A DNA stretch of 64,000 bases from a virus: IMG/VR virus record IMGVR_UViG_3300026488_000026, positions 1 to 64,000 of that record. One strand, 5' to 3'. The notes beneath the pieces were generated by a model. It saw only the letters and a list, made by a program, of their open reading frames with translations. It was not told the DNA's origin and searched no databases. The position numbers and the translations under genes are program-made. Of the stretch, positions 1 through 64,000 are shown in pieces (the stretch's first letter is position 1; each line of letters opens with the position of its first letter).

Positions 1-215
1 AAACTTTGTTTATAAATAAAACAAGATTTTATAGAAAAAATGTCGTTATAAAAAATTTCTTTTGTAACATTACCTATTAAAGGTTTTTTTATTTTATAAA
101 AAACATTTTCATTTATTTGCTCTTGTTGGCTATAATATTTTCTTGTTAAAATAGGAACATAATTTTTATCTAAAACAGAAACTTGTTCTTGTACATATTT
201 ATAAATTGTTCCCAT
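1..215 (-). CDS. Partial unknown protein (3' end outside window)
   Basis: An open frame starts at ATG 215 (MGTIYKYVQE) and runs off the left edge with no stop. An AAGG motif lies about ten bases before the ATG, and the start follows the stop of the upstream gene by ten bases, so it continues the same minus-strand operon. Its place, downstream of the tape measure and two large structural proteins, suggests a further baseplate or fibre component. No domain is recognisable in the 71 residues visible. Confidence 0.6.
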   Translation of the reverse strand, partial: MGTIYKYVQEQVSVLDKNYVPILTRKYYSQQEQINENVFYKIKKPLIGNVTKEIFYNDIFSIKSCFIYKQS

Positions 216-225
216 AAATTAAACC

Positions 226-1209
226 TTAATATTTTTCAGAAATAATCTCAAAATCTTCCTCAGGAACTACCAAAGCTAAGTTATATTTATTAATAACATT
301 TTCTGCTTCAGGAAAAATATAACAAAGTTTTTGTTTACCACTTTTATCTTGAACATTAATAACATTAGGATGATAATAACTACTATAAGAATAATTCTCA
401 TAACTATATCCCACAAACTTCCATTCATTAATAGAAGTATCAAAATTAGTATCTACAAAAAACGAAATGGGACTTGCACTCACACTACCATTTGGTTGTG
501 GATAATGCCTAAAACCTACTGATTTATCTACATCAAGTTTATGTTTTCTTGTAAAAATACCTTTATCTGTATCTCCCCACCAATAACCATTATAAAAAAT
601 AAAAGCTTTATCAGGAGTATCATGCCAAAAATTTGTAATATACATGCCTCCATTATCTTTATCAATAGAATTAAAAATTTGAAATTTAAAAAAACCATTA
701 AAAAAGAAATGATCAATAGGAGATGGGTTTCTTCGAGGAATAGTAAAACTAATACTATAATCTGTTATTAATAAATTAACTAAAAAATTACTATAAATTT
801 TAGGTTGTGGATTATAAGGATGCACATTCATATTAATTTTGAATGTTTCACAATTAGTCCCATCACTAATTGCCCCTTCTTGTTCACATAAATCTTTGCT
901 ATTATCATAATTTTTACAAGGCATAAATTGTAAATATTGATTTTTATCATTACTATCATAATAATATTTAAAAATTATATGGGGATCATAATTTAAACCA
1001 CTAACTTTATTTTTAACAACTAATAAACCAATTCCATTTCTACCCCATTTATCAGTTGCAGTTTGAGCATCTACAATTTCCCAAGCATCTGTTCTATAAT
1101 TAAAAGCTTTATATAATTCATTTAAAATAGACCAATTCTCTTCAGGATTAGATACTATACCTTCCAAACCAATTGTCATATCCATACTTCTAAACCAAGT
1201 CAATTTCAT
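226..1209 (-). CDS. Unknown virion protein, probably distal tail/baseplate
   Basis: A 327-aa protein rich in aromatic residues, Asn and Tyr, with the look of a beta-rich structural protein. It has no signal peptide or membrane segment. The SD GAGGAG precedes the ATG at 1209, and it follows the 629-aa LamG-like gene by three bases, so the two are co-transcribed. Genes after the tape measure in siphoviruses usually encode distal tail, baseplate and receptor-binding parts. The family is not recognised; the function is inferred from position only. Confidence 0.55.
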   Translation of the reverse strand: MKLTWFRSMDMTIGLEGIVSNPEENWSILNELYKAFNYRTDAWEIVDAQTATDKWGRNGIGLLVVKNKVSGLNYDPHIIFKYYYDSNDKNQYLQFMPCKNYDNSKDLCEQEGAISDGTNCETFKINMNVHPYNPQPKIYSNFLVNLLITDYSISFTIPRRNPSPIDHFFFNGFFKFQIFNSIDKDNGGMYITNFWHDTPDKAFIFYNGYWWGDTDKGIFTRKHKLDVDKSVGFRHYPQPNGSVSASPISFFVDTNFDTSINEWKFVGYSYENYSYSSYYHPNVINVQDKSGKQKLCYIFPEAENVINKYNLALVVPEEDFEIISEKY

Positions 1210-1212
1210 TTT

Positions 1213-3102
1213 TTACTCCTCATTTAATTCTATAAGATAATTATAAGGCACTTTTATATGATTGTCTGGTATAACTATATGTTTTTTACCATCAATATAA
1301 ACTTCTGTTTCTGGCTCAATATCAACAAAATTAATTAAATACAACCATTTTGGACTACCAAAGTTTATAATTTTCAAATTATCAGCAATATTTTTATATT
1401 TATTGACTTTAATAATAGAAATACTTTGATTATCATTTTTAATCTCTTGCCAATCTCCTGACAAAGCCCCGTCTTCTACATAATTATTAACCCAAGAAGT
1501 TCCATTCCAAAAACTTGTATTTTTACGATACATTAACCCAAACCTAAAATCGTTATTATTTACATCATAAGCATTATTTCCACCCCAACCTAAAGCAAAA
1601 GGCAAATCATAATTTCTATCTCCTTCTCCCCAACCAAAATAAAATATTTGATAAGTCGGATCATCAACAAGAGCTGGATCAAATTTTTTTAATACAATTA
1701 AAACATCAGTCCCATCAGTAACATACCAATATTTTTCAATCATCTCATCTTGTTTTCCCCAATGAAGTTTAGGCATATAAAAAGATATATTATCAATAAA
1801 AGGAATATTATAGCCTTGTCCATAACCATAACGATTCCACCTATCTATACTAATATCAAAACAATCAGAATTTAAAGATTGCAAATAATCCTCTATTTTA
1901 CCTAACAATTCAATAGTATTATAAAAAATAAATTTATCTCCATTTAATTGTAAAAAACCATTTTTATTTATTTGCAAAATTATATTTTTAAGCAATCCTG
2001 TGTTATTTAAAATTGAAACATAAAAATCATTTAACTCTTTAGGAGGAAAACCATTTTTATCAAAACTTTTTATTTCTTCTTCAGTTAAAATTCTATTCCA
2101 AACATAATACCCACTTGTATAAATAGGAGAATCTATTTGTTTTCCAAATAATCCTTTAAAATTTTTCCACTTATCATTTTGTAAATTATCAACTACTTTT
2201 ACTCCATCTATATATACACTTAATTTTCCTTCAGTATTATTAAGTGTAATTGCTAATGTTACAATACCCTTTCCTTTTACTATTTCCCCAATATTACATA
2301 ACACTTCATCCTCAAAATACAACTTACCATCATTCAAATTTGTATAAATAGACACTGTCCTTTCGCTTGTATAATAATCAGATGTATAATTATAAATATA
2401 CATTCTATTTATATGAGGACAAGAAGAGGCTTGACCCTTAATCAACTCAAAAAACTGACCTGTTAAAACAATAGTCACATCTGAACTTAATTTATGTGAT
2501 GTTGGATTAATAGAATCACAATAAATTCTTACATTTCTATAAGGAGCTTGATTATTAGACCACATTTTACAAAATAAAAAATTACCTCCTCCTTGAAAAA
2601 AAACTTTATCTTTTTTCTTAGCAAACTTATAAATATTAGAATTATCTCCAATAGGACCAAAAGTCACATGATACCCATAACTTCCACCTATCCAAGCTTT
2701 ATTACTTTCTAATGTATTTTCTAAATAATTTGCCAAAACTCTCATAGGTTTTGCACTACCTTTTTTAACATCAATAGTTACAATATCCCCATCTTGCCAA
2801 ACTTTATCCCCTTGTCTAATTGTAAATTTAATTATTCCGTTATCATAAGGTTGGTCTATTTGTGCATCATCTTTAGCACCACTCACACTACCTGTTACTT
2901 TAAAAACATTGTTTGCTCCATCATATCTTAATTCCCAAGTTTCAGTTTGAACTGTATCAGGATTAAAAGCAATATTTTCAATATTTCCATTTCCTTGTGC
3001 TAATTCATAATTTGTTTCCATACTAATAGGATTACTTAAAAACTCTACTAAATTATCAATTGCTTCTCTAACTGTCTTTTTACATTCAACTCTATATGCC
3101 AT
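1213..3102 (-). CDS. Tail/baseplate protein with LamG-like jelly roll
   Basis: A 629-aa protein. Residues about 45-115 carry a module with the core VTGSVSGAKDDA, then YDNGIIKF and a GD-x-VTIDV strand, closely similar to an insert in the tail tube protein at 10918-12243. Residues about 150-350 look like a concanavalin/LamG sandwich, including LSVYIDGVKV and the closing WNRILTEEEI motif typical of such domains. The C-terminal half is Tyr/Trp-rich and unrecognised. It is the first gene after the tape measure and has its own YYGATATA promoter candidate about 45 bases upstream. A role in host surface binding is plausible but inferred. Confidence 0.65.
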   Translation of the reverse strand: MAYRVECKKTVREAIDNLVEFLSNPISMETNYELAQGNGNIENIAFNPDTVQTETWELRYDGANNVFKVTGSVSGAKDDAQIDQPYDNGIIKFTIRQGDKVWQDGDIVTIDVKKGSAKPMRVLANYLENTLESNKAWIGGSYGYHVTFGPIGDNSNIYKFAKKKDKVFFQGGGNFLFCKMWSNNQAPYRNVRIYCDSINPTSHKLSSDVTIVLTGQFFELIKGQASSCPHINRMYIYNYTSDYYTSERTVSIYTNLNDGKLYFEDEVLCNIGEIVKGKGIVTLAITLNNTEGKLSVYIDGVKVVDNLQNDKWKNFKGLFGKQIDSPIYTSGYYVWNRILTEEEIKSFDKNGFPPKELNDFYVSILNNTGLLKNIILQINKNGFLQLNGDKFIFYNTIELLGKIEDYLQSLNSDCFDISIDRWNRYGYGQGYNIPFIDNISFYMPKLHWGKQDEMIEKYWYVTDGTDVLIVLKKFDPALVDDPTYQIFYFGWGEGDRNYDLPFALGWGGNNAYDVNNNDFRFGLMYRKNTSFWNGTSWVNNYVEDGALSGDWQEIKNDNQSISIIKVNKYKNIADNLKIINFGSPKWLYLINFVDIEPETEVYIDGKKHIVIPDNHIKVPYNYLIELNEE

Positions 3103-3146
3103 TAATTTTCCTTTTATTAGAATGAATGATAATAATTTCTAACAAG

Positions 3147-3154
3147 TATATCGG
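3147..3154 (-). promoter_or_regulatory. Late promoter motif YYGATATA (CCGATATA)
   Basis: The minus strand reads CCGATATA 45 bases before the ATG at 3102. The CCGA part also forms one arm of a 6-bp hairpin (3151-3156 with 3164-3169) that spans the tape measure stop codon. One of twelve copies of this octamer in the window. Confidence 0.6.
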
Positions 3155-3158
3155 ACTT

Positions 3159-6100
3159 TTAGCGTCCGACAATATTTTTTATTATTTCTCTTCCACTTCT
3201 ACTTGTCAAATATTCTTCAAACGCTTGTGGATCAACACTATTTAATATTACAATTTCTGGCGTTGGTGCAGTAACATTAACTTGAGGAGTTGTATTACCA
3301 CTTTCTTTAATTGCTTTTACTTCTTCTTTACTTAAAACATATTCACCTTTTTGTAAAATTGCTGGAATTTCATCGTCTTTTAATCCTCCCATTTTTTTAT
3401 TTGCTGTTTGTCTATCAACATAACCCCCTGTATGATACCTTTGTGCTTTTATAATTGCAACTCTTGCCATACCCGTAGCTATTGCTAAACTTGCCCCTAC
3501 AATATTCAAAGGATAAGGTAGCTCAACCATTGCTTTTTGTGCTGAAGCATAAGTATCAATAATAGCTTGAGCAACTCTTATAGCTTTATAAACAGCCAAC
3601 CATCTTTTTTGTTTAATTAAACCTTGTTGCATTAATTGGTCTAAAGCATTACCAAACATACCAAAATAGCTATTCATCATATTTAAACTTGTATTTAAAC
3701 TATTTAATTCTAATTGTTTTCTTCTTTCAATCTCTGTTCTTATTATATCTGTTTTTAGTTGTTCCATTTGTCTTACATATTCAACTTCAGATATTTTACC
3801 AGCCTCTTTTGCTTGTTGTAGCTCTTGTTCTTTTGCTAAAATTAATGCTTTTTGCTTATCATAATACTCATTAATTAAATCTAATTGTTGTTGATAATTT
3901 TTATATGCTCCTATAAAACTACTTGTAAAACTATCTATATTCATACCAGAAAACTGATTTGTATTTATTGTTTCTTTAATTTTATCTAATTCAACTTGTT
4001 TATTTTTTATATAAGCACTAATATAATTAAAGTAGGCATCAATTTTTCTTTTATCGTTTTCTATATCGAAATTTACTATTTGTAATTTTTTTTGTGTTTC
4101 ATACATTTTATTCAAAATCTCTAATTTAAAAGCAAAACCTTTATCGTTTAATGCTTTTGCCTCTTCATTTAATTGCCTTTCAATTACTAATAATTTTTGT
4201 TTTATTTGCATTTCTTTAATTTCTGCTTGTAATGTTTTTTTCTTATAACTTTCTTCTTTTTGATATAAACTTTTAATTTCACTTTCAAGTTGTTTTTTCT
4301 TATTTAATAGTTTTGTTCTTTGTTCTTCGTTTTTATAACCTGTTTTTATTAAAGATTTAATTTTATCTATTATTTCATAATACTCTTGTTCTTTTTTAAT
4401 TCTTTCACTTGAAAATTGTTTATATAAATCATCAGCTCTTTTAATTTCTTTTTGAACTTCAATAAGTTCATTAACTATCGGTAATCGACCTGTTTTTTCT
4501 ACATTTTTAGTATCTTGTATTAATTTAGCATAAGCATTAGTAAGTTTTGTTATTTCATTCTCTATATCTCCAAAATCTTTTAAGTTGAAAATATTTTTAA
4601 TTTGATAATCTTGAAATTTTACAGGCAAAGGTTTTTGACTTAATTTTGGATATATTGCATTTAAAGCACTCATTTTCGCTTTTAAAAGACCCTCTAAATT
4701 AGAAAAATCTTTATCAAGCCCTTCTAAATATGCTTTTAATGCTTTATAAGTATTTTTATCTAAACTATCTTTAAATTTATCTATTAACAATTTTAATTTC
4801 ATAAATTCGGCTTCTAATTTAACAACATCTTTAGGGTTTGTAGCGTTTGCCAACATAATTCTAAATTTTTTAAGCTCTTCTCCTATTCCTTCTGGCAAAA
4901 CATCAATATCAATTTTAGCTTGTTTAAAACTAATATCCATACTTTTTATTAAACCTCTTATTGTGCTTTTAAATGATTCATCAATTTGAGCTGTTAAATT
5001 TTTAACTAAATCCTCTACATCCAACCCTTGATTAACAAAAAATCTAATTTTTTCAGCAAGTTGATTAAAGCGTGATACTTCTTCGTTAGTTACTATTTTT
5101 ATTAATCCTTCTTTAGTTTCATTTTTCATTTCTTTAACATTTGACATAAATTCTTTTTTAAAAGCTTTTAATTTTCTGTCTAAATCTTCAATAGGATTTG
5201 TATCAAGTTTTAATAGATTAAAACTTTTATTTAATTTTTCAATTTCTTTATTTAATTTTTCACTTTCAGTAACTCCTGTTTTTAAGTTTTCTACCCAAGT
5301 AACATTGCCTTTAAAATTTGCTACATTTGGGACTTCCTCTTTATAAGGAGCAAAAACGCTTACAGGTTTACTCATATTATTTTTAGGTTTATAATTAGAA
5401 AACTCTTTTAATTTTTCTAATTGTAATTCAATACTTTTTATTTGTTTTTCAAGTTCTTTTGAGTTAGTTTTTAAATATTCAGCCTTTAATCTTTCTAATT
5501 TGGCACTTAATAATTGATATTCTACATATTTTTGAGCCTTATCAATTTCTTCTTGTTTTTGTTTTACAATTTCCTCTTGGTTTTTTATTATTCTTTTATA
5601 AGTTTCAAGTTGTTTTTCTATCTTGTTTAATTGATAAGTTAGTTGTTTAACTCTTTCTTTATCATTATCTACTAATGCTTCTGCTAATTGTTTTTTTAAT
5701 TGTTGTTTTTTTGCTATTAACATATCATAATGAGAAATTAAATTGTTTAATTTTTGTTGTTGTGCTAACAAACCATTAGTCTTAGCCAACTCCTCATTGA
5801 CATTTTTAATAGTAAAAAACAATTTAGTAAAAATAGTTACCGCACCAACAGCTAAAGCCACAAAAGGATTTCTTACAATTAAAGTTACTATAAACTCTAA
5901 TGCACTTCCAATTTTTTTAATTATGCCTAAAAACCCAAGACCAGCTATACTTGCTCCAGCTAATGCCTCTTTTAAAAACCTTAGCCCTTTGAATGCATAC
6001 CAACCAGCAACAATAGCACTTATACTTTTAATTATCATCCATATATTACTCAAATCTCTTTGAATTTGTGGTAATGCATTATTTATGGCATTTAACCACT

Positions 6101-9071
6101 CAATAGTTTTATTTACTATATTTTCTAATATAGGCAAAGCATTTTGCATTAAACCATTAAAAGCCAAACCAAGACTATTTTTTAATCTCTCCCATTTTCC
6201 TATATAAGTATCAAGCATAATATTTGCTTTATCTAACTCTCCACTAACTCCTTCATTCAAAATCCTCAATTGCTCTAAAATTGAATCAGCATTATTTCTT
6301 ATAGCACTCAAAGTTTGTCTTGCCAAAACTTCCATGCCACCAACAGCTTCTTGAAATTCTTGGTTGCTCATATTTTTCAATCTTTTAACAAGCCATACCA
6401 TCATGCGTTCACTATCTTCTGCACTTTTACTAACTTGTTGTGCGAACAATTGTTGGTTAATTCCAAGACTTCTAAAAAATTGTCTAACCGCATTAGAATT
6501 ATCTTGTAAAATAGTTCCTAATCTTCTTATACTTGTACCAATTGTTGATGCCTCAAAACCTGCGTTTGAAAAAGCAATCGCCAAAGCCTCAATAAAGTGT
6601 CTTGTAATATTAGCACTTTTAGCGGTTGCTAAAGCATAGTTAGAAAATACATTAATGTCTTCTGTTGATAACTTACTTGCATTTGCCACATAAGTCAATT
6701 CATCAGCTAATTGTTTAATACTAACTCCAGCTTTATTATAGTTATGAATATAAGTAATCAAAGCATTAGCCGTTGTTTCAAATTGGTCTCCTGTTAATTT
6801 TGACATTTTAATTACATATTCAGTAACCTCAACTAACTTATCACTTTCTATCCCAGCCCTACCAAGAGCCATTGCTATTTCGTTAATCGCTTTTATATCC
6901 CCTCCATAAGCAATACCAAGTCTTACTAATCTTTCTTCTAATTGTTTTGCTTTATTTGCACTAATACCAAAAACGGCACTCATTTTACCAACAGCCTCAT
7001 TCATTTGAACTATAAAACCAAAACCTCTTTGAATTACATTTATAACTTCATAAATACTCATATATAACGCACTATAACCTAATGCCATTTTAGTAATATG
7101 TTTAACAAATTTAGTAAATGAAGTTTCTTGTAATTTTGCTTTTATTTTAGCCAAAGATAAATCAAGTTTATTTAATTGTCTTATTGATTCATCAGCACTT
7201 TTTTTGATATTTCCAAAAATATTAGTATTAAAAATTCCTGTCTTTAAACTAATTTTTAATTGGTCTTGAGCTTTTGATAATTCTTCTAATTTTTTAATAT
7301 ATTGTTCTATTAATTTTTGTGCCTCTTTAATATCTTTTTCGTTTGCAAATCCCTTTCTACTACTAATTTGAATTTGTAAATTTTGAATGATTTTCATATA
7401 TCTATTTCTAATTCTTTCTATTTCTTTAATAAATTTGTTGGCATCTTTATATAAACCATCAAACAATTTTATTTCTTGAAAATTTGCTTTTTTAATTGAA
7501 TTCATAAATTTATCAAAAGCATTTCTATCAGAAAACAAAACCTCTCTTAAATTCTTAGAACTTACTACAATAGCATTCAATCTTTTTTCAAAATCTTTTA
7601 AAGCCGAAACATCTCCTGTTTTTTTAACTTCGTTGCTTAGTGCTTTAAATTCATTAATTAAATCTTTTACTACATCTCTTGGAACTCCATAACCGCTTAA
7701 AACATTTAAAGTCTCTTTCAAAATTTTCAATCTTTTTTCGACTTCTGATAAATTCTTGGTTTCTCTTTTTAACTCTCTCATATCTTTTAACAACAAACCT
7801 AAATATGTTGTTTTACCTAAACTTTTACTTTCTTTCGCTAATTTCTCAAAATCTTGTTCTAACTTTCTTAAAACAATCTCATTTACTCCAAGTTGTTTTA
7901 ACTCATTTTTTAATCTTTCAAATGTATCATACGCCTTAACTAAACCTAAACTATTATTAACTAATTGTTTAATTTCTTTGTTTAATAAAGCTAATGGTTG
8001 ACTATTACCTGTTTTAACAGCTAAATCGTATAATTTTTTTATTTCATTTCCATATTGTGCTATCTTATTACTATCTATAAAAGGCAATCTACTTGCTTTA
8101 TGAATATTTTCCAAAGCTTGTAAATAAAGATTACTATACTTTTGGGCGTTTGAAAATGCTTTTTGTGCCTCAATTTTAAATTTTTCTAATTCAGTTTCTA
8201 ATTTATTAAAAATGTTAGCATCTTTTAATTTTATGCCTTCTTTAAATAATTCATCAATTTTTTGTTTTAATTTTTTTATTTCTTCTTCACTTTTACCTAA
8301 AACTCTTAAATCAAATAAACTTGACATTAAATTTTTTCTTTTTTCTACTAAAGCACTAAATGTTTGATACTCTTTTTCAAGTTCATTTAATCTTTCATTT
8401 AACTTATCAATAGGATATTTAGCATTTTGAATAGCTTTTCTAAAACTATCAAGAGGTTTAACAAGTTCTTTTTCTAAATTACTATCTAACTTAAAATCTT
8501 TAATTTCTTTTAATTTTGTTTTATAAAAGTTCAAAGCATTTATTCTATCTTCAAGAGCTTTATTAAATAAAACTAAATTACCTATTTTTTGTTCTTTTTC
8601 TTTAATTGCTAAAAGATTTTTATACTCATTTTCTAAATCTTTTATTAAAACTTTACTTCTTGTATATGTTTTTAAGTTTTCTAAATTAGCTTGAATAAGA
8701 GCTTTAATTCCTTTTTCAGTTTGCCCTATTGTTTGTTTTAAAATGTTATAGTCATTTACAACATTTCCAACAAGTTTAGTAATATCAAAAAATTCTTTTC
8801 TAACTCTATCTAAATCTTTTGGAGTTACTTTGACTTCTTGTAATGTTTTTATTTTATTTCTAAAACTTAAAATCTTTTGATTTATTTTATCAATTTCTTT
8901 ATTTAAAACATTAAATCTATTTATAAAAGAAGGTTTTAATTCTAAACTTTCAATAGCTTTTTTTAAATTAATAAGCTCATTATCAAGACTTTTTATAATA
9001 TCTTCTATACTTTTTATACCAACTTGTTTAAATTCAATTAAAATCTCAGCTTTATTATTTCTATAAGCCAT
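3159..9071 (-). CDS. Tail tape measure protein (TP901 type)
   Basis: A 1970-aa protein, the largest in the window. It sets tail length and is ejected with the DNA. Residues 1-640 are almost continuous coiled coil. About 665-900 is a TP901/PhageMin core (QMNEAVGKMSAVFGISANKA, then GRAGIESDKL and TSIRRLGTIL). Hydrophobic segments lie near 1005-1095, more coiled coil at 1100-1800, and a C-terminal motif YHTGGYVDR followed by DEIPAILQKGEYVL, common at tape measure ends. By the usual 0.15 nm per residue the tail would be near 300 nm (inference). The SD AAAAGGA precedes the ATG at 9071; a late promoter motif and repeat element lie upstream. Confidence 0.95.
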   Translation of the reverse strand: MAYRNNKAEILIEFKQVGIKSIEDIIKSLDNELINLKKAIESLELKPSFINRFNVLNKEIDKINQKILSFRNKIKTLQEVKVTPKDLDRVRKEFFDITKLVGNVVNDYNILKQTIGQTEKGIKALIQANLENLKTYTRSKVLIKDLENEYKNLLAIKEKEQKIGNLVLFNKALEDRINALNFYKTKLKEIKDFKLDSNLEKELVKPLDSFRKAIQNAKYPIDKLNERLNELEKEYQTFSALVEKRKNLMSSLFDLRVLGKSEEEIKKLKQKIDELFKEGIKLKDANIFNKLETELEKFKIEAQKAFSNAQKYSNLYLQALENIHKASRLPFIDSNKIAQYGNEIKKLYDLAVKTGNSQPLALLNKEIKQLVNNSLGLVKAYDTFERLKNELKQLGVNEIVLRKLEQDFEKLAKESKSLGKTTYLGLLLKDMRELKRETKNLSEVEKRLKILKETLNVLSGYGVPRDVVKDLINEFKALSNEVKKTGDVSALKDFEKRLNAIVVSSKNLREVLFSDRNAFDKFMNSIKKANFQEIKLFDGLYKDANKFIKEIERIRNRYMKIIQNLQIQISSRKGFANEKDIKEAQKLIEQYIKKLEELSKAQDQLKISLKTGIFNTNIFGNIKKSADESIRQLNKLDLSLAKIKAKLQETSFTKFVKHITKMALGYSALYMSIYEVINVIQRGFGFIVQMNEAVGKMSAVFGISANKAKQLEERLVRLGIAYGGDIKAINEIAMALGRAGIESDKLVEVTEYVIKMSKLTGDQFETTANALITYIHNYNKAGVSIKQLADELTYVANASKLSTEDINVFSNYALATAKSANITRHFIEALAIAFSNAGFEASTIGTSIRRLGTILQDNSNAVRQFFRSLGINQQLFAQQVSKSAEDSERMMVWLVKRLKNMSNQEFQEAVGGMEVLARQTLSAIRNNADSILEQLRILNEGVSGELDKANIMLDTYIGKWERLKNSLGLAFNGLMQNALPILENIVNKTIEWLNAINNALPQIQRDLSNIWMIIKSISAIVAGWYAFKGLRFLKEALAGASIAGLGFLGIIKKIGSALEFIVTLIVRNPFVALAVGAVTIFTKLFFTIKNVNEELAKTNGLLAQQQKLNNLISHYDMLIAKKQQLKKQLAEALVDNDKERVKQLTYQLNKIEKQLETYKRIIKNQEEIVKQKQEEIDKAQKYVEYQLLSAKLERLKAEYLKTNSKELEKQIKSIELQLEKLKEFSNYKPKNNMSKPVSVFAPYKEEVPNVANFKGNVTWVENLKTGVTESEKLNKEIEKLNKSFNLLKLDTNPIEDLDRKLKAFKKEFMSNVKEMKNETKEGLIKIVTNEEVSRFNQLAEKIRFFVNQGLDVEDLVKNLTAQIDESFKSTIRGLIKSMDISFKQAKIDIDVLPEGIGEELKKFRIMLANATNPKDVVKLEAEFMKLKLLIDKFKDSLDKNTYKALKAYLEGLDKDFSNLEGLLKAKMSALNAIYPKLSQKPLPVKFQDYQIKNIFNLKDFGDIENEITKLTNAYAKLIQDTKNVEKTGRLPIVNELIEVQKEIKRADDLYKQFSSERIKKEQEYYEIIDKIKSLIKTGYKNEEQRTKLLNKKKQLESEIKSLYQKEESYKKKTLQAEIKEMQIKQKLLVIERQLNEEAKALNDKGFAFKLEILNKMYETQKKLQIVNFDIENDKRKIDAYFNYISAYIKNKQVELDKIKETINTNQFSGMNIDSFTSSFIGAYKNYQQQLDLINEYYDKQKALILAKEQELQQAKEAGKISEVEYVRQMEQLKTDIIRTEIERRKQLELNSLNTSLNMMNSYFGMFGNALDQLMQQGLIKQKRWLAVYKAIRVAQAIIDTYASAQKAMVELPYPLNIVGASLAIATGMARVAIIKAQRYHTGGYVDRQTANKKMGGLKDDEIPAILQKGEYVLSKEEVKAIKESGNTTPQVNVTAPTPEIVILNSVDPQAFEEYLTSRSGREIIKNIVGR

Positions 9072-9106
9072 ATAAAATCCTTTTGAAACTTATTGTTACT
9101 AATAGA

Positions 9107-9114
9107 TATATCAG
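9107..9114 (-). promoter_or_regulatory. Late promoter motif YYGATATA (CTGATATA)
   Basis: CTGATATA on the minus strand, 36 bases before the tape measure ATG. TTTTAAAA lies about a dozen bases further upstream. Part of the twelve-copy set. Confidence 0.65.
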
Positions 9115-9154
9115 AAGGGATAGAATTTTAAAAGAAAGAAAGAAAAAGAAATTT

Positions 9155-9283
9155 GATTAGGATATAAAAAAATTCTTTAAGGCTTCGGACAGTTTTAAAG
9201 TTCCCTAAAATTCGACATTTTAAACTTTTTTTATAAAAAATACTTTATAAAAATCGTCAAAACTCTTGTATAAAATTTTTTAC
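9155..9283 (-). repeat. Intergenic repeat element, copy A
   Basis: About 129 bp, nearly identical to copy C at 24798-24926; a short core recurs at 14265-14301 and an inverted copy at 31356-31501. In the direction of transcription it begins GTAAAAAATTTTATACAAG, contains TGTCCGAAGCCTTAAAGAA and ends near TATATCC. It sits between the stop of the upstream gene and the late promoter motif of the tape measure gene. It holds a TTGACG with a TATAAA about 19 bases later on the minus strand and a seven-codon ORF (MSNFREL). Function unknown. Confidence 0.75.
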
Positions 9284-9297
9284 AAAATATAAAAACT

Positions 9298-9795
9298 TTA
9301 AACCCCAACAAAAGAATGATTTATAAAAACAATCAATTGGTCTTGATCGGTTACATTAAAAGAAGAATCAAATAAAAAATGATTTAGAGCAACTGTTGGA
9401 GAATTAGGGTCATCAACTAAAGCACCTTCAGAAACATTATCGGCAACAACTTCACCAACATCATAAGTTATTCTATAAGTTATAACATTTTCTCCACCAT
9501 TTGTATTACCTTCGTCAGTATAATTTCTTTGTGGAAAACCAGCATCTACTTTTCTTGCACTTGGGTCTATATAAGCATTAACATCTGTATCATCTTTAGT
9601 AGGATTGTCTGTTCCTGTCCCAAGCCTCAAGTATAAAGTATCAAGAGAACTTGCCTCATTCATTATCTTTTTAGCATAATGAATATCTCCAGCGTTTGTT
9701 ACTATATTATGCCCTTTTATTATTCTTTCTTTACCTGTTTTTTTGTTAATTATTTTTACTAAAATGTTATCTTTTACAACTCCTTTAATTAGCAT
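9298..9795 (-). CDS. Minor virion protein, LGTGTDNP type
   Basis: A 165-aa protein. The arrangement VTNAG, then LRLGTGTDNPTKDD, then VITYRITYDVGEV and a C-terminal FLFDSSF strand resembles a family of small phage structural proteins often encoded near tail genes. It lies between the tail chaperone pair and the tape measure. No membrane segment. SD AAGGAG before ATG 9795. It is likely a tail or tail-tip component; the exact role is not clear. Confidence 0.6.
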   Translation of the reverse strand: MLIKGVVKDNILVKIINKKTGKERIIKGHNIVTNAGDIHYAKKIMNEASSLDTLYLRLGTGTDNPTKDDTDVNAYIDPSARKVDAGFPQRNYTDEGNTNGGENVITYRITYDVGEVVADNVSEGALVDDPNSPTVALNHFLFDSSFNVTDQDQLIVFINHSFVGV

Positions 9796-9804
9796 TTTAT
9801 CTCC

Positions 9805-10470
9805 TTAAAAATTCATTTCTTTATTTTTTTGTAATTCTTTTAACTCTTCTTGTTGTATTTTATCGTATAATTTAACACTTGCTAAATAAAAAAATTTTGT
9901 TTGGTCATACAAACCGCCCTCATCAGGTAAAAAGCCTTTTTCATAAGCATTATAACATTCAATAGCCTCACTTATTAAATCTTTGTTTATATCATAAATA
10001 GGACAATAAGTATAAACTTTATTTCCAACATTAATTCTAAAATCTTTTCTTTTTTCTTTTTCGCCTCTAAAACCGCAATTCCTTACTCTATCAAGTCCTT
10101 TTTTTCTACAATAATCACAATTCCAAGTTTTTGATTTAAACTTACTATCAAAATATATATCAATACTATCATATAAGCTATTTAATTCATCTAAAGTAAC
10201 ATCACTTTTCTTTAAAATAAATTCTCCAGCTTCTCTAATAGTCTCTGAAGTTAAAGAAGAAAAATTAAGAATTTCTCCTTTATTATTTTCAATTCTAACA
10301 ATAGAAAACCTTAAAGCATGATAATATGCTTTTAAAATTTCACCATTTATAATATAAGGCTCTAATGAATTTAATTCTCTATAAGATAAAGTTTTTAAAA
10401 CTAATTCTAAATTAGGTTGAGAAGAGGGAGTTAAAAAATGATAAACCTTATGACTTCTAATATTTTGCAT
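9805..10470 (-). CDS. Probable second tail assembly chaperone, Cys-rich centre
   Basis: A 221-aa protein directly after a 132-aa protein and ahead of the tape measure, the place of the tail chaperone pair (gpG/gpGT in lambda). The centre has CDYC, a further Cys in NCGF and YCP, so a zinc site is possible. In lambda the second product arises by frameshift. Here the downstream frame is closed by a stop just upstream of the ATG, so it is a separate gene starting four bases after the preceding stop. Role inferred from position. Confidence 0.55.
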   Translation of the reverse strand: MQNIRSHKVYHFLTPSSQPNLELVLKTLSYRELNSLEPYIINGEILKAYYHALRFSIVRIENNKGEILNFSSLTSETIREAGEFILKKSDVTLDELNSLYDSIDIYFDSKFKSKTWNCDYCRKKGLDRVRNCGFRGEKEKRKDFRINVGNKVYTYCPIYDINKDLISEAIECYNAYEKGFLPDEGGLYDQTKFFYLASVKLYDKIQQEELKELQKNKEMNF

Positions 10471-10474
10471 TTCA

Positions 10475-10873
10475 CTATTCTTGTCCTAAATAAATTTTTG
10501 CATTTTCTGGGTCTTTTGAAATACCTACAATAACATTGCCAATTTCAGTAATAAGACTAATAGGTAATAAATTTAAAATCTCATCTTCTACACCATAAAT
10601 ATTTTTCTTAATTTGAATTTCTTTATTGTTTTCATCTAAAAAATTAGACCAATCTACAATACCTTTTTTACAAACCTCCCAATGATAAGTACCTGTTGCA
10701 ATACTAATGCTTTCATCTTTATTCATTTTTATCATTTTATCTTCAATTTCAATTAATTCTTTAGAAGTCAAAGGTCTTATTTCAACTGTAAAAGGGTCTT
10801 TTTCACCTCTTTCCATGATTGGAATATATTTGTAAGTTATATTTCTTTGTTCTTTATTAATTTTAATTGCCAT
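10475..10873 (-). CDS. Probable tail assembly chaperone
   Basis: A 132-aa protein after the tail tube gene. It has the layout of small tail chaperones: an N-terminal beta part ending in IRPLTSKELIEIEDKM, a centre with CKKGIVDWSNFLDENN, and LLPISLITEIGNVIVGISKD. Such proteins coat the tape measure before tube polymerisation. SD AAGGAT before ATG 10873. Confidence rests on gene order plus this pattern. Confidence 0.65.
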   Translation of the reverse strand: MAIKINKEQRNITYKYIPIMERGEKDPFTVEIRPLTSKELIEIEDKMIKMNKDESISIATGTYHWEVCKKGIVDWSNFLDENNKEIQIKKNIYGVEDEILNLLPISLITEIGNVIVGISKDPENAKIYLGQE

Positions 10874-10917
10874 AATTTATCCTTTTTATTGATTTTTAAT
10901 TGATAAAGCACACAAAA

Positions 10918-12243
10918 TTATTTGTGTGCTAAATAAAGTGCCTCGCCTAAAACAGGATGTTCATAAGCCTCAAATTCAAGTTTATTTGCAAGAACTCCAT
11001 CATCATCTTCTACACTAACACTTGTATATTTGATATAAGGCAACCAAATTGCAAATTTATGTTTTTGTGATTCATCGTCTGTTTCAGTTCTCATTTCAAG
11101 GAAAAATTCTGCTGTTTGATTGTTTTTAAATTTATTTAATTCATCCCAATTTTCAAAAGTAACAGTCATTGTTCCTTTAATTGTTTTTTTAGTAATAATT
11201 TTTTTCATAATACCTGAAGAAGTAATTGCCTCTCTATCAGATACTTGATTTTCAATTGTTATTTCTACATCTTTTCCTTCATAAGTTTTACCGTCAACTG
11301 TAAGAATTGCATTTTTTCCTACATAAGGAATAGTTGTTAAATATTTATTTGAAAGTAAAGGCTCATTTTCCGCTGTCTCAAAAGAACTTGCTCCTAAATC
11401 AATTGACAATGTTGCAATATCAGCAACAGGAAAACTAAATTTAACTGAATTAGGCACAGCACCTTTTAATGTCAAACTTCTACTATCAGTATCATCACAA
11501 CCATACATCAATTTAACAGCTAATGACTGTTCTTCTCCACAAGGTTTAGCTAATTTATAAAGAACAGCATCACCTACCTCACCAGCTTTAACTTCATAAA
11601 TTTTATACGCAACATGTGAAACTACATCAATTGTAAATTTATCTCCTACCGCAAAATTTGTTGAGCCACTTTCGATTTTAAATTTAATTATTCCATTATC
11701 ATAATCTTTGCCTGTAATTGCATCTTCTTTAGCACCACTTACACTACCTGTTACGCTCCAAACCTCTTCGCCTGCAGTATCAGCGTTAGTACATTCAATA
11801 GTCCATGTTTCAGTTTTAATAGTATCTTCGTTGTAACCAAAATTTGTTAAATTACCATCTCCTGTATTTCCACTATCAGCGGTAATAGTGCTTTCTACTT
11901 GAGGGGCGGCATCTGCTCTAATTATAGCACCTGTCCCTAATCCTGCTTCTTCTCTAATTCCAAGTGCTACTTCAAGAACTACATTACCAGCTAAATCATT
12001 ACTACCATTTCCAAGCGGTATCAATTCAAAAGCAAGAGTACCACTACCAAATTCTTTACCTGGTAATGCTGGAGCTGTAATGTAAGAATTTCTTACAACT
12101 TTTCTTTCAATAACATCAATTTCTGGTTTCAATGCACTATCAGAAGTTACTTCTACTACATCGTCGTCTGTAAAAGTTCCTCCTTTATTAAATTCTTTTT
12201 CTTTAATAACTGCATATAATGTAGATAGTGTCTTATAAGCCAT
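10918..12243 (-). CDS. Major tail tube protein with inserted VTGSVSGA domain
   Basis: A 441-aa protein, long for a tube protein. The N-terminal part (residues 1-110, with APALPGKEFGSGTLAFEL) and the part after about residue 215 form the probable tube fold. An insert at about 112-215 contains VWSVTGSVSGAKEDA, YDNGIIKF and FAVGDKFTIDV and is a paralogue of the module in the 629-aa protein at 1213-3102. Such inserts usually decorate the tube surface (inference). It lies between the tail terminator and chaperone genes, as expected, and has its own late promoter motif. Confidence 0.8.
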   Translation of the reverse strand: MAYKTLSTLYAVIKEKEFNKGGTFTDDDVVEVTSDSALKPEIDVIERKVVRNSYITAPALPGKEFGSGTLAFELIPLGNGSNDLAGNVVLEVALGIREEAGLGTGAIIRADAAPQVESTITADSGNTGDGNLTNFGYNEDTIKTETWTIECTNADTAGEEVWSVTGSVSGAKEDAITGKDYDNGIIKFKIESGSTNFAVGDKFTIDVVSHVAYKIYEVKAGEVGDAVLYKLAKPCGEEQSLAVKLMYGCDDTDSRSLTLKGAVPNSVKFSFPVADIATLSIDLGASSFETAENEPLLSNKYLTTIPYVGKNAILTVDGKTYEGKDVEITIENQVSDREAITSSGIMKKIITKKTIKGTMTVTFENWDELNKFKNNQTAEFFLEMRTETDDESQKHKFAIWLPYIKYTSVSVEDDDGVLANKLEFEAYEHPVLGEALYLAHK

Positions 12244-12277
12244 TCTCTTATCCTTTCTAAAGTATTCTTACTTTATT

Positions 12278-12285
12278 TATATCGG
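12278..12285 (-). promoter_or_regulatory. Late promoter motif YYGATATA (CCGATATA)
   Basis: CCGATATA on the minus strand, 35 bases before the tail tube ATG. A TAAA lies 15 bases before CGATA, close to the sigma-28 spacing. Fits a promoter for the abundant tube protein. Confidence 0.7.
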
Positions 12286-12289
12286 ATTA

Positions 12290-12697
12290 CTATATTCTTT
12301 TTATATACCTAACTTCTATATCTATTTTCGCAATAGCATAAGGATGAACTACACCACCTTCTCTTTTCATACTACTTACTGTCATATCTACAACCCCCAT
12401 AGGTTGCCATCTAATTTCTTCAACAACCTCATACACAACATCTATCAAATCACTTAAAATATCTTCATATTGATTTCTTGCTTGTTTATTAAAAACATAA
12501 ACACTTATATTACCAACATAATATGCCTTATTATTAGTTAAATTATCTCTTTCTTTTTCTTCACTTTCATACATAACACTAACAGCGGGAAATCTATCAA
12601 TTTGTGTCCATAAAGGCACAATATTTTTATAAAGCTTTACAAAAGCTTTTTTATTTTGTAAACCTTCTAATATTTTTTCAACAATTTTCTTTCTCAT
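12290..12697 (-). CDS. Tail terminator/completion protein
   Basis: A 135-aa protein just before the tail tube gene. Pattern: an N-terminal helix (KIVEKILEGL), RFPAVSVMYESEEKER, then a long strand ISVYVFNKQARNQYED and a final IDIEVRYIKRI strand. This is the usual shape of tail terminator proteins (lambda gpU-like fold) that cap the tail tube. Its ATG overlaps the stop of a tiny membrane protein gene. Assignment from order and pattern. Confidence 0.65.
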   Translation of the reverse strand: MRKKIVEKILEGLQNKKAFVKLYKNIVPLWTQIDRFPAVSVMYESEEKERDNLTNNKAYYVGNISVYVFNKQARNQYEDILSDLIDVVYEVVEEIRWQPMGVVDMTVSSMKREGGVVHPYAIAKIDIEVRYIKRI

Positions 12698-12780
12698 AAC
12701 ACTAAACCTTTTGTAATTTCAATTAATAAAATCAACATAATAATTATATAATAGATTCCTACACTTTTTTGTATAATCAT
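12694..12780 (-). CDS. Tiny single-span membrane protein (28 aa)
   Basis: MIIQKSVGIYYIIIM, then a hydrophobic stretch ending EITKGLVL. The SD AAAGGAA lies six bases before ATG 12780. The start overlaps the stop of the 161-aa gene and its TGA overlaps the ATG of the tail terminator gene, so it is coupled on both sides. No function known; the coupling suggests it is translated. Confidence 0.55.
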   Translation of the reverse strand: MIIQKSVGIYYIIIMLILLIEITKGLVL

Positions 12781-13262
12781 ACTATTTCCTTTGTTTCTTT
12801 TAGTAATAATTCAAATAAATCATTAACCGATATTATACCATCTCTCCCTTTATCAAATAAAACATCATACATCCAATCTTTCCAAGCTGGAACTTTTCCA
12901 TCAGCTCTTTTAGGTTTTGCCATATCTGTAAACTTAGCATAAGGAACGCCTATTTCAGCCCAACTATATATTATAAAATCTTGTCCTTTTTTATAAGCAT
13001 CGACTTTTGTTTTTATACTTTCTAATTGTTGTCCACTTACCTTATAAGTAAATCTACGATTAGCGGGTCTCCTTTTGTGTAAATATTTTAAAGGAATAGG
13101 CGTTCCTAATGCTTTTTTTATTGCTTTTTCCCAAGCTTTTAAATCTTTATCAAGTTTTTTTGCTAAAAACTCTAACTTATGAATACTTAAAAAAGGAAGT
13201 TCTTTTTTTAAAACTTTCCAAGTTTCCCCAATTGATTTTTTAATTTTAACTTTCGCAATCAT
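12777..13262 (-). CDS. HK97 gp10-like head-tail/tail completion protein
   Basis: A 161-aa basic protein. The N-terminal half is helical and Lys-rich; the C-terminal half has IGVPYAKFTDMAKPKR and WKDWMYDVLF, the usual finish of the HK97-gp10-like family with its E-x-G-x-x-YA motif. It acts at the neck or tail completion. Overlaps the upstream connector gene by four bases. Confidence 0.65.
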   Translation of the reverse strand: MIAKVKIKKSIGETWKVLKKELPFLSIHKLEFLAKKLDKDLKAWEKAIKKALGTPIPLKYLHKRRPANRRFTYKVSGQQLESIKTKVDAYKKGQDFIIYSWAEIGVPYAKFTDMAKPKRADGKVPAWKDWMYDVLFDKGRDGIISVNDLFELLLKETKEIV

Positions 13263-13816
13263 AATCTAAACATCCTAAAAGAACTTAGTAAATTTTCTAT
13301 CATAGGAGGAATATCATCAATTACTTTTATTTGCTCTCTAATTCCCGTGGACATTGAAACAATACTATCTGTGTCTTTCATAACATCATTATAAACTTTT
13401 TTACCTAACATACATAAACCAGAAATCAAACCTTCAGGAACTAAATCAATATCATTATAACCTACTTTATACTCAATTCTCATGATTTGATTGTCAGCAA
13501 TTGTAAATAAAGGAGGTAAATAAATTCGATTGTTTTCTCCAACTTCAAACTCAATTAAAGTGCTACTATCAATACTTTCTCCATCTATTTTAACATCAAC
13601 TAATTCCGTTACAATACCTTTTTTAGTATAAATTGAATTTCCATAGATTTTATTTACTCTTTCTACTAAATCTCTCTCATAAATAGCAACATTATAATAA
13701 TCGTAAATATAACTTTCACTAATATCTAAGATTTCTAATAAAAGATCATCAATTTCGTTATCTTGAACATCTAAAATACTTTTAAATTTAACTAATAAGT
13801 CGTCTTTTAAAGCCAT
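13259..13816 (-). CDS. Head-tail connector (gp6-like)
   Basis: A 185-aa protein with a helical N-terminus (ILDVQDNEIDDLLLEILDIS), a central beta part (IEFEVGENNRIYLPPLFT) and YKVGYNDIDLVPEGL followed by helices, the pattern of gp6-like adaptors that assemble under the portal. It lies between capsid and tail completion genes. SD AAAAGGAT before ATG 13816. Confidence 0.7.
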   Translation of the reverse strand: MALKDDLLVKFKSILDVQDNEIDDLLLEILDISESYIYDYYNVAIYERDLVERVNKIYGNSIYTKKGIVTELVDVKIDGESIDSSTLIEFEVGENNRIYLPPLFTIADNQIMRIEYKVGYNDIDLVPEGLISGLCMLGKKVYNDVMKDTDSIVSMSTGIREQIKVIDDIPPMIENLLSSFRMFRL

Positions 13817-13856
13817 AATTTATCCTTTTATAAAACTAAGCGTTTTAATCCAAATA

Positions 13857-14132
13857 TTATTTATTTTCTCTTTTAGACTCTGTTTTTCTTTTCCTCGTTT
13901 TACTTTTGTTATATAATTCGTCTGTATCTTTTTCTTTATGAAGGGACTCCTTTTTAGAGTTTTTAGAAGTATCTTTAATTTTTTCTATTAAAACAAATTC
14001 TTTTGGAAAAGTATTTAAAAGATAATCTCCTAACTCTTTATCTACAACATATAATCCATCATATTTATAAGGACTAAATAAAATTCCTCTTACCATAATT
14101 CCATTACCGATAACTTTAATTTTATATTTCAT
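13857..14132 (-). CDS. Unknown 91-aa protein with basic tail
   Basis: Residues 1-50 are a small mixed domain (VIGNGIMVRGILFSPYKYDG); residues 51-91 are highly charged and Lys/Arg-rich, probably disordered. It follows the capsid gene and precedes the connector, a position often held by small head-completion or decoration proteins. It has its own late promoter motif and repeat copy B upstream. Family not recognised. Confidence 0.5.
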   Translation of the reverse strand: MKYKIKVIGNGIMVRGILFSPYKYDGLYVVDKELGDYLLNTFPKEFVLIEKIKDTSKNSKKESLHKEKDTDELYNKSKTRKRKTESKRENK

Positions 14133-14161
14133 TTTAAACTCCTATAATAAGTATTTTATTA

Positions 14162-14169
14162 TATATCAG
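14162..14169 (-). promoter_or_regulatory. Late promoter motif YYGATATA (CTGATATA)
   Basis: CTGATATA on the minus strand, 30 bases before ATG 14132. TAAA lies 13 bases before TGATA. Part of the twelve-copy set. Confidence 0.65.
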
Positions 14170-14264
14170 TTTTATATCTTATTTATTAATAGCTCTACCT
14201 ATACAAATTTACAATGAAAAATAAAACTAAAACAACGAATTAATGGGAAATTTTAAAGATTTTG

Positions 14265-14301
14265 GATAGGATATAAAAATTTTCTTTAAGGCTTCGGACA
14301 G
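14265..14301 (-). repeat. Intergenic repeat element, copy B (core only)
   Basis: Holds the core CTGTCCGAAGCCTTAAAGAA followed by TTTTATATCCTATC on the minus strand. The upstream AT-rich part seen in copies A and C is missing and is replaced by the capsid gene terminator. Lies about 155 bases before the next start codon. Confidence 0.65.
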
Positions 14302-14324
14302 TTTTTAGAGAATAATGTAAAAAG

Positions 14325-14350
14325 AAAAATCACTCATTAGGAGTGATTTT
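14325..14350 (-). terminator. Intrinsic terminator after the major capsid gene
   Basis: On the minus strand AAAATCACTC and GAGTGATTTT form a ten-base-pair stem with a five-base loop, then TTTTTC and five more T. It overlaps the capsid stop codon at 14349, so it ends the capsid transcript. Confidence 0.85.
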
Positions 14351-15557
14351 AATTAGAAGCTACATTAACGATTGCTGATACAGGAGTAGAATTTACACAA
14401 AGTTTTTTGAAGTCAATATCTCTATATCCAACATAGAGAGTTGTTGAACTTACTGCTTTTCTTTCTGTTTCAATTCCAATGTTTCCTCTATCGGCAACAC
14501 CAAAGTATGCTTTATTAACAAGAAGAACTGCTGTTTTATCTCCACTTGTTTCATCTACATCCCCATTTGCATCAAGATTATCAGGGATATATTCTGTTAC
14601 TATGATAGGCATACCAAATAGTTTTCCAATTTCACCTACCATAATAGTTGCTTTAGCACCATATTTATCAACAGTCAAAACTTCTGGCAATTCAAGCATT
14701 TGATATGCTACATTTACAGGTGCTACAATTGCAAGGTCGCCCAAATTAATTCCATAAACTCCAAGTAATCTTCTTGCTTGAGCGATTAATGATGCCGTTA
14801 CAGGGTTTCCTCCAGCATCAACTTTATTACCAGCATCTTTTGCATACTTCAAAAGTCCATCAAATGCTTTTTTAACATCATTAACATCACTAATAGAAGT
14901 ATCTCCCATCACAAGTGCTTCTTCTGTTGCTCTTGCAAGTGATTTTACAAGCTCTTGTCTAACAAGTTGTGTAATTGCTGTTACCATTTCTTGGTCTGCT
15001 TGGTCTGTTACAGCAAGTAATGTCTTAAATCTTGAAGTTGCAAAACTAATTTTTGCACCATTAATAGCACTTTCAATAGCATCCTCACCTGGAGCAATTA
15101 AATATGCTTTTGCTTTATCTGTTTTTGCTGGAATAGAAAATGTACTTCTATTTTCTGGCATTTTAAATCTTTGGAATAGCCCTTCAACTTTAAGGTCAAG
15201 TTCAAGTTCTTCCATTACTTTATTTGAAAATTCCTCAGCTAACCAACTTGCAATATCTGATGGTTTAATTGCTTTTTCAATAATAGGTGCGATTTCTTTA
15301 AATTCAGCAAAACTATCAACAGGTCTGCCAAGAAGTTTAGATTTAATGTGCAAATCAACTGCTTTTTCTTTTGCCTTTGCAACTTCTTTATCATTAATAG
15401 ATTTTTCTTCAAATTTTGTTTTTCTTTCAGTCCATTTATCTTCAAATTCTTTTTTAAGCTCTTCTACTTTTTTTTGTGCTTCAGTTTTAGTGCTGTCAAG
15501 CTCCTTTTTAAGTTCTTCTACTTGTTTTTGTAATGTAGAAATTACTTCAATTCCCAT
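14349..15557 (-). CDS. Major capsid protein (HK97 fold)
   Basis: A 402-aa protein. Residues 5-60 form a charged coiled coil, the scaffolding delta domain of HK97-type capsids normally removed by the prohead protease encoded nearby. The rest has HK97 features: SFAEFKEIAPIIEKA, FKTLLAVTDQADQEMV, LARATEEALVMGDT, and LFGMPIIVTEYIPD near the C-terminus. The ATG at 15557 is preferred over 15563 because the SD GAAAGGAA is then eight bases away. It is monocistronic: late promoter motif upstream and terminator downstream. Confidence 0.92.
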   Translation of the reverse strand: MGIEVISTLQKQVEELKKELDSTKTEAQKKVEELKKEFEDKWTERKTKFEEKSINDKEVAKAKEKAVDLHIKSKLLGRPVDSFAEFKEIAPIIEKAIKPSDIASWLAEEFSNKVMEELELDLKVEGLFQRFKMPENRSTFSIPAKTDKAKAYLIAPGEDAIESAINGAKISFATSRFKTLLAVTDQADQEMVTAITQLVRQELVKSLARATEEALVMGDTSISDVNDVKKAFDGLLKYAKDAGNKVDAGGNPVTASLIAQARRLLGVYGINLGDLAIVAPVNVAYQMLELPEVLTVDKYGAKATIMVGEIGKLFGMPIIVTEYIPDNLDANGDVDETSGDKTAVLLVNKAYFGVADRGNIGIETERKAVSSTTLYVGYRDIDFKKLCVNSTPVSAIVNVASN

Positions 15558-15589
15558 AACCATTTCCTTTCGATGTTATTTTACAAAAG

Positions 15590-15769
15590 TTATATCGGAA
15601 AGTTGTAATTTGTTTTATTATCAGCAAATTTTTTATTGTATTCTAAAATTTGTTTGTTTAAAAAATCGTTGATTTTTTTCAAGTCTTCGCGTTCTTTAAC
15701 ACAAATTTTATAACGATTTAAAAGTTCTTCAAATTCTTCTTTAGGAATTTCAATCATTTCCCTCTTCAT
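15590..15769 (-). CDS. Unknown 59-aa charged helical protein
   Basis: MKREMIEIPKEEFEELL continues as a charged helix ending KTNYNFPI. The SD AAGG lies six bases before ATG 15769; a second ATG at 15757 has GAGGG close by and overlaps the o-spanin stop, so either start is possible. It ends inside the capsid promoter motif. It may be part of the lysis or head operon; no family recognised. Confidence 0.6.
   Translation of the reverse strand: MKREMIEIPKEEFEELLNRYKICVKEREDLKKINDFLNKQILEYNKKFADNKTNYNFPI
15591..15598 (-). promoter_or_regulatory. Late promoter motif YYGATATA (CCGATATA), capsid gene
   Basis: CCGATATA on the minus strand, 34 bases before the capsid ATG, with TAAA 16 bases before CGATA. 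It overlaps the stop codon of the small upstream gene. The best candidate for testing, since it drives the most abundant virion protein. Confidence 0.72.
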
Positions 15770-15941
15770 TTTTTACCTTTATATGTAATATGATAGGTTT
15801 AGTTTTTGTTATATTATAATCATAACTTTGTAATTTAGGACAATTTGTTTTTAAATAAACATATTTTATTTTTTCTTTACAGGCACAACCATTAAGGAAT
15901 AGTGATGTTAATATCACGCTCAATAGTAATGTTTTTTTCAT
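15750..15941 (-). CDS. Outer spanin lipoprotein (Rz1-like)
   Basis: A 63-aa protein. The start at 15941 (MKKTLLLSVILTS) has the SD AAGGAAC; an upstream in-frame ATG at 15971 lacks one. A lipoprotein signal ends at lipobox LFLNGC (Cys 18 in this frame), then a short periplasmic tail. It begins inside the 3' end of the inner spanin gene in another frame, the classical overlapping Rz/Rz1 layout. It is expected to join the inner spanin across the periplasm and fuse the membranes in the last step of lysis of a Gram-negative host. Confidence 0.85.
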   Translation of the reverse strand: MKKTLLLSVILTSLFLNGCACKEKIKYVYLKTNCPKLQSYDYNITKTKPIILHIKVKNEEGND

Positions 15942-16215
15942 TTTTAGTTCCTTCAATTTGTTTTGCAACATTTAATTTTTCTTCTAAAGTATTTCTTTCA
16001 AAATTTACAACTTTTAAAGTGTTTTTAATTTTTAAAAGAGTTTGTTTTAAATTATTGTTTTCAAGTTCTAAATTTTTAATTGTAGTTTCTTGTTTTTGTA
16101 TTGTCTTTTTAAGTTCTTTTTCATTCAATTTTATTTGAATAAAAATAACACTAAAAGCAATTAACATAATTGCCAATAAAAAGCCAAAAATTTTATTTTT
16201 TAATAAATTAAACAT
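15892..16215 (-). CDS. Inner spanin (Rz-like)
   Basis: A 107-aa protein. The start at 16215 (MFNLLKNKIFGFLL) has AAGGA nine bases upstream. One N-terminal membrane segment (FGFLLAIMLIAFSVIFI) is followed by a long periplasmic coiled coil with Glu, Lys and Leu repeats, as in Rz proteins. It overlaps the holin gene by eight bases and contains the start of the outer spanin gene. It acts in the inner membrane and pairs with the lipoprotein. Confidence 0.85.
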   Translation of the reverse strand: MFNLLKNKIFGFLLAIMLIAFSVIFIQIKLNEKELKKTIQKQETTIKNLELENNNLKQTLLKIKNTLKVVNFERNTLEEKLNVAKQIEGTKNEKNITIERDINITIP

Positions 16216-16429
16216 TTTCTTCATCCTTACTTTTTGATTTTTCATAAGTCCTACCAGCAATCCATGCAACAGGAATACCAACAGCAATTGCAGTCCATAA
16301 ATCAATAAAAGCTTTATCTAAAGAAATAATTTTAAATCCACTTAATAAGGTTATTAAAGAAGTAAAAAAGAGAACATACCACGCCATTGAAGGTCGTGAT
16401 AAATTTTTAAACAAATCAATTTTGTTCAT
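16208..16429 (-). CDS. Holin candidate 1 (Holin_3TM-like)
   Basis: A 73-aa membrane protein from ATG 16429; a TTG seven codons upstream could also serve, and neither has a strong SD. LSRPSMAWYVLFFTSLITLL, a middle hydrophobic segment and WTAIAVGIPVAWIAG followed by charged residues match the short holins with an RPS motif before the first membrane span. It sits next to the spanins, as in lysis cassettes, and overlaps the end of the protease gene. It would time lysis by opening the inner membrane. Confidence 0.7.
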   Translation of the reverse strand: MNKIDLFKNLSRPSMAWYVLFFTSLITLLSGFKIISLDKAFIDLWTAIAVGIPVAWIAGRTYEKSKSKDEENV

Positions 16430-17891
16430 CTTTTTGTAGATATTCCGCAAGTTTTTCGTTTATAATTTTTTCAAGCTCACCATAAACATTTAAAAGATAA
16501 TCAAGTCCTTCAACATCATTTGCCTTTTTCTTTAAAAAGGCTAATAAATCAAATTGTTCTTCTTTATTATCATCATGTAGTTCTTTTTTATTTTCTATCT
16601 CTTGTTCTTTTTTTACACCATTATCATCTCTATCTTGGAAATAATTTTTCATAAATGCAAGTAATTTTGCAACTTCACTTCTACCTATAATAAAATCATA
16701 AACATTTCCATCATTTTTTACATATCTTCTAATTCTATAACCTAATGGCGGGTTTGGATAAGCTGTTAATACACTTTCACTTGTAACATTTACAATAAGC
16801 TCTCCTTCATCTCCGCCTTGAACTTGGTCTCCTACTTTTAAATTTTGACTTGATTCTATAATTTGATTTACTTTATCTTTTCCAAGATTTGTTGTTCCTC
16901 CTCTTTTTGCTTTTGTTTGCATATCTACTACCTCCTTAATTTCAGAATAAATTTTTTCAACTTGTGCTTCAAATTCCTTAACCATTTCTTCCAATTCTTG
17001 TGGTATTTCCTCAATTAAGTTTTGTCTTTTCATTTCTCTATAATGCTTTAATAAATGCCTACTTGCATCTCTTTTTTCTACAACACTAATATTAGGATCA
17101 TTTCTTGCTCCTCTTAGTGCTTGATAAGCACTTATAACACCATTTTTATTAACAACTAAATCTTCACCTTGTAATTCATGATGAGGAAATTTCCAAGTAC
17201 TCCTTTTTTCAATATCACCTACAACTAAATAACACTCTTTAATATAACTCTCTTTACCTAATTCTGCTAATTTTTGTCCTAAAGCTGTTTTATCAACTTC
17301 AGACCAAGCTTTAGTGCTAATTACATTGTTTTTTATTGCTTTTTCTTTACTCATTTCCATAAATCCTTTCTTAGTTAAATTTTGTCTTGTTGCCAACAAA
17401 CATATTCCTCTTTCACAAGGACTACTTTCTAAGACCGTAAATAAACTATCTTGGTTATCAGGAATAGATACAATACTTACTTCATAAAGCTCGATTTTAG
17501 TCCAATACCATACACCATCAATTTCTTTATAATCAAGACCTCTAAAACCTATCGAAAAAGCTTTTAAAATACCTTCTTTAATAGCTAAAAAAACTTTTGG
17601 ATTTAACGCTTTATAAACAATTGCTTCAATTTCAAGACCTTTTTGCGTTAAATTAATATTAATTACTTTTCCTACTACATCTAAAGGATTGTGTTGATAG
17701 AGTAATACAGGATTTTTCATAAAATTAGTTAAATCATAACTTTCTGGTAATACGCTTTCTTCACTTCTATCTACTATTAAATTGCCATTATCATCAAGAT
17801 AGCGATTTGCAAAACCTTTAATTAATATTTTTTCATCATCATTAACTTCAGTTGAAAATTCTTTTACAATTAAATTAAAAGTTTTATCCAT
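16416..17891 (-). CDS. Prohead protease with long C-terminal extension
   Basis: A 491-aa protein. Residues 1-160 match the HK97 prohead serine protease: His 67 in YQHNP, Ser 113 in AFSIGF, followed by KIELYEVSIVSIPDN. Residues about 215-300 (WKFPHHELQGEDLVVNKNG, then RHLLKHYREM) form a second domain seen in some phage head proteins. Residues 320-491 include a charged low-complexity region and a C-terminal helix, a possible scaffold. It cleaves capsid delta domains during maturation. Late promoter motif upstream. Confidence 0.82.
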   Translation of the reverse strand: MDKTFNLIVKEFSTEVNDDEKILIKGFANRYLDDNGNLIVDRSEESVLPESYDLTNFMKNPVLLYQHNPLDVVGKVININLTQKGLEIEAIVYKALNPKVFLAIKEGILKAFSIGFRGLDYKEIDGVWYWTKIELYEVSIVSIPDNQDSLFTVLESSPCERGICLLATRQNLTKKGFMEMSKEKAIKNNVISTKAWSEVDKTALGQKLAELGKESYIKECYLVVGDIEKRSTWKFPHHELQGEDLVVNKNGVISAYQALRGARNDPNISVVEKRDASRHLLKHYREMKRQNLIEEIPQELEEMVKEFEAQVEKIYSEIKEVVDMQTKAKRGGTTNLGKDKVNQIIESSQNLKVGDQVQGGDEGELIVNVTSESVLTAYPNPPLGYRIRRYVKNDGNVYDFIIGRSEVAKLLAFMKNYFQDRDDNGVKKEQEIENKKELHDDNKEEQFDLLAFLKKKANDVEGLDYLLNVYGELEKIINEKLAEYLQKDEQN

Positions 17892-17919
17892 AAATTCTCC
17901 TTTAGAACTTCTTTAAGAT

Positions 17920-17927
17920 TATATCGG
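17920..17927 (-). promoter_or_regulatory. Late promoter motif YYGATATA (GCCGATATAAT context)
   Basis: CCGATATA on the minus strand, 29 bases before the protease ATG. The context GCCGATATAAT has the full GCCGATA of sigma-28 promoters but also a TATAAT, so sigma-70 recognition cannot be excluded here. Confidence 0.65.
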
Positions 17928-19283
17928 CTAAACTTTTAAATCAGGATCGCCTCCTAAAGGGTCTGTACTTCCTACACTACTTGGTTTATTATTTTGGCTT
18001 TCAGAATTATCAGTATTATTTTCTGAATTATTTTTACTCATAGCAACTAAATCTTGGAAGAATTGAGCTTCGCTACCTGTTAAGAAAGCAGGGACAATAT
18101 TTTTATCTGCACCATCAAAATCCATTTCTGGTAAATCAACTAAATTTCTTGCTTCATTTAATGTGGCAAGTCCTGTTGCAAACAATGTTCTCGCACTATC
18201 AGCTTTTACATCAAGAGCCGTATCAAGTTCTGTAATTCTTCCAAAATCAAATTCAAAATGATACTTACCATAACCAAATTGTTTTCCTAAAAACAAATTA
18301 ATTTGGTCTTGTATTCTATATAAATAAGGTCTTACAGCGGTATTAAATACAACTTTCATTAATTCTTGTGGTTTTCCAGCACTACTTGACTCACCTCCTA
18401 AAACAAGTGCATTTAATTTAAAAACTCTTAAAACTCTTTTTTCACTTATATTTATACTATCTAAAAGCATTGCATCTTTAGGGCTTGCTTGAACTGTCTT
18501 ATAATCCATTTTGGCTGGTAAAACAGCTATACCTCTTCTTTCACTACCACCTTTTCCATATAAAGCATTAAATTGTTCTCTTAATTCTTCTATTTGTTGA
18601 GGAGTTAGAGCGTATTCTGCTTTTAAAATACCAGCTAAAATTACACTTCCTTCATAAAATTCTTTTAAACTTTCAATGGCATCTTTTTCTAATGTTAAAG
18701 TATCAAGTAAAGGGGCTACACTTGGTAGCCCATAATAAGCATTATTTAAAGTTGGATTTACAATCCAAATAAGTTCATTTTCTTTATAAGCAATTTTATC
18801 ATTATAAATATAACCTTTAATAAATTTAGTCGCATCGGGCACTACTTTAACATTGTGAGGTTGAGTTAAAAACCAAGTTTCATAACTTCCTTTTACATTT
18901 TCAAAAGTTAAAGGAGCTACACCAGAGAGTAATAAACCTTGAATTGCAAGTTCAATTATTGTCCCCCAAGACCAAAACGGATTTGGTCTGTATTCCCATT
19001 CTCTTAATTTTTTGTCCTTAACAGGTAGTTTTTTACCAGATTTATCTAACTGATATAATCTTGGGACGGCTTGTCCTCCAGCTTTTGCTATATAATCAAC
19101 AGCACTAAAAACAAGCTCACTTGTATGAAAAGAATTTTCCATAGCACTTGTAGCTAAAATACCATTTCCATCTTTATAATCTTCAAAAATTTTTTTATTT
19201 GCTTTTGTAGCTTTGGTATTCATATATATTAATGTTTCTTTTTTTGTCTGAGGTTGTTTTTTAAAAAGATCAAAAAAACCCAT
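17928..19283 (-). CDS. Portal protein (HK97 family)
   Basis: A 451-aa protein. Hallmarks: FHTSELVFSAVDYIAKA near the N-terminus, LREWEYRPNPFWSWGTIIEL, IVNPTLNNAYYGLPSVAPLL, a coiled region, and the LDVKADSARTLFATGLATLN segment with LPEMDFDGAD near the C-terminus. It forms the dodecameric DNA gate at the capsid vertex. It sits next to the protease and capsid genes as in HK97. SD AAAAGGAA before ATG 19283. Confidence 0.9.
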   Translation of the reverse strand: MGFFDLFKKQPQTKKETLIYMNTKATKANKKIFEDYKDGNGILATSAMENSFHTSELVFSAVDYIAKAGGQAVPRLYQLDKSGKKLPVKDKKLREWEYRPNPFWSWGTIIELAIQGLLLSGVAPLTFENVKGSYETWFLTQPHNVKVVPDATKFIKGYIYNDKIAYKENELIWIVNPTLNNAYYGLPSVAPLLDTLTLEKDAIESLKEFYEGSVILAGILKAEYALTPQQIEELREQFNALYGKGGSERRGIAVLPAKMDYKTVQASPKDAMLLDSINISEKRVLRVFKLNALVLGGESSSAGKPQELMKVVFNTAVRPYLYRIQDQINLFLGKQFGYGKYHFEFDFGRITELDTALDVKADSARTLFATGLATLNEARNLVDLPEMDFDGADKNIVPAFLTGSEAQFFQDLVAMSKNNSENNTDNSESQNNKPSSVGSTDPLGGDPDLKV

Positions 19284-19315
19284 CTATTTTCCTTTTTAAT
19301 TATTATTACATAACA

Positions 19316-19323
19316 TATATCAG
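19316..19323 (-). promoter_or_regulatory. Late promoter motif YYGATATA (CTGATATA)
   Basis: CTGATATA on the minus strand, 33 bases before the portal ATG. Part of the twelve-copy set. Confidence 0.65.
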
Positions 19324-19385
19324 TTTTAATAAAAACATAAAAAATAAAGGAGAGAAAAATGAAACCTAATTTTAAGGGGAGGACA

Positions 19386-19423
19386 TTCAATTGAGCTTTA
19401 TTTAAAAATAAAGCTCAATTGAA
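19386..19423. repeat. Perfect 17-bp inverted repeat, 4-base loop
   Basis: TTCAATTGAGCTTTATT and its exact complement flank TAAA. There is no T-tract on either side, so it is not a standard intrinsic terminator, although it could still stop the short transcript that enters from the late-type promoter at 19502. Its last bases (GAA) are shared with the first hairpin of the adjacent array. Confidence 0.8.
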
Positions 19424-19495
19424 CACCCACATCAGGTGTTCTAAATTTAACACCCACTTCAGGTGTTATAAATTGAACACCCACATCAGGTGTTC
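19421..19495. repeat. Three 27-nt hairpin repeats
   Basis: Units at 19421-19441, 19449-19467 and 19475-19495 each form a six- to seven-base-pair hairpin (GAACACC with GGTGTTC) and recur with an exact 27-base period. On the minus strand the period is also nine codons: a frame from 19496 to a TAA at 19398 reads RTPDVGVQF, ITPEVGVKF, RTPDVGVQL. There is no ATG or SD for this frame. It could be a short structured RNA made from the promoter motif at 19502 or a frameshifted tail of the fibre gene ending at 19513. Confidence 0.7.
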
Positions 19496-19501
19496 TACTA
19501 T

Positions 19502-19509
19502 TATATCGG
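19502..19509 (-). promoter_or_regulatory. Late promoter motif YYGATATA with no gene downstream
   Basis: CCGATATA on the minus strand, four bases after the stop of the 349-aa fibre gene. The only sequence it can drive before the portal promoter at 19316 is the hairpin array and the long inverted repeat. It is the one member of the set not followed by a start codon. Confidence 0.55.
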
Positions 19510-19512
19510 AAA

Positions 19513-20562
19513 TTATACAACCCGTGTTGAAATGTAAATTCCTTTATAAGTTTTTTTACTCAAAGTTGGGTCGGTAGTAAACAAAGGAAAATGTCTAATG
19601 CTTACTGTTTCTTTAAAAAACTCACTAAAATAAACTTTACCATCAGAAGTTTCTTGTCTAAATCTAAATTTTAATTGATTTACTCTCCCCCATTGTGGGT
19701 TAGAGCCAGAAAAGTCAAGAGTTATTTTATTGTTAGTAAATTTATTTAATGGATAATAAGTGCTTCTTCTTGATCTTGACATATTTCCTGTGTTACCACT
19801 ATTGTTAAAATTAGTAACTTTATCATAACCCCACATTTCAAGAATTAAGTTTTCAGGAAAAGTTTGATTAAAGACAAAACCACCAATTGAAATGGTATTG
19901 AAAAATTTTTTATTTAATTGCATTGTTTCATTTCCATCAAATTGTTTATAAGTTACAGTCCAATCAGTAGGGTCGTCATTATTCATAACAGCATCTTCTA
20001 AATACATATATTGTTTTGTATTATCCCACATAGTAATCGGTATCATTGCATTTCTTGCTTTTACTCTTGTAGTACCCTCATACCTATCCAATCTTATATT
20101 ATACATTCCTCCAAATTTAATTGGCTCTTTATAAACAATTTTAATTGTTCCAGCTGGATTACCATTAGGAAAACTTAAATGTTGTGTATAACCAGCTGGA
20201 TTTATATATTGTTTTCCAAATTCCCAATCATCAAACAAAGTATCATTAATATATACTTTTACTAAATTTTTATTTGGAAAAATTAATTGTCTTAACCACA
20301 ATAGTTTTTGAGGCGAAATGTTATCCGTATGAGAATACATAATTATTTGATTTTCTCTAACATTACTACCTCCAAAAGGAACTAAATAGCCTTTTGAAAT
20401 TGCATCATCTACATTGCTTGTAGCTACCGAATTATTTGCTACAACATAATAATCGTAACTACCAGAATCTACAATAACCAATTGATTTAATTCATAATTC
20501 TGTAATATAATCACATCTGTTGGCTTTAATACAGGTATTTTATAATGAGTATAAACTTGCAT
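19513..20562 (-). CDS. Tail fibre/virion protein, paralogue of the 622-aa protein C-terminus
   Basis: A 349-aa protein. The N-terminal 65 residues, ending VDDAISKGYLVPFGG, share a module with the fibre genes at 28733 and 29723. Residues about 80-349 align in order with residues 350-622 of the upstream neighbour: LLWLRQLIFPNKNLVKVYIN, DDWEFGKQ, then FRFRQETSDGKVYFSEF and VSIRHFPLFTTDP at the end. These are probably beta-structured fibre or appendage domains. It starts ten bases after the neighbour. Function inferred. Confidence 0.6.
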   Translation of the reverse strand: MQVYTHYKIPVLKPTDVIILQNYELNQLVIVDSGSYDYYVVANNSVATSNVDDAISKGYLVPFGGSNVRENQIIMYSHTDNISPQKLLWLRQLIFPNKNLVKVYINDTLFDDWEFGKQYINPAGYTQHLSFPNGNPAGTIKIVYKEPIKFGGMYNIRLDRYEGTTRVKARNAMIPITMWDNTKQYMYLEDAVMNNDDPTDWTVTYKQFDGNETMQLNKKFFNTISIGGFVFNQTFPENLILEMWGYDKVTNFNNSGNTGNMSRSRRSTYYPLNKFTNNKITLDFSGSNPQWGRVNQLKFRFRQETSDGKVYFSEFFKETVSIRHFPLFTTDPTLSKKTYKGIYISTRVV

Positions 20563-20572
20563 TTTTCCTCCT

Positions 20573-22441
20573 TTAAATAATTTTCATAAGTTTGTAATCA
20601 CCTACAAACTTATTTTCACTATCAGATGCATCTATTGTAAATACAGGAAAAGTCCTGACACTAACTACACTTGAAAGCCAACGACTAAACAAAACATTAC
20701 CACTTTCATCTGTTTTACCTAATCTAAAATGATAAATACCATTTTTATCAAGATTAGAAATTTTATTAATAGTAAATTTACCAATAGGTATTAATCTTCC
20801 TTGTGCCTCCATGTTATTTGGGATATGTTTTGTATTTGGGGATTTACTATCGCTTTTCCATACTTCTATCCAAAAACCATCTGGTAATGTTTCTTCTTTC
20901 GGAAATTCTGCTATATAAGCAAAATTAGGACTTGCTTTTTCTACTATAATTTTAATATCTGGGTTATCAATTCTAATATATTTACAAGAATAGCGTTTAT
21001 AACCTAATTCTTCCCCAAGTATGCTTACTTCTTTTAAATAAAATTTATTACCATGGCTATCTGTAATAAATTTAGTTATCATTTTTGGTCTTGAAGTTAT
21101 TTGTAAAGAGCCTTCTTTTCTATATAATACAAGTTTATAATCGCCCAAATTTATAGGCTCTAAATATTCAATTTTAATTTCATCATCGCTATTTAATGTA
21201 GTGTTGAATTTTAAATGAGTTGTATAATCAGGATTTAAACTTTGGACTTGATTGCCAAAATCCCAATCTTCATATTCTACTCCATTAACCCAAACTTTAA
21301 ATAAATTTTTGTTTTTAAAAACATAGCGTTTTAAAAACAACAAGTTTTTACCAGAAATATCTTTTCCTTTTCTATAAATAAAAACACGATTAGTTGTATC
21401 ACTACTATCGTTAAAGCTAAACAATTCTCCCGTGTTAATATCAATACCTATTACATAAGCATTTTCTGGTTTTGGTTTTGGGGTCTTTGCATAAGAATAA
21501 AAAATAGGATTTTTCATTTTAAAATCAAAAGCATCTTTTGTTACTGAGAAATAAGGTTTAATTGATGCAAAATCATTTCCTAAAGCAATATCATATTGTG
21601 CTTGGTCTCCATAAGCTCCAACTACTAATTGCTTATCACTAAGATTACCTCCTTTACCAGCCAAATAAGCTTGATAAAAACTTGTTGGATACATTGTTAA
21701 AAAAACTTGGTCTTTATAAGGGTCAGCAGAGGTAGAAGCCGTAAATCCAGCCCCAGCATAATTATCAGAATTATTTTCATTTGTTACATTTATTTCAACA
21801 ATACCATAAACATTTCTTTTTATAGCAATGCGTTGGACATCATCCGCCGTTTGATTGTTAGGTTGTAATTGTTTTCCAATTCCTGTATCTGATTCAGTTT
21901 TTTCCCAATAAGTTTTTTTATCAATAATATCACAGATATCTTTTGGCGTGTATCTTCTAACTTCATCAACAGCACAAGGATTTTGTTTTTCAACTTCAGT
22001 TATTTTATGAATTTGAACGCCAAGATAAAACCATTTTGGATTACCATCCTCGTCTTTCCTTGCTTCATACAAACCAGCTTTCTTTCTATTAAATAAAGTC
22101 CAAGTTCCTGTTGCTTTTTGAACTAACCATTGCTCCCCTAAATGGTCGGCTGGGTCAGGTAAATCAGCAAAAGTTTCAACTTCGCCTTCCCAACCATCAA
22201 AACTTGAACTACCTCCTCCTAAACTAACTTCAACCCAACTTATCAAATCATCTTGTAATTGCCAAAATTTTCCATCTTCTTGACAATAAACTACCATTCC
22301 TGATTTTCTTCTTAAATCAGGAATGTTATCTCTCTCTTCAATAGTAGCTACAACACGAAAACCACCTTCTAAATGAGTATCTTCAACTAAAGGATATTCT
22401 CCTCCACCTGTATCAAATTTTCCTGTTATTTTAATCCCCAT
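20573..22441 (-). CDS. Tail fibre/virion protein, modular (622 aa)
   Basis: Residues 10-75 hold the module EGGFRVVATIEERDNIP with RKSGMVVYCQEDGKFWQL, common at the N-terminus of phage fibre proteins. Residues 85-140 have FADLPDPADHLGEQWLVQ, which often follows it. The middle is unrecognised. Residues 350-622 are homologous to the next gene (VWVNGVEYEDWDFGNQ and VSVRTFPVFTIDAS). A second gene has thus arisen by partial duplication or domain sharing. SD AAGGAG before ATG 22441. Confidence 0.65.
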   Translation of the reverse strand: MGIKITGKFDTGGGEYPLVEDTHLEGGFRVVATIEERDNIPDLRRKSGMVVYCQEDGKFWQLQDDLISWVEVSLGGGSSSFDGWEGEVETFADLPDPADHLGEQWLVQKATGTWTLFNRKKAGLYEARKDEDGNPKWFYLGVQIHKITEVEKQNPCAVDEVRRYTPKDICDIIDKKTYWEKTESDTGIGKQLQPNNQTADDVQRIAIKRNVYGIVEINVTNENNSDNYAGAGFTASTSADPYKDQVFLTMYPTSFYQAYLAGKGGNLSDKQLVVGAYGDQAQYDIALGNDFASIKPYFSVTKDAFDFKMKNPIFYSYAKTPKPKPENAYVIGIDINTGELFSFNDSSDTTNRVFIYRKGKDISGKNLLFLKRYVFKNKNLFKVWVNGVEYEDWDFGNQVQSLNPDYTTHLKFNTTLNSDDEIKIEYLEPINLGDYKLVLYRKEGSLQITSRPKMITKFITDSHGNKFYLKEVSILGEELGYKRYSCKYIRIDNPDIKIIVEKASPNFAYIAEFPKEETLPDGFWIEVWKSDSKSPNTKHIPNNMEAQGRLIPIGKFTINKISNLDKNGIYHFRLGKTDESGNVLFSRWLSSVVSVRTFPVFTIDASDSENKFVGDYKLMKII

Positions 22442-22452
22442 TTAAAAACTCC

Positions 22453-23268
22453 TTAACTGATAGTGCTATCTAACGGACTACCTTGTTGATAAGTAGTTCG
22501 TAATGCTTTATATTCAATTGTAACACCATAATCATTTGTTATATTTATATTATCTAAATAAGTAAAATCCACGGCAAAACCCGATTCATTGTCACGCCAA
22601 TCATTAATATTTCCCCATTCAGCTGGATAAAAAACAAAATAATATCTCAATTCACCATGATTATCAAAATTATATTTTCCTGAATACCCACTTTTTAAAG
22701 CACTATTCTCAAGTGCTTTAATTTCTTCCGCAGTTAAAGTTTCTTTTACCGAAGTTCCCCAATAAACTCTTGCTCTCCAATAAACACGAAAATCTCTACT
22801 AAATGTTTGTTCTTTTGTATTAACACCACTAATTCTCCAAGTATAATAACTATTAATTTCGCTTGAAGTTTTATCCTCCCCTATATCTAAATTTTCCTGA
22901 CCATCATTTGCTAAATTACTACCTAAAATTGTATTAGCGTTTATATCTTTAATGCTAATAGAGTTTTCTTTTATATTTTCTGAATGACTTGTACTCCATT
23001 TAAAAGTTCTAATCCCACCGCTTATTGCTTGTCCTACTTCTAATTGCGTTGATTGTCCTTCAATATAAAAACTTGTAAAAGAAGGATATTGATAAGGAAA
23101 CAAAATCATTTTTAAAACTTCACAAGGTTGCATTCCATTAATATCTGTACCAGCTTCTAATCCACCATGTTTTTCTGGTACAACTTCTTCAGTTTGCATA
23201 ACACAACCACCAGACCCTCCACCAACTCCTATATCAGGGTAAATCACAGAAAATTTATTATTTGGCAT
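22453..23268 (-). CDS. Virion protein with Ig-like/beta fold
   Basis: A 271-aa protein. The start, with VGGGSGG, then LEAGTDINGMQPCEVLKMIL and FPYQYPSFTSFYIEG, followed by LEVGQAISGGIRTFKWSTS, matches a family of virion proteins found near fibre genes in several phages, which continue in an Ig-like fold. Likely part of the fibre or a capsid appendage. Own late promoter motif upstream; followed by the 622-aa gene after 11 bases. Exact role unknown. Confidence 0.55.
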   Translation of the reverse strand: MPNNKFSVIYPDIGVGGGSGGCVMQTEEVVPEKHGGLEAGTDINGMQPCEVLKMILFPYQYPSFTSFYIEGQSTQLEVGQAISGGIRTFKWSTSHSENIKENSISIKDINANTILGSNLANDGQENLDIGEDKTSSEINSYYTWRISGVNTKEQTFSRDFRVYWRARVYWGTSVKETLTAEEIKALENSALKSGYSGKYNFDNHGELRYYFVFYPAEWGNINDWRDNESGFAVDFTYLDNINITNDYGVTIEYKALRTTYQQGSPLDSTIS

Positions 23269-23297
23269 TTTCTTCCTTTATAGTTAGCATTTATACA

Positions 23298-23305
23298 TAT
23301 ATCAG
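23298..23305 (-). promoter_or_regulatory. Late promoter motif YYGATATA (CTGATATA)
   Basis: CTGATATA on the minus strand, 30 bases before ATG 23268; TTTTTAAAAG lies about 11 bases upstream of it. Likely start of the fibre operon 23268-19513. Confidence 0.65.
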
Positions 23306-23333
23306 TTATATTACTTTTAAAAACTAAAAAACC

Positions 23334-24692
23334 TTATACAACTTGAATTTGTAAATTTTGTAATTTCCACCAACCACTTGTTAAATAACGCAAAGCACCA
23401 ACAGCTAAGTCAAAATGCCCATCTTTGTTTCTTTCTATTGTTTTTCCATTTGAATTTTCTTTCCAATGAGCCAACTTTAATTCTTCTATTAATTGCATAC
23501 AATTTTCAGATATAAATAATTTTCCTTTTTGAAATGCTGTGTTAATGTCCCTAATGCTTTCTACTAATTGAATTGGTGCGGGTTGTGTATAGTAGTTATA
23601 GCTATATGCCATATCAGCCATTGTCAAACTTGCACTTGGGTCACAAAACCTTACAACTTGCATATCAGGATTTTCCGCATATCTTTGTTCTATTTCTCTG
23701 AATTGTTTAACATGCCATTCAATAGGCATTTGCCCAGCTTTATATTCGTCCAAAACATAAATATTGCCCGTCATAGGCTCTACCCAAGCTATAACAAAAC
23801 TTGTATTATCTCTATAACCTATATCAATTCCTACTACAAATGTATCTTTTGTTGTCATTTTGTTTTTCAAATCATTAATTCTAAATACATTTTTTTCTAA
23901 ATCAAAAGCATAAAATACTTGTAAATCCTCGCTAAACCCACTTTGAAACTCACATAAATATTCTTGTTCAAAACTTCTTTTATCAAGTTTAGCTTTAATT
24001 GCCTCAATCATTTCTCTTGTTATCATAGGATTATCATAAATAGTTACCTTTTTACAAAAATAATCATCGCGTTCAGCACATCTTTTCCATAATTTATAAA
24101 AATCATTATCAAAAGTTCTTGGCGTTCCTATAAAAAAAGTTTTAGAATACATAAAACCATTTTCATCAGTTCCATAATCATTTTGTGCTGGAGAAATATA
24201 AGTTTCCCAAATTTCAAGAACATTATTAATACTCGCGGTTTCATCAAAAATAACCAAACTAAATTTATCTCCAAGTGCATTTTCATAATTTTTTTCAGTA
24301 ACGACACGAAACTTTGCACCATTTTCTAATGTAAATGTTAAACCTTTCATATCTTTTGATTTAAAAGGCAATTGTAATTTGTTTACATCTTTTTCAACAT
24401 TACTAAAAATAGCTTGTGCATTTGCAAAAGTAGGCGTTACTAATAATATACTTGAATTTGGAACTAAAAGTTCAGCGGAGGCAATTTTTGACATAACTGT
24501 TGATTTACCAGCTCTTCTTGACATTAAAAAAACACCAACATTAAAATCCCCTTTTTGTATTCTATCAATTATTTCTTGTTGATATTTTGTAGGAGTAAAT
24601 TCAAAAAGTTTCATTACCTTATTATAATCTATCTTCTTTTTAACTTTTTTATAAAGCTCTATTTCTTGATTTATAGGTTTAAATTCAGACAT
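23334..24692 (-). CDS. terL: Terminase large subunit
   Basis: A 452-aa ATPase-nuclease that packages DNA into the prohead. Residues 58-65 SRRAGKST are the Walker A-like motif, 146-151 LVIFDE the Walker B. The nuclease domain begins at GIDIGYRD (Asp 290), with CDPSASL and DGHFDLAVGALRYL later. The length is normal. The small subunit lies 1.2 kb upstream with a plus-strand gene insert between. Late promoter motif and repeat copy C precede it; SD AAAAGGA. Confidence 0.93.
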   Translation of the reverse strand: MSEFKPINQEIELYKKVKKKIDYNKVMKLFEFTPTKYQQEIIDRIQKGDFNVGVFLMSRRAGKSTVMSKIASAELLVPNSSILLVTPTFANAQAIFSNVEKDVNKLQLPFKSKDMKGLTFTLENGAKFRVVTEKNYENALGDKFSLVIFDETASINNVLEIWETYISPAQNDYGTDENGFMYSKTFFIGTPRTFDNDFYKLWKRCAERDDYFCKKVTIYDNPMITREMIEAIKAKLDKRSFEQEYLCEFQSGFSEDLQVFYAFDLEKNVFRINDLKNKMTTKDTFVVGIDIGYRDNTSFVIAWVEPMTGNIYVLDEYKAGQMPIEWHVKQFREIEQRYAENPDMQVVRFCDPSASLTMADMAYSYNYYTQPAPIQLVESIRDINTAFQKGKLFISENCMQLIEELKLAHWKENSNGKTIERNKDGHFDLAVGALRYLTSGWWKLQNLQIQVV

Positions 24693-24726
24693 TAAACAAT
24701 CCTTTTAATAAATTGTAATTTTAAGT

Positions 24727-24734
24727 TATATCAG
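24727..24734 (-). promoter_or_regulatory. Late promoter motif YYGATATA (CTGATATA)
   Basis: CTGATATA on the minus strand, 35 bases before the large terminase ATG. It gives the gene its own start, needed because it is cut off from the small terminase gene by plus-strand genes. Confidence 0.65.
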
Positions 24735-24797
24735 ATTAAATTTAAGTATAAAAAGAATTGTAAGAAATTTGTTATGAGAGTTTAATGAGTTTTTTCA

Positions 24798-24926
24798 GAT
24801 AGGATATAAAAAAAATTCTTTAAGGCTTCGGACAGTTTTAAAATTCCCTAAAATTCGACATTTTAAACTTTTTTTATAAAAAATACTTTATAAAAATCGT
24901 CAAAACTCTTGTATAAAATTTTTTAC
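24798..24926 (-). repeat. Intergenic repeat element, copy C
   Basis: Nearly identical over its whole length to copy A (9155-9283). Core TGTCCGAAGCCTTAAAGAA on the minus strand, about 135 bases before the terminase ATG. The plus-strand promoter of the inserted genes begins just beyond its outer end. Confidence 0.75.
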
Positions 24927-24930
24927 GCTA

Positions 24931-24959
24931 TTGACAAAATGTAAAAATTTTTTTATAAT
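24931..24959 (+). promoter_or_regulatory. Sigma-70 promoter of the terminase-flanked insert
   Basis: TTGACA at 24931-24936 and TATAAT at 24954-24959, both perfect, 17 bases apart, 45 bases before the first plus-strand ATG. It points away from the flanking late genes. Confidence 0.85.
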
Positions 24960-25003
24960 TTAAAAAAATTTAAGAACTTATCATAAAAATTAAGGAGGAA
25001 ATG

Positions 25004-25249
25004 ATGACTGAATTAAGATATATTTGTGATGGATATGATTGTTGGCAAACAGGTGATTTAGATGAAATTTGGGAAATAGATAAAGAGGTTGCTGAAAAAG
25101 TAATTGAACTTGGTTTTTGCAACGAAAGTGCTAACGCAAAAGATTTACATTTATGTAAAGAATGTATTAATGAACTTTTAAAAGAATATCCTGATATTTT
25201 TGAAGTAGAAGATGAAATGCTATGTTTTAAGGAGGCAAAAAATGACTAA
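25004..25249 (+). CDS. Unknown 81-aa Cys-containing protein (moron-like)
   Basis: An acidic protein. ICDGYDCWQTGDLDEIW and LHLCKECINELL give a C-x5-C and a later C-x2-C that may bind zinc. ATG 25004 is preferred to 25001 because the AAGGAGG SD is then correctly spaced. First gene of a three-gene plus-strand unit with its own promoter between the terminase genes. Family not recognised. Confidence 0.6.
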   Translation: MTELRYICDGYDCWQTGDLDEIWEIDKEVAEKVIELGFCNESANAKDLHLCKECINELLKEYPDIFEVEDEMLCFKEAKND

Positions 25250-25445
25250 AAAATTTTTAGTTGATTTGATTGTTGTTGGATTAGCACTCATATTTTATGC
25301 ACTTTTTATTTTAGGGCTAAGTCAAAAGGTTTATAACGAGGTTTTTATTAAATATTTTAGCCCTATTATTATCTTTTTAGGTTTTTTGCAGTTAAGTGAA
25401 TTTTTAGTAAGCATAATTAAATTAATTATAAGAATTTTAAAATAA
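25242..25445 (+). CDS. Small two-span membrane protein (67 aa)
   Basis: MTKKFLVDLIVVGLALIFYA begins the first membrane segment; a second, IIIFLGFLQLSEFLV, follows. AAGGAGG lies six bases before ATG 25242, so this start is chosen over an upstream in-frame ATG. Overlaps the preceding gene by eight bases. No function known; it could act in superinfection exclusion, but that is a guess. Confidence 0.55.
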   Translation: MTKKFLVDLIVVGLALIFYALFILGLSQKVYNEVFIKYFSPIIIFLGFLQLSEFLVSIIKLIIRILK

Positions 25446-25462
25446 AAACAAAAAGAGATAAA

Positions 25463-25926
25463 ATGGAATATAGCGTAATAATAAACCTAACTCAACACAA
25501 AGCAACAGAAGAACGGAAACAAGCAGGTGTAATTGATTTACCAGAAAAATATCAAACAAAACTAAAAACACTTTAAACTTTTGATGAATTACTTACTTGT
25601 GAGGAAATTATTAATAGAGCTGAAAAATAAGAGATTTAGTTTTAGAGTTTTTAACAGATGATTTAAGTCCTGTTAAAAATGAGGTCAAACAAATTTTAAA
25701 ACTAAATGGAATTAAACAATTTGGGGAGTTTAGAAAATTAAATTTAGGTTTTATGCTTGGTGGTGCATCTTATTTGATATGTGTTTTAGAAGAGGAAATA
25801 AGTTATTTTGGAACACCTTTATATGCTTTTACAAAAAGAATTGTAGAGGAAACAAAAAAAGCAGATGGAACAATAGAAAAGAAAGTAATTTTTAAACATG
25901 AAGGTTTTGTCCTCACTTGTGTTTAG
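25463..25926 (+). pseudogene. Broken gene of the INLTQH/VDLP family
   Basis: The frame opens MEYSVIINLTQHKATEERK and continues QAGVIDLPEKYQTKLKTL, then meets a TAA where the family has LLTF (TTA to TAA). After TFDELLTCEEIINRAEK a one-base loss in an A-run shifts the frame; the next frame carries DLVLEFLTDD, MLGGASYLICVLEE and VIFKHEGFVLTCV to a TAG at 25926. I recognise the small-protein pattern (INLTQH, AGV-DLP, LTFDE, GGA, HxGF) from plasmids and phages, but its function is unknown. It ends tail to tail with the small terminase gene. Confidence 0.75.
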
Positions 25927-26441
25927 TCTTTTATAACTTGTTGTAAGATATTTACAAAGACATTTCCTGTTGTTCCCAATTTTTTTCTTTCTTCTTCTTT
26001 CATAACATCATCAAGCATTTTAGCAATATCTAAAATATCTTTATCAGTAGCATTTGCAAAATTTCCGCCATGTTTTTCTATTTGTTCTATTTTATCTTCT
26101 AATGTTCTCATAATAACTGAAACTACAACATTTTTAGCATTTTCTTTTATTTCTTTCATAATCGCATTATAAAATTCTTTAACATAAGGTTTTGATAGAG
26201 TTCTACTAATGTATTGATAAGGCAAACCAAGTTCTTTTGCAATTCTTTTATTACTATAACCACGAACTTTCATTTCAACTACATATCTTTCGATTGTTGA
26301 TAAAGGTTTATCAAAATTAACATTTGTAAATTCAAGTAAATCAGCTTTTATCTCGCCTTTAGCATTAGCATCAGGTAAATTTTTAAGTTCTTCTTGATTA
26401 ACAACAGGAACTCCTACAATTTCTTTTGTTTCTTTAGACAT
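25923..26441 (-). CDS. terS: Terminase small subunit
   Basis: A 172-aa protein. Residues about 40-85 form an HTH (VRGYSNKRIAKELGLPYQYI) of the kind that recognises the packaging site; the rest is helical (oligomerisation). ATG 26441 is chosen because AAGGA is seven bases upstream, whereas the ATG at 26447 abuts it. Located upstream of the large subunit but separated by the plus-strand insert. Overlaps the upstream Cys-rich gene by eight bases. Confidence 0.75.
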   Translation of the reverse strand: MSKETKEIVGVPVVNQEELKNLPDANAKGEIKADLLEFTNVNFDKPLSTIERYVVEMKVRGYSNKRIAKELGLPYQYISRTLSKPYVKEFYNAIMKEIKENAKNVVVSVIMRTLEDKIEQIEKHGGNFANATDKDILDIAKMLDDVMKEEERKKLGTTGNVFVNILQQVIKD

Positions 26442-26664
26442 TAACATTCCTTTTTTCTAATGAGTCAGCAAATTTTAATACTAAATCATTTATTTCATCT
26501 TCACTAATTTTAGTTTCTTTGTTTTTACAACATTCACAACGACTTTTGTTATCTAATTCGTCTAAATCATTAACATAAAAAATATTAGAACAAGTGCAAA
26601 CAATTTCATATTTACCAAAATTCTCTAAATATGTATAATCAAGCATTGGATTAATTTTTTTCAT
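26434..26664 (-). CDS. Small zinc-ribbon-like protein (76 aa)
   Basis: MKKINPMLDYTYLENFGKYE leads to IVCTCSNIFYV and SRCECCKNKE, two Cys pairs about 25 residues apart that look like a zinc knuckle. The start at 26664 has SD AAGGAAC. Co-transcribed with the small terminase. It may be an accessory to packaging or an HNH-like remnant without His; not recognised. Confidence 0.5.
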   Translation of the reverse strand: MKKINPMLDYTYLENFGKYEIVCTCSNIFYVNDLDELDNKSRCECCKNKETKISEDEINDLVLKFADSLEKRNVNV

Positions 26665-26732
26665 TTTTAGTTCCTTTATTGTATAAAATTTAATCAATTT
26701 ATTATAACAAATTTAATCAATTTAGTAAATTT

Positions 26733-27047
26733 TTATATTTTTGATTTTATTTTTTTTACAATTTCTACTTCAATTAGATATAATAAATTTGCTCCTTTAT
26801 GTGCCATAATACCTCCAAAAGCACTTGCTCCATAAATACTTACATTAAGCATATCATAAGCAAGAACAAATCCTATTAAACCTAAAAATCCTGCATAAAA
26901 CAAATCTAATAAATATAGCATTATTTTAGTTTTAATAGGTTTGTTTTTCAAATCTCTTTGTGTGAAATTTATTGAAGTAGCCCAAAGTATAAAAATCATT
27001 AAAATTATATAAGCTTTTAAAGTTACTTCGTCCCATTTATTTTTCAT
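26733..27047 (-). CDS. Holin candidate 2 (membrane protein)
   Basis: A 104-aa protein with three hydrophobic segments: AYIILMIFILWATSI, LLDLFYAGFLGLIGFVLAYD and the Gly/Ala-rich YGASAFGGIMAHKGANLLYL. The last part and the layout resemble lambda-type holins, but the match is weak. It has its own late promoter motif. With the gene at 16208 there are two holin-like proteins; one may be an antiholin. Confidence 0.45.
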   Translation of the reverse strand: MKNKWDEVTLKAYIILMIFILWATSINFTQRDLKNKPIKTKIMLYLLDLFYAGFLGLIGFVLAYDMLNVSIYGASAFGGIMAHKGANLLYLIEVEIVKKIKSKI

Positions 27048-27074
27048 TTTTTACCTTTTATATAATATTACTTA

Positions 27075-27082
27075 TATATCGA
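27075..27082 (-). promoter_or_regulatory. Late promoter motif YYGATATA (TCGATATA)
   Basis: TCGATATA on the minus strand, 28 bases before ATG 27047; the most divergent of the set at its first base. TAAA lies 11 bases before CGATA. Likely start for the holin candidate and terminase small subunit genes. Confidence 0.6.
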
Positions 27083-27120
27083 AATGTTAAGGTTTATAAA
27101 TTATTATTTACTTATTTATT

Positions 27121-27129
27121 TGTTATAAT
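27121..27129 (+). promoter_or_regulatory. Extended -10 promoter (TGTTATAAT)
   Basis: TGT then TATAAT, with no clear -35, 27 bases before the plus-strand ATG at 27156. Divergent from the late promoter motif at 27075. Confidence 0.55.
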
Positions 27130-27155
27130 ATTAAATAAAATTTTAAAGGTAAAAA

Positions 27156-27881
27156 ATGAAAAAAATTGCTCTTTTATCAGGAGGTAAAGATAGTGTTACA
27201 ATGGTTGATTTGTTATTAAAAAATAATTATAAAGTAGATTATATTATTTATAATGACACAAAAATGGAATTTAAAGAAATGTATGAATATATGGAAAGAG
27301 TTAAAAAATATTTTAAAGAAAAATACAATAAGGAAATTATTACTTTAACTACTGAAAAAGATTATGTTAAAGATTTGTTTCTTAAAAAAAGAAAAAGGGG
27401 AGAATATAAAGGTTATTATTATGGTGTTTTATCTAAAAATCTACCTTTTTGTTGGTGGCGTGATTATGTAAAAAAAGCTCCAATGAATAAATGGTTAAAA
27501 CAAAATAATATAAAAAATTACTATATGTATATTGGTTTTTCAAATAATGAAAAAAGAAGAGCTAAAAGGTTTAAAAGAAACAATCCTAACGCTATTTTTC
27601 CACTTATTGAATATTTTGATATGAGTGAAAATGATTGTTTAGAATATACTAAACAAATAAATTTATATAATCCTTTATATGATTATTTTCAAAGAACAGG
27701 ATGTAGATTGTGTCCTTATCGTAAAAAAGAAGATATTTATAAAATTTACAAATATTTTCCTAATGTTTGGGAGGAATATAAAAAAATGGAAGAATTATTT
27801 GAAAATAAAGGGAAAGTTATTAGTAGGTATTTTTTCGATAAACCAATAAAAGAATTAGAAAGAGAATTTAAAATAATTTAG
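27156..27881 (+). CDS. PP-loop ATPase, PAPS reductase-like
   Basis: A 241-aa protein of the adenine nucleotide alpha-hydrolase superfamily. SGGKDS at residues 8-13 is the PP-loop; a C-terminal TGCRLCPYR holds a Cys pair found in phage and DndC-type relatives. Members act in sulfate reduction, tRNA or DNA sulfur modification; the substrate here cannot be told. It is the only plus-strand gene in this stretch, has its own promoter and SD AAAGG, and overlaps the convergent DUF1353 gene by 14 bases at the 3' end. Confidence 0.75.
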   Translation: MKKIALLSGGKDSVTMVDLLLKNNYKVDYIIYNDTKMEFKEMYEYMERVKKYFKEKYNKEIITLTTEKDYVKDLFLKKRKRGEYKGYYYGVLSKNLPFCWWRDYVKKAPMNKWLKQNNIKNYYMYIGFSNNEKRRAKRFKRNNPNAIFPLIEYFDMSENDCLEYTKQINLYNPLYDYFQRTGCRLCPYRKKEDIYKIYKYFPNVWEEYKKMEELFENKGKVISRYFFDKPIKELEREFKII

Positions 27882-28212
27882 GTAATTTATATTTAAAGAA
27901 ATGATAAAACTTTACAGCATAATAAAAAAGGTAGCTTGTAAATTTTCCTACTTTTAAATCTAATAAGCAATTTAAAAAGCATTTATCAGCTTTATCATAA
28001 AGTTCTAAATCACACAAATAATCATGTAAAATAGCACAAGGTAAATAATCAGTTCTATTTGGCGGATAAAAAATCCAAAATATACGCGGAATAGTAGCCC
28101 CGTCGCTTATATAACCTTTTGGTATTTTAATGTTTTTATAATAAAAATCTTTTAAAACTTTAAATTTATGATTTTTTAAAGGTTGTAACCATACATCACT
28201 ATATTTTAACAT
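27868..28212 (-). CDS. DUF1353 protein
   Basis: A 114-aa protein. IPKGYISDGATIPRIFWIFY and CAILHDYLCDLELYDKADKCF are the DUF1353 signature, frequent in phage late regions near tail fibre or lysis genes. The role is unknown; a link to wall or virion functions is only suggested by context. Its ATG overlaps the upstream gene by one base. Confidence 0.75.
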   Translation of the reverse strand: MLKYSDVWLQPLKNHKFKVLKDFYYKNIKIPKGYISDGATIPRIFWIFYPPNRTDYLPCAILHDYLCDLELYDKADKCFLNCLLDLKVGKFTSYLFYYAVKFYHFFKYKLPKLF

Positions 28213-28733
28213 TATTCACCTTCCCAATTTATAGCATCAAGTTCTTCTAAACTTACTGCTTTTTTTGCTTTTTTTCTTAATGTTATTTTTTTATTCCATA
28301 ATGTTGAATAATTAAGTCCTAACTCAACAAGCATCTTTTTTACTTCCTCAATCGGCACTTCGTGGTCTTTATTGTAATAATCACCTACAATTATTGTTTT
28401 TAAGCCTAAATCAAGTGCTAATTCGTAACCTGCTTTTAATTTTTGTATATCTATAAAATCTGCATCCATTGTAATTCCATTAGAACAAGTAAAGCCATTT
28501 TTTATAAAATAATCAAAAGCTGATTTTATTTCTTCAATTTTTAATTCTCTTGCTTTTTCTAATATTAATTCCTCATCAGGGACAATATTTCCATTTTCAT
28601 CAAGTTTATAAAAAGGAAATCTTGCTTCTGGTAATTTATCCGTTAAAATAAAACCTTCTTTATCTTTATATTCTTCTTCGTTTTCTACATCAATTGGTAT
28701 TAGTCTTTTTTCTTCATTTACAAAAAATAACAT
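28212..28733 (-). CDS. DUF4376-like tail fibre-associated protein
   Basis: A 173-aa protein. The N-terminal part (PIDVENEEEYKD, FPFYKLDENGNIVPDEEL) resembles proteins encoded after fibre genes. The C-terminal part (EEIKSAFDYFIKNGFTCSNG, then ITMDADFIDIQKLKAGYELA) fits DUF4376, thought to be a fibre assembly or attachment module. One-base overlaps at both ends show tight coupling. Confidence 0.6.
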   Translation of the reverse strand: MLFFVNEEKRLIPIDVENEEEYKDKEGFILTDKLPEARFPFYKLDENGNIVPDEELILEKARELKIEEIKSAFDYFIKNGFTCSNGITMDADFIDIQKLKAGYELALDLGLKTIIVGDYYNKDHEVPIEEVKKMLVELGLNYSTLWNKKITLRKKAKKAVSLEELDAINWEGE

Positions 28734-29707
28734 TATTTTCCTCCTTCAGTTTTATAAATTAAATCTACTTCACTTTCAGTTAAATTTCTTGTAAAAATTC
28801 TTAATCTATCAACAGCTCCTGCTTTTCTATAACTATTTGTTACACCCCAACCAAAAACACACAAGTAATTAGAAAAATACATATTATATTTTGAAATTTT
28901 ACTACAATTTTGTTTTAAAGTTTGTTTTTTTCCATTAATAAAAATATCCCCATATTCAAATTTTCTAAAATTTGCTGAAACATGAATCCATTTATTTTTA
29001 TATTTATTAATATCAACCCCAAAATTATCGCCATTACCCGTATTAAATCCTAATTTTCCACTCTTACAAATATACAAATCACATTTATAAAATCCTATTG
29101 GCATTTGATAATTCATACCATTCCATTTAAACCAAAAACTAACATTAACTTCTTTAGTATCTTTATTAAAAGGCAATTTATTAATTCTTAGCTGTCCACC
29201 ATTAGAATAAACAGCTAATTTCTCTTTGCCTTCGACATAAGTTACATCTCCGTTTTTTACAGCTTTATATTTTCCACTTTCATCAGTTAAACTATTATTA
29301 AATTTAAACAAAGCAATTCCACTTTTATCGCCAAAAAAATCAACTTTATCAGCTGGCGGAATGTTCATAATTATTGTTCCTTTATCTCCAATCCAAACAT
29401 TATCATCTTTATTATTTTTTACACATTCAAATTTTTCTAATGTTTTAATGTTTAACCAAACAAAACCTTTAAATAAAGGATTAGTTGTTACTTGTGGATT
29501 ATTTAAACTAATAACATTTGCAATATTTTTTGGTATTTTATCAACAATTTTTAGTTTGCCTTGGTTTATTAAATCACGCACACTTTGATTTTCTACATTT
29601 TCTTTTAGATAACATTTATAAATAAGATTTTGTTTATCAACATTTAAAACTACAACTAAATTATCTTTTTTACCAGAAATTTTACTATCTAAATTTTCAA
29701 CTAACAT
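28733..29707 (-). CDS. Tail fibre with LamG/ConA-like domain
   Basis: A 324-aa protein. N-terminal residues 1-65, with VRDLINQGKLKIV, share the attachment-like module of the genes at 29723 and 19513. Residues about 125-320 form a LamG-like sandwich: SGIALFKFNNSLTDESGKY, VSFWFKWNG, YGDIFINGKKQ and the closing DRLRIFTRNLTESEVDLIY. Probable host receptor binding through a carbohydrate; inferred. SD AAGGAG. Confidence 0.65.
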   Translation of the reverse strand: MLVENLDSKISGKKDNLVVVLNVDKQNLIYKCYLKENVENQSVRDLINQGKLKIVDKIPKNIANVISLNNPQVTTNPLFKGFVWLNIKTLEKFECVKNNKDDNVWIGDKGTIIMNIPPADKVDFFGDKSGIALFKFNNSLTDESGKYKAVKNGDVTYVEGKEKLAVYSNGGQLRINKLPFNKDTKEVNVSFWFKWNGMNYQMPIGFYKCDLYICKSGKLGFNTGNGDNFGVDINKYKNKWIHVSANFRKFEYGDIFINGKKQTLKQNCSKISKYNMYFSNYLCVFGWGVTNSYRKAGAVDRLRIFTRNLTESEVDLIYKTEGGK

Positions 29708-29722
29708 TAAAACTCCTTATTT

Positions 29723-31285
29723 TTAATTAATTTGATATCCCCAAAGTTCATCTTTAAAAACATTACCTTTTCCATCGGTCCAATAAACAACAAAACTTGA
29801 ATTATCGTTTTCTTTTATCCCACCTAAAACAAAAGCTGGTTTATCTAATGTTTCTAATAATTTAACAGCATTAGTATCGTTTGCTACAAAATTAATAAAT
29901 AGCATATTTCTTCTTGTATCATTGCTATTTCCATCATTATTAATTAATTTTAGCCCATTAGGTAAATTATAAAATTTAAGGCTATCTTCTTTACAATCAA
30001 TTTCTATTCTTGTTGCATTGTCTATGTTTGTATATTTAGAACTTGTAGCCCTAATATGTAGATGTTTTTTATTATCTGAATCATTAAACCAATCAATTCT
30101 GGCTTGTGCTGGATAAGCACTGCCTAAACCAAAATTATAACCTACCCAGCTACCAGAGCTTGTTGTATTCTTGTAAGCTTGGTATGTTCCTTTATCTCCA
30201 GCTACAATATCATAAGCATTAATATTTGAACTTGTAACATCAACTGCTAAACCTAATGTTCCCGTAGTCCAATTATATTTTAAACTTTTTCCTAAAGTTG
30301 AACTTGCGTTGTAATTATCATTTTGACTTACAACAACATCATAATTTACATAATCATTAGTTTTAACAACTAACGCTTTCCATTCATTTGAATTACCTTT
30401 CCTTCTAACAATAATTTCTTCAGCTAAATTATCATAAATTAATTGTCCTCCTTTTGGGTATTCATTAATATCATTTTTCCAATCTTCTATTCTTTGATGA
30501 ACAACATCTTGAGAGTTTGATGGTAAATAAATCCAACCATCATTCCAAAAAACAAAACCTGAATATTTAATTTCTTTATTTGCTACTAATGAAGTTTTAC
30601 CTTTAAACCAACCAAAATGCCCAGCTGAGTTATAAATAACAAGATTTTTATTTTTAAAATCAATCCAATAATATCCATCTTCTGGCGTTCCTTGTCCTGT
30701 TGGCGGGTAGCCTGTAACATAATTAATACGATTTTCAATAGAACGATTAAAATCCCAACCAAAATCCCCACGAGCTTTTATAGCATTATTACGACCACAA
30801 TATAAATTATAATCTTTTGTATCTCCATAAATAGGAATACCAGCTCCTATAACGCCATATTGATTAACAGCAAATTGAACTTGTGATGTATAAGCTTGTA
30901 TAACTTTTTCGCTATGTGTAAAAATTCTTAAAGGCGTAACATTTTTACTATCAACAGTTGTATCAATATTTAATGCTGAGTTTGTTCCTTGTGGGTTGTG
31001 TTGTAAATATGGACTTGTTATTGCTTTATCTCCATCAGTTTTATATAAAAATTTATTTTTTTCTCCTTCAATTGTAGTTCCATATTTTATTTTTAAAAGT
31101 TGTCCGTTTGAAATTGCGTCATTAACTGTAACTCCAACAACTTCATTTGGATCAACTACTAAAACATAATGTTCAAATACATCAGAACTAATAGCAACTT
31201 TTAAAATATCTCCTCTTTTAAATTTATCAAGTTTTGAAAATTTAGTATCTACTATTGCTATTTCTGTATGAGTTGGGATTGCCAT
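29723..31285 (-). CDS. Tail fibre protein (520 aa)
   Basis: The N-terminal 80 residues (GDILKVAISSDVFEHYVLVV, then VNDAISNGQLLKIKYG) form the shared attachment-like module. The rest is Asn, Gly and Tyr-rich with short beta repeats (EDGYYWIDFKNKNLVIY, GGQLIYDNLAEEIIVRRKG) as in fibre shafts. It is the first gene of the four-gene fibre operon 31285-27868 and has the late promoter motif at 31317. SD AAGGAG before ATG 31285. Confidence 0.65.
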   Translation of the reverse strand: MAIPTHTEIAIVDTKFSKLDKFKRGDILKVAISSDVFEHYVLVVDPNEVVGVTVNDAISNGQLLKIKYGTTIEGEKNKFLYKTDGDKAITSPYLQHNPQGTNSALNIDTTVDSKNVTPLRIFTHSEKVIQAYTSQVQFAVNQYGVIGAGIPIYGDTKDYNLYCGRNNAIKARGDFGWDFNRSIENRINYVTGYPPTGQGTPEDGYYWIDFKNKNLVIYNSAGHFGWFKGKTSLVANKEIKYSGFVFWNDGWIYLPSNSQDVVHQRIEDWKNDINEYPKGGQLIYDNLAEEIIVRRKGNSNEWKALVVKTNDYVNYDVVVSQNDNYNASSTLGKSLKYNWTTGTLGLAVDVTSSNINAYDIVAGDKGTYQAYKNTTSSGSWVGYNFGLGSAYPAQARIDWFNDSDNKKHLHIRATSSKYTNIDNATRIEIDCKEDSLKFYNLPNGLKLINNDGNSNDTRRNMLFINFVANDTNAVKLLETLDKPAFVLGGIKENDNSSFVVYWTDGKGNVFKDELWGYQIN

Positions 31286-31316
31286 TTTAAATTTCTCCTT
31301 ATTATGACTTTATTTA

Positions 31317-31324
31317 TATATCAG
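31317..31324 (-). promoter_or_regulatory. Late promoter motif YYGATATA (CTGATATA)
   Basis: CTGATATA on the minus strand, 32 bases before the fibre ATG; TTTAAAC about 12 bases upstream. Divergent from the early plus-strand operon. Confidence 0.65.
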
Positions 31325-31355
31325 TTTATTTATTGTTTAAATAAGATACAATTTT

Positions 31356-31501
31356 GTAAAAAATTTTATACAAGAGTTTTGCTTAAATTTTACTCATTTT
31401 ATAAAAAATTTTTTATACTAAAATTGTTAAAATATCCGTAAATTCGAGCTTTTGTAGTTTATCAAAAAGTGTCCGAAGCCTTAAAGAAAATTTTTTATTC
31501 C
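31356..31501 (+). repeat. Intergenic repeat element, copy D (inverted)
   Basis: On the plus strand: GTAAAAAATTTTATACAAG, later TTCGAGCTTTTG, then GTGTCCGAAGCCTTAAAGAA. The ends and core match copies A and C; the middle has diverged. It faces the opposite way to copies A-C, which keeps it pointing along transcription, here toward the plus-strand operon starting at 31633. Confidence 0.7.
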
Positions 31502-31578
31502 ATCTAAATTTTCATTTATTTATTTTATTTTTGTATCTAAAATTACAAAAATAAAAGTTGTAATTTATAAATTTAATA

Positions 31579-31607
31579 TTGACATTAATAAATTCTTATG
31601 ATAAAAT
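31579..31607 (+). promoter_or_regulatory. Sigma-70 promoter of the plus-strand early operon
   Basis: TTGACA at 31579-31584 and TAAAAT at 31602-31607, spacing 17, 25 bases before ATG 31633. The SD AAAGGAG follows. Confidence 0.8.
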
Positions 31608-31632
31608 TAAAATAAAAAAGAAAGGAGCATAA

Positions 31633-33492
31633 ATGAATAGATTGATTGAAATTATCGAAAAAGAAAAAAAAGAAAGAAGAAAAATTAAAAAAATTTTGAT
31701 AAAAAGAAAAGATAAAAAAGTAGCAATTAAACCAAATTCATTTGATAAATTTGGTCAATTGCTTAAAAATTATACAATAATTTTATACCAAATGTCAAGA
31801 GTTTTATCAAATTTTTCTAATAAAAATAAAGCAATTTTGAATAATTTGTTATTTTTATTAGAAAAATTTGATAATTCATCAAGTTTTTATAGAAACTACA
31901 AATATTTTATAATGGGAATTATAGAAGGACAAATAAATCCTCAAGTTGTCGCTCAAAATTTTACTCAATTTTATATTACTCTTACTTCTACGCATTTTGA
32001 AACTAAAGGTTTAAGTTTTGTTGCAAATCCTTATCAAGCTACTCAACAAGATAAAGCAAGACCTAATTTAAGACATGGTAAGTTTGGTTATATAAGAAAA
32101 TATGGATACGAACAAAATTTAGGTTTGGTATTTGATGACGAAAGTTATGATGTTGTTGAATATTTTAAAATGATAACAAACGATAAATGTGCTTTTTATA
32201 CGCCAAATAATAAATATTCTAAAAATTCATTAAGATTTGATATTGATGATAAAACTTTGAATATGAATGAAATGGAAATTTTAATTAGAACTACAATGAA
32301 TAAATTGAATATAAATGGTGAAGTTGAAATTATCGAAACAACAAAAGGTTGGCAATTTGCAATTTATGTGCCATTGTTTTTTATTAAAACTTTTTATGAT
32401 AAAAGCGATTATGTTGTAGAACAAATTTTTATTAGTGATAGAAAAACAACGAAAGCATTTGATGCCTATCAAAAGTTTAATAGAAAGTTTATTAAAGTTT
32501 TAGAAAATTTAGCTAAAGAGCTTTTTAATGTTAAATTAGAAGTTGATAAATTTGCTTTAGAACAAGAAAAAGTTAGAATATGGCGAAATGCAAAAGCTCA
32601 TAATCATTGTTATTTTTCTGTTATTGATAATGAAAAAACAACAATTTTAGAAATGATTGATTTACCTGAAGAAGATGAAAAAGAAAATTTTATAAATTAT
32701 TTTGAAACTAAAAAAGCAAATGAAATTGAATTACGAAATAAAATGCCAAATGTTTATAAATTTTTTAAAAAATATAATTTTTCAATGCCTAAAATAAATT
32801 GCTCTTTAATCGGTAAAATGAGTGAAAATACCGAAAGTTTTTATTTAACAAAAGCAATCGTTCATAAATTTGTAATTGATTATAATCATTTAGAAAATTT
32901 TGATATTTTGTTGGCTGAATTAAGCGAGGCAATTGAGCTTGATTTTAGAAATATTTATCAAGAGGAAAAATCAATTGAAAATATAAATATTGTAATTGAT
33001 TATTATTTAGAAAATTTCGATATTTATCTAACCGCCCAAAAAACGGCAAGAAGTCGCATGTTTGCTAAAAGTTTAAAAGCTTTTGAAAATATAAGAAAAA
33101 ATAGAAATAATTTAGGCGAAATAAAGCAAAAAATTGAAAAAAATAAAAATGAACTTGAAAAAATTAAAAATAATGATGAAAATAAATTGTCAGTTAGAAA
33201 AATGGCTAAAGAATTAGAAAAAATTGCTTTTGAATTGCCTAAATCTACGCTATATGATTATATTAGAAAAGGGAATGTTGATATTTTAATTGAAATGATT
33301 GAAATGTTATATGAATATGTTATAATTTTAATGAATGGTAATGAAAAAGAGCAACAAAAAGCAATTCAATTGTTTGAAATAATCGAACAATTAAAAGGTG
33401 CTGTTAGATATGTTGTAACTATGATGAAATTTGGTTTGGTTAGAAATGAAAAATTGCGAAAGTTTTTTTATGTAGAAAAACGAAAGGAATGA
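31633..33492 (+). CDS. Unknown 619-aa early protein, possibly replication-related
   Basis: The first and largest gene of the plus-strand operon. Residues 1-30 are very Lys-rich. A central part has SLRFDIDDKTL and, about 35 residues on, IIETTKGWQFAIYVP; an acidic D-x-D strand followed by such a strand recalls archaeo-eukaryotic primase/Rep folds, but the diagnostic His is not visible, so this is a weak idea. Near the C-terminus LPKSTLYDYIRKG looks like an HTH recognition helix. An iteron-like array lies at the end of the same operon. Function unknown. Confidence 0.5.
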   Translation: MNRLIEIIEKEKKERRKIKKILIKRKDKKVAIKPNSFDKFGQLLKNYTIILYQMSRVLSNFSNKNKAILNNLLFLLEKFDNSSSFYRNYKYFIMGIIEGQINPQVVAQNFTQFYITLTSTHFETKGLSFVANPYQATQQDKARPNLRHGKFGYIRKYGYEQNLGLVFDDESYDVVEYFKMITNDKCAFYTPNNKYSKNSLRFDIDDKTLNMNEMEILIRTTMNKLNINGEVEIIETTKGWQFAIYVPLFFIKTFYDKSDYVVEQIFISDRKTTKAFDAYQKFNRKFIKVLENLAKELFNVKLEVDKFALEQEKVRIWRNAKAHNHCYFSVIDNEKTTILEMIDLPEEDEKENFINYFETKKANEIELRNKMPNVYKFFKKYNFSMPKINCSLIGKMSENTESFYLTKAIVHKFVIDYNHLENFDILLAELSEAIELDFRNIYQEEKSIENINIVIDYYLENFDIYLTAQKTARSRMFAKSLKAFENIRKNRNNLGEIKQKIEKNKNELEKIKNNDENKLSVRKMAKELEKIAFELPKSTLYDYIRKGNVDILIEMIEMLYEYVIILMNGNEKEQQKAIQLFEIIEQLKGAVRYVVTMMKFGLVRNEKLRKFFYVEKRKE

Positions 33493-33494
33493 AA

Positions 33495-33740
33495 ATGCAA
33501 GTTACAAAATCAAATCTTTATAATTTGATAACAAATGATGCTTTGTTATCAAAACTTTGGGAAGAAAATTTAGCTTGGTATGGTTATTATAAAGATAAAA
33601 ACGAAACACATGGTATGAGTTATATAAAATATATGGCTTATATGGATTTACATCAAAAATGTGTTGAGCTTAAAAAAGCAAAATTAGATAAACATGAAGA
33701 AAAAATAATAAAAGAATTTGTTAATTTTTATTTTAGTTAA
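33495..33740 (+). CDS. Unknown 81-aa protein
   Basis: Starts MQVTKSNLYNLITNDALL. ATG 33495 has AAAGGA six bases upstream; an ATG at 33489 abuts that SD. Aromatic, mildly basic, no membrane segment. Part of the early operon, coupled to the upstream gene. Confidence 0.5.
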   Translation: MQVTKSNLYNLITNDALLSKLWEENLAWYGYYKDKNETHGMSYIKYMAYMDLHQKCVELKKAKLDKHEEKIIKEFVNFYFS

Positions 33741-33750
33741 AGGAATAAGA

Positions 33751-34236
33751 ATGGAATTTATAAAAACAGATTGGTCGTTTAGTTTGGAAAATATAAAAGA
33801 AAAATTAAAAAAGCAAAAAATTCATCTTAGTAAAAAACAATATGATGTTATAACTCCGATAGTTTTGCCTTCAAGAAATTATGAGGAAATTCGTAATGCC
33901 TATATGAAGTCAGTTCAAAAATTAGGAAGGTATTATCATATTCCAGCTTTTAGTAATGTAAAAATAGTATATTTTAATAATATGAGTTGGTTTATTTATT
34001 CTAAGGCTTATTTAGAAGAATGGTTGGAATTTTTGTTATTACAAACAAAAATTAAATTGTCCGATAATATTTTTGAAATACATAAATTAGCACCAAAAGT
34101 TATAGAAAAAGAATTAAAGTTTTTTATAAAGCAAAAGGAAAAAGCACAATTTGATTTAGTTAAAGTTTTTTATGAAGATAAAGCCATTGGTTACAACGCA
34201 GTTAATGAATTTTTAAATTTTAAGGAGATTAAATGA
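33751..34236 (+). CDS. Unknown 161-aa protein
   Basis: The start MEFIKTDWSFSLENIKEKL at 33751 has SD AAAGGAA; an earlier in-frame ATG lies inside the previous gene without an SD. Helical and Lys-rich, no recognised domain. Overlaps the next gene by four bases. Confidence 0.5.
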   Translation: MEFIKTDWSFSLENIKEKLKKQKIHLSKKQYDVITPIVLPSRNYEEIRNAYMKSVQKLGRYYHIPAFSNVKIVYFNNMSWFIYSKAYLEEWLEFLLLQTKIKLSDNIFEIHKLAPKVIEKELKFFIKQKEKAQFDLVKVFYEDKAIGYNAVNEFLNFKEIK

Positions 34237-34478
34237 TTCTTAAAAGAAAAGTTAGTTTTGAAAGATTAAAGTTTATCTTAGAACATTTGAATAAAAATGT
34301 TGATGTTTTGGCAATAGTTGATAGTGAAAATCATAAAATTTTTGTAAAAATTGGCACAATTTGCTATGAAATTACACAAAAAACGCAAAAAATTTTAAAT
34401 GAAAGCAAAAATTTTTATGAAATTTTGCGTTTTTTGAACGAAAAAGCAATAAAAATTGAAGATTTTAAGGAAATTTGA
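34233..34478 (+). CDS. Unknown 81-aa protein
   Basis: MILKRKVSFERLKFILEHLN followed by a beta part (VLAIVDSENHKIFVKIG) and a helical end. ATGA overlap with the previous gene and TGATG overlap with the next. SD AAGGAG. No family recognised. Confidence 0.5.
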   Translation: MILKRKVSFERLKFILEHLNKNVDVLAIVDSENHKIFVKIGTICYEITQKTQKILNESKNFYEILRFLNEKAIKIEDFKEI

Positions 34479-35026
34479 TGAAAAAATTGCAAAAAAATGA
34501 AAAAAATTTGTTAATTTTGCCGATTTTTGAGCTATTTCCTTCAAAAAATATTGAAAATTGGTTTGAAACTTTAATGTTTAAGCGTTTAGCTAATTTATTT
34601 TATGTTATAAAGCAAAAAGAGCTTGGAGTTTTAGCCCAGGAATTAGATGAGATTAGTAGAAATTTAGTGTTTGCAAGTTATTTAAAAACTTATAAAACTT
34701 TGGATTATTTTTATGTTTTAATAAAAAATGGTAAGTTTATTGGCGTGATTAGTTTTGATATTTCTTCTGAAAATTTATATTTTAAACAAGGTAAATATTT
34801 GATATTTGCTCAAACAGGTTTAGTTTCAAATGAAATTTCGGATTTTTGGTTTATGATGCGTAATTTGCGTGATTTAACAAACAAAATTATAAAAAAAGAA
34901 CAACCTGATTTTGCAATTGCTTATTTAAAAAATATAAGCCATAACAAACGATTTTTAAAACAAGTAGAAAAAGAACATAATTTAAAAATAAGTTTGGTAT
35001 ATAATTTAACTTACGGAGCTTTTTAA
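34478..35026 (+). CDS. Unknown 182-aa protein
   Basis: Start ATG 34478, SD AAGGAAA. Contains TYKTLDYFYVLIKNGKFIGV and, later, ISDFWFMMRNLRDLTNKIIK. The order of strands and helices could fit an acetyltransferase-like fold, but no acetyl-CoA motif is clear. Ends in TAATG, overlapping the next start. Confidence 0.45.
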   Translation: MKKLQKNEKNLLILPIFELFPSKNIENWFETLMFKRLANLFYVIKQKELGVLAQELDEISRNLVFASYLKTYKTLDYFYVLIKNGKFIGVISFDISSENLYFKQGKYLIFAQTGLVSNEISDFWFMMRNLRDLTNKIIKKEQPDFAIAYLKNISHNKRFLKQVEKEHNLKISLVYNLTYGAF

Positions 35027-35304
35027 TGAAAACAAACTTAATTTTATCTGATAAAGAACTTGGTAAAGAAAATAATCAAAAAATTGTGGATTTAATTAGA
35101 GAAATTTATCCTTATTTATCGCTTGATGCTGTGGCTAAGCTTACAGGTTTATCAAAAACAAAAGTTAAAGAAATTTTAAAAGCAAACAATATAAATAAAG
35201 AAAACGACCCAAGCTGGTATAATAATACGCCAATTGTGATTTGGTTGCCAAGTGAATTTTATGATAAGGTTGATATTGAAAATTTAAAATTTGTAAAAAA
35301 ATAG
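35026..35304 (+). CDS. Small HTH protein (92 aa)
   Basis: Residues 20-55 (REIYPYLSLDAVAKLTGLSK, then TKVKEILKANNI) form a MerR/Xre-like HTH. Probably a DNA-binding regulator or adaptor of the early operon. One-base coupling with the previous gene. A sigma-70 promoter begins two bases after its stop. Confidence 0.6.
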   Translation: MKTNLILSDKELGKENNQKIVDLIREIYPYLSLDAVAKLTGLSKTKVKEILKANNINKENDPSWYNNTPIVIWLPSEFYDKVDIENLKFVKK

Positions 35305-35305
35305 C

Positions 35306-35335
35306 TTGACATATGCAATAATAAAATGCTATAAT
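35306..35335 (+). promoter_or_regulatory. Internal sigma-70 promoter of the early operon
   Basis: TTGACA at 35306-35311 and TATAAT at 35330-35335, both perfect, spacing 18, 33 bases before ATG 35368. Splits the plus-strand operon in two transcription units. Confidence 0.8.
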
Positions 35336-35367
35336 TTTTTTGAAGTAAATTTAAAAAGGAGAATCAA

Positions 35368-35817
35368 ATGAATGAAATTAATTTGTCAGCTTATTTAAAA
35401 CAAATGCTTGAGCCACAAGTTGTAATTGAAATTTGTAATTATGAATTTGGCAAAGATTTTAAAGAAAAATTTGAAAAAGAAGAGCTTTTAAGTTATCTTA
35501 TTAATAGGTTATTAAAAAATAATGATTTGGCATCAAATATGTATGATTTTGTTGAAGTTGTTGGTTTTATCGTCCAACAAGAATTTAAGAATTATGGGCG
35601 AGTTTATATAGATGTTGATGAACTTGATAATGTTTTTTATGTTTTAGTTGGTAGAATGTTAGAAAATGGTATTCCTAAAAACTTAATTAAACAATTTTTA
35701 GTTGATTGTTTTAAATCATTTTATGGTTTGCTTGATAAAAAAATTTCTGATTTAATTTGGGAATATCAAAATAAAAAAGAAAAATTACCAAATCAGCTTT
35801 CAGGATTTGACAAATGA
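35368..35817 (+). CDS. Unknown 149-aa acidic protein
   Basis: MNEINLSAYLKQMLEPQVVI, then alternating helices with many Glu and Asp; no membrane segment or Cys cluster. First gene after the internal promoter, SD AAAAGGAG. ATGA overlap with the following HTH gene. Not recognised. Confidence 0.5.
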   Translation: MNEINLSAYLKQMLEPQVVIEICNYEFGKDFKEKFEKEELLSYLINRLLKNNDLASNMYDFVEVVGFIVQQEFKNYGRVYIDVDELDNVFYVLVGRMLENGIPKNLIKQFLVDCFKSFYGLLDKKISDLIWEYQNKKEKLPNQLSGFDK

Positions 35818-36119
35818 TTGAACGCAAATTAAGTTGTTATCAGGTCCAAAAGGTTATGGACCTTTTTTATTTAAAAAAAGCAACTATTTCAAAAATAGCC
35901 CAATATTTTAAAGTTGGTTATAAGACAATTCAATATATAGTCCAAGGCAAAACTTATCGTGATTGTTGGCGTTATGATAGATATGGTTGGGAAAATGAAA
36001 ATGATTTCAAACTTGCTTATGAACATAGGAAAAGAGAGAACATTAAAAATTATGGAAATGGTAGAAAATCTCCAAAAATAGAATTCCTATTAGAACAAAT
36101 AAAAAAAGGAAAAGTTTGA
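35814..36119 (+). CDS. HTH DNA-binding protein (101 aa)
   Basis: Residues 7-50 (YQVQKVMDLFYLKKATISKI, then AQYFKVGYKTIQYIVQGKTY) form a resolvase-like HTH as used by phage HNH and regulator proteins; the motif is followed by a basic tail. Likely a DNA-binding regulator. A hairpin with a T-run lies inside its 5' coding part (35842-35868). Confidence 0.6.
   Translation: MIERKLSCYQVQKVMDLFYLKKATISKIAQYFKVGYKTIQYIVQGKTYRDCWRYDRYGWENENDFKLAYEHRKRENIKNYGNGRKSPKIEFLLEQIKKGKV
35842..35868 (+). terminator. Terminator-like hairpin inside a coding region
   Basis: AGGTCC and GGACCT form a six-base-pair stem with a ten-base loop, followed directly by five more T. It lies 28 bases into the HTH gene at 35814. 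It may attenuate transcription, or it may be chance in AT-rich sequence. Confidence 0.4.
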
Positions 36120-36355
36120 AAACAATTTGGCTTGTTAAATGCCTAAAATGTAATGATGAAGTTGAAAATGGAAAGTGCAAATGTGGAAATGTTGGCGTTA
36201 GAAAAAAAGGAAAACAAATTTTAGTTTTATTTTGTGACGATTTAAAAACTTGCAACTTAAAAAAAGTTGTAAGATACAAAAACTTAATAATAAAAGAAAA
36301 AAGTTGGTTTCCTTTTAGTTTTGCTAAAATTGAAAAAGTTGAGATGGAGGTATAA
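36116..36355 (+). CDS. Zinc-ribbon-like protein (79 aa), TTG start
   Basis: VKCLKCNDEVENGKCKCG gives C-x2-C and C-x-C pairs of a zinc ribbon; further Cys near FCDDLKTC. The frame starts with TTG at 36116, overlapping the previous stop (TTGA), with AAAGGA upstream; no ATG is available near. Role unknown. Confidence 0.5.
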   Translation: MKTIWLVKCLKCNDEVENGKCKCGNVGVRKKGKQILVLFCDDLKTCNLKKVVRYKNLIIKEKSWFPFSFAKIEKVEMEV

Positions 36356-36430
36356 ATGGGTTTTTATTTTAGTTTTATTTTGGTTGGTGTTGTTTGTTTG
36401 CTTTTATTTTCAATTATAAAAGGACTTTAA
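36356..36430 (+). CDS. Tiny membrane peptide (24 aa)
   Basis: MGFYFSFILVGVVCLLLFSI ends IKGL: one membrane span. The SD GGAGG precedes ATG 36356, and the next ATG follows its TAA directly. Tight packing and SD support translation. Confidence 0.5.
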   Translation: MGFYFSFILVGVVCLLLFSIIKGL

Positions 36431-36517
36431 ATGTTTGAAGAGATAATTTTTTTAGTTAGTTATTTTGTGTTTTTGATTATTGTAACGATTGAACTTTTAA
36501 GTAAGAAAGGAGAATAA
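36431..36517 (+). CDS. Tiny membrane peptide (28 aa)
   Basis: MFEEIIFLVSYFVFLIIVTI ends ELLSKKGE: one membrane span. Starts immediately after the previous stop, with an AAAGGA SD; its own end carries the SD AAAGGAG of the next gene. Confidence 0.5.
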   Translation: MFEEIIFLVSYFVFLIIVTIELLSKKGE

Positions 36518-36778
36518 ATGAAAATAACAATACAAAGTTTTTTTGGTGCGGTAGCTTTTATTAGTTTTGTAATTGCAAGTTTTTATTTTAGTGCAATTTT
36601 AGGTTTTATTACATTTCTTTTTGGAGGATTTTTTATAAATGGAATGGAAGTTTTTATGAAAGCAAATTGGGAATTGTTTAGTAATGAACTTGTTTTAGCA
36701 ATTTCTTCATTAATTGTTGGTATAATTTCATTTCTTTTTGCTGTTTGGTTGGATAGTTTAGATAAAGATAAATTTTAA
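36518..36778 (+). CDS. Membrane protein, 2-3 spans (86 aa)
   Basis: Hydrophobic segments at about residues 8-40 (AVAFISFVIASFYFSAILGF and following) and 60-80 (LAISSLIVGIISFLFAVWL). Third of three consecutive small membrane proteins in the early operon. Function unknown. Confidence 0.5.
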   Translation: MKITIQSFFGAVAFISFVIASFYFSAILGFITFLFGGFFINGMEVFMKANWELFSNELVLAISSLIVGIISFLFAVWLDSLDKDKF

Positions 36779-36790
36779 AGGAGAATTAAA

Positions 36791-37033
36791 ATGCTTTGGC
36801 TCAAAATTAAAAATGTTGGTTATTTAAAAGTTAAGGATATTAGCTATGTAGGCGAAGTTAGTTTGATTGATTTTGATGAATATACAAATAAAAATTTATA
36901 TGGATTTGAAATTGTAATTGGAGGAGAACTTTTACCTTTAGTTTATGATAGTAAAGAAAAAGCAATTAAGGTTAATGAGGAAATTAAAAAACAACTTTTG
37001 ATGAGTGCAAAAATTATAAAATTAGAAATTTAG
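36791..37033 (+). CDS. Unknown 80-aa protein
   Basis: MLWLKIKNVGYLKVKDISYV, mixed beta/helix, soluble. SD AAAGGAG. No family recognised. Confidence 0.45.
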   Translation: MLWLKIKNVGYLKVKDISYVGEVSLIDFDEYTNKNLYGFEIVIGGELLPLVYDSKEKAIKVNEEIKKQLLMSAKIIKLEI

Positions 37034-37062
37034 TTTTCAATAGAAAATAAAAGGAGTATAAA

Positions 37063-37359
37063 ATGATGGTTGTAACAAGCTTAAATTTTTTTGAAAATTT
37101 AAAAAGCACTGAAATAAGCGAAGAGCAAGAAGAGCAACTTATAAAATTTTATGAATTGTTGATTGATTATAAAAATGTAATAGATGAAGCAAGAGAAGAT
37201 AAAAATATTTTGCTAATTCAAATAGAAAACAACAAAGAATTGTTAGTATATTACTATGGGCTTTATTTTTTATATTTGAATGAAGAAAAAATTTTTAGTT
37301 TTAATTCAAAAGATTTGACTATAATTGGAGATTTTTTAAAGGAGGCGTTAGATGATTAA
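37063..37359 (+). CDS. Unknown 98-aa acidic protein
   Basis: Acidic helical N-terminus (STEISEEQEEQLIKFYELLI) then a beta part (LLVYYYGLYFLYLNEEKIF). SD AAAAGGAG. Overlaps the next gene by eight bases. Small acidic early proteins of phages often bind host factors; no evidence beyond that. Confidence 0.45.
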   Translation: MMVVTSLNFFENLKSTEISEEQEEQLIKFYELLIDYKNVIDEAREDKNILLIQIENNKELLVYYYGLYFLYLNEEKIFSFNSKDLTIIGDFLKEALDD

Positions 37360-37711
37360 GTTTATTAAACGCTATGTGTGCCAAGGTAAAGTTCAAAATG
37401 ATTATGAAAACAAAGTTGATTTTTTTCAAGTGATTGTTGAAAAAGAAGATGGAAGTCTTGAATGGAATGATGTTGTTGTTAAAGGTTTTTTGGTTTATTT
37501 AAAAGGCGGAAATTATGATAGATTTATCCGAGGTATGTATAAAATAAAAGAAGAAAAATGGAAAGAGCTTGAAAGCAAATTGTTTGATAAAGTTGAAGTT
37601 ATTGATTGTAATAAAGAAACTGAGCTTGAAGTTTTTGAGCTTGCATTATCAGGCGTTAGTTTGCCTGAAATTCAAAAATTTTTAGAAGAAAATGCGGAGA
37701 AAGTTAAATGA
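37352..37711 (+). CDS. Unknown 119-aa protein
   Basis: MIKFIKRYVCQGKVQNDYEN, a beta-rich part, then a helical end (LPEIQKFLEENAEKVK). SD AAGGAGG. ATGA overlap with the next gene. Not recognised. Confidence 0.45.
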   Translation: MIKFIKRYVCQGKVQNDYENKVDFFQVIVEKEDGSLEWNDVVVKGFLVYLKGGNYDRFIRGMYKIKEEKWKELESKLFDKVEVIDCNKETELEVFELALSGVSLPEIQKFLEENAEKVK

Positions 37712-38013
37712 GAATTTTTCTCCTTTTATTGATAATTTCAAGTTTGTTTGGCTATGATTTGTTGTGTTTAGTAGGTAAGAACGGCGATAAATGGTTGGAA
37801 GTTGAAAAACAATTAAGTTTGCATTGTGATAGCGAAAAATTAAAAATAAATGCGGTTAGATTTAGGCAAATTAGCGATTTGTTTGTTTATGAAATGCCAA
37901 ATAAAGCGGTGTTGTTTTGCGAGAAAGATTGGGTGTGGAGCTTTAGAAAGCTGATTATAATCGGCAAAGAAAATTTTAAAAGCGGTGATTGCAAAAGTTT
38001 TTATAAAAAATAA
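37708..38013 (+). CDS. Secreted Cys-containing protein (101 aa)
   Basis: The signal peptide MRIFLLLLIISSLFGYD probably places it in the periplasm. Four Cys follow (LLCLV, LHCDS, LFCEKD, GDCK), which could form two disulfides. Last gene of the plus-strand operon. The short signal peptide style is like Campylobacterota proteins. Function unknown. Confidence 0.55.
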   Translation: MRIFLLLLIISSLFGYDLLCLVGKNGDKWLEVEKQLSLHCDSEKLKINAVRFRQISDLFVYEMPNKAVLFCEKDWVWSFRKLIIIGKENFKSGDCKSFYKK

Positions 38014-38470
38014 AGTTTGTAAAGGTTTTGGTAGAGGATTTGCTGTGGTTTTGGCGTGGATTTGTTAGTTATATGCCAAGCTATTTGTGAGTAATTGGTA
38101 GGTAAAAGAAAGTCCGCGGATTTTTTAGCGTTTTGCACTCAAATAACCTCCCCCGTTTAATTCACAAGCCACATGTGAATATCTGCTTTTAGTGTCAAAC
38201 GCTTTTTGTTTACTTAACATAATGCATATTCTCAGGACATTTTAAAGCTAAAAAGTGTGAATAACTCAACGAATGGCAATTCAATTTTAAGTGAATGTTA
38301 AGGATTTTTTATAAAATAGTAAAATTATAGTGTCTGACACTATAAAAAATTTTTAACATAAGGTAGTTTATAGAATAAGCATCGGTCGGCGTGGTTGCGG
38401 TCCTTTGCGGTCCTCTTTTATCGCCCTACAAGGAAAGGTCAAAAAATGCCGCGTTTTGTGGGTCACATTG
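38014..38470. other. Non-coding convergent region, left part
   Basis: No supported ORF. Contains a palindrome TCCGCGGA followed by six T at about 38113-38126 (weak terminator for the plus operon), a perfect palindrome TATAGTGTC-T-GACACTATA at 38326-38344, and a locally GC-rich stretch at 38380-38450 with the direct repeat TGCGGTCCT twice, ten bases apart. Such a GC-rich island in an AT-rich genome could be a cis site for replication or packaging. Unproven. Confidence 0.5.
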
Positions 38471-38473
38471 TAG

Positions 38474-38830
38474 ATTAAAATTTTTTCTTTTAAATCTAAA
38501 ACAAATTAACTAAAATTTTTTCTTTTAAATCTAAAACAAATTAACTAAAATTTTTCTTTTAAATCTAAAGCAAATTAACTAAAAATTACCTTGCAAAATT
38601 AAAATTTTTTCTTTTAAATCTAAAACAAATTAACTAATAAACTAAAAACAAACAAATTAATAAACAAATTAATTAACTAACAAACTACCTTGCAAGATTA
38701 AAATTTTTTCTTTTAAATCTAAAACAAATTAATAAACAAATTAATTAACTAACAAACTACTTTGCAAGATTAAAAAATTTTCTTTTAAAATTAAAAGCTA
38801 ACAAACTAAAACTATCTTGCAATTTTTTAA
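38474..38830. repeat. Iteron-like tandem repeat array
   Basis: About six imperfect copies of a 35-40-bp unit (core TTTTCTTTTAAATCTAAA followed by ACAAATTAACTAA), with a second unit (ACTACCTTGCAAGATTAAAA) between later copies. Strong purine/pyrimidine strand bias: the plus strand lacks G over long stretches. Located between convergent operons, with no ORF. The arrangement resembles iterons beside an origin of replication, but there is no direct evidence. Confidence 0.7.
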
Positions 38831-38864
38831 ATTATCAAAAGTCTTTGACACTTTTTATTAAAAT

Positions 38865-38897
38865 AACGCCAAGGGGACTAATTTTCCCTTTGGCGTT
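38865..38897. terminator. Bidirectional terminator between convergent operons
   Basis: AACGCCAAGGGG and CCCTTTGGCGTT form a 12-bp stem with one G-T pair and a nine-base loop, with A/T-rich flanks on both sides. It overlaps the 3' end of the frameshifted gene at 38878. Confidence 0.7.
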
Positions 38898-39220
38898 TGA
38901 AAATCTTATTCCATAGTTTTTCTTCTGTCTTAACCACTTCTATATTTCCTGCTTTTATTTCTTGCTCTATTGCTTGTTTGTTTCCATCTTTGAAAAAGCA
39001 AAAATCTTCCAAAAAAAATTTTTAAATATTTTGAAGTTGTAACCGAAAAATTATAAGCATTTTTCAAGAGATAGATTTTTCTTTCTTTTATAATTACTCC
39101 GTCTTTTTCTTTTTTAATATATGTTTTTCCTGCAATAAGAGTATTATAACTTTGAAAAATAACTCCTGATTCATTTCCTATTAAAAACTGATTTTTTTGT
39201 ATTTGTTTTACTTTTAGCAT
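38878..39220 (-). pseudogene. Unknown protein, frameshifted at a homopolymer
   Basis: From ATG 39220 (MLKVKQIQKNQFLIGN) the frame runs to SKYLKIFF and then turns into basic nonsense ending at 38930. Removing one T from the minus-strand T8 run (plus-strand A8 at 39011-39018) gives LEDFCFFKDGNKQAIEQEIK, continuing AGNIEVVKTEEKLWNKIF to a TAG at 38878. The restored protein is 113 aa, with no recognised domain. The SD is AAAAGGAGACACAC. It could be a sequence error, transcriptional slippage or a real mutation. Confidence 0.65.
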
Positions 39221-39233
39221 TGTGTGTCTCCTT

Positions 39234-39650
39234 TTAGTTTACTCTATAAATATAATAAGTTTTACCATTTATAGTAATTTCTCTTTCGTCTCCATCATAA
39301 CTCGCAATTACACTTCCTGCACCATCATATTTTAATACATCTTCAACCCAAGCATCAACATCCACATAATATCGCAAATTTTCTGGTATATCTGATTCAT
39401 AGCATTCTTCATAAATAGTATATAATTCATTTTTTGCATACTCTTCTACATCATCATAATCATTAAAAACTAAAAATTCACAGCATCCACAATCTACAAA
39501 TAAATAGTTGTTCTCTTTTCTGAATTCACAATCTTTCAAATCTTTTGGAAGCACTTGAAGTGCTTCCGCCAAAATTTTCAAATCATACTTATCTTGAATA
39601 TTAAAATATTCTAACACTTCTTTAAAAGTTAATTCATTATCATATAACAT
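39234..39650 (-). CDS. Unknown 138-aa acidic protein
   Basis: Very acidic: NDYDDVEEYAKNELYTIYEE, then ESDIPENLRYYVDVDAWVED. The charge and length recall DNA-mimic proteins, but no specific family is claimed. CGCCEF holds three Cys. SD AAGGAGG before ATG 39650. Same operon as the 301-aa gene. Confidence 0.5.
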   Translation of the reverse strand: MLYDNELTFKEVLEYFNIQDKYDLKILAEALQVLPKDLKDCEFRKENNYLFVDCGCCEFLVFNDYDDVEEYAKNELYTIYEECYESDIPENLRYYVDVDAWVEDVLKYDGAGSVIASYDGDEREITINGKTYYIYRVN

Positions 39651-39662
39651 TTTACACCTCCT

Positions 39663-40568
39663 TTAATTTTCTAAATCTTCAATTATATAATCTAAAAAAG
39701 TATCTTCATCAAAATCTAATAAAATTTCGATAAAATCATTAAGTTTATCATAATCTACTATTAAATGATAAATAAATTCGTCTTTCGCCCATTCATATAA
39801 ATTTTTAAATAATTCTTTTTTGTTTTGTTTTTTATTGCAATCTTCACAATCTTTATAATAATTTTCATAAATTTCAATTAATTCTTCTTTTTTAATTTTT
39901 TTAAGAAGTTTATCAATTAATTCATCTTCGCTATAATCAATTAAACTTGAAATAATCCAACTTAAAGTTTTATAATCTAAATTATTATAATATTTAACAT
40001 CTTTTAAATACTCTTTTATGTCATCTACTAATACATAATAATTTGTGCCATCATGATGCCTGATTATCACTTCAATTTTTTTGTATTTTTTGCAATCAAA
40101 AACTTCCACTTCAATATCACCATCCGTTGCTTTATTTAGGAAATTTTCAAAAGTGCCTATATATTGTATTTCATAATCAAAATTGCCTCGCCATGTCCCT
40201 ACGCTTTCATCTACCAACCATAGGTTGCCATTATCAATTTTTTCATTTAATTCATCTATAAAAAATTTCCAATCTTCTCTCGTCAAATCTCCTGCTTTTC
40301 TCCAATCCCAATATTCATAATCTTCTATAATTTCATTTTTTTGTTTTTTTAAATTTTTTATTTCTTCTTTAAAATCTTTTATTGTTCTTTTAATTTTATT
40401 ATATGTTACACTTCCTGTTATAACATCTTTTAACATCTCTTCATTTTCTTTTATTTCATATTCAAGTGCTTCAATTCTTTCATTAAGTTCTTGCTCAACC
40501 AAATATTTAGCATTTTCTTCTACTACTATATCCCAATTAAATTCCATTATTTTTCTACATTCTTTCAT
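39663..40568 (-). CDS. Unknown 301-aa acidic coiled-coil protein
   Basis: Residues 15-85 are a coiled coil (NERIEALEYEIKENEEMLKD and on). A middle part has WDWRKAGDLTREDWKFFIDE and EVIIRHHDGTNYYVLVDDI. A C-terminal acidic helical part follows, with DCEDCNKK as a Cys pair. Strong sigma-70 promoter upstream. Its RBS and start (GGAGGCACAAATGAAA) are matched exactly by antisense sequence in the RNA candidate at 40912-40998. Function unknown. Confidence 0.55.
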   Translation of the reverse strand: MKECRKIMEFNWDIVVEENAKYLVEQELNERIEALEYEIKENEEMLKDVITGSVTYNKIKRTIKDFKEEIKNLKKQKNEIIEDYEYWDWRKAGDLTREDWKFFIDELNEKIDNGNLWLVDESVGTWRGNFDYEIQYIGTFENFLNKATDGDIEVEVFDCKKYKKIEVIIRHHDGTNYYVLVDDIKEYLKDVKYYNNLDYKTLSWIISSLIDYSEDELIDKLLKKIKKEELIEIYENYYKDCEDCNKKQNKKELFKNLYEWAKDEFIYHLIVDYDKLNDFIEILLDFDEDTFLDYIIEDLEN

Positions 40569-40597
40569 TTGTGCCTCCTTTTATTTTTGTTAATGAC

Positions 40598-40626
40598 ATT
40601 ATAAAAAATTTTTTATAAAATGTCAA
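40598..40626 (-). promoter_or_regulatory. Sigma-70 promoter with palindromic spacer
   Basis: Minus strand: TTGACA (40621-40626), 17 bases, TATAAT (40598-40603). The spacer plus -10 form the palindrome TATAAAAAATTTTTTATA, shared with promoters at 44732, 49385 and 53680. Drives the 301-aa gene and those after it. Confidence 0.85.
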
Positions 40627-40814
40627 GAATTTTTTATAAAAAATATAAAAAATTTTTTATATTTTTATTTTTGTATATACATTAATATATAAGAAAAATT
40701 TTTCCGCTCTTTCATTTTTTAGTTTTTTATTTATAAAAAATAAATGCCAAACACCAAATTTTTCATTCGTTTTACTTTATAAAAAATTTGAAAATTTTTC
40801 AAAATTTTTGTATA

Positions 40815-40898
40815 TTTTACTATTACCGCTTTTTTAATAAATTTTGAAAATTTAATTTTATTACTATTACCGATTTTTTAGTAGATTTTAAAAGTTTT
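40815..40898. repeat. Direct repeat, two copies of about 40 bp
   Basis: TACTATTACCG followed by a T-run, TA-AT and an AAAA-TTT end occurs at 40817-40853 and again at 40862-40898. No ORF. It lies just beyond the proposed end of the RNA candidate. Confidence 0.55.
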
Positions 40899-40911
40899 AA
40901 ATAGGAGGCAC

Positions 40912-40998
40912 AAAAGGCAAAAAGCTCGAAATTTCGGAGGCACAAATGAAATGCTATAAATAAGGAGACACAATTTCTTTTTTGGCTTTTTGCCTTTT
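40912..40998 (-). ncRNA. Candidate regulatory RNA with anti-RBS segments
   Basis: A perfect sigma-70 promoter ends at 41001, so transcription should begin near 40994, at the start of one arm of a 14-bp inverted repeat (40985-40998 with 40912-40925). The far arm ends GCTTTTTGCCTTTT, giving a terminator-like finish and an RNA of about 85 nt. The loop contains TTTCATTTGTGCCTCC, exact antisense to the RBS/start of the 301-aa gene, and TTGTGTCTCCTT, antisense over 11 nt to the RBS of the gene at 39220. There is no ORF of note on this strand; the plus strand has only a five-codon frame. Expression and function are inferred. Confidence 0.55.
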
Positions 40999-41000
40999 AA

Positions 41001-41030
41001 ATTATAAAAAATTTTATAATTACTTGTCAA
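41001..41030 (-). promoter_or_regulatory. Sigma-70 promoter of the RNA candidate
   Basis: Minus strand: TTGACA (41025-41030), 18 bases, TATAAT (41001-41006). No protein gene starts within 430 bases downstream. Confidence 0.75.
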
Positions 41031-41067
41031 GAATTTTTACAAAAATGTAAAAAATTTTTATAAAAAA

Positions 41068-41365
41068 CTACTTTTTTGATAGTTTTTCTTTTTTCTTATT
41101 AAAATGTTCTACAATATGACCCATTCTACGCTTAATTAAAACACTTACAATTGCTCCTAATGTTCCGCCTAATACAAATAATAAAATAATCTTTTTTAAT
41201 TATCCCATTGCTAATACCTAATCCTATGCTTGTAATCCAAAGTATTTGAATTATAAAAGCAAACACCCCTGTTTTAAAAATTGATTTTTCAACTACAACA
41301 TACACACTATATGTTCTCATAATTTGAAATAAAAAATTAAAAAAGAAAACTAAAAAAGCCGTCAT
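41068..41365 (-). pseudogene. Small membrane protein, frameshifted at a homopolymer
   Basis: From ATG 41365 (MTAFLVFFFNFLFQIMRTYS) the frame carries two or three membrane spans, with RTYSVYVVVEKSIFKTGVFA and ILWITSIGLGISNGI, then is lost. Dropping one A from the A6 run (plus T6 at 41192-41197) restores KKIILLFVLGGTLGAIVSVL and a basic tail ending at TAG 41068. The LRT/GG pattern is slightly like the DUF5698 fold. Overlaps the ligase stop by four bases. May be a sequence error. Confidence 0.6.
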
Positions 41366-42714
41366 TTTTCCGCCTTTGTAATTATAAGTTCTTCTAAATA
41401 ATCAGCCTTATCTTTATCAACTCTAAACTCTTTAAATCTTGGAAAATCCATAACTAATTGTTTTTTGCCGTTTGAATTTGTTATATAATACAAATCCGTA
41501 TAATAAATTTCTACAAGTTTGCCTATCAATTTATCTCCATTAAGCTCTCTAATTTTATCAGTTAAACCACTTCCCACTTTTATTTTAAATTTTCCATCTT
41601 CAGTTTGACAAATAAATCCGCCTATTTTACCTTCATATTTCCCTTCACCTTCAAACCAATCTATAATCCTTAAAGTGCAACTTTCAAGTCCTTTATACTT
41701 AATCCATTTTTTACTTCTTTTTTTCTCATAAATTCCATTCAAATCTTTAAGCATAATTCCTTCGCCTCCTTTATTTTTAACTTTTTCAAATAAACTTTTA
41801 ACTTGCTCAAAATTATCACAAACGAATTGGTCTATTAATTTGATGCTTAAATTTTCAACCCCCCTTAAATTTTGACCCCCCTTATTTTCAAAATCTAAAC
41901 CTCCCAATATTTTTAAAAGTCTAACCCGCCTATCTTTTAAAGTCGGACAATAAAATTCAAGATTATTCCACTCTCTAATTGTAAGATAATCAAAACAATG
42001 AAAATTAAGTTCTTGTTTTTCTTTTTCAGTTGCGGTTTCTTTTATAACTTTAGTTACAAGTCCTGATGTTTCTTGTCTTGTTTTTGCAAGTAATTCGCCA
42101 TCATAATAACCATCTGGTTTGTTTTTTAGTTCTTTAAAAATATATGGTAAATTTAAAACACTACCATTGTATGTAATAGCATTTATTTCATCTTTATTTT
42201 TGTAAATAAGACATCTAACGCCATCTAATTTTTCTTCTACTGCAATTGGAAATTTAATTTCATTAATATCAATTTTATTAATGTCATATGCTTTCATAAT
42301 AGTTGTATCTGGTATAAACTCATAACCAAGTGCCTCATTTATTAACTTAACTTTAACTCCAAGTTTTAATTTTTTAGTTAAAATGTCTTGATAATATTTT
42401 CCTTCAATTCCACACTTTGATAAAAATGAAATTACCTTTTGTTCGGCTTCATTACTTCTTGCTTTAAGATTTACAAGATAATCAACAAGTTCTAAAAATT
42501 TATTAGGAGGTATAAGAAAACCACCATATTTAAATTGAATTTCTGGTAGTTTTCTAATATGCGTATTTAAAAAAGGATTGATTAGAGTCTTTAATAAATC
42601 AAGAAAATAAGGAACATCTTTATATTCTTGAATTATTTTTATTTTTTCTTTTTTAGAGTTTGTTAGCATCAATTTATCAAAACCTGAAACCCATTTAAAA
42701 TTATCTTTTTTCAT
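41362..42714 (-). CDS. ATP-dependent DNA ligase
   Basis: A 450-aa protein. EKLDGVR at residues 161-167 holds the adenylated Lys 162. Later motifs: YYDGELLA, FHCFDYL, GGEGIMLKD and KWIKYKG. A C-terminal OB domain (KIKVGSGLTDKIR, then GKLVEIYYTD) follows. Seals nicks in phage DNA replication. A loop near residues 278-291 is encoded by a two-copy G6 minisatellite. SD AGGAGGGCT before ATG 42714, three bases after the methyltransferase gene. Confidence 0.9.
   Translation of the reverse strand: MKKDNFKWVSGFDKLMLTNSKKEKIKIIQEYKDVPYFLDLLKTLINPFLNTHIRKLPEIQFKYGGFLIPPNKFLELVDYLVNLKARSNEAEQKVISFLSKCGIEGKYYQDILTKKLKLGVKVKLINEALGYEFIPDTTIMKAYDINKIDINEIKFPIAVEEKLDGVRCLIYKNKDEINAITYNGSVLNLPYIFKELKNKPDGYYDGELLAKTRQETSGLVTKVIKETATEKEKQELNFHCFDYLTIREWNNLEFYCPTLKDRRVRLLKILGGLDFENKGGQNLRGVENLSIKLIDQFVCDNFEQVKSLFEKVKNKGGEGIMLKDLNGIYEKKRSKKWIKYKGLESCTLRIIDWFEGEGKYEGKIGGFICQTEDGKFKIKVGSGLTDKIRELNGDKLIGKLVEIYYTDLYYITNSNGKKQLVMDFPRFKEFRVDKDKADYLEELIITKAEK
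41848..41884 (-). repeat. G6 minisatellite inside the ligase gene
   Basis: On the minus strand AAGGGGGGTCAAAATTT is followed directly by AAGGGGGGTTGAAAATTT. The G6 tracts (plus C6 at 41859-41864 and 41876-41881) are exceptional in this AT-rich genome. It encodes part of NKGGQNLRGVENLS in frame. Confidence 0.8.
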
Positions 42715-42716
42715 TT

Positions 42717-43649
42717 TTAGCCCTCCTTTGGTAAAAATTTAAAAATATGTTTTATTACTTCTAAAGTCCAAGCATTTCCTATTAATTTATGTCTTTCTCT
42801 ATTTGGTATTATTATAGTTTTATCCTCAATAATACCAAATTTAGTATAATTATCAGGCAAAGTTTGTAATCTTTCACACTCAATAATATCAAGCATTCTA
42901 AATTTTTTATTTTTTATATCAATAAGATATTTATTATGATGATGTGTTCCTGTAGTAAGACAAGCACTTTTATCTGAATTTAAAAAAGAAAACATATTTT
43001 TTTCCAACCTACTTTTATTACCATACTTATTATACATAAAAGGTAATAATTCTCTATCGCATTTTTTATTTAATAAAACTTCTTTTAATTTTATATTTTT
43101 ATCTTCTGGCAAATCTTTAATAGGAATATTAGTCCAATAAAGTCTTGGACGCCTTTGGGCTGACACAAGTTTGCTATCTATAAGTATAGGCTCTATTTCT
43201 AATTCTTTTGAAATAATATTTTTCCATTTTTTAGCCATTTTAACATTTTCAAGTAAAAAATATTTAGGTTTTACTTCTTTTAAAATACGGACATATTCCC
43301 AAAATAAATAAGATTGTCCTTCAAATTCAAAACCTTTTTCTTTTAATTCTAAATATTGCTCTAATGAAACTATTTCGATTTTTTCTTTTGTAATCATTCC
43401 TTGTTGTTTACCAGCAAAACTAAAATTTTGACAACTACTACCTCCTATTAATAAATTAATATTTTTAAATTTATTTCCATCAACCTCTCTTATATCTCCA
43501 ATAAAAATAGTATTAGGAAAATGGTATTTAGTTACACCAATAGCAAATTTATCAATTTCACTTGCATAATATTTATCTATTTTAAAATTAAGTTCTTTCA
43601 AAGCAAGTTGTCCTATTGATATACCATCAAACAAACTTAATATATTCAT
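42717..43649 (-). CDS. DNA cytosine-5 methyltransferase
   Basis: A 310-aa protein. Motif I: LSLFDGISIGQLAL (residues 4-17). Catalytic Cys 73 lies in GGSSCQNFSFAG, so the usual PCQ is SCQ. ENV at 134-136 and QRRPRLYW at 165-172 complete motifs VI and VIII; the C-terminal LIGNAWTLEVI is motif X. Likely protects phage DNA from restriction; no cognate nuclease is next to it. The Pro to Ser change at motif IV is known in some relatives but worth noting. Confidence 0.88.
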   Translation of the reverse strand: MNILSLFDGISIGQLALKELNFKIDKYYASEIDKFAIGVTKYHFPNTIFIGDIREVDGNKFKNINLLIGGSSCQNFSFAGKQQGMITKEKIEIVSLEQYLELKEKGFEFEGQSYLFWEYVRILKEVKPKYFLLENVKMAKKWKNIISKELEIEPILIDSKLVSAQRRPRLYWTNIPIKDLPEDKNIKLKEVLLNKKCDRELLPFMYNKYGNKSRLEKNMFSFLNSDKSACLTTGTHHHNKYLIDIKNKKFRMLDIIECERLQTLPDNYTKFGIIEDKTIIIPNRERHKLIGNAWTLEVIKHIFKFLPKEG

Positions 43650-43655
43650 TTTTAA

Positions 43656-43856
43656 TTATCCTTTTTTAATATTTTTGCAAGTTGTTTCTTTCCAACGCCA
43701 TAAACTTGTAATTAAATCATATATTCCTACTTCTTTATCTACAACAATTAAATTTTGAGTAATTATTTCTATTTGATAACCTTGGCTAATCCATTGTCTA
43801 ATTTTCTTTTGAGTATCAGTTACTGACTCAACCATACAAATAAATTCTTTTTTCAT
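43656..43856 (-). CDS. Unknown 66-aa protein
   Basis: MKKEFICMVESVTDTQKKIR, then IEIITQNLIVVDKEVGIYDL and a basic Trp-rich end. ATG 43856 has SD AAGGATT; an upstream TTG is less likely. Not recognised. Confidence 0.45.
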   Translation of the reverse strand: MKKEFICMVESVTDTQKKIRQWISQGYQIEIITQNLIVVDKEVGIYDLITSLWRWKETTCKNIKKG

Positions 43857-43858
43857 TT

Positions 43859-44125
43859 TCAATCCTTCTTACAATAATCTCTTAAAAAATCTAAAAAATC
43901 ATATAAGCCTATCTCATTAATAAATTCTTCCCAACTTAATTCAAATTCACCTAAATCTACACAATCTTTATCATAATGTCCATTAAACTCAATTGGACGA
44001 CATTCACCATAACTTATTGTTATAAAAGTTCTTTTTGAGGAAATAAACTCTTCAAAAGCTTCTTTTAAATAATCATCAAAAATTTTATCATAAGCCTCAC
44101 CAAAATTTTTTGCACAAATCCACAT
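43859..44125 (-). CDS. Unknown 88-aa protein
   Basis: MWICAKNFGEAYDKIFDDYL, then RTFITISYGECRPIEFNGHY and an acidic end. Overlaps the upstream gene by 29 bases. It may belong to a set of small phage proteins of host takeover; no family identified. Confidence 0.45.
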   Translation of the reverse strand: MWICAKNFGEAYDKIFDDYLKEAFEEFISSKRTFITISYGECRPIEFNGHYDKDCVDLGEFELSWEEFINEIGLYDFLDFLRDYCKKD

Positions 44126-44450
44126 TTAATCCACTCCTTATTAAAAGATAGTCCTCAAATTTTTTGAATTCTTTAAACAATTCTTTTTCTATATATTCTT
44201 GATATAGTTTTTTATAATTTTTTAAAATAAATTTAACAAAATTATAGTATAAATCAGCCATTGTTTCATCTTCCCAATTATATAAATAAACACTAAAATT
44301 GTTATTAAAATAAAAAAATGTAACTACAATTGTAGGATTTCCTTCATTATCCCAACTTGTATTAACCCATATTTCTCCAATTAAGTCTGCTTTCGTAACT
44401 TGTTTATTTATTTTATTTACTATTTTAAGCATTCTTTTTTTACTAATCAT
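44097..44450 (-). CDS. Unknown 117-aa protein
   Basis: Basic N-terminal helix (MISKKRMLKIVNKINKQV), beta centre (PTIVVTFFYFNNNFSVYLYN), helical C-terminal part. SD AAGGAGAA overlaps the end of the previous gene. Not recognised. Confidence 0.45.
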   Translation of the reverse strand: MISKKRMLKIVNKINKQVTKADLIGEIWVNTSWDNEGNPTIVVTFFYFNNNFSVYLYNWEDETMADLYYNFVKFILKNYKKLYQEYIEKELFKEFKKFEDYLLIRSGLNVDLCKKFW

Positions 44451-44451
44451 T

Positions 44452-44700
44452 TTATTCTCCTTCTGTTGTTGATACTAAAGGTTTAACTTTATTTATTATA
44501 ATCCACCAAAATTTTTTCCATAAAGGTAATTTAATGATATACCAATTTTTGTCATCCATTGAATACTCTCTAATTCTATTTTTATTTGTAGTCCATTGAA
44601 CTCCCATTAATTTAAAAATAATAGGTTTTGTTTTACCTCTTGGGTTTCTAAAAGCATAACCTTTTTCTAAAAGGTATTTTTGTGCTTTTCTTATTGTCAT
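44452..44700 (-). CDS. Unknown 82-aa basic protein
   Basis: MTIRKAQKYLLEKGYAFRNP, with KPIIFKLMGVQWTTNKNRIR and a hydrophobic WWIIINKV part. First gene after a palindromic sigma-70 promoter; SD AAAGGAGAG. Function unknown. Confidence 0.5.
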   Translation of the reverse strand: MTIRKAQKYLLEKGYAFRNPRGKTKPIIFKLMGVQWTTNKNRIREYSMDDKNWYIIKLPLWKKFWWIIINKVKPLVSTTEGE

Positions 44701-44731
44701 TTTTCTCTCCTTTATTTTTTATTGCGTAAAA

Positions 44732-44760
44732 ATTATAAAAAATTTTTTATAAAAAGTCAA
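44732..44760 (-). promoter_or_regulatory. Sigma-70 promoter with palindromic spacer
   Basis: Minus strand: TTGACT (44755-44760), 17 bases, TATAAT (44732-44737), with the palindrome TATAAAAAATTTTTTATA. Confidence 0.8.
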
Positions 44761-44771
44761 GAGAAAACAAA

Positions 44772-45659
44772 TTATTTATAAAGATTTTGAAGAAAATCAT
44801 TAAAATCTTTATATCCGCTTTTGTAGAATTCTCTAATAAGAGGATTTTTGGAGCTAATTGCAAGTTTTAAATTAAACCATTTTTTTAAATTTGACTGATA
44901 AAATTTTTTAATTGCTTCTTGCCCTCTTTTATCATTATCAAGCATAATATAAATTGTATCTATACCTTTTTTTAAAAGATAACTAATTTTATAAGAGTTA
45001 AAATTAACTGCCAAACCAAAATTTGCAATAGCTTGGATATTTAATTGATATAAGCTTAAAGCATCCATGATACCTTCAACAAGATAAATTTCGTTTTGAT
45101 TCAAATCAATTTTAGGATAAATTAAACTTTTTAAATCTAAACCTTTTGCATATAAATATTTTGGCTCTAAATTTTTATCGTAAGCTCTTGTGTTATATCC
45201 AATACATTCTCCGTTATCGTTATAAAAAGGAAATATAACTCTATCTTTATATAAACCTCTTCTACAAATATAAAGGTCATATTTTTTTATTGTTTGAAAA
45301 TTTAACCCCCGCCATTTTTTAGGCAACTCTTCATCTCTTGGAGGTAAAATAAAAGATTTTGTTTTTGTTTGTTTTTGGTTTGTTAATTGTTGTAAAAGAT
45401 TGTTATATTTAGTTTGTTGTTGAATTTCATAGAGTTCCTCGTCTGAAAATTTAGTATTATCTAACCAAAAATTTTTGTTAATTTTATAACCACAACTAAA
45501 ACATTCACCAAAGCCTGTTTCAAAATTAATCCACATACTTTCATGTTTATCATCATGTTCTGGGTTTAAACAATTAACAAGAAAAAAACTATCTCCTGTT
45601 TGTTTGTAATTAACACCTAAGCGTTTTAGTTTATCAATTATTAATAATTTTAAATTCAT
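44772..45659 (-). CDS. DNA primase (DnaG-type, zinc + Toprim)
   Basis: A 295-aa protein, shorter than bacterial DnaG and lacking the helicase-binding tail. Zinc ligands: C30, H35, C53 and C56 (CLNPEHDDKH, CFSCGY). The core has RVIFPFYNDNGECIGYNTRA; the Toprim domain has YLVEGIMDALSL near residue 195 and the metal-binding LDNDKRG near 240. Makes primers for the polymerase encoded at 50509. Works with the DnaB-type helicase at 57708. Overlaps the upstream gene by 26 bases. Confidence 0.9.
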   Translation of the reverse strand: MNLKLLIIDKLKRLGVNYKQTGDSFFLVNCLNPEHDDKHESMWINFETGFGECFSCGYKINKNFWLDNTKFSDEELYEIQQQTKYNNLLQQLTNQKQTKTKSFILPPRDEELPKKWRGLNFQTIKKYDLYICRRGLYKDRVIFPFYNDNGECIGYNTRAYDKNLEPKYLYAKGLDLKSLIYPKIDLNQNEIYLVEGIMDALSLYQLNIQAIANFGLAVNFNSYKISYLLKKGIDTIYIMLDNDKRGQEAIKKFYQSNLKKWFNLKLAISSKNPLIREFYKSGYKDFNDFLQNLYK

Positions 45660-46137
45660 TGTTAAATCTTTCTATTATTTCTGGCGTATTTTCTTTTCTT
45701 AATTGAATATCAAATATTTCTAAATTAATTGTTTGAGTATCTAAAAAGACCTTATAATATCTAAATTTTTTTTGAATATCTTTATCTTTTAGAAGAAAAT
45801 GTACTTTTTTATAAGTGTCTTTTAATATAGAATTATCATTATACATAGTATTAAACCAAAAATAATAAAGAACATACTTAATAATATGTTGTCCTACTTT
45901 TTTAAGTTTTGAATGTTTATTACTTGTAGCTTCATAAATAATAATTGAATTTCCTTTTGCCAAATGTAACAACATATCATCAGGAACATTTAATAAAAAT
46001 TTTTTATATGCTTTTTGTTCTAATAAAGACGATTGCAATCTACAAAAAGAAATATTAGAAACTGAATTTATAAGAATGTGATTATGTTCAAAAACTTTCA
46101 GCCCAGCTGTTAAATTAACATATTCTTTTATTTTCAT
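45634..46137 (-). CDS. Unknown 167-aa protein between GGDEF and primase genes
   Basis: MKIKEYVNLTAGLKVFEHNH, then CRLQSSLLEQKAYKKFLLNV and NSIIIYEATSNKHSKLK; mixed fold, basic, soluble. Overlaps the GGDEF gene by four bases and the primase by 26, so it is translationally coupled to both. No family recognised; a partner role with either neighbour is possible. Confidence 0.5.
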   Translation of the reverse strand: MKIKEYVNLTAGLKVFEHNHILINSVSNISFCRLQSSLLEQKAYKKFLLNVPDDMLLHLAKGNSIIIYEATSNKHSKLKKVGQHIIKYVLYYFWFNTMYNDNSILKDTYKKVHFLLKDKDIQKKFRYYKVFLDTQTINLEIFDIQLRKENTPEIIERFNNEFKIINN

Positions 46138-46619
46138 TTTCTACCTTTCTTTTTAATTATAATTTTATCTAATTGTTTTATACTCTCACGAAAAGATAAA
46201 TTTTTTCCAAAATAACCCTCAGCAAAAGTGATGTTTTTAATAGAACTTAAATCTAACTTATCATAAGGTTGATAAATAATTACAAACTCATCTCCTCCTA
46301 TTCTAAAAATTCTACCACTAACATTTTGTTTTTTCATTAATTTTTTAATTTGTTCAACAACATTAATTATAAATTTATCTCCAGCTTCATAGCCTTGTTC
46401 TCTATTTAATAAATGTAGATTGTCTAAATCAATTAAAATTAAATTATAAAACCATTTGTTTTTACTTTCGATTTGTTCTTTATATTCTGTTTTTAAAAGT
46501 TCATCAAGATAATGTCTATTATAAACTTGTGTTAAATGGTCTTTTTTAAGATTTTCAATTTTCTTTTTTAAATCAGAGATTATTTCCTCTAAAAGTTCTA
46601 TTCTTTCTTCGCAACTCAT
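46134..46619 (-). CDS. GGDEF-domain protein (diguanylate cyclase-like)
   Basis: A 161-aa protein, almost only a GGDEF domain. Residues 1-25 are a coiled coil; DHLTQVYNRHYLDELL opens the domain; D64 and D66 in LILIDLDNL fit metal binding; NREQGYEAGD matches the ND-x2-GH-x2-GD region with changes; RIGGDEF at 106-112 is intact; the end SIKQLDKIIIKKKGRK matches the ADxxxYxxKxxGR finish. No I-site (RxxD) precedes GGDEF. It could make c-di-GMP or another cyclic dinucleotide, or only bind GTP. Unusual inside a phage replication operon. Confidence 0.85.
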   Translation of the reverse strand: MSCEERIELLEEIISDLKKKIENLKKDHLTQVYNRHYLDELLKTEYKEQIESKNKWFYNLILIDLDNLHLLNREQGYEAGDKFIINVVEQIKKLMKKQNVSGRIFRIGGDEFVIIYQPYDKLDLSSIKNITFAEGYFGKNLSFRESIKQLDKIIIKKKGRK

Positions 46620-46620
46620 T

Positions 46621-46917
46621 TTATTCTCCTATTAATTGTAAATGCAAATTGTTTTTTGCTAAAAGCCCTTTTCTTTTTGCTTTAAAAGTAAAAAATCCTT
46701 CAATTTTATTAAACAAAAGATTGTATAAATCATTTATATTTGAATTTATCCCTGCTTTTTCGATATATTTGTCAATTGTATAAAAAATATCCTTTGCTTT
46801 ATTTTCAATCTCTTCTCTTGTATCTCCTTTTACTTTTATATATACTTCAAAATCTTCAATATCTTTATTTATAAGAGAGACAGGAACTTTAAAGTCCCTA
46901 TAAAGTGTTTCAACCAT
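46621..46917 (-). CDS. Unknown 98-aa protein
   Basis: MVETLYRDFKVPVSLINKDI, FEVYIKVKGDTREEIENKAK, then an amphipathic helix and FFTFKAKRKGLLAKNN. One base before the GGDEF gene and in the same operon. SD AAGGAG. Not recognised. Confidence 0.45.
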   Translation of the reverse strand: MVETLYRDFKVPVSLINKDIEDFEVYIKVKGDTREEIENKAKDIFYTIDKYIEKAGINSNINDLYNLLFNKIEGFFTFKAKRKGLLAKNNLHLQLIGE

Positions 46918-46930
46918 TTTTAACTCCTTA

Positions 46931-47359
46931 TTAATGTGAATTTACTTTTATCGTAGGCGTTGGAGCTTGAGTTGTAATTTTTGTTTCTACAATAGATATA
47001 ATAGTTTGTGGTCTAAAATTGACTTTGTAATAATAAGCAGGAACATTTACTTCTTTTAATTGTTCAATAAAATAAGCCGTATTATCTGATAAACCGAAAT
47101 ATTCTTTAATGTAAGAATTGTGTCCAACTTTACATGTTACTTCTAATTGATTATCATGTTTATCATAATCTATACTACAAAATCCCTTTATTTCAAGTAG
47201 GTATTTATCGGTTATACCATTAAAAAACACAATTCGTCTTAATACTTTAAAATTATCCGCCTCATAACTAATATTATATGAGGCGGTTTCTGCTTCTCTT
47301 GAACAACCTATAAATAAAGTAGCTAATATTAACCCAAAAATTAAAATTTTAGTTTTCAT
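46931..47359 (-). CDS. Phage beta-sandwich lipoprotein
   Basis: A 142-aa protein with signal peptide and lipobox LFIGC (Cys 19). Mature part: YNISYEADNFKVLRRIVFFN, GITDKYLLEIKGFCSI, LEVTCKVG and YKVNFRPQTII, a pattern seen in beta-sandwich lipoproteins of many phages. It should be anchored in the envelope; some such lipoproteins block superinfection, but that is not shown for this family. SD AAGGAA; overlaps the next gene upstream by 11 bases. Confidence 0.8.
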   Translation of the reverse strand: MKTKILIFGLILATLFIGCSREAETASYNISYEADNFKVLRRIVFFNGITDKYLLEIKGFCSIDYDKHDNQLEVTCKVGHNSYIKEYFGLSDNTAYFIEQLKEVNVPAYYYKVNFRPQTIISIVETKITTQAPTPTIKVNSH

Positions 47360-48035
47360 TTTTAATTCCTTTACTTATATTTATTTTGCAATTTCTATAA
47401 TCAGCTTTTAACCATTTAGCTTTTGCCTCAGATGAAGTATCCTTTTGAAATTTACCATCTATTATCTTGCCTTTTCTACTATTAATTTCTTTCCAAGTTT
47501 CATATAAAGTACATTTAGGGTCATAACCAAGTTTCATTAACATACCTATACAAAAAACCATAATGTCATTAATACCGTCTACAATCTCTTCTTCATTAAT
47601 TCCAACATAATCATCAAATTTTTTCTTTTCTTCCTCTGTTAAATCTAACATAAAGAAACCTTCAACCCATTCTTTTAAAATAGGGCGTTTTTCTTTTGTA
47701 AGTTTAAACCCCGCAATTTCAAACATTTCTTCAATTATATTTGTAAATTCATTTACCATATCAAATTCTTGTTGGTCTAATAATCTTTCTCTTTGCCATT
47801 TTTCAATTCTATTAATTATATTGTTTGGAATATCATCAATATAAAATAATGTTTGATTTGTAACATAATCATAATGTGTTGTAATCCCATCAAAATTAAA
47901 ATCTTCTATATGCCCTGTATCATCAAATTCTACACTAAAAAATTCATATTCTCTTTCAACATCGATAACAATCCCGTAACCATATCTACAATCCCAAACC
48001 CTATCATTTAATTTCACATTTTTAAAATAACTCAT
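47349..48035 (-). CDS. MazG-like nucleotide pyrophosphohydrolase with N-terminal domain
   Basis: A 228-aa protein. Residues 1-70 form a small beta domain (LNDRVWDCRYGYGIVIDVER, FSVEFDD). Residues 90-225 are MazG-like: EFTNIIEEMFEIAGFKL, EIVDGINDIMVFCIGMLMKL, YETWKEINSRKGKI and the closing KDTSSEAKAKWLKADYRNCK, typical of phage NTP pyrophosphatases. It would hydrolyse (d)NTPs or alarmone-related nucleotides. The two-domain form is seen in other phages. Confidence 0.75.
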   Translation of the reverse strand: MSYFKNVKLNDRVWDCRYGYGIVIDVEREYEFFSVEFDDTGHIEDFNFDGITTHYDYVTNQTLFYIDDIPNNIINRIEKWQRERLLDQQEFDMVNEFTNIIEEMFEIAGFKLTKEKRPILKEWVEGFFMLDLTEEEKKKFDDYVGINEEEIVDGINDIMVFCIGMLMKLGYDPKCTLYETWKEINSRKGKIIDGKFQKDTSSEAKAKWLKADYRNCKINISKGIKNEN

Positions 48036-48283
48036 TTTAACTCTCCTTTTTGTTTTAAATATTTTTTAATTTTTTGATGTTTTTCTTTAATTTGTTTATC
48101 TTCTTGTTCAGTATAGCACTTTTTAGTTCCACTTTTAAATAAAATACAAAACCCAATTCCTAAATCTTTATATTTAATACTACCATTTTTATTCCAACCA
48201 ATAGGTATTGAAAAAGGTTGTAAATCCTCTATAAGAACTATCTCATCTAAATATATTAAATCTTTTCCTATTTGTATTGTCAT
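48032..48283 (-). CDS. Unknown 83-aa protein
   Basis: MTIQIGKDLIYLDEIVLIED, a beta half with SIPIGWNKNGSIKYKDLG, then a Lys-rich helix. Four-base overlap with the MazG-like gene. SD AAGGAG. Not recognised. Confidence 0.45.
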   Translation of the reverse strand: MTIQIGKDLIYLDEIVLIEDLQPFSIPIGWNKNGSIKYKDLGIGFCILFKSGTKKCYTEQEDKQIKEKHQKIKKYLKQKGELK

Positions 48284-48285
48284 TT

Positions 48286-48810
48286 TTAACTCCTTTCTAA
48301 ATGTTCAAAAATTAATTGCTGTGGTAAAAGTTTCCAACAAAACCAACTTGTATTAAACCAATTTCCACCACCTTTTTTAAGACCCATATGTTCTAAAAAT
48401 TGCACTCGTCTATCTAATACAATCACTTCAATCCCATATTCTCTAAACATATTACCTCTTTTAATTCCTTCAAGAGTAGTAATAGGTAATAAAAAAGCAA
48501 ATGGTTTTCCTAATTGATAAGCTCTTTCTAAAAATTTATCTTTCAAAGAATAAGGCGGGTTTGTCACGATAATATCATAATCAAAGTCAGGAATGTCTTT
48601 TAAAAAATCAAAACCATTTTTTAAATGTGTATTTACAACTTTAAAGCCATTTTCTTTTAAAACTTTTGTTATATTACTATTACCAAAATCAGTGCATTCC
48701 CAAATTACTTTGTTTTTTGGTAAATATTTTAATAAAGGTTTAATTGCATACTCAGGTGTATAAATTTCATCAAACTTTTTGCTTTGTTTTAATGCCTCTT
48801 TAATTGCCAT
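48286..48810 (-). CDS. NPPY methyltransferase-like protein 1
   Basis: A 174-aa protein. DEIYTPEYAIKPLLKYLP, a motif I position with WECTDFGNSNITK (no G-x-G), then DYDIIVTNPPYSLKDKFLER and LPITTLEGIKRG. The NPPY motif is that of amino-methyltransferases (N6-adenine type), but the changed SAM site suggests a divergent or inactive enzyme. Related in pattern to the genes at 49400 and 49920. May modify DNA against restriction. Confidence 0.65.
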   Translation of the reverse strand: MAIKEALKQSKKFDEIYTPEYAIKPLLKYLPKNKVIWECTDFGNSNITKVLKENGFKVVNTHLKNGFDFLKDIPDFDYDIIVTNPPYSLKDKFLERAYQLGKPFAFLLPITTLEGIKRGNMFREYGIEVIVLDRRVQFLEHMGLKKGGGNWFNTSWFCWKLLPQQLIFEHLERS

Positions 48811-48819
48811 TTTTTGCCT

Positions 48820-49086
48820 TTATGCTTTTAAATCTAATTTTAAATCAAAGTCTATTAATTCTAAATCTCTTTCTAATAATCTTCCTTTTAACCTTTTATT
48901 TTCTATTTTTTCTTGATTATAAAGTTTTTTATAATAGTTAATTTTATTTTCAAGTTCATTAATATATTCTTGTAATAAGCGTAAATGATAAAATTTAATA
49001 GATAACTTATCATTATCAGTAATTTCAAGTTTCCATCTTTTAATTGCTTCAATAGTAGGTTGAACGATTTGTTTTTTATTTTTCAT
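48820..49086 (-). CDS. Unknown 88-aa coiled-coil protein
   Basis: Almost entirely helical: YHLRLLQEYINELENKINYY then KKLYNQEKIENKRLKGRLLE. Overlaps the next gene upstream by 11 bases. Sits between methyltransferase-like genes. No known role. Confidence 0.45.
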   Translation of the reverse strand: MKNKKQIVQPTIEAIKRWKLEITDNDKLSIKFYHLRLLQEYINELENKINYYKKLYNQEKIENKRLKGRLLERDLELIDFDLKLDLKA

Positions 49087-49354
49087 TTTTCTCTCCTTTA
49101 TTTTTTAATATATTAAAGGCTATCATAAACGCTTTTTTAAAAGCGTTATCATCTATGTTTAAGAAAAACTTTTCATCTACCATAAAACTATCTTTTCCGT
49201 TATTATAAACAACTTCTAATTGTCCATCACTACTCTTTAACCATTCTTTAAAAGCGTCCCAAAATAGAACGCCTGAAATAGCGTCAAGTGCTGTTTCTTT
49301 ATCATATGCTTTTTCTATTACAAAAACCTTTTTATTTTTCCGTTTATTTTTCAT
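49076..49354 (-). CDS. Unknown 92-aa protein
   Basis: Basic start MKNKRKNKKVFVIEKAYDKE, then WDAFKEWLKSSDGQLEVVYN. First gene after the palindromic promoter at 49385; SD AAAGGAGAG. Not recognised. Confidence 0.45.
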   Translation of the reverse strand: MKNKRKNKKVFVIEKAYDKETALDAISGVLFWDAFKEWLKSSDGQLEVVYNNGKDSFMVDEKFFLNIDDNAFKKAFMIAFNILKNKGEKNEK

Positions 49355-49384
49355 TTTTCTCTCCTTTATTTTTATTGCATTAAA

Positions 49385-49413
49385 ATTATAAAAAATTTTT
49401 TATAGTTTGTCAA
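49385..49413 (-). promoter_or_regulatory. Sigma-70 promoter with palindromic spacer
   Basis: Minus strand: TTGACA (49408-49413), 17 bases, TATAAT (49385-49390). The -35 lies inside the last codons of the upstream methyltransferase-like gene. Confidence 0.8.
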
Positions 49414-49927
49414 GTTCTTTTATTTTAAATTTATCAAATTCCCATTTAATACAACCTTTATAATCTTTCTGTAACCAAACAACTCCCCATTGAAAACCAC
49501 TTTGTGGAAACTCTTTTGGTGTTTTATCTAAAAGCAATACTTCTTTAATACCATAATTATTTTCTTTCATTTCTCTTAATCTTGCTTTTAAACTTAATAA
49601 ATGATTTAAAGTAATAAGATATACAATATTTTTAGTATTTATTTTATAAGAATGTTTTAAAAAGTCTCTAACTAACGAAAAAGGAGGGTTAGTAATAATC
49701 CAATCGACTTGTTTATTATAATCAAAAAAGTTTTTATTTTCTTTTATTTCACACCATTCTTTGTTTTCTGGTAAATATTTATAAAAACTACCATTTCCTT
49801 TACAAGGCTCTAAAAATAAATCATTTGTTTTAAAATATTGTTTAAAATAATTTATTATTTGTTTTGCCAAATAATCTGGTGTATATATTTCATCGTTTCC
49901 TGAATTTGGTACTAATTTTTTAGACAT
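49400..49927 (-). CDS. NPPF methyltransferase-like protein 2
   Basis: A 175-aa protein from ATG 49927 (SD AAAAGGAA); a longer in-frame start has no SD. DEIYTPDYLAKQIINYF, then LFLEPCKGNGSFYKYLP, a good SAM motif I, and VDWIITNPPFSLVRDFLKHS. The only one of the three similar proteins with an intact G-x-G. Probably an N6-adenine DNA methyltransferase; no target domain is evident. Confidence 0.7.
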   Translation of the reverse strand: MSKKLVPNSGNDEIYTPDYLAKQIINYFKQYFKTNDLFLEPCKGNGSFYKYLPENKEWCEIKENKNFFDYNKQVDWIITNPPFSLVRDFLKHSYKINTKNIVYLITLNHLLSLKARLREMKENNYGIKEVLLLDKTPKEFPQSGFQWGVVWLQKDYKGCIKWEFDKFKIKELDKL

Positions 49928-50519
49928 TGTCGCGTTCCTTTTTAAGTTCAAACCACTCAATATCTTTTCCTCCAACCAGAAAATCTTTACAATAATAAAT
50001 AGATTTAAAACTTGGTCTTTTTCCTATTAAACCTTTTTCATTAAAAAACATAGCTCGTTTATTAGGCATTAATAATTGCAATTTTATATCCTTAAATACA
50101 TTATAAACTCCACTATCATTTAACCAACTTGCTGTATTCAATAAGCAAAAAGGCTTATTAAAACTAATTGCTCTTTCAAAAAAACTTTTTTTATTTTTAA
50201 ATGGTGGATTACTTATAATAATATCCCAATCTTCCTCTGGTTCATATTCAAAGAAATCTTGTCCTATTGCTATATGAGAAGCAATCACACTATATCCTTC
50301 TTTTTCAAAAATATCTACATAATTACTTCTAAACATCTTAATTCTATTATATAGTATATCCTCTTTTAAATCAAAAGGACACCATATTATTAAATCTTTT
50401 TTAGCTTTTATTCTTTTTGACTCTCTAAATTTCTCAATAAAAGGAATAAGAGGAAGAATCAAAGAAGGGTATGTATAACTTTCGTCATTCCCTGTAAATT
50501 TATATTGATTAACATTCAT
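49920..50519 (-). CDS. NPPF methyltransferase-like protein 3
   Basis: A 199-aa protein. The start at ATG 50519 has AAGGAG seven bases upstream. GNDESYTYPSLILPLIPFI, then LIIWCPFDLKEDILYNRIKM where motif I would be (no G-x-G), IGQDFFEYEPEEDWDIIISN and PPFKNKKSFFER. Similar in layout to the genes at 48286 and 49400. The altered SAM region may mean loss of activity or another ligand. Overlaps the polymerase stop. Confidence 0.6.
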   Translation of the reverse strand: MNVNQYKFTGNDESYTYPSLILPLIPFIEKFRESKRIKAKKDLIIWCPFDLKEDILYNRIKMFRSNYVDIFEKEGYSVIASHIAIGQDFFEYEPEEDWDIIISNPPFKNKKSFFERAISFNKPFCLLNTASWLNDSGVYNVFKDIKLQLLMPNKRAMFFNEKGLIGKRPSFKSIYYCKDFLVGGKDIEWFELKKERDNV

Positions 50520-53199
50520 TACCAAGCTCCTTTAAATATTTTTCGATTTCTTTTTCATCAATATTATTTGGTAAGGTTATAACTTCTTTCATATTATAGC
50601 CTATATCAAGTTCTGCTTCTAATTTTACAACAGGTTTTTCATAAAGTCCATTATTATAATCTTTTACCATACATTCAATTAAATTATCATTTACAAATTT
50701 AATAACCTTTAAATCTTTTTTAATATATAAATATATGGCATCATGAATTGTATTAACAATTTTAATTTTATCTATTAACCCTGCTTCTTCAATTTTCTTT
50801 TGAAAACAAACTATCGCATAAAGTGTTAAAATATTTCCACTTTGGATATTAAAATTAGTTGCTACTCTTTGAGCTTTTTCTTTTGTTTGAGTATTCCAAC
50901 TTTTAATATCTGGTATTAATAGTCTCAAACCCGAATAACGCGAAATTAAATAGCCTTGCTTTTCAGCTTGTTTAATAATACTATCTTGATATTCTTTTGT
51001 AACTTTATATAAAGTCCAATAAGCATCATATATTTCTTTTCCAACTAAATGTTCACTCCCACCATAACTTAAACCAAAAGTATAAGGTTTACCTTTTTGC
51101 CTAATTTCAGGATATTTTTTCTTTATGGAATTAATTACATTAATTCTATATGTTTCTTTATCAATTTCTTTTTTATTTTTATAATTATCTGGTAACAAAC
51201 TTTCACTAAAATAATCAATTTCTCCGTTTTCTAATTCAACTTCGTAAAATTTTGTATCACTTTTAAGTTTTTCTATTTTTTCTTTAATATCAGGCATTTC
51301 ATCAGAAAAATAATAAAAAGCGTTTTGACAATGTCCATCCACGCCTTTTAAAAATACATCAAGTTTTGCAGGGTCTTTACTTGCATTTGCTATTAATCTA
51401 TCTTCTAAAGCACTATAATCTGACGCTCCTAATAAAAATTCCTCAGGTGCTATAAATAATTTTTTAATTTCTTTTCCATATTTACTACCACTTGGAATTG
51501 TTTGCATATTAATAACCCCACTACTACTTAATCTACCACTAATTGTTCCGCTCTGATTAAAATTAGCAAAAATCCTATAATCATTTGGTGCAACTTCAAT
51601 ATACCCTTCAAGCATATTTTTTAAATAAGCTGTTTTTATTTTTTCACTTGCTTGGTATTCACTTATTAAATTTAACACTTCTAATTTTTCTTCATCTTTA
51701 ATTGTTTTTTTCCATTCTTCTAAAACTTCATTACTTGTTGAAGGCTCACCTGCTTTTGTAGTTTCAATAACAGGCAAATCCATAACTTCAAAAAATAAAA
51801 TTTTTTTCTGTTGGCTACTACTTGGATTAAAAGGTTTTAAAAATTCTTCCCAATTTTCTTTTTTATTTTTGTGAGTTTTATTATATTTTTCTTTTGCTTG
51901 TAATGCTAAAATTTTTTCAGTAGCTTTAACATAAACATTTTCTCTTAATTTTGCTAAATCTTTTTTAACAATTTCTTTCATTCTTTCATAAAATTCTTTA
52001 GTTTGCTCTAAATCAATACGCAAACCATTCATTTTCATTTTATTTAAAGCAAAACCAATATCTCTAAATTTTCTATAAGTCTCCACAAAACCTTCTTGTT
52101 TTAATTCTTTCCACAAATCTTTAAAAATTTTATAGTTTGCAACCACATCAATATTATTATAAATAGCAACTTTTTCAAAATCATACTCTATTAATTTACT
52201 TTGGTCTATTTCTTTATCCCAATCTCCAAAATATTTAAAAGCTAATTGCTTTAAACTTAAATTTTTTCTTTCAGTAGAATTATAAAGTAGATAAGCCATA
52301 AGTAATGTATCATCAATTTTAAATTTATTAATTAAAGGCTCTTGATTTATTTGAAAATTAAAGTCTCTCATAATTTCATGAACTAAAAAAGTTAAGTCAA
52401 AACCTAAAAAATTATGTCCTATAATTACACCTTCATAATTTTCAAAAAACTCTTTTAAATATTGTTTAATTAATTGATAATCTTCTTCACTATGATATTG
52501 AGGATGAATAGCAATACAAGTAGGGTTTTTGGCATCTTTTGTAAAACTAATTGTAAGAAGCCTGTTTTTATACCATTCAAGCCCTGTTGTCTCAATATCA
52601 CACACTACTGCTTTTGTTTCTAATAATGTGTCTAAATATTGTTTTACTTCATTTGGTTGTTTTAAAAAGGTATGATTAATTTCAATATTTTCAAATTTAT
52701 CTTTATATTCACCTTTTATAAAGGCTTTATAAGCTTCAAAACTTAATTGTAACTCTCTTGCTCTATTTGGATATCTTTCAACAATAATAGGATTTAAAAA
52801 AGGTATAATATTTATTTGAGATAAATCAAAGATTTCTTTATTTTTCCCACTACCAAACGAAAATTCTGTTCCTTTAATAACTCTACCAAAATTATTACTA
52901 AAATTTTTATCTTTTGTAATTTCCTGATAAGTATCTGAATGCCCTATTAACCATACATCTATACCCATAATTTGTGAATATTCAAAAACCTCTTCTATAA
53001 CTTCCTTTAAAACTGCTTTTTTAATTCTTCCTTTTTTAGGAACAGGTATAGACACAAAAGCAAAATCTTTTACATCTAAATTAAAAGGTTGCAATAATTG
53101 CTTATGTAAAAAACCATAATTTTCTTTAAAACAAATATTGTCTGGTAACCAAATAATTGCTTTTGGATTTGTAGTATTGTAAGTAAATAAATAGTTCAT
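50509..53199 (-). CDS. DNA polymerase, family A, with 3'-5' exonuclease
   Basis: An 896-aa protein. Residues 1-190 form an extra N-terminal domain. The exonuclease: VCDIETTGLEWYKNRLL near 200, GHNFLGFDLTFL and a later YNNIDVVANYKIF. The polymerase: SGTISGRLSSSGVINMQTIP, motif A GASDYSALEDR near 590, motif B near 690 (KKYPEIRQKGKPYTFGLSYG), motif C VNTIHDAIYLY near 820. It replicates the phage genome with the primase, helicases and ligase here. Confidence 0.95.
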   Translation of the reverse strand: MNYLFTYNTTNPKAIIWLPDNICFKENYGFLHKQLLQPFNLDVKDFAFVSIPVPKKGRIKKAVLKEVIEEVFEYSQIMGIDVWLIGHSDTYQEITKDKNFSNNFGRVIKGTEFSFGSGKNKEIFDLSQINIIPFLNPIIVERYPNRARELQLSFEAYKAFIKGEYKDKFENIEINHTFLKQPNEVKQYLDTLLETKAVVCDIETTGLEWYKNRLLTISFTKDAKNPTCIAIHPQYHSEEDYQLIKQYLKEFFENYEGVIIGHNFLGFDLTFLVHEIMRDFNFQINQEPLINKFKIDDTLLMAYLLYNSTERKNLSLKQLAFKYFGDWDKEIDQSKLIEYDFEKVAIYNNIDVVANYKIFKDLWKELKQEGFVETYRKFRDIGFALNKMKMNGLRIDLEQTKEFYERMKEIVKKDLAKLRENVYVKATEKILALQAKEKYNKTHKNKKENWEEFLKPFNPSSSQQKKILFFEVMDLPVIETTKAGEPSTSNEVLEEWKKTIKDEEKLEVLNLISEYQASEKIKTAYLKNMLEGYIEVAPNDYRIFANFNQSGTISGRLSSSGVINMQTIPSGSKYGKEIKKLFIAPEEFLLGASDYSALEDRLIANASKDPAKLDVFLKGVDGHCQNAFYYFSDEMPDIKEKIEKLKSDTKFYEVELENGEIDYFSESLLPDNYKNKKEIDKETYRINVINSIKKKYPEIRQKGKPYTFGLSYGGSEHLVGKEIYDAYWTLYKVTKEYQDSIIKQAEKQGYLISRYSGLRLLIPDIKSWNTQTKEKAQRVATNFNIQSGNILTLYAIVCFQKKIEEAGLIDKIKIVNTIHDAIYLYIKKDLKVIKFVNDNLIECMVKDYNNGLYEKPVVKLEAELDIGYNMKEVITLPNNIDEKEIEKYLKELGNEC

Positions 53200-53200
53200 T

Positions 53201-53647
53201 TTAATCTCCTTTTATATTAATTTCAATGATTATTTTATTATTTTCTTTATTTATATTTATTAAGTAATTTTTATTTTCTTCATACTTTTTATAAGGTCTT
53301 AATAAACAATCCATAGAAATAAATAAATTATTCAATTCATAAACACAACCATCATCTGCAGTAAATAAAATACTACTAAAATTAGCATCTTGTGGAGGTC
53401 TATTATCAAAACTAATACTTTTTATTTTAAGAGGACTTTTTCTTTTATCAAAATAAAATTTACATCCAATAAGTTTTTTTAATTCTATTGTTCCATCAAA
53501 TTCAATTATTAAATAATCCTCTGGTAGAGAATTACTCATAAATAGCCATCTATCAAAATTATAAATTTTTAAATCACTTAAATCAATTAACAATCTTATT
53601 TTTTCTCGTTCTCTATAAATAAAATGGTCTTTTGTTAATATTTTCAT
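53201..53647 (-). CDS. Unknown 148-aa protein
   Basis: MKILTKDHFIYREREKIRLL, FDGTIELKKLIGCKFYFDKR and FTADDGCVYELNNLFISMDC suggest a beta-rich small fold; no motif identified. One base before the polymerase gene and first after the promoter at 53680, so it may be a replication accessory. SD AAAGGAG. Confidence 0.45.
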   Translation of the reverse strand: MKILTKDHFIYREREKIRLLIDLSDLKIYNFDRWLFMSNSLPEDYLIIEFDGTIELKKLIGCKFYFDKRKSPLKIKSISFDNRPPQDANFSSILFTADDGCVYELNNLFISMDCLLRPYKKYEENKNYLININKENNKIIIEINIKGD

Positions 53648-53679
53648 TTTTTTCTCCTTTACTTTAATTTAGCAACAAT

Positions 53680-53708
53680 ATTATAAAAAATTTTTTATAA
53701 AAAAGCAA
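53680..53708 (-). promoter_or_regulatory. Sigma-70 promoter with palindromic spacer
   Basis: Minus strand: TTGCTT (53703-53708), 17 bases, TATAAT (53680-53685), again with TATAAAAAATTTTTTATA. The -35 is weaker than in its sisters. Drives the polymerase operon. Confidence 0.75.
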
Positions 53709-53714
53709 GAAAAA

Positions 53715-55070
53715 TTAGAAAGATTTAAAAGAATTTATCCATTTTTGATAGGAGACATATAAAATAATATCTTTGTGAGAAATTTTTAATTTTTGAGACC
53801 ATTCTTTTTGTAACCTACAACGCCTTTCGCCCTTTTCTAAAAAACAAAAAGTAAAAAATAAAGGCTCTTTTTTGTTTTTATGTTCTCTCCTTAATCTACC
53901 TATTGTCTGTTCGTAAGTTTCTTTTGTATGTGTTGCCAAATTAATAATAGTATCCATTCTATAAATACTTACGCCTTTTTGCAAAATAGTGCCTCCAATT
54001 AATACTCTTAACTTTTCATTTTCAAAATCCTCTAAATATTTTTTTCTTTCTTTACCTGTAGTAGCTTGATTAATAATTTCAGCTCTTATACCTTTTTTAG
54101 CTAATAGGTTTTTTAAATTTTCTTGGTTTTCATTATAAGTAGAATACAAAAATATACTTCTGCCTTTCTTTAATAAAAATTCAACAAAATCAACAACATC
54201 ATCTAATAAAAGTTTTGAATTATAAAGTCTTTGCCAAGCTTTTTGAGCTTCATATTTTCCACTATAAAAAATAGGTAAATAGTGTTGAATTATTATATGC
54301 TTAACAGGTTTAATGTCAGGATTACCTCCTATAACTAAATTACTAAAATGGTCATAAATAGCTTCAGTAAGACCATCAGAACGCGTAGGGGTAGCACTTA
54401 ATCCTAATCTATATTTAGCATCAAAAGAAAGCATTGTTTTTGTTAATGCCCCTACTGAAACTAAATGGCATTCATCAACTATAATAAAACCCACTTCTTT
54501 ATTTAGTCTATTAACTACATCTTTATTTAGATTTAAAAATTGAAGTGTAGAAATATAAATATCTCCTTTTTCAAATTTATTTTTAGAATTCAATAAAACC
54601 ACTTTGGCGTTTGAATTTTGTGTAAATTCTTTATAAGTTTGCTCTACCAAAGAAGTTTTATCAACTAAAAACAAAGTTTTAATTCCTAATTGTTTTATTA
54701 AATAAATAGAACTATATGTTTTACCAGACCCTGCTGGTGCTTGATAAATACACGCATTTTCAGGAGAATTTTTAAGTTTATCTAAAATTTTTTTAATATC
54801 TTTCTTTTGATAGTCTCTTAAAGAAAAATCAATTAAATTAAAATTTATTTTTTCGCCAGAATTTTTTTTACAAATTAATTTAAAATTATCAGTTTTTAAA
54901 CTTCTTATTAATTTTTCATAATTTCTTGGTAAAATTAAACCTTCTTTAATAGGGATTATAGTAGAAACTTGTTCTTCTTTTCTTTTATCATAATAAATAT
55001 AGTTTCTTATATTAACATTTTTTACAAAATCTTTTTTTATTTTATAACCAGAACAAATTACAATTTCCAT
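53715..55070 (-). CDS. SF2 helicase (UvsW/XPB-like)
   Basis: A 451-aa protein. IDFSLRDYQKKDIKKIL then APAGSGKTYSSIYLIKQLG (Walker A near residue 115), FIIVDECHLVSVGALTKTM (DECH), YRLGLSATPTRSDGL (motif III) and the C-terminal half with LRVLIGGTILQKGVSIYRMD and QTIGRLRREHKNK (motif VI). The form matches phage DNA repair/recombination helicases. Starts three bases after the HTH gene. Confidence 0.85.
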   Translation of the reverse strand: MEIVICSGYKIKKDFVKNVNIRNYIYYDKRKEEQVSTIIPIKEGLILPRNYEKLIRSLKTDNFKLICKKNSGEKINFNLIDFSLRDYQKKDIKKILDKLKNSPENACIYQAPAGSGKTYSSIYLIKQLGIKTLFLVDKTSLVEQTYKEFTQNSNAKVVLLNSKNKFEKGDIYISTLQFLNLNKDVVNRLNKEVGFIIVDECHLVSVGALTKTMLSFDAKYRLGLSATPTRSDGLTEAIYDHFSNLVIGGNPDIKPVKHIIIQHYLPIFYSGKYEAQKAWQRLYNSKLLLDDVVDFVEFLLKKGRSIFLYSTYNENQENLKNLLAKKGIRAEIINQATTGKERKKYLEDFENEKLRVLIGGTILQKGVSIYRMDTIINLATHTKETYEQTIGRLRREHKNKKEPLFFTFCFLEKGERRCRLQKEWSQKLKISHKDIILYVSYQKWINSFKSF

Positions 55071-55072
55071 GG

Positions 55073-55351
55073 TTAAACCATTTCAAAAAATTTACTTAAT
55101 TTATCATATAAAAAAGCTCCTATTCTATAATTACCATTTCCTAAATTTTCAATATACTTTTCAAATTTTTTTAAAACATACAAAATTCTTTGCTTACTAT
55201 CTCCTGTTTCACTTGCAATTTCTTTTAAAGAAAATTTCCCTTTTTCCCTTTGAATTTTAGCTCCTAATAATAAATACAATAAACCTCTAACAGAAATAGA
55301 ATTTAATTCATTTTTTGAAATTTCATTTAATCTTTTTAATAACAATTTCAT
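55073..55351 (-). CDS. Winged-helix protein (92 aa)
   Basis: KGKFSLKEIASETGDSKQRI, then LYVLKKFEKYIENLGNGNYR is a winged HTH with a basic wing. Likely a DNA-binding regulator or replication adaptor upstream of the helicase gene. SD AAGGAGAG. Confidence 0.55.
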   Translation of the reverse strand: MKLLLKRLNEISKNELNSISVRGLLYLLLGAKIQREKGKFSLKEIASETGDSKQRILYVLKKFEKYIENLGNGNYRIGAFLYDKLSKFFEMV

Positions 55352-55390
55352 TTTTCTCTCCTTATAAAATTTTTTGAATTATAATATATT

Positions 55391-55822
55391 TTAAGGTTGA
55401 AATCCATAGTTTTTTGCCAATTCACTACTTGAAACACCACTTAAAATAAGTTTTTTGTTTATTTTTAAAATTCTTGAATATAAACTTTTTAAAATTTGTC
55501 CACTATATGCTTTATTATTTGCAAGTTCAGTGCCGATATTATAAACAACATTATATTCTTTCAAATTCAAATCATTTATATTTAATTCATTTTTCAAAAT
55601 ATCTGATTGAAGTTCAGAAAAATCAAAACCCTGAACTTCTCCATAAAAATTTTCTAAAAGATATTTTACAATTTTTTCAATATTTTGATTAATAATCAAA
55701 ATATTATTTTTAAATTTTAGTTTATTTTCAATTTTAACTAAATCAACTTCTGTTAATTCTACTTTTGCCCAACTTTTTGGGAAACCATAATAAAAATACA
55801 TAAGTTCAATTTTTCTATTCAT
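55391..55822 (-). CDS. Unknown 143-aa protein
   Basis: MNRKIELMYFYYGFPKSWAK, then a beta/alpha part (NNILIINQNIEKIVKYLLEN, VQGFDFSE, LILSGVSSSELAKNYGFQP). Start at 55822 has AAAGG about nine bases upstream. Overlaps the kinase gene by eight bases. Not recognised. Confidence 0.45.
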   Translation of the reverse strand: MNRKIELMYFYYGFPKSWAKVELTEVDLVKIENKLKFKNNILIINQNIEKIVKYLLENFYGEVQGFDFSELQSDILKNELNINDLNLKEYNVVYNIGTELANNKAYSGQILKSLYSRILKINKKLILSGVSSSELAKNYGFQP

Positions 55823-56390
55823 ACTTGTGCCTTTCAATTATTTCTGAAATTACTTTTAAACACTTTATAATAAAATCTTCCATTTCTTCATTCTTAATAA
55901 CAAAATCAAAATTTAAGTCTTCCCAATCTTTTTCACTAATGTGATTATCTTTACTTTGTATGTCTCTTTCTATTTTAATAGCATAATATTCATAATCTGG
56001 GTAATCGTTTATCAAACTTTTATATTCATTTTTAAAGCGTAAATCAGGTATAAAAATAATATCATAGTTATTTTTATCAATTTCTTTTTTTAATACTTTT
56101 ACAAAAATATCTTTTCCAAAAACTTCTCTTAAACTCATACCTGTATCTTGCAACAATTCACGCATTGTTTTATCTCCAACTACTTCAAAATCCTTATTTT
56201 TCCATTCTTCTATTACTTCAAGGGGAAAACCCCATTGTTTTGAAACAAATCTTTTTAAAGGATAAGCAAAAGAAAGTTTTTTTATCTTTAATAAAGGATA
56301 ATTTTTTAAAATATAATCCATCATAATATTTGCACAAGTATCTTTACCCGCCCCTTTTTTACCACTTATACTAATAATTATTTTTGGCAT
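55815..56390 (-). CDS. Deoxynucleoside monophosphate kinase
   Basis: A 191-aa protein. The P-loop GKKGAGKDT lies at 10-18; then SFAYPLKRFVSKQWGFP, ELLQDTGMSLREVFGKDIFV and IIFIPDLRFKNEY, the pattern of T4 gp1-like dNMP kinases. Supplies dNTP precursors together with ThyX and dCMP deaminase nearby. One-base overlap with thyX. Confidence 0.85.
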   Translation of the reverse strand: MPKIIISISGKKGAGKDTCANIMMDYILKNYPLLKIKKLSFAYPLKRFVSKQWGFPLEVIEEWKNKDFEVVGDKTMRELLQDTGMSLREVFGKDIFVKVLKKEIDKNNYDIIFIPDLRFKNEYKSLINDYPDYEYYAIKIERDIQSKDNHISEKDWEDLNFDFVIKNEEMEDFIIKCLKVISEIIERHKYE

Positions 56391-57214
56391 TATAACTCCT
56401 TAATTATATTTTCATATAAATTAGTTTGATAAATTTTAATACTATTTAACATTGCTAAAGCTATTTTTCTTATTTCTTCTTGTGCATCTTTTTTTAATCT
56501 TAAATTAAAAAAGTTTACTAAACTATCTTTATCCATCTGTACCCAAAATATTGTATAAGCACCAACAGGTTGAATTGCCCTTGCTTGTTCTGGTTTTAAA
56601 CCTGTTTCTAAAGCCTTTTCATATACTGAAGTTATATAATTATAAGTATCTTCAAACATTCTTTCAATATTTTGTCTATCGCCATAATCTAATGAATTAT
56701 AATTTTCCATTTCAGGCATATAAAATTCAAAAGGCACTTTATTATTTTTTACATACCTACGACTCATTTCTAAGTAACTTGCTCCTCTATGACGCATAAA
56801 TTGTCTTGCTACAAAAATAGGGCATTTTATTTTAAATGTGGCAACTTCACTTGCATGGTCAAGCATTAATTGAGTTAAAATATCCTTATCCCCATCAGCT
56901 ATTTGTTCAAAAGTTGGCAAATTTTCATGCCTTAAACTTTCTCTTATCCTATCACTAAAATAAGCTGGTGTAATAAACTCAAACACACTTTCATGCTTTA
57001 AAACTTGTAATCTTTTATACAACTTAGCTGGGTCTTTTGCTTGTTCATTACCATAACTCAAACTTGCAATTGTGGCAACCATTTCTTCTCTACTTTCTTG
57101 ATTAAGATTACCAGCCCAACCGCTCCACAATTCTACAAAACCATTTTCCCATTTTGTATTAATATTATAAATAGGTTTTACCAAAGAGATTCTTTTAAAA
57201 TATTTATTTTCCAT
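56390..57214 (-). CDS. thyX: Flavin-dependent thymidylate synthase ThyX
   Basis: A 274-aa protein. RHRGASYLEMSRR at 141-153 is the ThyX signature RHRxxSxxxxSxR. HESVFEFITPAYFSDRIRES and EQARAIQPVGAYTIFWVQMD add further conserved parts. Converts dUMP to dTMP with FAD, methylenetetrahydrofolate and NADPH. Suits an AT-rich genome with a high thymidine need. Confidence 0.95.
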   Translation of the reverse strand: MENKYFKRISLVKPIYNINTKWENGFVELWSGWAGNLNQESREEMVATIASLSYGNEQAKDPAKLYKRLQVLKHESVFEFITPAYFSDRIRESLRHENLPTFEQIADGDKDILTQLMLDHASEVATFKIKCPIFVARQFMRHRGASYLEMSRRYVKNNKVPFEFYMPEMENYNSLDYGDRQNIERMFEDTYNYITSVYEKALETGLKPEQARAIQPVGAYTIFWVQMDKDSLVNFFNLRLKKDAQEEIRKIALAMLNSIKIYQTNLYENIIKEL

Positions 57215-57452
57215 TTGCTTTTCCTTTCAAGAATTTTAATAATTCTTTTTCAAGTTTTTCTTTTGTTGGTTTTTTTCTTATTTTTTTAACCATTTTACTA
57301 CTTGTATGGTATCTTAAAATAGTTTCTTTAGGGATTTTAAATTCTTTAACTAAACCTTCAGGTATTATTAAATCATAATAGTAGATTTTTTTCTCTTCTG
57401 GTACATACAAAATTGTTCCTTTAAAGTTTTTATAAGTAATTTCAACTATCAT
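57204..57452 (-). CDS. Unknown 82-aa basic protein
   Basis: MIVEITYKNFKGTILYVPEE, then a Lys-rich C-terminal half (SKMVKKIRKKPTKEKLEKEL). Overlaps thyX by 11 bases. May bind nucleic acid because of its charge; no family. Confidence 0.45.
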   Translation of the reverse strand: MIVEITYKNFKGTILYVPEEKKIYYYDLIIPEGLVKEFKIPKETILRYHTSSKMVKKIRKKPTKEKLEKELLKFLKGKANGK

Positions 57453-57696
57453 TTTTTTCTCCTTTCAAATTTTTATAAATTTTAACAAATTGTTCTTTTG
57501 CACTTAAAAAATCAGAATGCTTACTAATAACTACTCTTTTATTATCTTTAAATCTTGTTATAAAATATATTGTACCATATTGCCCTATTTCAAAATCTTG
57601 CATAATTTTATCTTTTAATGCTTTGTTATACATAATATTTATATACTTTTCGTTCTTTTTATTTTTCTTTATTAATTTTTTAATAAAAGTAAACAT
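57442..57696 (-). CDS. Unknown 84-aa basic protein
   Basis: MFTFIKKLIKKNKKNEKYIN, then a beta part (YGTIYFITRFKDNKRVVISK). Overlaps the next gene by 11 bases. SD AAGGAGG. Not recognised. Confidence 0.45.
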   Translation of the reverse strand: MFTFIKKLIKKNKKNEKYINIMYNKALKDKIMQDFEIGQYGTIYFITRFKDNKRVVISKHSDFLSAKEQFVKIYKNLKGEKNDS

Positions 57697-57707
57697 TAAT
57701 TCCTCCT

Positions 57708-58928
57708 TTATAAAATTATTCCCGTATCATCAAAACGCATAAAATGAAAATTTGTTTCAGCCACATATACATTTTTTTGAGCATTTCTCGCCTTTATTGT
57801 AAAAATTCTTGCAACTTTATTATCATAATCATCTTTATTTTGATAAATAAACAACAATACAGTGGCACTAAACTCAAGCTCTCTACTACCTCTTGTAGTA
57901 ATAGAAATTCTATTATCTTTTTCTTTTACTTCAGTTAAATTAACTTGTGTTGGAGCTATTATAACAATTCCAAGCTCCCTTGTCAATCTATGTAATTTCT
58001 TTACAAAACTACTTAAACTTTTCCATTCTTCTTTTGAAGAAGGCATTTCTACTAAATTGAGATAATCAATACCAAAAACTTTAAAACCCTCTTTTGCTCT
58101 AATTCTTATTTCTCTCTCTAATTCATAAACATCATAAGGCTGGTCATTTATATAAAATTTATTTTCTCTATTAAAAAATTCTTTCTTCCATTGATTAATT
58201 TTTTCAACATAATCAGGATTTCCATAAACTTTTTTAAAATATTCTTGATTTTCACAACAATACATTCGTGCTATTGTTTCATCGTTTCCAAGCTCAAGAT
58301 TAAATAAACAAACATTTTCACCTTGTTTATAAGAATGTAACAATTGTTGTAAAGTAAAAATAGACTTACCTCCTCCCGATAAACCTCCTATTATAGAAAG
58401 ACCTCCAAGCATTAAGTTTTTATCTTTCATTGATTTCATAAAAGGCTCTATCAATTTAATATTAATAGGATTATAATCGGCATCTTTAACATCAATAGTA
58501 GCTTTTGTAGCAATAGAAAGTTCTTCTTCAATTTTTTTAATCAAAGAAACCGCGGTTTTATCTTTTTCTTTTAATTTATAAACTAATGTTTCTATATATT
58601 TATCAATAATATTTAATTGATAACTTTCAATTAAAATTTCTAACAAACCATTTTTATCAATATCATTAACATCTATATCTTCAAAACTTTCTAACAAACT
58701 AATATAATTTAATTCTTCATTCTCCTTAACATTAAGTTTAATATAATCTTTTAAAAGGTCAAATGAAGGTAAAAATCCTTTTTCTTTTTCAAAATTATCA
58801 ATAAAAAAATATATATCCTTTAATCTTGTTATAAACATTTCTGCTTTAAGTCTACGAAAAAAAGATAAATCTTTTTTCTTCAAAACATAAGCTAACGCCA
58901 TTCTTTGTGACGAATTAGTATTAATCAT
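57708..58928 (-). CDS. Replicative DNA helicase (DnaB-type)
   Basis: A 406-aa protein. The start ATG 58928 (MINTNSSQRMALAYVLKK) has SD GAAAGG. Residues 1-150 are helical (N-terminal domain). RecA core: Walker A GGLSGGGKS at 181-189, Walker B-like VFGIDYLNLVEM, IVIIAPTQVN and a C-terminal TRGSRELEFSATVLLFI. Unwinds DNA ahead of the polymerase with the primase at 44772. Overlaps the deaminase gene by eight bases. Confidence 0.88.
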   Translation of the reverse strand: MINTNSSQRMALAYVLKKKDLSFFRRLKAEMFITRLKDIYFFIDNFEKEKGFLPSFDLLKDYIKLNVKENEELNYISLLESFEDIDVNDIDKNGLLEILIESYQLNIIDKYIETLVYKLKEKDKTAVSLIKKIEEELSIATKATIDVKDADYNPINIKLIEPFMKSMKDKNLMLGGLSIIGGLSGGGKSIFTLQQLLHSYKQGENVCLFNLELGNDETIARMYCCENQEYFKKVYGNPDYVEKINQWKKEFFNRENKFYINDQPYDVYELEREIRIRAKEGFKVFGIDYLNLVEMPSSKEEWKSLSSFVKKLHRLTRELGIVIIAPTQVNLTEVKEKDNRISITTRGSRELEFSATVLLFIYQNKDDYDNKVARIFTIKARNAQKNVYVAETNFHFMRFDDTGIIL

Positions 58929-59601
58929 ATTGTAACCTTTCAACTTTAACACCATTTTCTTTTAAAAACTCTAAACCACTTGTATCCCTATATTCTTCTT
59001 TATAAACCACTCTTCTAATACCCGCTTGTATAATGTGTTTAGCACAATTATGACAAGGGGATAGTGTAACATAAAGAGTTGTATCTTTTGTTGGTAGCCC
59101 ATTTTTAGCACAAAATAAAATTGCATTCAATTCAGCATGTATTACTATATCGTGATTAGTTTTAAGTTCTTTTTTAACTTCAAAATCTCCAACAATTCTA
59201 TAATTATTTGAATTATCATTTAAAAAATCAATAATTCCAATTTGTTTACCACATTTAGAACAAAACACTTTTCTCTTTTCTTTATCTTCTATTAGGTCTG
59301 CCTCACAACATTTACTTACCAAAATCTCTTTTTCTTCTTCACAATCAAATTTTTGAGGAACTTCTACATAACCAAAACCCCCACAACAATAACAAGTGCA
59401 ATTACCATTAACACCTCTACCATTACAACAATTACAAATTTCTTTAATTTTTTTAGAATAACCTGTTGGCGTTCCATTATAACCGACACTAATAATTCTC
59501 CCGTCTTTTGCTATAACTGCCCCTACTTTTGCTCTAATACATTTACTTTGTTCAGCCCAAACCTCTGCTGTTTTCATCATTGCAATATCATATTTTTTCA
59601 T
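58921..59601 (-). CDS. dCMP deaminase with two extra zinc-binding inserts
   Basis: A 226-aa protein; usual phage enzymes are 130-190 aa. Catalytic zinc site: HAE at 155-157 and PCHNC at 182-186. The N-terminal core AKVGAVIAKDGRIISVGYNG is typical. Between them residues 56-78 (CNCCNGRG, CTCYCCGGFG) look like DnaJ-type CxxCxGxG zinc repeats and 98-118 (CCEADL, VFCSKCGK) a zinc ribbon. It makes dUMP for ThyX. The inserts may bind a partner or act as regulatory site. Confidence 0.88.
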   Translation of the reverse strand: MKKYDIAMMKTAEVWAEQSKCIRAKVGAVIAKDGRIISVGYNGTPTGYSKKIKEICNCCNGRGVNGNCTCYCCGGFGYVEVPQKFDCEEEKEILVSKCCEADLIEDKEKRKVFCSKCGKQIGIIDFLNDNSNNYRIVGDFEVKKELKTNHDIVIHAELNAILFCAKNGLPTKDTTLYVTLSPCHNCAKHIIQAGIRRVVYKEEYRDTSGLEFLKENGVKVERLQYD

Positions 59602-59652
59602 TTTTAACTCCTTTTTATTATTACTTCATTTTTTTTAAATATTTTATTTCCT

Positions 59653-60147
59653 TTAATCTAAACTTAACATAAATTGTTTAATTTGTTTAATAGTTTTTAC
59701 AACTTTTTTATAGTATTTTAAACCCTTTTTCCAATTATAACCAGCATTATAACTACAAACTGCTCTTTTCCAACTAATTTGTTTACTATAACCTTTGCTT
59801 CGCCAATAATTATAAAAAAACTTAAACCTTTCTAAAGCAACACTAAAACTAAAATCATAATCTTTTATTAATCTTTCACAAATTCTACTTTGTTTCCATT
59901 TATTAGAATTTATAGTAGAGGGCATAATATGAAAAACACCACAACTCGGATCATTTAAGTCTATTAAATATTTACCAAACTTACTTTCAACCCAAGCAAT
60001 TGCTGTCATCGTATATTGTAAATCAAATTTTTTAGCTTTATCCCAAGTCTTTTTCATAATTTGATATTGTTGTTGAGATAAATGAAACATAGGATTTTGA
60101 GCAAATAAATTTGATGAAATTAATAAAGTGATTAATAATTTTTTCAT
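59653..60147 (-). CDS. Secreted lytic transglycosylase, probable endolysin
   Basis: A 164-aa protein from ATG 60147 (SD AAAGGA). Signal peptide MKKLLITLLISSNLFAQ. SLT domain: catalytic Glu 54 in AIAWVESKFGKYL, then DPSCGVFHIMPSTINS and AVCSYNAGYNWKKGLKYY. It would cleave peptidoglycan glycan strands after export. It lies in the replication operon, far from holin and spanins. It could also be a virion-independent endolysin released by the Sec route, like SAR endolysins. Confidence 0.82.
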   Translation of the reverse strand: MKKLLITLLISSNLFAQNPMFHLSQQQYQIMKKTWDKAKKFDLQYTMTAIAWVESKFGKYLIDLNDPSCGVFHIMPSTINSNKWKQSRICERLIKDYDFSFSVALERFKFFYNYWRSKGYSKQISWKRAVCSYNAGYNWKKGLKYYKKVVKTIKQIKQFMLSLD

Positions 60148-60176
60148 ACTAATTCCTTTATATTTAATTTTCAAAA

Positions 60177-60205
60177 ATTATAAATAAAAAAGGAAAAATT
60201 GTCAA
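60177..60205 (-). promoter_or_regulatory. Sigma-70 promoter of the transglycosylase gene
   Basis: Minus strand: TTGACA (60200-60205), 17 bases, TATAAT (60177-60182). Its spacer does not have the palindrome of the other promoters. Confidence 0.8.
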
Positions 60206-60212
60206 GAATTTT

Positions 60213-61196
60213 TTACGAATTATTTAAAAAATTCAAATATTCAATACCTTTTTCTATATCAAGAAATAATTTTATTCTATCAAAAGAAGAATCAGAAGGA
60301 TTAATCACAGCAAGAACAGCAGGAGTTATATTTGTATCGTGTGTCATAAACTTTTTACCATATTCATCAAATCTTTTATAACTACCAACTACAAAACAAT
60401 GACTTATTTTATTATCTGGTTGAACATACATTTGATAACCAAATTGATGAGTATGCCCCATACAAATAATATCATCAGGTTTATTAAAAATTGCTTGTTT
60501 TACTAAAGGAAAAGCTGGATTATACTGACTTCTACCAGAAAAACTATGTCTCATTCTAATTGTAACATTCGTATCGTTAGGAAATTGTAAATTTAATCTA
60601 ATGTCTTCAGCAACAATACATTCTTCTCCTAAAACCTCTCTAAAATAAACTTCAAATAAATTCCACACATCATGATTTCCTAAAACACAAGCTAAAATAT
60701 GTAAATTATCAAAATAATATTTTAATAAAGCAAACGCCTCTTCTTGTGTTATAGAATGTTTTGCAAACAATTTTGAAAGATAACCTACCCAATTATCTAA
60801 ATAATCTCCTAAACCTATAATAAAAACATTTTCATTTTTTCTTGCTAATTCTAAGTGTTTTTCAAATAACTCTAAATCAGTCGCTTGATTGTCTAAATGT
60901 GGGTCACCCATAAATAAAATTCCAATCGCTTTATTTTCTTTAAATTTTATAGGGACATTTGAAAAATATTGGTCCTTTTGTTTTTCATATTTAAAAATTT
61001 CTTTTCTAACTTTTATAATATCATCAATTTCTCTTTTTAATTGAGGGGGCTTAATTTGTTCATATTTTGCTTTTTTTCTCCAAGTATAATAAGTTCTTTC
61101 CGCTATCCCTAATTCCAACAAAATCTCATCTCTTTCTTTACCTTGCTCTAATAATTTACAAAATCTATTAAATTTTTCATAATCAAATCTTGCCAT
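60213..61196 (-). CDS. Metallophosphoesterase with N-terminal HTH
   Basis: A 327-aa protein. Residues 1-45 (LLEQGKERDEILLELGIAER, TYYTWRKKAKY) form an HTH. The calcineurin-like part: LFMGDPHLDNQ (D-x-H), IIGLGDYLDNW (GD), VLGNHDVWN (GNHD) and CMGHTHQFGY (GHTH), all metal ligands present. The coupling to an HTH suggests a DNA-bound nuclease or phosphatase acting in replication or repair. SD GGAAAGGAA before ATG 61196. Confidence 0.85.
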   Translation of the reverse strand: MARFDYEKFNRFCKLLEQGKERDEILLELGIAERTYYTWRKKAKYEQIKPPQLKREIDDIIKVRKEIFKYEKQKDQYFSNVPIKFKENKAIGILFMGDPHLDNQATDLELFEKHLELARKNENVFIIGLGDYLDNWVGYLSKLFAKHSITQEEAFALLKYYFDNLHILACVLGNHDVWNLFEVYFREVLGEECIVAEDIRLNLQFPNDTNVTIRMRHSFSGRSQYNPAFPLVKQAIFNKPDDIICMGHTHQFGYQMYVQPDNKISHCFVVGSYKRFDEYGKKFMTHDTNITPAVLAVINPSDSSFDRIKLFLDIEKGIEYLNFLNNS

Positions 61197-61210
61197 TTTA
61201 ATTCCTTTCC

Positions 61211-62554
61211 TTAATTAAATTTTAATGGTAGTCTAAATTGATATCCTTTTGGTAATAAACTATCATCTCTTACAAATTTTACATTTTTACCTCCTATACC
61301 ATAGAGTCTATATTTTTCAACTTCTGTTTCAAAATAATGATTTTTTACAAAGTCAAAGTGTTCTACAAATTCATTATCAATATTACTTATTGCAACTTCA
61401 TAAAAATTCTTATAACACATAGGGCATAATTGTTTTTTAAATTTAGAAAAATAATTACCACAACAAACACATTTTCTAAACATTCCTACTTGCAAATCCA
61501 CTATTTGTCTATAAATTTCTTCTTTATTAAAATAATAAATATTTTCTTGAACATATAAATTTTCCAAACCAAATGTTACAATTTCATCAGTTATTTTATA
61601 CTTAATTTTTTTACCATTTTCTAATATAAAACCAATAGGTAACAAATTTTCATCAAACCAATAATCTAAAACTTTAATAAAACTTTTTCTTGTTTTTAAT
61701 TTTAAAATTTTAATGCCTTGTTTATCTATTATTAAATGTTTTTTAATTAAATTTTTACCTAAACTTTTTAAATCATAGAAAGTATTAATTTCTTTTATAT
61801 TAGGATATTTAATTTTTATGTTATTGTATTTTTTAAAACGAAAATTTTTAATTTTTTTGCCTTCGTTAATCATAAATAAAGGAACTAAAATGTCTTTTTC
61901 ATAAATAAAATAAAAGGACATGTTATTTTTAAACTTAAAAATTTCTTTTAAAAAACTAATTATTTTTTTACTTTTTAAATCAGAATCAATTAAATTTCCT
62001 TTTTTAACAAAACTAAAAATTTTATATTCACTTACACCTTTAGGTAAAATATAAAAATCTAAAGGATAATTTAATTTATCGCCAACGCCTCTAAGCAATT
62101 TAATTTTATAATCTTTTAAATCCAAATTTTCAATTTTTAATAAAGCATATAACTCTTCTTTTGTATATAACTTTTTTAAAACACTTAAAATAAAATCTTC
62201 ACCTACATTTAAAAATTTACCACTTAAAAACAATTTAATTATCCAAACTATCTTTTTATTAATACTTTTAGTATATTCTTTTAAAGCCGTTAAATCTCCT
62301 TGCTCTATATAAAAAAGAATTAAACCTAATGCTGAAATTAAATCTCCACCTTCTATCAAATCACCTTCTCTTATAAAACTTAAAAAATTTTTATTTTTTG
62401 GAGTTAAAGAATAATATGCCGAAATTAATAATTCAAATTCTTTTCTAAACTTATTATAAGCAACTAAAAAAGCATTTTGTCTATTATAGTAGCCTTTTTC
62501 AAAATAAAAATCATTTACTAAATTAAAAAGAATTGTAATATTTTTTGATTTCAT
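61211..62554 (-). CDS. Unknown 447-aa protein with zinc finger, beside sigma gene
   Basis: MKSKNITILFNLVNDFYFEK; the N-terminal 200 residues are helical, the middle is basic and beta-rich (YPNIKEINTFYDLKSLGKNL), and the C-terminus has FRKCVCCGNYFSKFKKQLCP with MCYKN, a four-Cys zinc finger near residue 390. It overlaps the sigma factor gene by 32 bases; the ATG at 62554 has AAAGGA five bases before. May be a partner of the sigma factor or a DNA-binding protein; no family known. Confidence 0.5.
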   Translation of the reverse strand: MKSKNITILFNLVNDFYFEKGYYNRQNAFLVAYNKFRKEFELLISAYYSLTPKNKNFLSFIREGDLIEGGDLISALGLILFYIEQGDLTALKEYTKSINKKIVWIIKLFLSGKFLNVGEDFILSVLKKLYTKEELYALLKIENLDLKDYKIKLLRGVGDKLNYPLDFYILPKGVSEYKIFSFVKKGNLIDSDLKSKKIISFLKEIFKFKNNMSFYFIYEKDILVPLFMINEGKKIKNFRFKKYNNIKIKYPNIKEINTFYDLKSLGKNLIKKHLIIDKQGIKILKLKTRKSFIKVLDYWFDENLLPIGFILENGKKIKYKITDEIVTFGLENLYVQENIYYFNKEEIYRQIVDLQVGMFRKCVCCGNYFSKFKKQLCPMCYKNFYEVAISNIDNEFVEHFDFVKNHYFETEVEKYRLYGIGGKNVKFVRDDSLLPKGYQFRLPLKFN

Positions 62555-63125
62555 CACTATCTATCCTTTCTACTTTACCATATTGAATAAAATCTCTAAT
62601 AAAAATAATACTTTTTACTATAATAAATTTAAGACTACTCAAAGATATGTTATTTACTTTAGCCGTTTTTATTAAACCATAACCTTTTATAAAATAATCA
62701 TGCAAAAGTTTTAATTCAAAATCAGTAAAATAATTTTTTAATAATTCTCTTATATTTTCTTGTAATAAATATCTCTCAACATCTTCCATATAATTTTCAT
62801 TTATATGAAATTCCTCATAATTTTCAGGGGGAGCAGTAAGCCAACTTTCTTTATCTTTTAAACTTTTTTTAATTGCACCATATTTATTTAAACTATTTTT
62901 AGCAACCCAATCTAACATTCTTCCATAAATTTTTTTATAAGCAAATCCCATAAAATAATCGTTTTTATCACTATCATATTTTTCTTTTGCTAAAAGATAA
63001 CCTAAAACCCCTTCTTGAATTAAATCCTCTAAATCAATTCCTGCAAAACTTCTCTCGTATATTTTATAAGCTAAACCTTCAATGTGTTTATAATCTTTTT
63101 CTGGTATATTATACTTATTTGACAT
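62523..63125 (-). CDS. RNA polymerase sigma factor, sigma-28 (FliA/WhiG)-like
   Basis: A 200-aa protein. Residues 29-75 (GIDLEDLIQEGVLGYLLAKE, then FMGFAYKKIYGRMLDWVAK) match sigma-70 region 2, with the RGxMLD signature of the FliA/WhiG group. Residues 125-185 (FTDFELKLLHDYFIKGYGLI, then NNISLSSLKFIIVKS) fit region 4, though degenerate. Region 1 is absent. It would direct host RNA polymerase to late phage promoters; the repeated YYGATATA octamers upstream of virion genes match sigma-28 -10 elements. Overlaps the next and previous genes. Confidence 0.72.
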   Translation of the reverse strand: MSNKYNIPEKDYKHIEGLAYKIYERSFAGIDLEDLIQEGVLGYLLAKEKYDSDKNDYFMGFAYKKIYGRMLDWVAKNSLNKYGAIKKSLKDKESWLTAPPENYEEFHINENYMEDVERYLLQENIRELLKNYFTDFELKLLHDYFIKGYGLIKTAKVNNISLSSLKFIIVKSIIFIRDFIQYGKVERIDSDEIKKYYNSF

Positions 63126-64000
63126 TTATAAGCTCCTTAACTTCTAAACTTGAAATCCCATTTTCTTTTATAACAGTAAACAAATAATCAGCAAAAATTT
63201 CTTCAATTTCATTGTGATGTGTAATAATAAATATAGCTTTATCTTTTTTCAAATAATTTAAAACATTTTTCATAAACTCAATCCCCTCATCATCTAAAAC
63301 ACCAAGTAATTCATCTATAACAAGAAAATTAATATTTATACCAATTAATTCTTCTAAAGTTTTAATTGTGGCTAAAAGCAATAACAAACTAACTCTTGTC
63401 TTTTCGCCTGAACTTAATTGATAAAAAGTTTTTTTAACACCTCTATCTATAAATTTATAATCCAAACTTCCTTTATTTATTTTAATTTCAAAATCGAAAT
63501 CAAAAGCACTTTTATCTTTAAAAAATTCAATATTAAGTTTTAATAAACGCACATAATCTTTTAAAAATTCGTTCATTATGATACCTTTTTTAAACAAACT
63601 TAAAATTTCTTTATATACATCAATTTTCTTACTTAAATAAAGGCGTTTTTCTTTTAATTCTTTTAATTTCTCTCTTAATTTATCAATATTATCTTCAAGT
63701 TGTTTTTTAAGTTCTTTTTGTTTTATATATTCATCTCTTTTTACTTTTAATTTTTCAATTTGTAATAAAATATCTTTTTTCTTTTGTTCAAAACTATTTT
63801 TAATTTCTTCATACTTTTCTTTTAAAATATCTACTTTATTTTTCTCTTTTTTATAATACTTTTTAAATTCCTTAAATTCTTCATCCGCCTTTTTAAATTG
63901 TTCCTCATAAATTTTATATTTATCAACCACTTGACTACCACAAACAGGACAAATACCTTCTTTTAAATCTTCTTTCAATTTATATAAATTTTCAGCTTTA
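63115..64000 (-). CDS. SbcC/gp46-like recombination ATPase, N-terminus outside window
   Basis: The frame is open to the right edge, so the start is missing; 295 C-terminal residues are visible. ICPVCGSQVVDKYKI is the zinc hook, flanked by coiled coil; LSSGEKTRVSLLLLLA is the ABC signature; INFLVIDELLGVLDDEGIEF is Walker B with D-loop; FIITHHNEI is the H-loop. With an SbcD/gp47 nuclease, probably further upstream, it processes DNA ends in recombination-dependent replication. The four-codon overlap with the sigma gene shows co-transcription. Confidence 0.85.
   Translation of the reverse strand, partial: KAENLYKLKEDLKEGICPVCGSQVVDKYKIYEEQFKKADEEFKEFKKYYKKEKNKVDILKEKYEEIKNSFEQKKKDILLQIEKLKVKRDEYIKQKELKKQLEDNIDKLREKLKELKEKRLYLSKKIDVYKEILSLFKKGIIMNEFLKDYVRLLKLNIEFFKDKSAFDFDFEIKINKGSLDYKFIDRGVKKTFYQLSSGEKTRVSLLLLLATIKTLEELIGININFLVIDELLGVLDDEGIEFMKNVLNYLKKDKAIFIITHHNEIEEIFADYLFTVIKENGISSLEVKELINVK

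What the first reader, a model, noticed from the sequence alone, without database searches (positions are those of the whole stretch)
62523..63125. Phage-encoded sigma-28-like factor as the candidate reader of those promoters
The protein has a clear sigma region 2 with the FliA/WhiG signature (RGxMLD) and a degenerate region 4. Sigma-28 factors recognise GCCGATA-type -10 elements, and the octamer set in this genome matches. Phage sigma factors exist (T4 gp55), but a flagellar-type sigma with a matching visible regulon in one genome looks unusual. It may also mean the phage borrows the promoter specificity of host flagellar genes.
Basis: partly seen in the sequence, partly recalled or inferred. 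Interest (0 to 1): 0.85.

Follow-up and report, generated by a model that had tools for sequence, protein, structure and literature searches.

The report
Phage late sigma with its promoters
This bacterial virus carries its own small sigma factor, probably made early from a host-type promoter, that most likely steers the host's RNA polymerase to about a dozen short DNA signals in front of its structural and lysis genes; related viruses keep the gene but have shifted the signal, which makes a natural set for learning how sigma factors read DNA.

Summary
The ORF is real but on the MINUS strand (62523-63125, 200 aa). It is a sigma-70-superfamily protein: region 2 is over Pfam's cut-off and closest to FliA; a degenerate region 4 is present; sigma domain 3 is missing. 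The promoter set is also real: C[CT]GATATA (TCGATATA at the holin gene) lies 34-52 nt upstream of 11 late genes and no early gene; about 0.2 such sites are expected per genome. There is no -35 element, whereas early promoters show TTGACA/TATAAT. So the architecture is like T4 late or phiEco32 promoters, not sigma-28's TAAA-N15-GCCGATAA. All seven near-complete CGA-motif relatives keep the gene beside SbcC (in one, beside an insert), and their late -10 shifts by lineage (CYGATATA, ACGATWAT, GCGAnA). In the three nearest genomes region 2 is 92-97% identical, region 4 only 47-80%. It is best read as a phage-encoded late sigma that works from a -10 element alone. It is not a true FliA-family member: sigma3 is absent, scores fall far below FliA cut-offs, and a weak tree disfavours it. 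New observation: the gene next downstream ends in a beta-clamp-binding-like motif (Q..LP[LFI]) in six genomes, hinting at replication-coupled late transcription.

The parts
62523..63125 (-). Phage late sigma factor candidate, 200 aa
   Evidence: Pfam Sigma70_r2 31.9 bits over cut-off; TIGR02937 sigma70-ECF superfamily 46.5 over cut-off 42.9; seven orthologues
62892..63086 (-). Sigma region 2 (residues 14-78), -10 reading and melting domain
   Evidence: residues 29-93 are 92-97% identical in the three nearest genomes
62580..62759 (-). Degenerate region 4-like domain (residues 123-182)
   Evidence: aligns to FliA region 4 in a profile search; helices in the AF2 model; 47-80% identity among the three nearest genomes
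61211..62557 (-). Conserved downstream partner gene, overlapping sigma (447 aa from the ATG at 62554), function unknown
   Evidence: same place in G000-2 and G009-11 at 23-25% identity between the groups; no Pfam or PHROG match
61223..61240 (-). C-terminal QFRLPL, beta-clamp-binding-like hexapeptide of the partner (residues 439-444)
   Evidence: Q439, L442 and P443 invariant in six orthologues; the only six such C-termini among 1,123 proteins
61415..61471 (-). CxxC...CxxC (C362, C365, C377, C380) zinc-finger-like site of the partner
   Evidence: invariant cysteines in alignment A6
63115..63978 (-). SbcC-like gene (continues to 64803 in the record), directly upstream of sigma
   Evidence: phrog_77 E 1.7e-27; SbcC-sigma order kept in relatives
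15591..15598 (-). Late promoter CCGATATA of the major capsid gene 14349-15563
3147..3154 (-). Late promoter CCGATATA before 1213-3102
9107..9114 (-). Late promoter CTGATATA before the tape measure gene 3159-9071
12278..12285 (-). Late promoter CCGATATA before the tail gene 10918-12243
14162..14169 (-). Late promoter CTGATATA before 13857-14132
17920..17927 (-). Late promoter CCGATATA before the head maturation gene 16416-17891
19316..19323 (-). Late promoter CTGATATA before the portal gene 17928-19283
19502..19509 (-). Conserved extra CCGATATA 226 nt upstream of portal (207-229 nt in relatives)
23298..23305 (-). Late promoter CTGATATA before 22453-23268
24727..24734 (-). Late promoter CTGATATA before the terminase large subunit 23334-24692
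27075..27082 (-). Late promoter variant TCGATATA before the holin gene 26733-27047
31317..31324 (-). Late promoter CTGATATA before 29723-31285

Best explanation
The gene encodes a phage late sigma factor. Host sigma-70 RNA polymerase probably transcribes it early from TTGACA-17-TATAAT at record position 67001, through genes 66091-63115. The protein then joins host core RNA polymerase through its region 2 and directs it to an 8-bp extended -10 element, C[CT]GATATA at about -14 to -7 with purine +1, in front of the capsid, portal, terminase, tail, holin and other late genes. No -35 contact is needed, so its region 4-like domain has been free to drift. Shown: gene, domains, motif, positions, absence of a -35 element, conserved gene position, lineage-specific motif. 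Inferred: binding to core, reading of this motif, timing.
For: Only Sigma70_r2 match in the record. Best PDB profile hits are FliA, E 1.6e-12. Model close to sigma28-RNAP 9wsm_F: Z 10.0, rmsd 12.1, 153 residues aligned, tied with other sigmas. Motif 10, 11 and 11 sites at 33-52 nt against 0.2 expected in three genomes. It precedes late genes only, 11 of 33 against 0 of 66, including capsid, portal, TerL, tape measure and holin. No informative upstream column, while the early control shows TTGAC in 22 of 64. Purine at +1 in 32 of 32. All seven near-complete relatives with a CGA motif carry the orthologue, beside SbcC in all but G002, where an insert lies between. Motif differs by clade with a constant CGA/YGA core. 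Region 2 92-97% identical against region 4 47-80%. Pfam region 4 is recognisable in G009 and G011, whose class shows a weak C at -19; the window's class shows neither. A multisubunit RNA polymerase of the phage's own was not found.
Against: No expression data; binding and specificity are untested. G012 has SbcCD but no detectable sigma and no clear motif, only a 140-aa ORF in the place of sigma. Fragments such as G004 and G013-G016 have the motif but no sigma gene on the contig. Start sites are inferred from sequence. The partner or the host could supply part of the specificity.
Confidence: 0.82

Rival explanations
1. Host sigma-28 (FliA) reads the late promoters; the phage sigma serves other genes or is accessory.
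For: The CGAT-type -10 equals the C. jejuni sigma-28 motif CGATwt, 6-8 nt from the start site (PMC3847290) and the GATA part of E. coli GCCGATAA (PMC2859248).
Against: No -35 TAAA in the window class. The motif shifts between related phages, and G008 uses GCGAnA/CGAAACA. No other promoter class is left over for the phage sigma. Depending on a flagellar sigma would tie virion production to motility (inference).
Confidence: 0.08
2. The sigma drives a middle class, and late genes are read through another phage regulator.
For: The downstream partner is conserved and could be a regulator; G010 has a CGATTAT site before its partner gene.
Against: Only one non-sigma-70 motif class was found, and it sits on late genes. 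A multisubunit phage RNA polymerase was not found; the single-subunit search had no positive control.
Confidence: 0.07
3. The octamer is not a promoter but another late signal, such as an RNA-processing or repressor site.
For: No start site has been mapped.
Against: Spacing to a conserved purine fits -10 to +1; the partition from the early genes is clean; it is found before many late gene starts in many relatives.
Confidence: 0.03

Closest known systems
phiEco32 gp36 late sigma (PMC8948821)
   Same: Phage-encoded sigma, host core, single-element late promoters without -35, start 6-8 bp downstream, host sigma-70 early promoters
   Different: Motif tAATGTAtA instead of CYGATATA; gp36 gave no match to the profile of this family; gp36 lacks region 4 homology, while a degenerate region 4 remains here
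T4 gp55 with gp33 (PMC2988020, PMC7892883)
   Same: Small divergent sigma, 8-bp late promoter, recognition confined to the -10 site, SbcCD genes in the neighbourhood
   Different: TATAAATA motif (own knowledge); gp55 is barely detected by the profile (5.3 bits), ends in a clamp motif and has no sigma4; here any clamp motif is on the downstream gene
FliA / sigma-28 (PDB 9wsf, 9wsm, 6pmi)
   Same: Closest region 2 by profile; GxxxD of FliA G77-D81 kept; CGAT/GATA-type -10
   Different: No sigma3, no TAAA -35 in the window class, far below family cut-offs, clade disfavoured
Bacillus phage G gp69 sigma
   Same: Best named phage sigma, 38% identity over residues 10-82
   Different: Different genome context, beside a clamp-loader gene; promoters not examined here
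Salmonella phage 7-11 gp47 sigma (PMC8948821)
   Same: Phage late sigma on host core; related phages differ in promoter motif
   Different: Bipartite GTAAtg-16-aCTA with region 4 homology

Membership tests
Sigma-70 superfamily | Region 2 match over the curated cut-off | tested here: met
   PF04542 31.9 against 24 bits; TIGR02937 46.5 against 42.9
FliA/WhiG (sigma-28) family | Score over family cut-off (NF005413 201, TIGR02479 189.6) | tested here: not met
   48.9 and 45.2 bits
FliA/WhiG (sigma-28) family | sigma2-sigma3-sigma4 architecture | tested here: not met
   FliA matches cover regions 2 and 4; only about 30 residues lie between them
FliA/WhiG (sigma-28) family | Promoter TAAA -35 plus GCCGATAA -10 | tested here: not met
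   -10 partly alike; no -35 in the window class
FliA/WhiG (sigma-28) family | Groups with FliA in a tree | tested here: inconclusive
   p-AU 0.023 against, but 84 columns, few references, long branches
T4 gp55 late sigma family | PHROG 234 (late sigma transcription factor) match | tested here: not met
   not listed for the window protein at E up to 1; E 0.029 for the G008 orthologue only
T4 gp55 late sigma family | Short late promoter without -35 | tested here: met
T4 gp55 late sigma family | C-terminal sliding-clamp-binding motif on the sigma | tested here: not met
   Sigma ends KKYYNSF; the motif-like end is on the downstream gene
Phage late sigma factors of the phiEco32 gp36 type (as a way of working) | Drives host core RNA polymerase from phage late promoters in vitro | not testable with these tools
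   needs purified protein and in vitro transcription

The most novel reading that the evidence does not exclude
The sigma and the gene overlapping its end form a two-part, replication-coupled late transcription system invented independently of T4. The sigma reads a -10-only promoter, and the partner tethers the enzyme to the host's beta sliding clamp through its C-terminal Q..LP[LFI] peptide, so late genes are transcribed from replicating DNA.
Probability: 0.18. Interest if true: 0.85.

Novelty: new variant of a known kind. Interest (0 to 1): 0.62.

Why it matters
It offers a natural series: one sigma orthologue in a family of related uncultivated phages, each with a readable late regulon whose -10 has drifted (CYGATATA, ACGATWAT, GCGAnA). 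That makes it directly testable which region 2 residues set -10 specificity, and how a sigma lives without a -35 element while region 4 decays. If the partner's clamp motif is real, T4's famous link between replication and late transcription would have a second, independent example that uses the host clamp.

Tried and rejected
Phylogeny on region 2 was poorly resolved: no starred branches, long T4 and SPO1 branches. FliA membership was rejected on architecture and cut-offs. A T5-type arrangement was checked: capsid and TerL are distantly T5-like, but phiR2-01 has RusA after SbcC, not a sigma. G012 looked like a no-sigma control, but the 140-aa ORF after SbcC could be a diverged sigma by eye (profile comparison negative), so it was dropped as a control. 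Host assignment failed: only two short metagenome-assembled contigs from unrelated groups. The partner's fold prediction was poor (pLDDT 54); Foldseek gave only weak DNA-ligase-like rows (E 0.009 or worse), so no fold is claimed. Absence of a phage T7-like RNA polymerase could not be shown, since the control did not ring. The Koo 2009 paper on FliA residues is not held, so any D81 contact is from my own knowledge.

Full report
What is there. The ORF at 62523-63125 is on the minus strand, 200 aa. The window lies in a 78,936-bp virus record with a 127-bp end repeat, so it is probably complete; GC is 25%. Pfam finds Sigma70_r2 at residues 14-78, 31.9 bits over a cut-off of 24, and no second such gene in the record. 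NCBIfam ranks FliA first (48.9 bits) but far under its cut-off of 201; the broad sigma-70 superfamily model is passed.

Relatives. Viral contigs G001 (sigma 86% identical) and G002 (69%) are close sister phages. Capsid and terminase searches led to further relatives. Among those of 69 kb or more, G008, G009, G010 and G011 carry the sigma orthologue. In all seven genomes it stands beside SbcC, in G002 with a DNA methyltransferase-like gene between them. G013 ends just after SbcD, so its sigma would lie off the contig; G012 has SbcCD but no detectable sigma.

Promoters. In the window genome C[CT]GATATA occurs 15 times on both strands; 10 sites lie in sense 33-52 nt before a gene start, 0.19 expected. 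The two sister genomes give 11 each. With TCGATATA at the holin gene, 11 of 33 late-block genes and 0 of 66 other genes have it (the blocks were drawn by hand from gene order and annotation). The genes include tape measure, tail, capsid, head protease, portal, terminase and holin. Aligning 32 sites shows a fixed octamer, a frequent T at +10 (26 of 32) and a purine at +14 of the motif in all 32, the place of +1 if the octamer spans -14 to -7. Upstream there is nothing: the best column is 0.28 bits against a shuffle limit of 0.31. The same method on TATAAT sites of the same genomes finds TTGAC (22 of 64), so a -35 element would have been seen.

Lineage shifts. Late promoters of relatives keep a CGA core and change around it: ACGAT[AT]AT in G004, G009, G010, G011 and G018; CGATATA in G013, G014, G015, G020 and G021; ACGATTTT in G016; GCGATAG, CGAAACA and GCGACAC in G008. 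The CGATATA class shows a C at -19 in 24 of 35 sites and the ACGATWAT class a weaker one, 18 of 42. Pfam region 4 is found in G009 and G011 but not in the window protein. In the window's clade region 2 is 92-97% identical while region 4 is 47-80%. These facts fit a sigma that reads only the -10 in this clade. The number of lineages is small, so this is a consistent pattern rather than proof.

Structure and kinship. A seven-sequence profile finds FliA first among solved structures (1.6e-12). The AF2 model (pLDDT 73) has region 2 helices and a C-terminal helical domain; VIA-align puts 9wsm_F, sigma28-RNAP, first (Z 10.0, rmsd 12.1, 153 aligned), tied with many sigmas. The residues at FliA G77 and D81 are invariant in all seven phage proteins (FliA sequence). 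A tree on 84 columns does not place the phage proteins with FliA (p-AU 0.023), but it has no firm branches. The protein is therefore filed as a sigma-70-superfamily phage late sigma with FliA-like region 2, not as FliA.

Timing. A perfect TTGACA-17-TATAAT lies at record position 67001, minus strand, just upstream of the genes that run into SbcD, SbcC and sigma. This is as expected if host sigma-70 makes the sigma first.

The partner. The gene 61211-62557 overlaps the end of sigma and is kept there in six genomes at 23-25% identity between groups. Its last residues carry Q..LP[LFI]; of 1,123 called proteins in the 16 records only these six have it in the last 16 residues. QLSLPL is a tight beta-clamp-binding peptide from Hda (PMC12309361). 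The pattern was chosen after seeing it, which weakens the count but not the conservation. Neither a bacterial-type clamp (control rang) nor a T4-type clamp (weak control) was found in these phages. T4 joins gp55 and gp33 to its clamp by C-terminal motifs (PMC2988020). A like role here is a hypothesis; a repair or ligase-like role for the partner is as possible.

Verdict. Observation largely right with the strand not stated and here shown to be minus; reader role well supported by comparison; flagellar label and host borrowing not supported.

Noticed in passing
window 61211-62557 (-): Protein downstream of sigma has invariant CxxC/CxxC cysteines and a C-terminal beta-clamp-binding-like motif, unique in these genomes; fold prediction poor with only weak ligase-like matches.
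   Followed up: partly
L006:8136-10925 (record 68136-70925): The ribonucleotide reductase large subunit appears to carry a small intein-like insert (NLCVSYETKLL... to ...VLTGNCSE), judged by eye.
   Followed up: no
window 19502-19509 (-): A second CCGATATA lies 226 nt upstream of portal and is kept in two sister genomes (207-229 nt), suggesting a tandem late promoter or a long leader.
   Followed up: no
G002 (L021-L024), sites at 45162, 43307, 37268, 35524, 23303: Several late promoters of G002 share a nearly identical stretch of about 30 nt upstream of CTGATATA (TTAAATTAAATTTTACTTTTATTTTATA), as if copied as a promoter cassette.
   Followed up: no
L109:17136-17558 (G012 57136-57558, -): A 140-aa ORF directly after SbcC in G012 resembles a very diverged sigma region 2 by eye (LEECMQGINDGLNTYDKTKG); profile comparison found no support.
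   Followed up: partly
L026-L029 (G008): G008 early promoters look like the -35-less TTTAAG...TGTTATAAT type of Campylobacterota (own knowledge), while G000-2 use TTGACA, so hosts probably differ across the family.
   Followed up: partly
window 27156-27881 (+): A phosphoadenosine phosphosulfate reductase-like gene sits head to head with the holin gene in the late block; it has no hit in either sister genome in a protein BLAST comparison.
   Followed up: no
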